Source: J088 sp003695505 [NCBI: Candidatus Dadabacteria bacterium] (GTDB taxonomy: Bacteria; J088). Taken from it: DNA of 14,911 nucleotides. The number at the start of each line of letters is the position of its first letter. Within the stretch, counting starts at the first letter, position 1. The stretch spans positions 1 through 14,911 of the forward strand of contig RFIY01000331.1 in assembly GCA_003695505.1 (NCBI GenBank), given 5' to 3'. Position numbers and translations under genes: made by a program. Shown piece after piece: positions 1-14,911 of the stretch. The notes below the pieces were generated by a model, which was not told the origin of the DNA, searched no databases, and worked only from the letters and a program-made list of their open reading frames with translations.

Positions 1-440
1 ATGCTGCGCGCCGCCGGCCCCTCTCCGACCATCAGATCGATCTCGAAATCCTCCAGCGCCGGATAGAGCATTTCCTCTACTGCCGGTCCCATGCGGTGGA
101 TCTCGTCGATAAACAGTACCGTACCCGGCGCCAGCCGCGCCAGGATTGCAGCCAGATCGCGTGGACGTTCCAGAATCGGCCCGCTCGTCTTTTCGAACGG
201 CGCATTCATCTCCGCGGCCACGATTGCCGCGAGTGTCGTCTTGCCCAGACCAGGCGGACCGCACAACAGCAAATGATCCAGCGGCTCACCCCGCTTGACG
301 GCGGCCTGCGTCGCAACGCGCAGGTTATCTACCGTCTGCCGCTGCCCGGTAAACTCATCGAACGACAGGGGTCGGTGGGCACGCTCGAAGCTCTCGGCCT
401 CGTGTTCCCATTCCAGTTCCTGGTCCGGCGGTGTATACAT
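1..440 (-). CDS. ruvB: Holliday junction branch-migration helicase RuvB, 5' part
   Basis: RuvB is the hexameric AAA+ motor that, with RuvA, drives branch migration of Holliday junctions. The first 146 residues are visible and the gene runs off the left edge; the family is about 340 residues. The N-terminal family segment [11 protein letters not shown] (about 23-33) is followed by Walker [10 protein letters not shown] (61-69) and Walker B LFIDEIHR (109-116), then the conserved [15 protein letters not shown] block (125-139). The ATG at 438-440 lies 4 bp after the ruvA stop, with a GGAG about 13 nt upstream inside ruvA. It is the last visible gene of the yebC-ruvC-ruvA-ruvB operon. Identity is secure; only the C-terminal half is unseen. 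Confidence 0.97.
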
Positions 441-444
441 TGCG

Positions 445-1026
445 TCAGGCCTGCTCCGTCAGTACAAAGCGGATGATCTCTTCGACGTCGCTGTCGGTCA
501 GGCCGCTCTGTATCGCGCGCCTCACCCCTTCCCTGGCCTCGCCTAAAGCATAGCCCAAACCCGCCAACGCCTGCACGGCCGCTTCCATCGGCGACTGTTC
601 CGCAACGGGTCCCGCAGCGGTCGGCACCTGGTCGATCCGGTCGCGCAATTCCACGACGATCAGCTCCGCGGTCCGCTTTCCGATCCCCGGTACAGCCGTC
701 AGCGCACGTACATCCTCATTGACAACCGCTGCGAGAAGCTCCGCAGGGCGAAAGACATCCAGCATGGCGAGTGCCGTCTTTGCACCGACTTTCGGTACCT
801 TTTGCACGAAACGGAACAAATCTCGGGATTCACGATCGAAAAATCCGTACAACTCCCAGCCCTGCTCACGCACAGCCAGGTGTGTCCATACATGCAACCG
901 CTCGCCAACGACCGCCTTGCCACGAACCTGCCCTGGCACCGCAACTTCGTACCCAACCTCGCCGCACAACAACGTCAACGACGTTTCACCCACGGCAAGC
1001 ACGGTTCCCTGAAGATAGCCGATCAC
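445..1026 (-). CDS. ruvA: Holliday junction DNA-binding protein RuvA
   Basis: RuvA is the tetrameric protein that binds four-way junctions and loads RuvB. The 193-residue product starts MIGYLQGTV, the usual OB-fold opening of the family, then has two helix-hairpin-helix segments (about residues 70-125, including [13 protein letters not shown]) and a C-terminal RuvB-interacting domain rich in LAGLGY-type residues. An in-frame ATG at 1033-1035 would add MEP, but a GGGAGG directly abuts that ATG. The GTG at 1024-1026 sits 9 nt after GGGAGG, gives the canonical N-terminus, and overlaps the ruvC stop as GTGA, so I chose GTG. The first hairpin reads [14 protein letters not shown] where most homologues have a GVGPK-type loop; this is a mild divergence. 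Confidence 0.95.
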
Positions 1027-1520
1027 CGGCTCCATCCTCCCGCACGGTCGAGCACCGCACCGATCAACGCATGCGTCATGGCCACGGCGAGTGCATCCGC
1101 CGCGTCTTCTGGTGGCTGTTCCGGAAGATCGAGCTGCATCCGCACCATCGAGCGAACTTCATCCTTTCCGGCCCGGCCATGTCCGGCGACAGTCTGTTTG
1201 ATTCTCGCGGGTGCGTAGCTGCGAGCCTCGAGCTGTCGTCGTCCCACCGTCGCCAGCGCAACACCTCGCGCATGTCCGAGCAATAGCGCACTGCGCACGT
1301 TGCGCCGAACAAAAATATCCTCGATGGCGACAATCTCCGGTTTCCAGGTCTCGATCACTGCGTCAAGCTCGTCCTGTAACGACAACAGCCGCTCGACGAG
1401 TTCGGATCCACGTAGTGAAATCTGTTTCCACGTCACCGCCCGGATCTTCTGCACGCTGGCATAGTCGATGACGCCGATGCCGATCTTTCTCGATCCGGGG
1501 TCGATGCCCAGTACCCGCAT
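1023..1520 (-). CDS. ruvC: crossover junction endodeoxyribonuclease RuvC
   Basis: RuvC is the dimeric Mg2+-dependent resolvase that nicks Holliday junctions bound by RuvAB. The 165-residue protein (E. coli RuvC is 173) opens MRVLGIDPGS. The four catalytic acidic positions are visible: Asp7, Glu67 in VAIEDIF, and Asp139 and Asp142 in PPEDAADALAVAMTH. The reading frame stays open upstream to 1568, but that extension overlaps yebC and lies before the conserved N-terminus. The ATG at 1518-1520 shares one base with the yebC stop (TGATG) and is preceded by GGAAG at a spacing of about 7, so the start is well supported. The 3' end overlaps ruvA by 4 nt, implying translational coupling through yebC-ruvC-ruvA. 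Confidence 0.97.
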   Translation of the reverse strand: MRVLGIDPGSRKIGIGVIDYASVQKIRAVTWKQISLRGSELVERLLSLQDELDAVIETWKPEIVAIEDIFVRRNVRSALLLGHARGVALATVGRRQLEARSYAPARIKQTVAGHGRAGKDEVRSMVRMQLDLPEQPPEDAADALAVAMTHALIGAVLDRAGGWSR

Positions 1521-2278
1521 CACATCGCTTCCGCGATTCGCTCGAGCTCCTCGTCGTCGATCGCGCAATTGTCGTACACTTCCTGAACGTCGTCCAGGTT
1601 CTCCACCGCATCGAGGAACCGGATCACCTGTTGCGCCTCTTTCCCGCTCACCTCGATCTCATTGCTCGCCTCGTACCGCAACCCCGCGTCGACCACCTCC
1701 GCGCCTGCATCGATGACCTTCTGCCGTACCGCACCGAGATCGCTGTCTGCGGTGACCAGTTCCCACGTTCCGTCCTCTTCTCCGGGACGCACGTCTTCGG
1801 CGCCGGCCTCGATCGCCAGCTCCGTCATCGCATCTTCGTCGCGATCATCTCGAACCGTGATCACACCGACGCGGTTGAAGTTCCATGCCACGGATCCACT
1901 TTCGCCAAGTGATCCGCCTGCCTTGCTGAAGGCATGCCGAAGCTCACTGACCGTTCGATTTCGATTGTCTGTCAGACAGTAGACCATCACCGCGACACCG
2001 GCCGGTCCGTAGCCTTCGTACCAGATCTCTTCGATCTCCTGGCCGTCGAGCAACCCGGCGCCCCGCTTGATGGCGCGCTGGATATTCTCATTGGGCATAT
2101 TCTCGGCCATCGCACGATCGACGGCCTGCCGAAGTGCCGCGTTGTACTGTGGATCCGGCCCGCCCTCGCGGGCTGCAACCTGAATCTCACGCCCGAGGCG
2201 CGTGAAGACCTTTCCCTTCTTCTTGTCTTCTTTCGCCTTCTTGTGCTTGATCTTGCTCCACTTGTTGTGGCCAGCCAT
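1520..2278 (-). CDS. yebC: YebC/PmpR (TACO1) family protein
   Basis: The protein is 252 residues, the usual family length, and begins with the diagnostic MAGHNKWSKIKHKKAKEDKK. The central motif YEGYGPAGVAVMV and the segment LTDNRNRTVSELRHAFSKAG are also typical. Members have been described as transcription regulators (PmpR) and, more recently, as ribosome-associated factors helping translation of difficult stretches; which applies here cannot be told from sequence. The ATG is preceded by GGGAG at about 9 nt. It is the first gene of the yebC-ruvC-ruvA-ruvB operon and is divergent from dnaA. The yebC-ruvCAB association is common in bacteria, but placing it beside dnaA is less usual. Confidence 0.95.
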   Translation of the reverse strand: MAGHNKWSKIKHKKAKEDKKKGKVFTRLGREIQVAAREGGPDPQYNAALRQAVDRAMAENMPNENIQRAIKRGAGLLDGQEIEEIWYEGYGPAGVAVMVYCLTDNRNRTVSELRHAFSKAGGSLGESGSVAWNFNRVGVITVRDDRDEDAMTELAIEAGAEDVRPGEEDGTWELVTADSDLGAVRQKVIDAGAEVVDAGLRYEASNEIEVSGKEAQQVIRFLDAVENLDDVQEVYDNCAIDDEELERIAEAM

Positions 2279-2343
2279 TGCTCTTTTCTCCCGCGGACAT
2301 GTCGCAGACAGAGCCCAAAAATCCGGGCTGCTAAGGTGCTACC

Positions 2344-2352
2344 ATCGTATCA
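2344..2352 (-). promoter_or_regulatory. possible extended -10 element for the yebC-ruvCAB operon
   Basis: On the minus strand the sequence reads TGATACGAT, an extended -10 (TGn followed by TACGAT). No good -35 is present at 17 bp (TGGGAA). Transcription from here would start about 60 nt before the yebC ATG. This is pattern-based inference only. Confidence 0.3.
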
Positions 2353-2386
2353 CTTTTTTCGACCCATTCCCAGACACCGATCGCCG

Positions 2387-2415
2387 TTGAAGCATTCGCG
2401 TATTTTGACTATCAT
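2387..2415 (+). promoter_or_regulatory. sigma-70-like promoter for dnaA
   Basis: A TTGAAG hexamer (2387-2392) is followed, after exactly 17 bp, by TATCAT (2410-2415). The two hexamers have two and one mismatches to the consensus. A transcript starting near 2422 would place the DnaA-box palindrome at roughly +28 to +48, a position suited to autorepression. It lies in the divergent yebC/dnaA region. Confidence 0.55.
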
Positions 2416-2449
2416 ATCGCCTCACGACCTGCGGTTGATGCGCTCACAC

Positions 2450-2469
2450 TTTTCCACAATTGTGGAAAA
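2450..2469. promoter_or_regulatory. palindromic pair of inverted DnaA boxes upstream of dnaA
   Basis: The sequence is a perfect 20-bp palindrome. Its left arm contains TTTTCCACA (2450-2458) and its right arm the reverse complement TGTGGAAAA (2461-2469). Each 9-mer differs from the consensus DnaA box TTATCCACA at one base. It sits between the predicted dnaA promoter and the dnaA coding start. Known DnaA biology makes this a likely autoregulatory operator and possibly the upstream arm of oriC. Confidence 0.75.
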
Positions 2470-2527
2470 CTCTGGGGAAATCGCGGGCCTGAAGGATGAT
2501 CGACAACCCTCCAGTCAGACAGTGAAC

Positions 2528-3880
2528 GTGACCGATTCCGCGCAACCACAACTCTGGAATTCTCTGCTGAGCCACCTTGAAGAGGCCCTGCAACCAGAAG
2601 AATACGCGCTCTGGATTCAACCTCTTCAACCGGTCCAGGTCACGGCCAAGGAAATTGTCGCTGGTGTACCGAACCGTTTCTTCGAACAGTGGATTCGCGA
2701 CAACTTCTCTGGTCTGTTCCAGCGGGCCGAACAGGAGTTCGGCGTACCGATCCGGTTCGAGACGTTGCCCGAAGCTGTCACGACCCCGAGCACCACGACC
2801 GGGCCGGCACCGGCGACGGATCCCGTGCCGACGGCTACGGCCAGCAGCCTCCATCCGGATCTCAACTTTCGCTATACCTTTGAGGCATTCGTACCCGGGA
2901 GCTCAAATCAGTTCGCGCATGCGTCCTGCCTCGCCGTCAGCGAACATCCCGGCGCTCGCTATAATCCCCTGTTCCTGTACGGCGGCGTCGGCCTTGGCAA
3001 GACCCACCTGCTGCACGCTACCGGTCACGCCATTTTTTCCGCAAACAACAATGTACGCGTTCTTTACCTGAGTTCCGAGCAGTTCATGAATGAGGTCGTC
3101 AACGCGATCCGCTTCGAGCGAATCGATGAGCTGCGCCACCGCTTTCGCAACCAGTGCGACCTGTTATTGATCGATGACATTCAGTTTCTGTCCGGAAAAG
3201 AACGGACGCAAATCGAATTTTTCCATATCTTCAATGCCCTCTATGAACGTGGCAAACAGATCGTCCTGACCAGCGATTGCGTTCCGCGAGAGATTCCCGC
3301 GCTGGAAGAACGCCTGCGTAGTCGCTTCGAGTGCGGCCTGATCGCCGACATCCAGCCGCCCGAGTTCGAGCATCGCCTGGCGATCCTGCGCAAGAAGGCA
3401 GCCGATCTCGGTTTGCGGATACCCGACGACGTATTGACGTTTCTCGCCACTTATATTCAGTCGAACGTCCGCGAACTCGAAGGCGCACTGACACGTCTGT
3501 CCGCCAAAGCGAGCTTCGAAGGACGTCCGGTCGATGTCGATTTTGCCCGTCGTGTTCTCGGCGACCTGATCGAACTGACGACCCCCGGGGTCAGCGCCGA
3601 CCGTATCCTCAAGGTCGTCGCCGAACTACATCACCTGCGCGTCTCCGACCTTCGTGGCCGCAGCCGCAAGAAAAACATCGCGCGGCCCCGGCAAATCGCG
3701 ATGTATCTCTGCAGGCAGCTTACAGACCTTTCGCTCCCGGAAATCGGGCAGCGATTTGGCGGCAAGGATCACACGACAGTCCTGCACAGTGTTCGCAAAA
3801 TCGAGCAACTCCGTCAGGAAGATCCTGAGCTCGACACCCTCATCCAGGGTTTATCGCGCACCCTCGGTCGTCCTTCCTGA
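2528..3880 (+). CDS. dnaA: chromosomal replication initiator protein DnaA
   Basis: DnaA is the AAA+ initiator that binds DnaA boxes and melts oriC. With the GTG at 2528 the protein is 450 residues. Domain I (1-80) carries the LW...WIQPLQ...PNRFFEQWI pattern. A Thr/Pro-rich linker follows (about 84-107), then domain III from LNFRYTFEAFVPG. Walker A is GGVGLGKTH (152-160) and Walker B LLLIDDIQF (212-220). Domain IV has RGRSRKKNIARPRQIAMYL and the signature GGKDHTTVLHSVRKI (411-425), which contacts the box. The start is uncertain. GTG 2522, GTG 2528 and ATG 2438 are all in frame and none has a well-spaced Shine-Dalgarno; an AAGGA at 2492-2496 is too far from the GTGs. ATG 2438 would place the operator palindrome inside the gene, so I favour a GTG. 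Confidence 0.96.
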   Translation: MTDSAQPQLWNSLLSHLEEALQPEEYALWIQPLQPVQVTAKEIVAGVPNRFFEQWIRDNFSGLFQRAEQEFGVPIRFETLPEAVTTPSTTTGPAPATDPVPTATASSLHPDLNFRYTFEAFVPGSSNQFAHASCLAVSEHPGARYNPLFLYGGVGLGKTHLLHATGHAIFSANNNVRVLYLSSEQFMNEVVNAIRFERIDELRHRFRNQCDLLLIDDIQFLSGKERTQIEFFHIFNALYERGKQIVLTSDCVPREIPALEERLRSRFECGLIADIQPPEFEHRLAILRKKAADLGLRIPDDVLTFLATYIQSNVRELEGALTRLSAKASFEGRPVDVDFARRVLGDLIELTTPGVSADRILKVVAELHHLRVSDLRGRSRKKNIARPRQIAMYLCRQLTDLSLPEIGQRFGGKDHTTVLHSVRKIEQLRQEDPELDTLIQGLSRTLGRPS

Positions 3881-4105
3881 TCCCTTCCCCAACCCCGCTC
3901 CATCCGGGCAACATCCGCCTTGCTCGATCGTCGACCTGTCCATCACCGCCTCCGTGCACCCGCCGCAGGCTGTCAACAACCCGTGGAAAACCTGCTGAAG
4001 ACGCCACCGTTTTTCCACCCACCGAAACACTTCCACACAGGTCCGCCTGGCACCATCCTTATGCCTGCGGAAAACCAGCGAATGTGTCCGCAGCTTTTCC
4101 AAGTA

Positions 4106-4114
4106 CTATCCACA
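4106..4114 (+). promoter_or_regulatory. DnaA box (CTATCCACA)
   Basis: This 9-mer has one mismatch, at the first position, to TTATCCACA. It directly borders the AT-rich segment beginning near 4115, as expected of a box that anchors DnaA next to an unwinding element. Confidence 0.6.
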
Positions 4115-4170
4115 ACCGGAATTTACAATTTATCCTTATGTCATAACGGCTTAATTGGATTCCGTGTATT

Positions 4171-4179
4171 TTTTCCACA
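4171..4179 (+). promoter_or_regulatory. DnaA box (TTTTCCACA)
   Basis: The 9-mer is identical to each arm of the palindrome upstream of dnaA, which suggests TTTTCCACA is the preferred box in this organism. It lies between two AT-rich stretches (4115-4170 and 4197-4230). Confidence 0.6.
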
Positions 4180-4237
4180 GCCCTTTCTCCGTCACTTCAT
4201 GTTTGATTATATTCCGTTAGAAAAAGATCATGACGAG

Positions 4238-4253
4238 GTACGATTCATCGTAC
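4238..4253. repeat. 16-bp inverted repeat upstream of dnaN
   Basis: GTACGAT and ATCGTAC form perfect 7-bp arms around a 2-bp centre. The repeat lies just downstream of the AT-rich segment and about 48 bp before the TATAAT element. It does not resemble a DnaA box. It could be an operator for dnaN-recF or a site for an origin-binding regulator; the binding protein is unknown. Confidence 0.5.
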
Positions 4254-4300
4254 AGACCTGCCGTTGCCACCCGATTCATGCGTACCTCGGCGTCGATGAC

Positions 4301-4306
4301 TATAAT
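4301..4306 (+). promoter_or_regulatory. possible -10 element (TATAAT) for dnaN-recF
   Basis: A perfect TATAAT hexamer stands about 62 bp before the dnaN ATG. No convincing -35 is seen at 16-18 bp; TTCATG at 4275-4280 is 20 bp away. A separate dnaN promoter would fit the long non-coding gap after dnaA, but the call rests on one hexamer. Confidence 0.4.
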
Positions 4307-4368
4307 GGTTCCAGGCACGCATCGACGTGCACCCTGCATACCATCCCGGCGACCGGAGCGGAACCCCG

Positions 4369-5505
4369 ATGACCTGCCTGTTTGAAGTCGATCGCACAGT
4401 ATTCGAAAAAGCGCTGTTTGGCGTCCAGAATGTTGCGCAAAAACGCACCGCAACACCAATTTTGTCCAATACGCGCATCGATGCCGAAACGGGCCGTCTG
4501 CGGCTCTATGCAACCGATTACGACGTTGGCATCACCCAGTGGATCGACGCTGACGTGCAGAATGTCGGCAGTGCGGCGCTCCCGGCGCGCATGCTCTACG
4601 AAATCGTCAAGCGTGGCACTGGGGATCTCGTGCGCATCGAAGTCGACGATCAGCATCAGGCCGTCATTCAGACCGGACCGCGCGCACGCTACAAACTCGT
4701 CGGCATGGAACCGGCTGATTTTCCGGAACCGCCGCCGGTCACCACATCGGCGCGCCTCGAACTCGATCGTGAACTGTTCCGTCTGTGGATTCGCAAGACC
4801 TTGTTTGCCGCCGGTACCGACGACAGCCGGGCCGCGCTGGCCGGGGTCTTTGTCGAACCGTCGGAGCAGGATGACCTTCGACTGGTCGCGACCGATACGC
4901 ACCGGCTGGCAATGGTTGAATTGCCGGGGATCGAGGGCGCGAGCGCGCTACCTGCGGAGGGTGTGATTCTGCCGCGCAAGGCGCTCGGCGAACTGCTGGC
5001 GATCTCGGAAGGCGATGGCACGATCGAACTTGGTGTTCAGGTTCAGGAAGGTGGACAGCAGCAGTACATCCAGGCGCGCTGGGATCAGACCGAGCTACTG
5101 TTCAGGACGGTCGACGGTCGCTTTCCGAGCTACCGGGCGGTCATTCCCGAGGAGACACGTCAGACGGCCGTGATCGATCGGAGCGATTTCATTGCTGCGA
5201 TCGAGCGTGTCAGTCTCGTGATTACCGAGCGGTTTCGTGCCGTGTCCTTGCGTTTTTCAGCGGATACGCTGACGGTGCAGGCACGAAATCCCGAGATGGG
5301 GGAAGGCGAAGAGCAGCTCGACTGCTCGTTCGACGGTGAGGATGGGTTCGAAGTCGGCTTCAATGCACAGTATCTGCAAGATGCGCTCAATCAGATCACG
5401 ACGGATCGCATCGAGCTGCGCATGATCGATGATATTTCACCGACACTGATTTTTGGTGAAGCCGATGAGACGTACCTGAACGTCATCATGCCGATGCGTC
5501 TCTGA
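4369..5505 (+). CDS. dnaN: DNA polymerase III beta subunit (sliding clamp)
   Basis: DnaN is the ring-shaped dimeric clamp that tethers polymerase III and other partners to DNA. The 378-residue protein opens MTCLFEVDRTVFEKAL, typical of the family. It shows the three-domain clamp pattern: LYATDYDVGI and PARMLYEIVKR in domain 1, LVATDTHRLAMVELP in domain 2, and a domain 3 ending in the canonical hydrophobic tail VIMPMRL. Length is close to the usual 366-380. The ATG at 4369 has GGAG 10 nt upstream; an in-frame ATG at 4327 would add 14 residues not expected in the family. recF follows immediately, so the two are probably cotranscribed. Confidence 0.97.
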   Translation: MTCLFEVDRTVFEKALFGVQNVAQKRTATPILSNTRIDAETGRLRLYATDYDVGITQWIDADVQNVGSAALPARMLYEIVKRGTGDLVRIEVDDQHQAVIQTGPRARYKLVGMEPADFPEPPPVTTSARLELDRELFRLWIRKTLFAAGTDDSRAALAGVFVEPSEQDDLRLVATDTHRLAMVELPGIEGASALPAEGVILPRKALGELLAISEGDGTIELGVQVQEGGQQQYIQARWDQTELLFRTVDGRFPSYRAVIPEETRQTAVIDRSDFIAAIERVSLVITERFRAVSLRFSADTLTVQARNPEMGEGEEQLDCSFDGEDGFEVGFNAQYLQDALNQITTDRIELRMIDDISPTLIFGEADETYLNVIMPMRL

Positions 5506-5513
5506 GGTCTCAA

Positions 5514-6620
5514 CTGACTGCGTCAACCGAGGCTGATTTTCCCGTTCTGCGCCCGGCCGTCTCGGCCGATCATCCACCGCGGATCACCGCACTGTCGTTG
5601 CATGGCTTTCGCAACTACCGGGAACCATTTGCGGCCGCATTTGAGCAGCGTATCACTGCAATCGTCGGCCTGAACGGGCGGGGAAAAACGAACCTGATCG
5701 AAGCGATCTATCTGCTTTGCCGTCTGCGGGGGTTTCGCGACGAGAGTCCGGGACGATTGCGTACCTGGGATACGCCGTCCGGCGTTGTCGCCGGTGTGTT
5801 CTCTGACTTCGATCGAGAGGTCGTCATCGGTAGCAATGGACTTGCGTTGAAACAGGATGGCGATCGCGTGCAGGATCGCCGGTCCTGGGTCCGTCAGACG
5901 CCAATTTTTGGTTATCGACCCGATGATGACCTCTTTTTTCACGTCGAACCTGAACAGCGAAGACGCTACCTCGACTGGCTCGCGGCGATGTGCTTTGCGG
6001 ACTATATTCCGACTGCAGCCGCATATCGCAGAGCGCTGCAGCAGCGCAACGCGGCGCTGCGTCAGCGGCTCTCCCGCGTCGAGCGTGAGGTCTGGGATGC
6101 TCAACTGGTCGAGGCCGGATACCGTATTCATTGCGCGCGCAAGGCCGCGGCCGCGCATCTCGGACCCGTATATGCGCAACTGTGGGAAGCGCTGGAGCGC
6201 CCCCCCGCCGAGGTCGTCTATCGATCCAATCTTCCCGAGACGGCAGAAGCGTACGCCGATGCATTGCGGGAGGCTGAGACGGCTGACCTGGAGCGGGGCT
6301 GGACATCGATCGGCGTTCATCGCGATGATCTGGTCGTCTACCGAGAAGGCCGACCTGTTCGTCAGAGCGCCAGTCAGGGGTACCGTAAGCTCACCATCAT
6401 CCTGCTGTCTCTGGCGTGTGCGCTCTGTTTGCCCGGCGCGATGTTTTATATCGACGATCTCGAAGGTGAGCTCGACGACGAGAATGAATCGCGTCTGTTT
6501 TCATTACTCCTGGGGTCGCGGACCCGCCACCTGCAGATGTTTTTTTCGGCCGTACGGACACCCGACGTGTTGTCGCGCCATGACGCCGGGCCGGACATCA
6601 ACTGGATCCGGCTCGCGTGA
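5514..6620 (+). CDS. recF: DNA replication and repair protein RecF (probable CTG start)
   Basis: RecF is an SMC-like ATPase that helps RecOR load RecA at gaps. Walker A is GLNGRGKTN (52-60), a central LQQRNAALRQ matches the family, and near the C-terminus are GVHRDDL, an ABC-type signature SASQGYRK and Walker B FYIDDLEGELDDE. The signature and much of the middle are divergent. No ATG or GTG lies in frame after the upstream stop at 5466. The only standard start, TTG 5598, would remove the first conserved strand ITALSLHGFRNY. The CTG at 5514 lies 6 nt after GAGG (5504-5507, overlapping the dnaN stop) and yields 368 residues, the normal size, so I chose it. A start at TTG 5598 giving 340 residues is the alternative. 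Confidence 0.85.
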   Translation: MTASTEADFPVLRPAVSADHPPRITALSLHGFRNYREPFAAAFEQRITAIVGLNGRGKTNLIEAIYLLCRLRGFRDESPGRLRTWDTPSGVVAGVFSDFDREVVIGSNGLALKQDGDRVQDRRSWVRQTPIFGYRPDDDLFFHVEPEQRRRYLDWLAAMCFADYIPTAAAYRRALQQRNAALRQRLSRVEREVWDAQLVEAGYRIHCARKAAAAHLGPVYAQLWEALERPPAEVVYRSNLPETAEAYADALREAETADLERGWTSIGVHRDDLVVYREGRPVRQSASQGYRKLTIILLSLACALCLPGAMFYIDDLEGELDDENESRLFSLLLGSRTRHLQMFFSAVRTPDVLSRHDAGPDINWIRLA

Positions 6621-6623
6621 CCG

Positions 6624-7925
6624 TCAGCTTGCGTGCTGGTCTGTCGCGTCGAGCGCTTCAGACAGGGCGGTGATGGCCGCGTCGATCGTCGCGTCATCAT
6701 GGCAGGTACTCAGGAAGCCGACTTCATAGCCGCTTGGTGCAAGATACACGCTGCGCGCGAGGGCTTCGTGAAAGAAGCGTCCATACCGCTGATGATCCGC
6801 GGCGCTGATGTCATCGAAATTCCGTGGCGGTTGCTCCGTGAACGCGATGCCGAACAAGGAACCGACGGCCTGTGCGTGCATCGGGATGCCGCGATCCTCC
6901 GCCGCCTTCCGCAGTTGTGTGCAGAGGTGTTCCGCTCGCGCTTCCATCTCGCCGAGCGGGTTGCGTTCCATCAGTTGTTCGAGCGTCACTGCGCCCGCCG
7001 TCGCCGCGACCGGATTGCCGGACAGTGTGCCTGCCTGATAAACCGCGCCTTCTGGCGCGAGATGTCGCATCACCTCGCGCCTGCCGCCATAGGCCGCCAG
7101 CGGAAATCCACCGCCCACGACCTTACCCAGTGCGATCAGATCCGGTTCCAGGCCAAAGCGATGATACGCTCCGCCCATCGTGACCCGGCAGCCCGTCAGG
7201 ACTTCATCGGCAATCAACAACGACCCGTGAGCCCGGCAAAGGCTCTGAACCGCATCGAGAAATTCGGGATCTGGAAGAATCAGCCCCATGTTGCAAGGCA
7301 GCGTCTCGAGGATCACCGCTGCAATGTCGTCCCCGTGTTCCGCAAACAGCTTTCGCAATTGTTCCGCGTCATTGAACGGCGCAATCAGCGTGTCGCGGGC
7401 CGCGCCCGCGGTGACGCCCGGGCTGGACGGCTGACCGAATGTCGCCAGACCGCTTCCGGCGCTGACCAGCAGTGCATCGGCGTGACCGTGATAGCAGCCG
7501 GCGAATTTGACGATCTTGTCGCGCCCCGTCGCTCCCCTGGCAAGCCGCAACGCACTCATCGTCGCCTCAGTGCCGGAGTTGACCAGACGCATCTGTTCCA
7601 TCTCAGGAAACAACCGCCGGATGGCTTCGGCCAGCCGGATTTCGGCGGCGCAGGGCATCCCGAAACTGGTTCCCTTGCGCGCAACCGCGATCACTTCGTC
7701 GACGACGACCGGGTCTGCGTGTCCGAGAATCAGTGGTCCCCAGCTCAGTACGAAATCGATATAGCGGTGACCGTCGACATCGAACAGGTACGCACCTTCG
7801 CCACGATCCGCAAAGATCGGCGTACCGCCAACAGCGCCAAATGCACGGACCGGACTGTTGACGCCGCCCACGAACATTGCACAGGCCGACTGAAAAAGCT
7901 GCTCACTGCGAGGATTGCGATTCAT
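6624..7925 (-). CDS. hemL: glutamate-1-semialdehyde 2,1-aminomutase
   Basis: HemL is a PLP enzyme that converts glutamate-1-semialdehyde to 5-aminolevulinate, the last step of the C5 route to tetrapyrroles. The 433-residue protein has the N-terminal FVGGVNSPVRAFGAVGGTP, the motif NSGTEATMSALRLARG (116-131), CYHGHADALLVSAGSG (144-159), and the PLP lysine Lys268 in ALGKVVGGGFPLAAYGG. Some family blocks vary: ETLPCNMG (207-214) where EPVAGNM is usual, and ADEVLTGCRV (239-248) where FDEVMTGFRV is usual. The ATG at 7923-7925 was preferred to one at 7940 because GGAA precedes it at a suitable distance and family N-termini begin about there. It converges on recF with a 3-bp gap and diverges from the isomerase gene. 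Confidence 0.92.
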   Translation of the reverse strand: MNRNPRSEQLFQSACAMFVGGVNSPVRAFGAVGGTPIFADRGEGAYLFDVDGHRYIDFVLSWGPLILGHADPVVVDEVIAVARKGTSFGMPCAAEIRLAEAIRRLFPEMEQMRLVNSGTEATMSALRLARGATGRDKIVKFAGCYHGHADALLVSAGSGLATFGQPSSPGVTAGAARDTLIAPFNDAEQLRKLFAEHGDDIAAVILETLPCNMGLILPDPEFLDAVQSLCRAHGSLLIADEVLTGCRVTMGGAYHRFGLEPDLIALGKVVGGGFPLAAYGGRREVMRHLAPEGAVYQAGTLSGNPVAATAGAVTLEQLMERNPLGEMEARAEHLCTQLRKAAEDRGIPMHAQAVGSLFGIAFTEQPPRNFDDISAADHQRYGRFFHEALARSVYLAPSGYEVGFLSTCHDDATIDAAITALSEALDATDQHAS

Positions 7926-7968
7926 CACGTTTCCGATCATCCAGGTTTCGCGCGCGTCGATCCGACGT

Positions 7969-7974
7969 TACAAT
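7969..7974 (+). promoter_or_regulatory. possible -10 element (TACAAT) very close to the isomerase start
   Basis: TACAAT lies only 8 nt before the ATG at 7983 and no Shine-Dalgarno is visible. A transcript from this hexamer would begin at or near the start codon, suggesting a leaderless mRNA. A -35 at the usual distance is poor (TTTCGC at 7946-7951), so confidence is low. Confidence 0.35.
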
Positions 7975-7982
7975 AATGGCTT

Positions 7983-8585
7983 ATGAACATTGAACAACAA
8001 CTTGCCGGGCAGGTCGAACGGCATCTGTCCCTGATTCGCGAGCAGAGCGAAATGCTCCGCAATGGTGCGCTCGTTATCGGTGACCGCCTCGCCGAGGCTT
8101 TCCGCCGCGGGCGGAAACTCCTGATTTTCGGAAACGGAGGCAGCGCCGCCGATGCGCAGCATCTCGCAGCCGAACTGGTCAACCGGTACCGGCTCGATCG
8201 GCCGCCGCTTCCGGCCATCGCGCTGACCACCGACACGAGTACGTTGACCTCGATCGCGAACGACGTCGACTACAGAGAGATTTTTGCGCGCCAGGTTCAC
8301 GCACTTGCGGCGCCAGGTGATATCGTTCTGGCGATCAGTACCAGCGGCTCCTCGCCAAACATCATCCAGGGTCTGCGTGCCGCGCGTGAACGGAAGACAT
8401 GGTCGGCGGCGTTGCTCGGCAGCGACGGCGGAGATGCGGCAGGCCTCGCCGATCTCGATCTGATCGTTGCGTCGAATGAAACCGCGCGCATCCAGGAAGC
8501 ACACCTGCTCGTCGAACATATGATTTGCGAAGTCATCGAATTTCGTCTGTTCCGCGCTCCGCTCGCCGACGTGGCCAGCGCCTGA
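7983..8585 (+). CDS. gmhA: SIS-domain phosphosugar isomerase, probable sedoheptulose-7-phosphate isomerase
   Basis: GmhA converts sedoheptulose 7-phosphate to D-glycero-D-manno-heptose 7-phosphate, the first step of heptose synthesis for lipopolysaccharide. The 200-residue protein has the SIS phosphate-binding segments [17 protein letters not shown] (49-65) and [11 protein letters not shown] (118-128). The zinc/catalytic positions of GmhA are kept: His60, Glu64, Gln171 and His179. The paralogue DiaA, a DnaA-binding initiation factor, is also similar ([19 protein letters not shown]), but E. coli DiaA lacks the equivalents of Glu64 and His179, which favours an enzyme. No other heptose gene is nearby. 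maeB follows 42 bp later on the same strand. Confidence 0.8.
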
Positions 8586-8627
8586 CCCAGTCTATTTCAA
8601 CCCGGCTCTTTTCGGAATGAATCGTCC

Positions 8628-10901
8628 ATGAAACAGAAATCGACCAGCTTTGCCCAGGCCGCGTTCCAGTATCACGCCGACGGCCGACCCGGCAAGATCG
8701 AGGTCACACCGACCAAGCCCTGCACCACGCAACGCGACCTCAGCCTCGCCTATACGCCCGGCGTCGCGGATGTCTGTCGCGCGATCGAAGCGGACGTCAA
8801 CCGCGCCTTCGACTACACTGCGCGAGGCAATCTCGTCGCCGTGATCTCGAATGGCACCGCCGTCCTCGGTCTTGGGGACATCGGTCCCCTCGCCGGAAAG
8901 CCGGTGATGGAAGGCAAGGCCGTGCTGTTCAAGCGGTTCGCCGACGTCGATGTCTTCGATATCGAGATCAACGAGAAGGATCCGGATAAATTCATCGAGA
9001 TTGTCGCCGCGCTGGAGCCGACGTTTGGTGGCATCAATCTCGAAGACATCCGGGCACCCGAGTGTTTTGCGATCGAGCAGGCACTGATCGAGCGTCTCGA
9101 CATTCCCGTTTTCCACGACGATCAGCATGGCACCGCGATCATTTCCGCAGCCGCGCTGATCAACGCCGTTGAATTGTCTGGCAAGACGATTTCTTCGCTG
9201 CGCAAGGTCGTCGTCAGCGGCGCGGGTGCCGCATCGATCGCCTGCGTCAAGCTGTTCATCGAACTTGGGCTCGATCCCGGAACGATCTGGATGTACGATT
9301 CCCGCGGCCTGATTCATAGCGGCCGCGACGATCTCAACGCACACAAGGCCGAGTTTGCCCGTGACAGCGACCCGGTGCCGTTCGAGGACGTCTTCACAGA
9401 CGCGGATCTCTTCCTCGGGGTATCGGTCGGTGGCACCGTGACGCAAGAGATGCTTCAGAAGATGGCGGCGAATCCGATCGTGTTCGCGATGGCCAATCCC
9501 GATCCGGAAATCTCATATCCCGATGCCGTCGCGGCGCGATCGGACGTGATCATGGCAACCGGACGTTCCGACTACCCGAACCAGGTCAACAATGTTCTGG
9601 GGTTTCCGTTCATCTTTCGTGGTGCACTGGACGTCCGCGCGCGCGAAATCAACAACGAAATGAAACTGGCGGCAGCCCGGGCACTGGCGGAGCTGGCGCG
9701 GGCGCATGTACCGGAAAATGTCGTGCGCGCCTACGGCGGCGAGCCGATCCAGTTCGGCCGTAACTACATTATTCCCAAGCCGTTCGACCACCGCGTGTTG
9801 TTGTGGGTCGCGCCTGCGGTCGCACGCGCCGCTATGGAAACCGGCGTCGCTCGCCAGCCGATCGACGACTTCGACCAGTATCGCGCCCGGCTCGAATCGA
9901 TGCTCGGACCCGCTCGCGAACTGATTCGCACCAGTATCGATCACACCCGGCAATCCGAACAGCCCGCACGGGTCGCCTTTGCGGATGGTGCAGAAGATGC
10001 CGTACTGCTCGCGATTGAGCAGGCTACAGAAGAAGGCTTCATCCAGCCGATTCTGATCGGCAATCCGTCCCGGATTGAAGCACGAATTCGCGCACTTGGC
10101 CTGCAACTCGACAACGCCGAAATCGTCCATCCCGATGAGCACCCGGAATTCGAGCGATTCGTCGACGAATACTGGCGCAGCCATCAGCGGCAGGGCGTCA
10201 CGCGCAACCGCGCCGAAAAACTGCTCAGTCGTCGTTCCCATTTTGCCGCGGCGATGGTCTCGAACGGGTTGGCCGACATCTATGTCGCTGGTCATACGGA
10301 CCGGTACATGGACACACTCGAAGTAGCCGAAGATCTGATCGGATTGCGTGACGGCGTGCTGCGTCCCGTCGGCGTCACGGCTGTCGTCTACAAGACCCGG
10401 CTGTTCCTGTTTGCGGACACCGCGGTTGCGGTGGATCCCGATGTCGATGAGCTTGTCAACATCGCGCGCTTCGCGGTCGAACCCGCGCCGCTGTTCGACA
10501 TGACGCCACGGGTCGCGTTTCTGAGCTTTGCGAACTATGGTGCCTATCGCCATCCGCAGGTCGACCGCGTTCGGCAGGCTGTCGAGCGCCTCAAAGCGAC
10601 CGGTGCCGATTTTGTCTTTGATGGCGAAATGACGGTCGATGTGGCGTTGAATCAGGAGTTGCGGGACGGCGTCTTTCCATTTTCAGAACTCGATCAGGAT
10701 GCCAATGTGCTGATCTTTCCAAACCTTGCAGCGGCCCAGATCGCCACACAATTGCTTGGGAACGTCGGCGGCGCGGAGACACTTGGCCCGGTTCATCGTG
10801 GCTTCCGCCGCACCGTCGTCATCCTGTCGGCGGGTATGGGTCCCGGAGAGATTCACAACCTTGTGGCACTGGCGGCGGGGCAGCAGGCGATCAGCGCCTG
10901 A
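8628..10901 (+). CDS. maeB: NADP-dependent malic enzyme with C-terminal phosphotransacetylase-like domain
   Basis: The enzyme oxidatively decarboxylates malate to pyruvate and CO2, making NAD(P)H. At 757 residues it matches the MaeB class (about 760), not the short malic enzymes. The N-terminal malic domain has YTPGVA (42-47, catalytic Tyr), the EGKAVLFK catalytic Lys (97), and metal-binding [10 protein letters not shown] (138-147) and [10 protein letters not shown] (162-171). A Rossmann segment [17 protein letters not shown] (194-210) and [13 protein letters not shown] follow. From about residue 435 a phosphotransacetylase-like domain runs to the end; in MaeB proteins it is thought to be regulatory (acetyl-CoA) and not catalytic. 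NADP preference is inferred from class. GGAA precedes the ATG by 10 nt. Confidence 0.95.
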
Positions 10902-10903
10902 TC
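10889..10903. repeat. short hairpin across the maeB stop codon
   Basis: GATCAG and CTGATC form a 6-bp stem with a 3-nt CGC loop that includes the maeB TGA. It has no T-tract on either strand. It lies between the convergent maeB and ptsI genes, which have only 26 bp between their stops. It may be a weak bidirectional stop signal or chance. Confidence 0.3.
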
Positions 10904-10927
10904 ATCGGGCGGACCAGGCACCGGCAA

Positions 10928-12685
10928 TCAGAGCAGATCGGCGAAGTGCTCCTCGGCGAAGTGCCGTAGCAGTTGCTGGACGTCATCAAGATCCGACAGT
11001 GCCATGACGCCCTGAACGAGTTCCTCGGCGACCCGCTGCGGGGTGCGACGGACGATGGCATGGATCCGCGGAATCGCCGTCGGTGCCATGGACAGCGTCT
11101 CGATCCCGAAGCCGAGGAGCAGCGGCACAAACATCGGATCCCCGGCCATTTCACCACAGACACCGACCTCGCGACCTGCGTCGCGGCAGATCTGGGTCAC
11201 CTGGCGCAGCAGGCGCATGATCGCCGGATGCAACGGCGCATACAGGTAATCCACGAGCTCATTCGTGCGGTCAATGGCCAGGACGTACTGGATCAGGTCG
11301 TTGGTGCCGATGCTGAAAAAATCGGCGTCACGCGCCAGCAGATCGGTAATCAGCATGCTCGCCGGCGTCTCGAGCATCACGCCGAGCGGGACAGGATCGC
11401 AGCGCTCTCGTTCGACAATGGCTTCGATTCGCTGACGGGCGAGGCGAATCTCTTCATGGGAGGTGACCAGCGGGATCATGATGCGCACATTGCTGTTGTC
11501 GACTGCACGGGTTGCCCGGCAGATGGCCGTAATCTGCCGGTCGAACAGCGACGTGTTCTGGAGCGAGTAGCGGATGCCGCGCAGGCCCATCGCCGGATTC
11601 TGTCCTGCAGAGAAGGCCAGTGACGTCGGCAGCTTGTCGCCACCGAGATCCATCGTTCGAAACGTCACGAGGCGGCTGCCGAACCGGCGCACGACGCGAC
11701 TGTAGATGCGCGTCAATTCGGCCAGGGATGGCGGACGGTCCCGGTTCAAAAACAGCACCTCGGTTCGATACAGACCGACGCCTTCGGCGCCGCAACGCAA
11801 CGCCAGCGAAGCTTCTTCCGGCGCGTCGATGTTGGCCAGGAACCGGACGCGAAAGCCGTCTGGCGTGACCGCGGGTTCCGCAGCTTCCTGCTGCGCACGC
11901 ACCAGTCGCCGCTGCAGGTCGCGTTGTCGTCGGCGCGCCTGCTGCAGTACGGTGTCTCCCGGATTTACGACGACGATGCCCGTCTTTCCATCGACGACTA
12001 CGGTTGTACCGGACGGAATCTGGTCAGTGGCCTGATCCACCGCCAGAACCGTCGGGATCCCAAATGTTCGGGCAATGATGGCCATGTGACTGACGGCGCT
12101 GCCGGTCTCGGTGACGATACCGGCAACGGGGATCTGCGCCAGTTCGATCATTGTCGCCGGATCAATGCTTTCGGCCACGATGACATCGCCAGGCCCCGGC
12201 TGTCTTGGCCCACCCCGTTTCAACCCGGACAGCTCCAGTACGAGCCGTCGTTCGAGTTGTCGGATATCTTCACCACGAGCGCGCAGGTAGGGATCATCGA
12301 TGGCTTCAAATGCGGGGAGGATTTCTTCAATGGTCTGATGAAGCGCAGCTTCCGCATTGATGCGATCATGCTCGATCCTGCGTATGGTGGGCTCGATGAT
12401 CTGCGGATCGTGCAGCAGCGTGCGCTGCGTTTCGAGAATCAGCCTCGGTTCCTGCGCCGCCTGCCCATCGAGTGACCGCTCGATCTCGATCATGGCGCGA
12501 TCCACGCGATCGATGGCCCGCTCGAAACGTCGGATCTCGGAACCGACCTCGCGATGACGTCGCAGCGTATAATGCGGAACCGCGGCGCCGCGTCCCAACA
12601 TCAGATAAACCGCACCAATGCCAATCCCCGGTGCGCCGGGAATGCCGCGGAGCGCCCCCTCGGACTCGCTGCGCGAGCGCGTCAT
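10928..12685 (-). CDS. ptsI: phosphoenolpyruvate-protein phosphotransferase (PTS Enzyme I)
   Basis: Enzyme I takes phosphate from PEP and passes it to HPr, starting the PTS relay in the cytoplasm. The 585-residue protein (E. coli 575) has the N-terminal GIPGAPGIGIGAVYL. The phosphorylated His200 sits in GSAVSHMAIIARTFGIP. The C-terminal PEP-binding barrel contains FRTMDLGGDK, MLETPAS, FFSIGTNDLIQY and the catalytic Cys510 in VGVCGEMAGDP. The ATG overlaps the ptsH stop by 4 nt (ATGA), implying coupled translation. It is the last gene of the minus-strand PTS operon and converges on maeB. There is no GAF domain, so this is ordinary Enzyme I and not the nitrogen-type EINtr. Confidence 0.96.
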   Translation of the reverse strand: MTRSRSESEGALRGIPGAPGIGIGAVYLMLGRGAAVPHYTLRRHREVGSEIRRFERAIDRVDRAMIEIERSLDGQAAQEPRLILETQRTLLHDPQIIEPTIRRIEHDRINAEAALHQTIEEILPAFEAIDDPYLRARGEDIRQLERRLVLELSGLKRGGPRQPGPGDVIVAESIDPATMIELAQIPVAGIVTETGSAVSHMAIIARTFGIPTVLAVDQATDQIPSGTTVVVDGKTGIVVVNPGDTVLQQARRRQRDLQRRLVRAQQEAAEPAVTPDGFRVRFLANIDAPEEASLALRCGAEGVGLYRTEVLFLNRDRPPSLAELTRIYSRVVRRFGSRLVTFRTMDLGGDKLPTSLAFSAGQNPAMGLRGIRYSLQNTSLFDRQITAICRATRAVDNSNVRIMIPLVTSHEEIRLARQRIEAIVERERCDPVPLGVMLETPASMLITDLLARDADFFSIGTNDLIQYVLAIDRTNELVDYLYAPLHPAIMRLLRQVTQICRDAGREVGVCGEMAGDPMFVPLLLGFGIETLSMAPTAIPRIHAIVRRTPQRVAEELVQGVMALSDLDDVQQLLRHFAEEHFADLL

Positions 12686-12966
12686 TCAGGCTCCTTGTCC
12701 GGATTTGGTCCTGAGGCGAACAGAACTTCCATCGCGGCGACGGCCTCTGCAGCATCGGGTCCTTCTGCCTCGACGAGCAGTTCAGTTCCCGACGGGCAGG
12801 CCAGTGTCAGGATCCCGAGCAGGGATTTTGCATTGATGCGGATGCCGTCGCGAACCAGCCAGATCTGTGCCTCATAGCGGTTCGCCAGTTGTGCGACCCG
12901 GTTTGCCGGTCGCGCATGCAGCCCCTCCGGATTCGTCACACAGACGGTGGTACGGTGTGCAGACAT
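12682..12966 (-). CDS. ptsH: phosphocarrier protein HPr
   Basis: HPr shuttles phosphate from Enzyme I to the IIA domain. The 94-residue protein carries the active-site motif NPEGLHARPA with His17. It also has the regulatory-site motif INAKSLLGILTLAC with Ser48, equivalent to Ser46 of Gram-positive HPr. Conservation of that serine context suggests, but does not prove, control by an HPr kinase/phosphorylase, whose gene is not in the window. The start has a very strong AGGAGGA (12973-12979) that overlaps the end of the IID gene, with the IID stop (TAA) only 3 nt before the ATG. The C-terminal DKEPE tail is a few residues longer than usual. Confidence 0.95.
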   Translation of the reverse strand: MSAHRTTVCVTNPEGLHARPANRVAQLANRYEAQIWLVRDGIRINAKSLLGILTLACPSGTELLVEAEGPDAAEAVAAMEVLFASGPNPDKEPE

Positions 12967-12969
12967 GGC

Positions 12970-13704
12970 TTATCCTCCTGTCATCGCGGCGGCGACGGCG
13001 AGGCCGCTGGCCAGCACGAACCAGATCGGTGCGCTGCGCATCAGTGAACGGCTGCCGATCCAGGCGCCGGCGAGCGCGGCCGTCGCAACCAGCAAGGTCG
13101 CGATCAATGGATCCTGTTCAGCGGTCGCAAGCTGGCCCACCAGGATACCGGCGCCAAACAGCCCCGTCGCCAAACCGGTATTGTTCAAACCCCGCCGGAT
13201 GCGCGGTTTGGCAAGCAGTTTCATGGTCTCGGCGATGTTTTCCGGCTGGTGAATGCCACGATTGAGCAGCCACCATCGCAGCCAGCCCTCGCCGACGAGC
13301 CAGGCGGCGGCAAGGGCCAGCACGGCGTGTGTCCCACCTGCCAGCCACAGCAGCACGGACGCGCCGGCGAAGCACCACGACAATCCCTGCCAGTACAGCA
13401 TGTCGCCCAGTGCGCCAAAGGTACCCATCCAGCGTGTCAGATGTTCGCGCGCGGCGTCAGGATCCGGCGGGTCGCGGTGGAGTTCGCTCAGTGCGGCGCC
13501 AACAATCAACGGTGCCAGCATCGGGTGGGTGTTGAAATGGGTGCTTGCCTGCCGCAGCAGGTCGGCGCGGCGCCGCTCGCTGCCCGACAATCCAGGCATG
13601 GCGGCCCAAAGCCAGCCGCACGTCTGCATGCGTCTGTAGCTCCAGGTCGACTGCAGCAGCAGCAGCCGCAACCAGATCCTGAATCGCGTACTCAGAGGAA
13701 GCAT
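12970..13704 (-). CDS. PTS mannose-family transporter subunit IID
   Basis: IID is, with IIC, the membrane part of mannose/fructose/sorbose-type PTS permeases. The 244-residue protein has the family opening STWSYRRMQTCGWLWAAMPGL (start of this block near residue 20) and the diagnostic block FNTHPMLAPLIVGAALSE. Several hydrophobic C-terminal stretches (for example VLLWLAGGTHAVLALAAAWL and IATLLVATAALAGAWIG) follow. The frame is open upstream to 13893, but that part overlaps the IIC gene and is unlike the family. The ATG at 13702-13704 has AGGAG 11 nt upstream and overlaps the IIC end by 13 nt. It is shorter than E. coli ManZ (about 280). The sugar cannot be told. Confidence 0.88.
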   Translation of the reverse strand: MLPLSTRFRIWLRLLLLQSTWSYRRMQTCGWLWAAMPGLSGSERRRADLLRQASTHFNTHPMLAPLIVGAALSELHRDPPDPDAAREHLTRWMGTFGALGDMLYWQGLSWCFAGASVLLWLAGGTHAVLALAAAWLVGEGWLRWWLLNRGIHQPENIAETMKLLAKPRIRRGLNNTGLATGLFGAGILVGQLATAEQDPLIATLLVATAALAGAWIGSRSLMRSAPIWFVLASGLAVAAAMTGG

Positions 13705-14345
13705 CCGACGACGACTCCTGCAACGAAGGCAGCGATACCCAGCGCACGTTCGGAAGTCCGCGTGCGCCGCAGTGCAAATGCGAGGGCGCTGGACCCGATG
13801 ACCAGGTACCAGCCAGCGATGGGTGGAAATGTTGCCAGCGGCAGTCCAGACATGACGCTGATCAACGCAAACCAGCCGGCCAGAAGCATCCACCGCGCGG
13901 CAAGCGCGACGACCGGATAGGCCAGCAAACCGTCGACCGAGCCACGTTCGAGCTGCCGCAATATGCGTTCGCTGATCAGGCCGAATGCACGCCGCAGGCC
14001 TCCGTCGAACGGAACAAACGCCACGATAGCGATCAATGCCACGAGGATGCCGGCGGCGATGACCGTTCCGGTCGGTGCCGTCAATCCGGCCTGGTGCAGT
14101 ACGATCACGGCCGCGGCCGTGCCGATACCTGACGCCGGCGCACGGATGCCGCCGGCCGGGATCCGGTCGATCCAGACGAATTCGAGAGAGGCGCCGATCA
14201 GCGCGCCAGTCAGCGGCATACCGGCGAGTCCCCCGATCAGCACGCCAGTCGCGACCGGGCGGTGAATCAGGAAAGGACCAATCTCTTCGCGAAGCAATTG
14301 CAACGCGGCCGCTGCCATAATCAGCCCAAGTGTCGTGCCGGTCAT
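13692..14345 (-). CDS. PTS mannose/sorbose-family transporter subunit IIC
   Basis: IIC forms the sugar-conducting membrane unit with IID. The 217-residue protein is almost wholly hydrophobic with about six to seven likely membrane spans. The family pattern HRPVATGVLIGGLAGMPLTG, then GALIGASLEFVWIDRIPAGG, is clear at residues 28-66. It is notably shorter than E. coli ManY (about 266). The ATG has GGAAG about 9 nt upstream. It lies 33 bp after IIB and overlaps IID by 13 nt, so IIB, IIC and IID are probably made together. Substrate specificity is unknown. Confidence 0.88.
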   Translation of the reverse strand: MTGTTLGLIMAAAALQLLREEIGPFLIHRPVATGVLIGGLAGMPLTGALIGASLEFVWIDRIPAGGIRAPASGIGTAAAVIVLHQAGLTAPTGTVIAAGILVALIAIVAFVPFDGGLRRAFGLISERILRQLERGSVDGLLAYPVVALAARWMLLAGWFALISVMSGLPLATFPPIAGWYLVIGSSALAFALRRTRTSERALGIAAFVAGVVVGCFL

Positions 14346-14378
14346 CGTTCCATCTTCCGCCGACCTCCGCGCATCGCG

Positions 14379-14849
14379 TCAGGCGCGCGGCAGCTCGACT
14401 GCGGTTCGCTTGACATCCGGTGCCGGCTGGTAGGACATCTCGATGCCACGATCCAGCAACTTGTGCAATGCTGCGAGTTCGCGATCAGAGCAGCAAAACG
14501 TCTTGCGCAACTGCATTTTCCCCGGCTCGAAGTGCAGATTTCCGAGGTTGAGGGCGTCGAGATCGAAGCCGTGCTCGACAGCGTCGAGTGCCGCCTCGGG
14601 CGTTCGGAACAGGATGACGGTATTGTGTTCCTGAACGACATCGAGCAGCATGATCAGTTCCTCTGGAGCAATAAAGCGGACGTCAACCGATTCGGGTACG
14701 GCGACTCGGGAAATCAGTTGCTCTTCTTCGTTTTCCGCCAGGCGCCTGTCGGCGACGATCAGCAGATCGACATCCAGTCGTGGCAGCCAGCCGTGAATGA
14801 CCTGCCCGTGTATCAGTCGATCGTCGATCCGCGCCAGTTTGAGCGTCAC
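14379..14849 (-). CDS. PTS mannose/fructose/sorbose-family subunit IIB
   Basis: IIB is the cytoplasmic phosphocarrier that receives phosphate from IIA and gives it to the sugar passing through IIC/IID. The 156-residue protein (usual about 155-165) shows the active-site motif RIDDRLIHGQVIHGW with phospho-acceptor His14. The start is GTG at 14847-14849. It overlaps the upstream stop as GTGA and has GGAG about 12 nt upstream, so coupled translation is likely. It is followed by IIC and IID in the same operon. Confidence 0.93.
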   Translation of the reverse strand: MTLKLARIDDRLIHGQVIHGWLPRLDVDLLIVADRRLAENEEEQLISRVAVPESVDVRFIAPEELIMLLDVVQEHNTVILFRTPEAALDAVEHGFDLDALNLGNLHFEPGKMQLRKTFCCSDRELAALHKLLDRGIEMSYQPAPDVKRTAVELPRA

Positions 14850-14911
14850 GAAGCGTTTTTCTCCAGGAGGCGATTGGGAAGGATGATTTGCTCTCGGCCA
14901 TAGGTGGCGGC
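14846..14911 (-). CDS. C-terminal 21 codons of an upstream gene, probably PTS subunit IIA
   Basis: The frame reads AATYGREQIILPNRLLEKNA-S and stops at TGA (14846-14848), overlapping the IIB GTG by 4 nt. The pattern Ala...GREQI...LL resembles the end of mannose-family IIA proteins (GREGI...ELL-like). Such clusters commonly run IIA-IIB-IIC-IID-HPr-EI, which supports the guess. Only the last 21 residues are visible, so other identities (for example the end of RapZ or HPr kinase) cannot be excluded. Confidence 0.5.
   Translation of the reverse strand, partial: AATYGREQIILPNRLLEKNAS

What the first reader, a model, noticed from the sequence alone, without database searches (positions are those of the whole stretch)
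2384..4260. Possible bipartite replication origin flanking dnaA
DnaA-box-like sites occur on both sides of dnaA. An inverted pair lies upstream at 2450-2469, and a cluster lies downstream at 3982-3990, 4011-4019, 4066-4074, 4106-4114 and 4171-4179. The downstream set borders two AT-rich stretches (4115-4172, 4197-4230) in an otherwise GC-rich region. This layout resembles the Bacillus type more than the usual enteric arrangement, in which dnaA and dnaN are nearly contiguous. The genes also diverge from this point, with yebC-ruvCAB on the left and dnaA-dnaN-recF on the right.
Basis: partly seen in the sequence, partly recalled or inferred. Interest (0 to 1): 0.6.

Follow-up and report, generated by a model that had tools for sequence, protein, structure and literature searches.

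The report
Chromosome replication origin beside dnaA
This is very probably the place where an uncultured bacterium from a sparsely sampled lineage starts copying its chromosome, built to an ordinary plan with initiator binding sites on both sides of the initiator gene.

Summary
In detail: all seven DnaA-box-like sites are at the stated coordinates, three perfect and four with one mismatch. The dnaA-dnaN gap holds 5 boxes where 0.07-0.10 is expected. The window's two least stable 50-bp segments lie there, and its GC-skew change-point falls at 4347, far stronger than in 20 other stretches of this genome. Skew here follows the replication strand, not gene direction (22 of 23 stretches), and dnaA has left-arm sign, so the origin is most likely between dnaA and dnaN. 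Against: the right arm is near zero, not positive, and the contig's overall cumulative minimum is at 14523. 'Bipartite' is unproven; the upstream inverted pair could equally be a dnaA operator. Boxes on both sides of dnaA are common (24 of 52 comparison loci, 0.18 expected), and Epsilonproteobacteria have a similar ruvC-dnaA-dnaN origin (PMC5043019). A new member of a known kind, in the only genome held of its phylum.

The parts
2279..2527 (.). yebC-dnaA intergenic region, candidate oriC1 and/or dnaA regulatory region
   Evidence: GC 0.518; 2 perfect boxes where 0.05 sites at <=1 mismatch are expected; overlaps the third least stable 100-bp segment of the window, 2317-2416
2387..2415 (+). promoter-like site TTGAAG-17-TATCAT ahead of dnaA (weak)
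   Evidence: 9 of 12 matches; 1 found in 2200-4500, 0.9 expected by shuffling, so not significant by itself
2450..2469 (.). inverted pair of perfect DnaA boxes, TTTTCCACA-AT-TGTGGAAAA
2528..3880 (+). dnaA (GTG start assumed; another in-frame GTG at 2522)
   Evidence: TIGR00362 DnaA over its cut-off; Pfam PF00308, PF08299, PF11638; the only PF00308 match in the assembly
3982..3990 (-). DnaA-box-like TTTTCCACG
4011..4019 (+). DnaA-box-like TTTTCCACC
4066..4074 (-). DnaA-box-like TTTTCCGCA
4095..4103 (+). weak box TTTTCCAAG, 2 bp ahead of the next box: possible tandem pair
   Evidence: 2 mismatches to TTWTCCACA, 3 to TTATCCACA
4106..4114 (+). DnaA box CTATCCACA, abutting the unstable stretch
4115..4172 (.). 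AT-rich stretch, proposed DNA unwinding element; four candidate DnaA-trios at 4129-4140
   Evidence: GC 0.328; 4120-4169 is the least stable 50-bp segment of the window; trios not significant on their own
4171..4179 (+). perfect DnaA box TTTTCCACA
4197..4230 (.). second AT-rich stretch
   Evidence: GC 0.265; 4199-4248 is the second least stable 50-bp segment
4347..4347 (.). GC-skew change-point of the contig
   Evidence: skew -0.172 left, -0.010 right, log-likelihood gain 24.2; next best of 20 other stretches 7.5
4369..5505 (+). dnaN
   Evidence: TIGR00663 over its cut-off; Pfam PF00712, PF02767, PF02768
5598..6620 (+). recF
   Evidence: TIGR00611 over its cut-off

Best explanation
The dnaA-dnaN intergenic region (3881-4368, core about 3982-4248) is the chromosomal origin oriC of this bacterium. 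DnaA, made by the adjacent gene, binds the five boxes, assembles from the box (or weak tandem pair) at 4095-4114 toward dnaN, and opens the AT-rich duplex at about 4115-4230, where helicase is loaded. The inverted pair at 2450-2469 is a high-affinity DnaA site just ahead of dnaA that represses dnaA, or forms the second sub-origin of a bipartite oriC, or both. Shown here: the boxes, their enrichment, the computed instability, the skew change-point and the gene order. Inferred: binding, unwinding, initiation, and any role of the upstream pair.
For: 5 boxes in 488 bp against 0.097 (sample) or 0.075 (whole assembly) expected. The two least stable 50-bp segments of the window border the boxes; 2 of 60 sampled stretches (10 of them wholly masked, so 2 of 50 readable) hold a 50-bp segment as unstable as the first. 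The skew change-point at 4347 has a gain of 24.2 against at most 7.5 in the 20 sampled stretches of at least 8 kb. Plus-strand skew has the same sign in genes of both directions in 22 of 23 stretches, Pearson r 0.86, and ORFs of at least 200 aa show no strand preference (127 against 124), so skew here marks the replication strand. dnaA, though a + strand gene like dnaN, has skew -0.115 against dnaN +0.057 (Fisher P 0.001); 2 of 177 ORFs are as negative on their coding strand. That places dnaA in the left arm and the switch between dnaA and dnaN. DnaA matches TIGR00362 over its cut-off and keeps the DNA-binding domain, with RPRQ and DHTTVLH stretches (seen; that these contact the box is recalled). 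rpmH lies on another contig (C20) with no <=1-mismatch box in the 3.1 kb around it, and the best GIDA match (C313, taken to be mnmG) has none in 3.4 kb.
Against: The right arm does not turn clearly positive: +0.038 at 4369-6620, -0.054 at 6621-10250, 0.001 at 10251-14911, so the contig-wide minimum of cumulative skew is at 14523. At fourfold-degenerate sites dnaA is not so extreme: 17 of 177 ORFs are as negative. Four of the five gap boxes have a mismatch. The trios are not significant given the box (P 0.28 for four or more, 0.60 for three or more). No relative within the phylum is held, so conservation of the sites could not be tested. The assembly is in 395 contigs at 84.5% completeness, so a rival site could be missing, and only 59 of 395 contigs were sampled for the skew and stability controls.
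Confidence: 0.88

Rival explanations
1. True bipartite origin: the upstream pair (oriC1) and the downstream cluster (oriC2) act together, with DnaA bridging them across the dnaA gene and unwinding in oriC2.
For: Two box groups flank dnaA, and the least stable DNA is beside the downstream one, as described for Epsilonproteobacteria and Helicobacter pylori (PMC5043019, abstract and passages) and defined in PMC4285127 (passages). Two or more box-like sites on both sides occur in 24 of 52 comparison loci with dnaN downstream, where 0.18 loci are expected from the loci's own background rates, so something selects for boxes on both sides in many lineages.
Against: Two boxes are a small cluster, and a dnaA operator explains them equally well. 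Co-occurrence in other loci does not show a joint function, since autoregulation would also produce it.
Confidence: 0.4
2. The upstream inverted pair is only an autoregulatory operator of dnaA, and the origin is continuous in the dnaA-dnaN gap.
For: It sits between a weak promoter-like match (2387-2415) and the dnaA start, and direct DnaA binding at the dnaA promoter is reported for E. coli, B. subtilis, Vibrio harveyi, Streptomyces lividans and slow-growing mycobacteria (PMC8203912, passages). Another box cluster in this genome lies ahead of a ribonucleotide reductase gene, as expected of a DnaA regulon.
Against: The promoter match is no better than chance (1 found, 0.9 expected). Autoregulation and a sub-origin role do not exclude each other.
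Confidence: 0.45
3. The origin lies elsewhere and these are only regulatory DnaA sites.
For: Box clusters also occur outside origins (PMC5043019, passage; and contig C373 here); the right arm lacks positive skew; the assembly is incomplete.
Against: Boxes, instability and skew change-point coincide in one 488-bp gap. None of the other 50 readable sampled stretches has more than 3 boxes in 488 bp, and none of the 20 tested has a comparable change-point. The rest of the assembly was not tested in this way: one search listed 100 of its 434 places.
Confidence: 0.08

Closest known systems
Epsilonproteobacterial oriC (ruvC-dnaA-dnaN, e.g. Arcobacter butzleri, Wolinella succinogenes, Sulfurimonas denitrificans; PMC5043019, abstract and passages)
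   Same: ruvC upstream of dnaA, boxes on both sides of dnaA, unstable region in the dnaA-dnaN gap
   Different: Their DnaA box core is TTCAC, which none of the seven boxes here has. Here yebC lies between ruvC and dnaA, ruvA and ruvB follow ruvC, and dnaN is followed by recF where that paper gives gyrB
Bacillus subtilis oriC (bipartite, oriC1-dnaA-oriC2, basal unwinding system; PMC4285127 and PMC8287927, passages)
   Same: Boxes on both sides of dnaA; box with possible weak tandem partner followed by an AT-rich stretch with candidate trios. The dnaA-dnaN-recF order is given in PMC4285127 as conserved in some species; that B. subtilis has it is recalled
   Different: rpmH, which PMC4285127 lists upstream of dnaA in the conserved cluster, is on another contig here, and only two perfect boxes lie upstream and one downstream
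Escherichia coli oriC
   Same: Cluster of 9-mer boxes beside an AT-rich element (recalled)
   Different: In E. coli oriC is separated from dnaA (PMC8287927, passage); here it adjoins it

Membership tests
Bacterial oriC | Cluster of DnaA boxes in an intergenic region | tested here: met
   5 in 488 bp, 0.075-0.097 expected
Bacterial oriC | AT-rich, unstable element next to a box | tested here: met
   4120-4169 and 4199-4248 are the least stable 50-bp segments of the window; the box at 4106-4114 abuts the AT-rich stretch
Bacterial oriC | GC-skew minimum of the replicon | tested here: inconclusive
   Strong change-point at 4347, but right arm near zero and contig-wide minimum at 14523; replicon not closed
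Bacterial oriC | Replication starts here | not testable with these tools
   needs marker frequency or a plasmid assay
Bipartite oriC | Boxes on both sides of a spacer gene, usually dnaA | tested here: met
   2 upstream, 5 downstream; whether two boxes count as a cluster is open
Bipartite oriC | One of the two sub-regions harbours the unwinding element | tested here: inconclusive
   The least stable DNA is downstream, but 2317-2416 upstream is the third least stable 100-bp segment; instability is computed, unwinding was not tested
Bipartite oriC | Both sub-regions contribute to initiation, DnaA bridges them | not testable with these tools
   experiment needed
Basal unwinding system (BUS, PMC8287927) | DnaA box, spacer of 0-16 bp, at least three DnaA-trios | tested here: inconclusive
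   Found at 4106 (spacer 14, four trios, weak tandem box) and 4171 (spacer 16, three trios), none in 2279-2527. Of 2000 resampled gaps, 19.6% held any such hit and 0.15% one with box <=1 mismatch, second box and four or more trios; trios given the box P 0.28
Epsilonproteobacterial oriC | TTCAC core of the DnaA box | tested here: not met
   none of the seven boxes has it
Epsilonproteobacterial oriC | ruvC-dnaA-dnaN gene order | tested here: inconclusive
   ruvC is upstream of dnaA on the opposite strand, but with yebC between

The most novel reading that the evidence does not exclude
A bipartite origin of the ruvC-dnaA-dnaN type, described as typical of Epsilonproteobacteria, exists in another lineage held as a single genome, with ordinary CCAC-type boxes; the layout would then be either ancestral or reached twice.
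Probability: 0.3. Interest if true: 0.4.

Novelty: new member of a known kind. Interest (0 to 1): 0.22.

Why it matters
It gives a precise, testable origin for a lineage of which one genome is held, and fits the view in PMC4285127 that origins with boxes on both sides of dnaA may be more common than once thought (24 of 52 loci here). It changes no general picture of replication initiation.

Tried and rejected
A sample of 60 stretches from 59 contigs was used; about a third of them were picked because one search shows a box-like site on them, the rest by contig number. Ten proved wholly masked; the box counts, which included them, were redone on 50 stretches. The 222 windows of 4.4 kb and the 20 stretches of at least 8 kb are unaffected, as each masked contig is under 3 kb. 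The 20 stretches include two halves of one contig (C202).

Skew explained by gene direction: rejected, 22 of 23 stretches with enough ORFs on both strands agree in sign; the remaining one has a value that prints as zero on one strand.

Origin at rpmH or mnmG: no <=1-mismatch boxes in the stretches around the rpmH hit and the best GIDA hit. On the rpmH contig the nearest such site is about 1.6 kb away. The second GIDA hit (C38) holds one one-mismatch site inside it and was not looked at further.

DnaA-trios as proof of unwinding: rejected as weak. Placement of the organism by a DnaA tree of 66 rows (the window and 65 of 68 loci; L005, L024, L093 left out by the script for stops or length): unresolved, bootstrap not settled; the window row pairs with L015, titled a Proteobacteria MAG, at 95/95 on long branches. 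Search for papers holding ruvC, dnaA, yebC and oriC together: 0 found. YebC, RuvC or RuvA beside dnaA in the comparison set: 0 of 68 loci by tblastn at E 1e-4, a weak test because RuvC is short and the flanks differ in length.

Comparison loci: the first count (23 of 51) dropped L005 because no stop was found before dnaN; the recount gives 24 of 52. Left out: 15 loci without a DnaN hit and L067 with dnaN on the other strand. L015 and L098 have short upstream stretches (113 and 90 bp).

Full report
Setting. The window is the whole of contig C29 of a fragmented assembly (2,829,385 bases, 395 contigs, 84.5% complete), and that genome is the only one held in its phylum. By BLAST-type comparison its DnaA is at most 50% identical to those of the 54 other genomes with a match, of 58 searched besides its own, and at most 48% to the 28 named loci (a pattern-based scan). 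Genes: ruvB (cut), ruvA, ruvC and yebC on the - strand; dnaA, dnaN and recF on the + strand; then hemL (-), an SIS-domain gene, a malic enzyme with a phosphotransacetylase domain, and PTS genes (the partial RuvB, one of two RuvC models and some others score below their cut-offs, RuvC being over that of TIGR00228).

Observation. Three are perfect, four carry one mismatch. The clustering is beyond chance by shuffling and by the genome's own rate: 5 in 488 bp against 0.097 from a sample (P 6.5e-8) and 2 in 249 bp upstream (P 0.0012), or 0.075 from the whole assembly (P 1.8e-8). The AT-rich stretches coincide with the window's two least stable 50-bp segments, 4120-4169 and 4199-4248.

Where the origin is. 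Gene direction does not set skew in this genome. In 23 sampled stretches with at least 1.5 kb of ORFs on each strand, plus-strand skew agreed in sign between the two directions in 22, with r 0.86, and ORFs do not favour the G-rich strand (127 against 124). Skew can therefore be read as a replication-strand mark. In the window it changes at 4347 from -0.172 to -0.010, with a log-likelihood gain of 24.2 against at most 7.5 in 20 other stretches. dnaA and dnaN run the same way, yet dnaA is -0.115 and dnaN +0.057 (Fisher P 0.001); 2 of 177 ORFs are as negative as dnaA over all sites, though 17 of 177 are at fourfold-degenerate sites. This puts dnaA in the left arm and the switch in the gap that holds the boxes and the unstable DNA.

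Against. The left arm is unusually strong: -0.17 over 4.4 kb exceeds all 222 sampled, overlapping windows of that size, whose largest absolute value is 0.117. The right arm is weak and mixed: +0.038, -0.054 and 0.001 in three stretches. So the contig-wide cumulative minimum is at 14523, not in the gap, and the minimum over 1-7000 is at 4828, inside dnaN. A rearrangement on the right or a real asymmetry are possible; I cannot tell.

Mechanism. A weak box at 4095-4103 and the box at 4106-4114 abut the first unstable stretch and point into it, as in the basal unwinding system of PMC8287927 (passages). The rules given there yield a candidate with spacer 14 and four trios at 4129-4140. The full combination arises in 0.15% of 2000 resampled gaps, but given the box four or more trios are expected in 28% of shuffled AT-rich stretches, so the trios add little. 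DnaA matches the N-terminal, ATPase and DNA-binding models of Pfam and aligns over residues 8-440 to the solved DnaA 8btg (that 8btg is B. subtilis DnaA is recalled).

Bipartite or not. PMC4285127 defines a divided origin as two sub-regions each with a box cluster, one with the unwinding element (passages). The layout fits, with the reserve that the upstream side has two boxes. Of 52 comparison loci with dnaN downstream of dnaA within 3 kb, 24 have two or more box-like sites on both sides, 9 upstream only, 10 in the gap only and 9 neither; 0.18 with both are expected from background (16 of 68 loci left out; dnaA and dnaN ends taken from tblastn). So the layout is common. The same upstream boxes could serve autoregulation, known in several bacteria (PMC8203912, passages). 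I put about 0.4 on a functional two-part origin.

Comparison. The closest described case is the ruvC-dnaA-dnaN origin of Epsilonproteobacteria, with unwinding in the dnaA-dnaN gap (PMC5043019, abstract and passages). Its TTCAC box core is not met here, and yebC intervenes between ruvC and dnaA. Placement of this organism is not resolved by the DnaA tree, and I did not establish which of the unnamed relatives, if any, are Epsilonproteobacteria.

Verdict. An ordinary, well-marked oriC in a little-sampled lineage; a new member of a known kind.

Noticed in passing
L100 (G000:C373) 7624-7744: Second-densest box cluster in the sample: two perfect TTTTCCACA and one one-mismatch site, about 135-255 bp ahead of the likely start (7879) of a vitamin B12-dependent ribonucleotide reductase gene (NF005736). 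DnaA control of nrdAB is known in E. coli (PMC8203912, passages). One paper search for DnaA box, nrdJ and ribonucleotide reductase gave a single Cupriavidus genome paper, seen in the listing only.
   Followed up: partly
window 1-4347: Left-arm GC skew of -0.17 is stronger than any of 222 sampled 4.4-kb windows of the genome, while the right arm is near zero.
   Followed up: partly
window 1-2527 and G000:C20:15336-15464: dnaA is not beside rpmH, which lies on another contig; yebC-ruvCAB takes that place. None of 68 comparison loci showed YebC, RuvC or RuvA near dnaA by tblastn.
   Followed up: partly
L064, L065, L070, L072 (unnamed relatives): dnaA-dnaN gaps with 7 to 13 box-like sites in 219-352 bp, much denser than here.
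   Followed up: no
10 of 60 sampled stretches of G000: Returned wholly as N, each under 3 kb; left out of the final counts.
   Followed up: no
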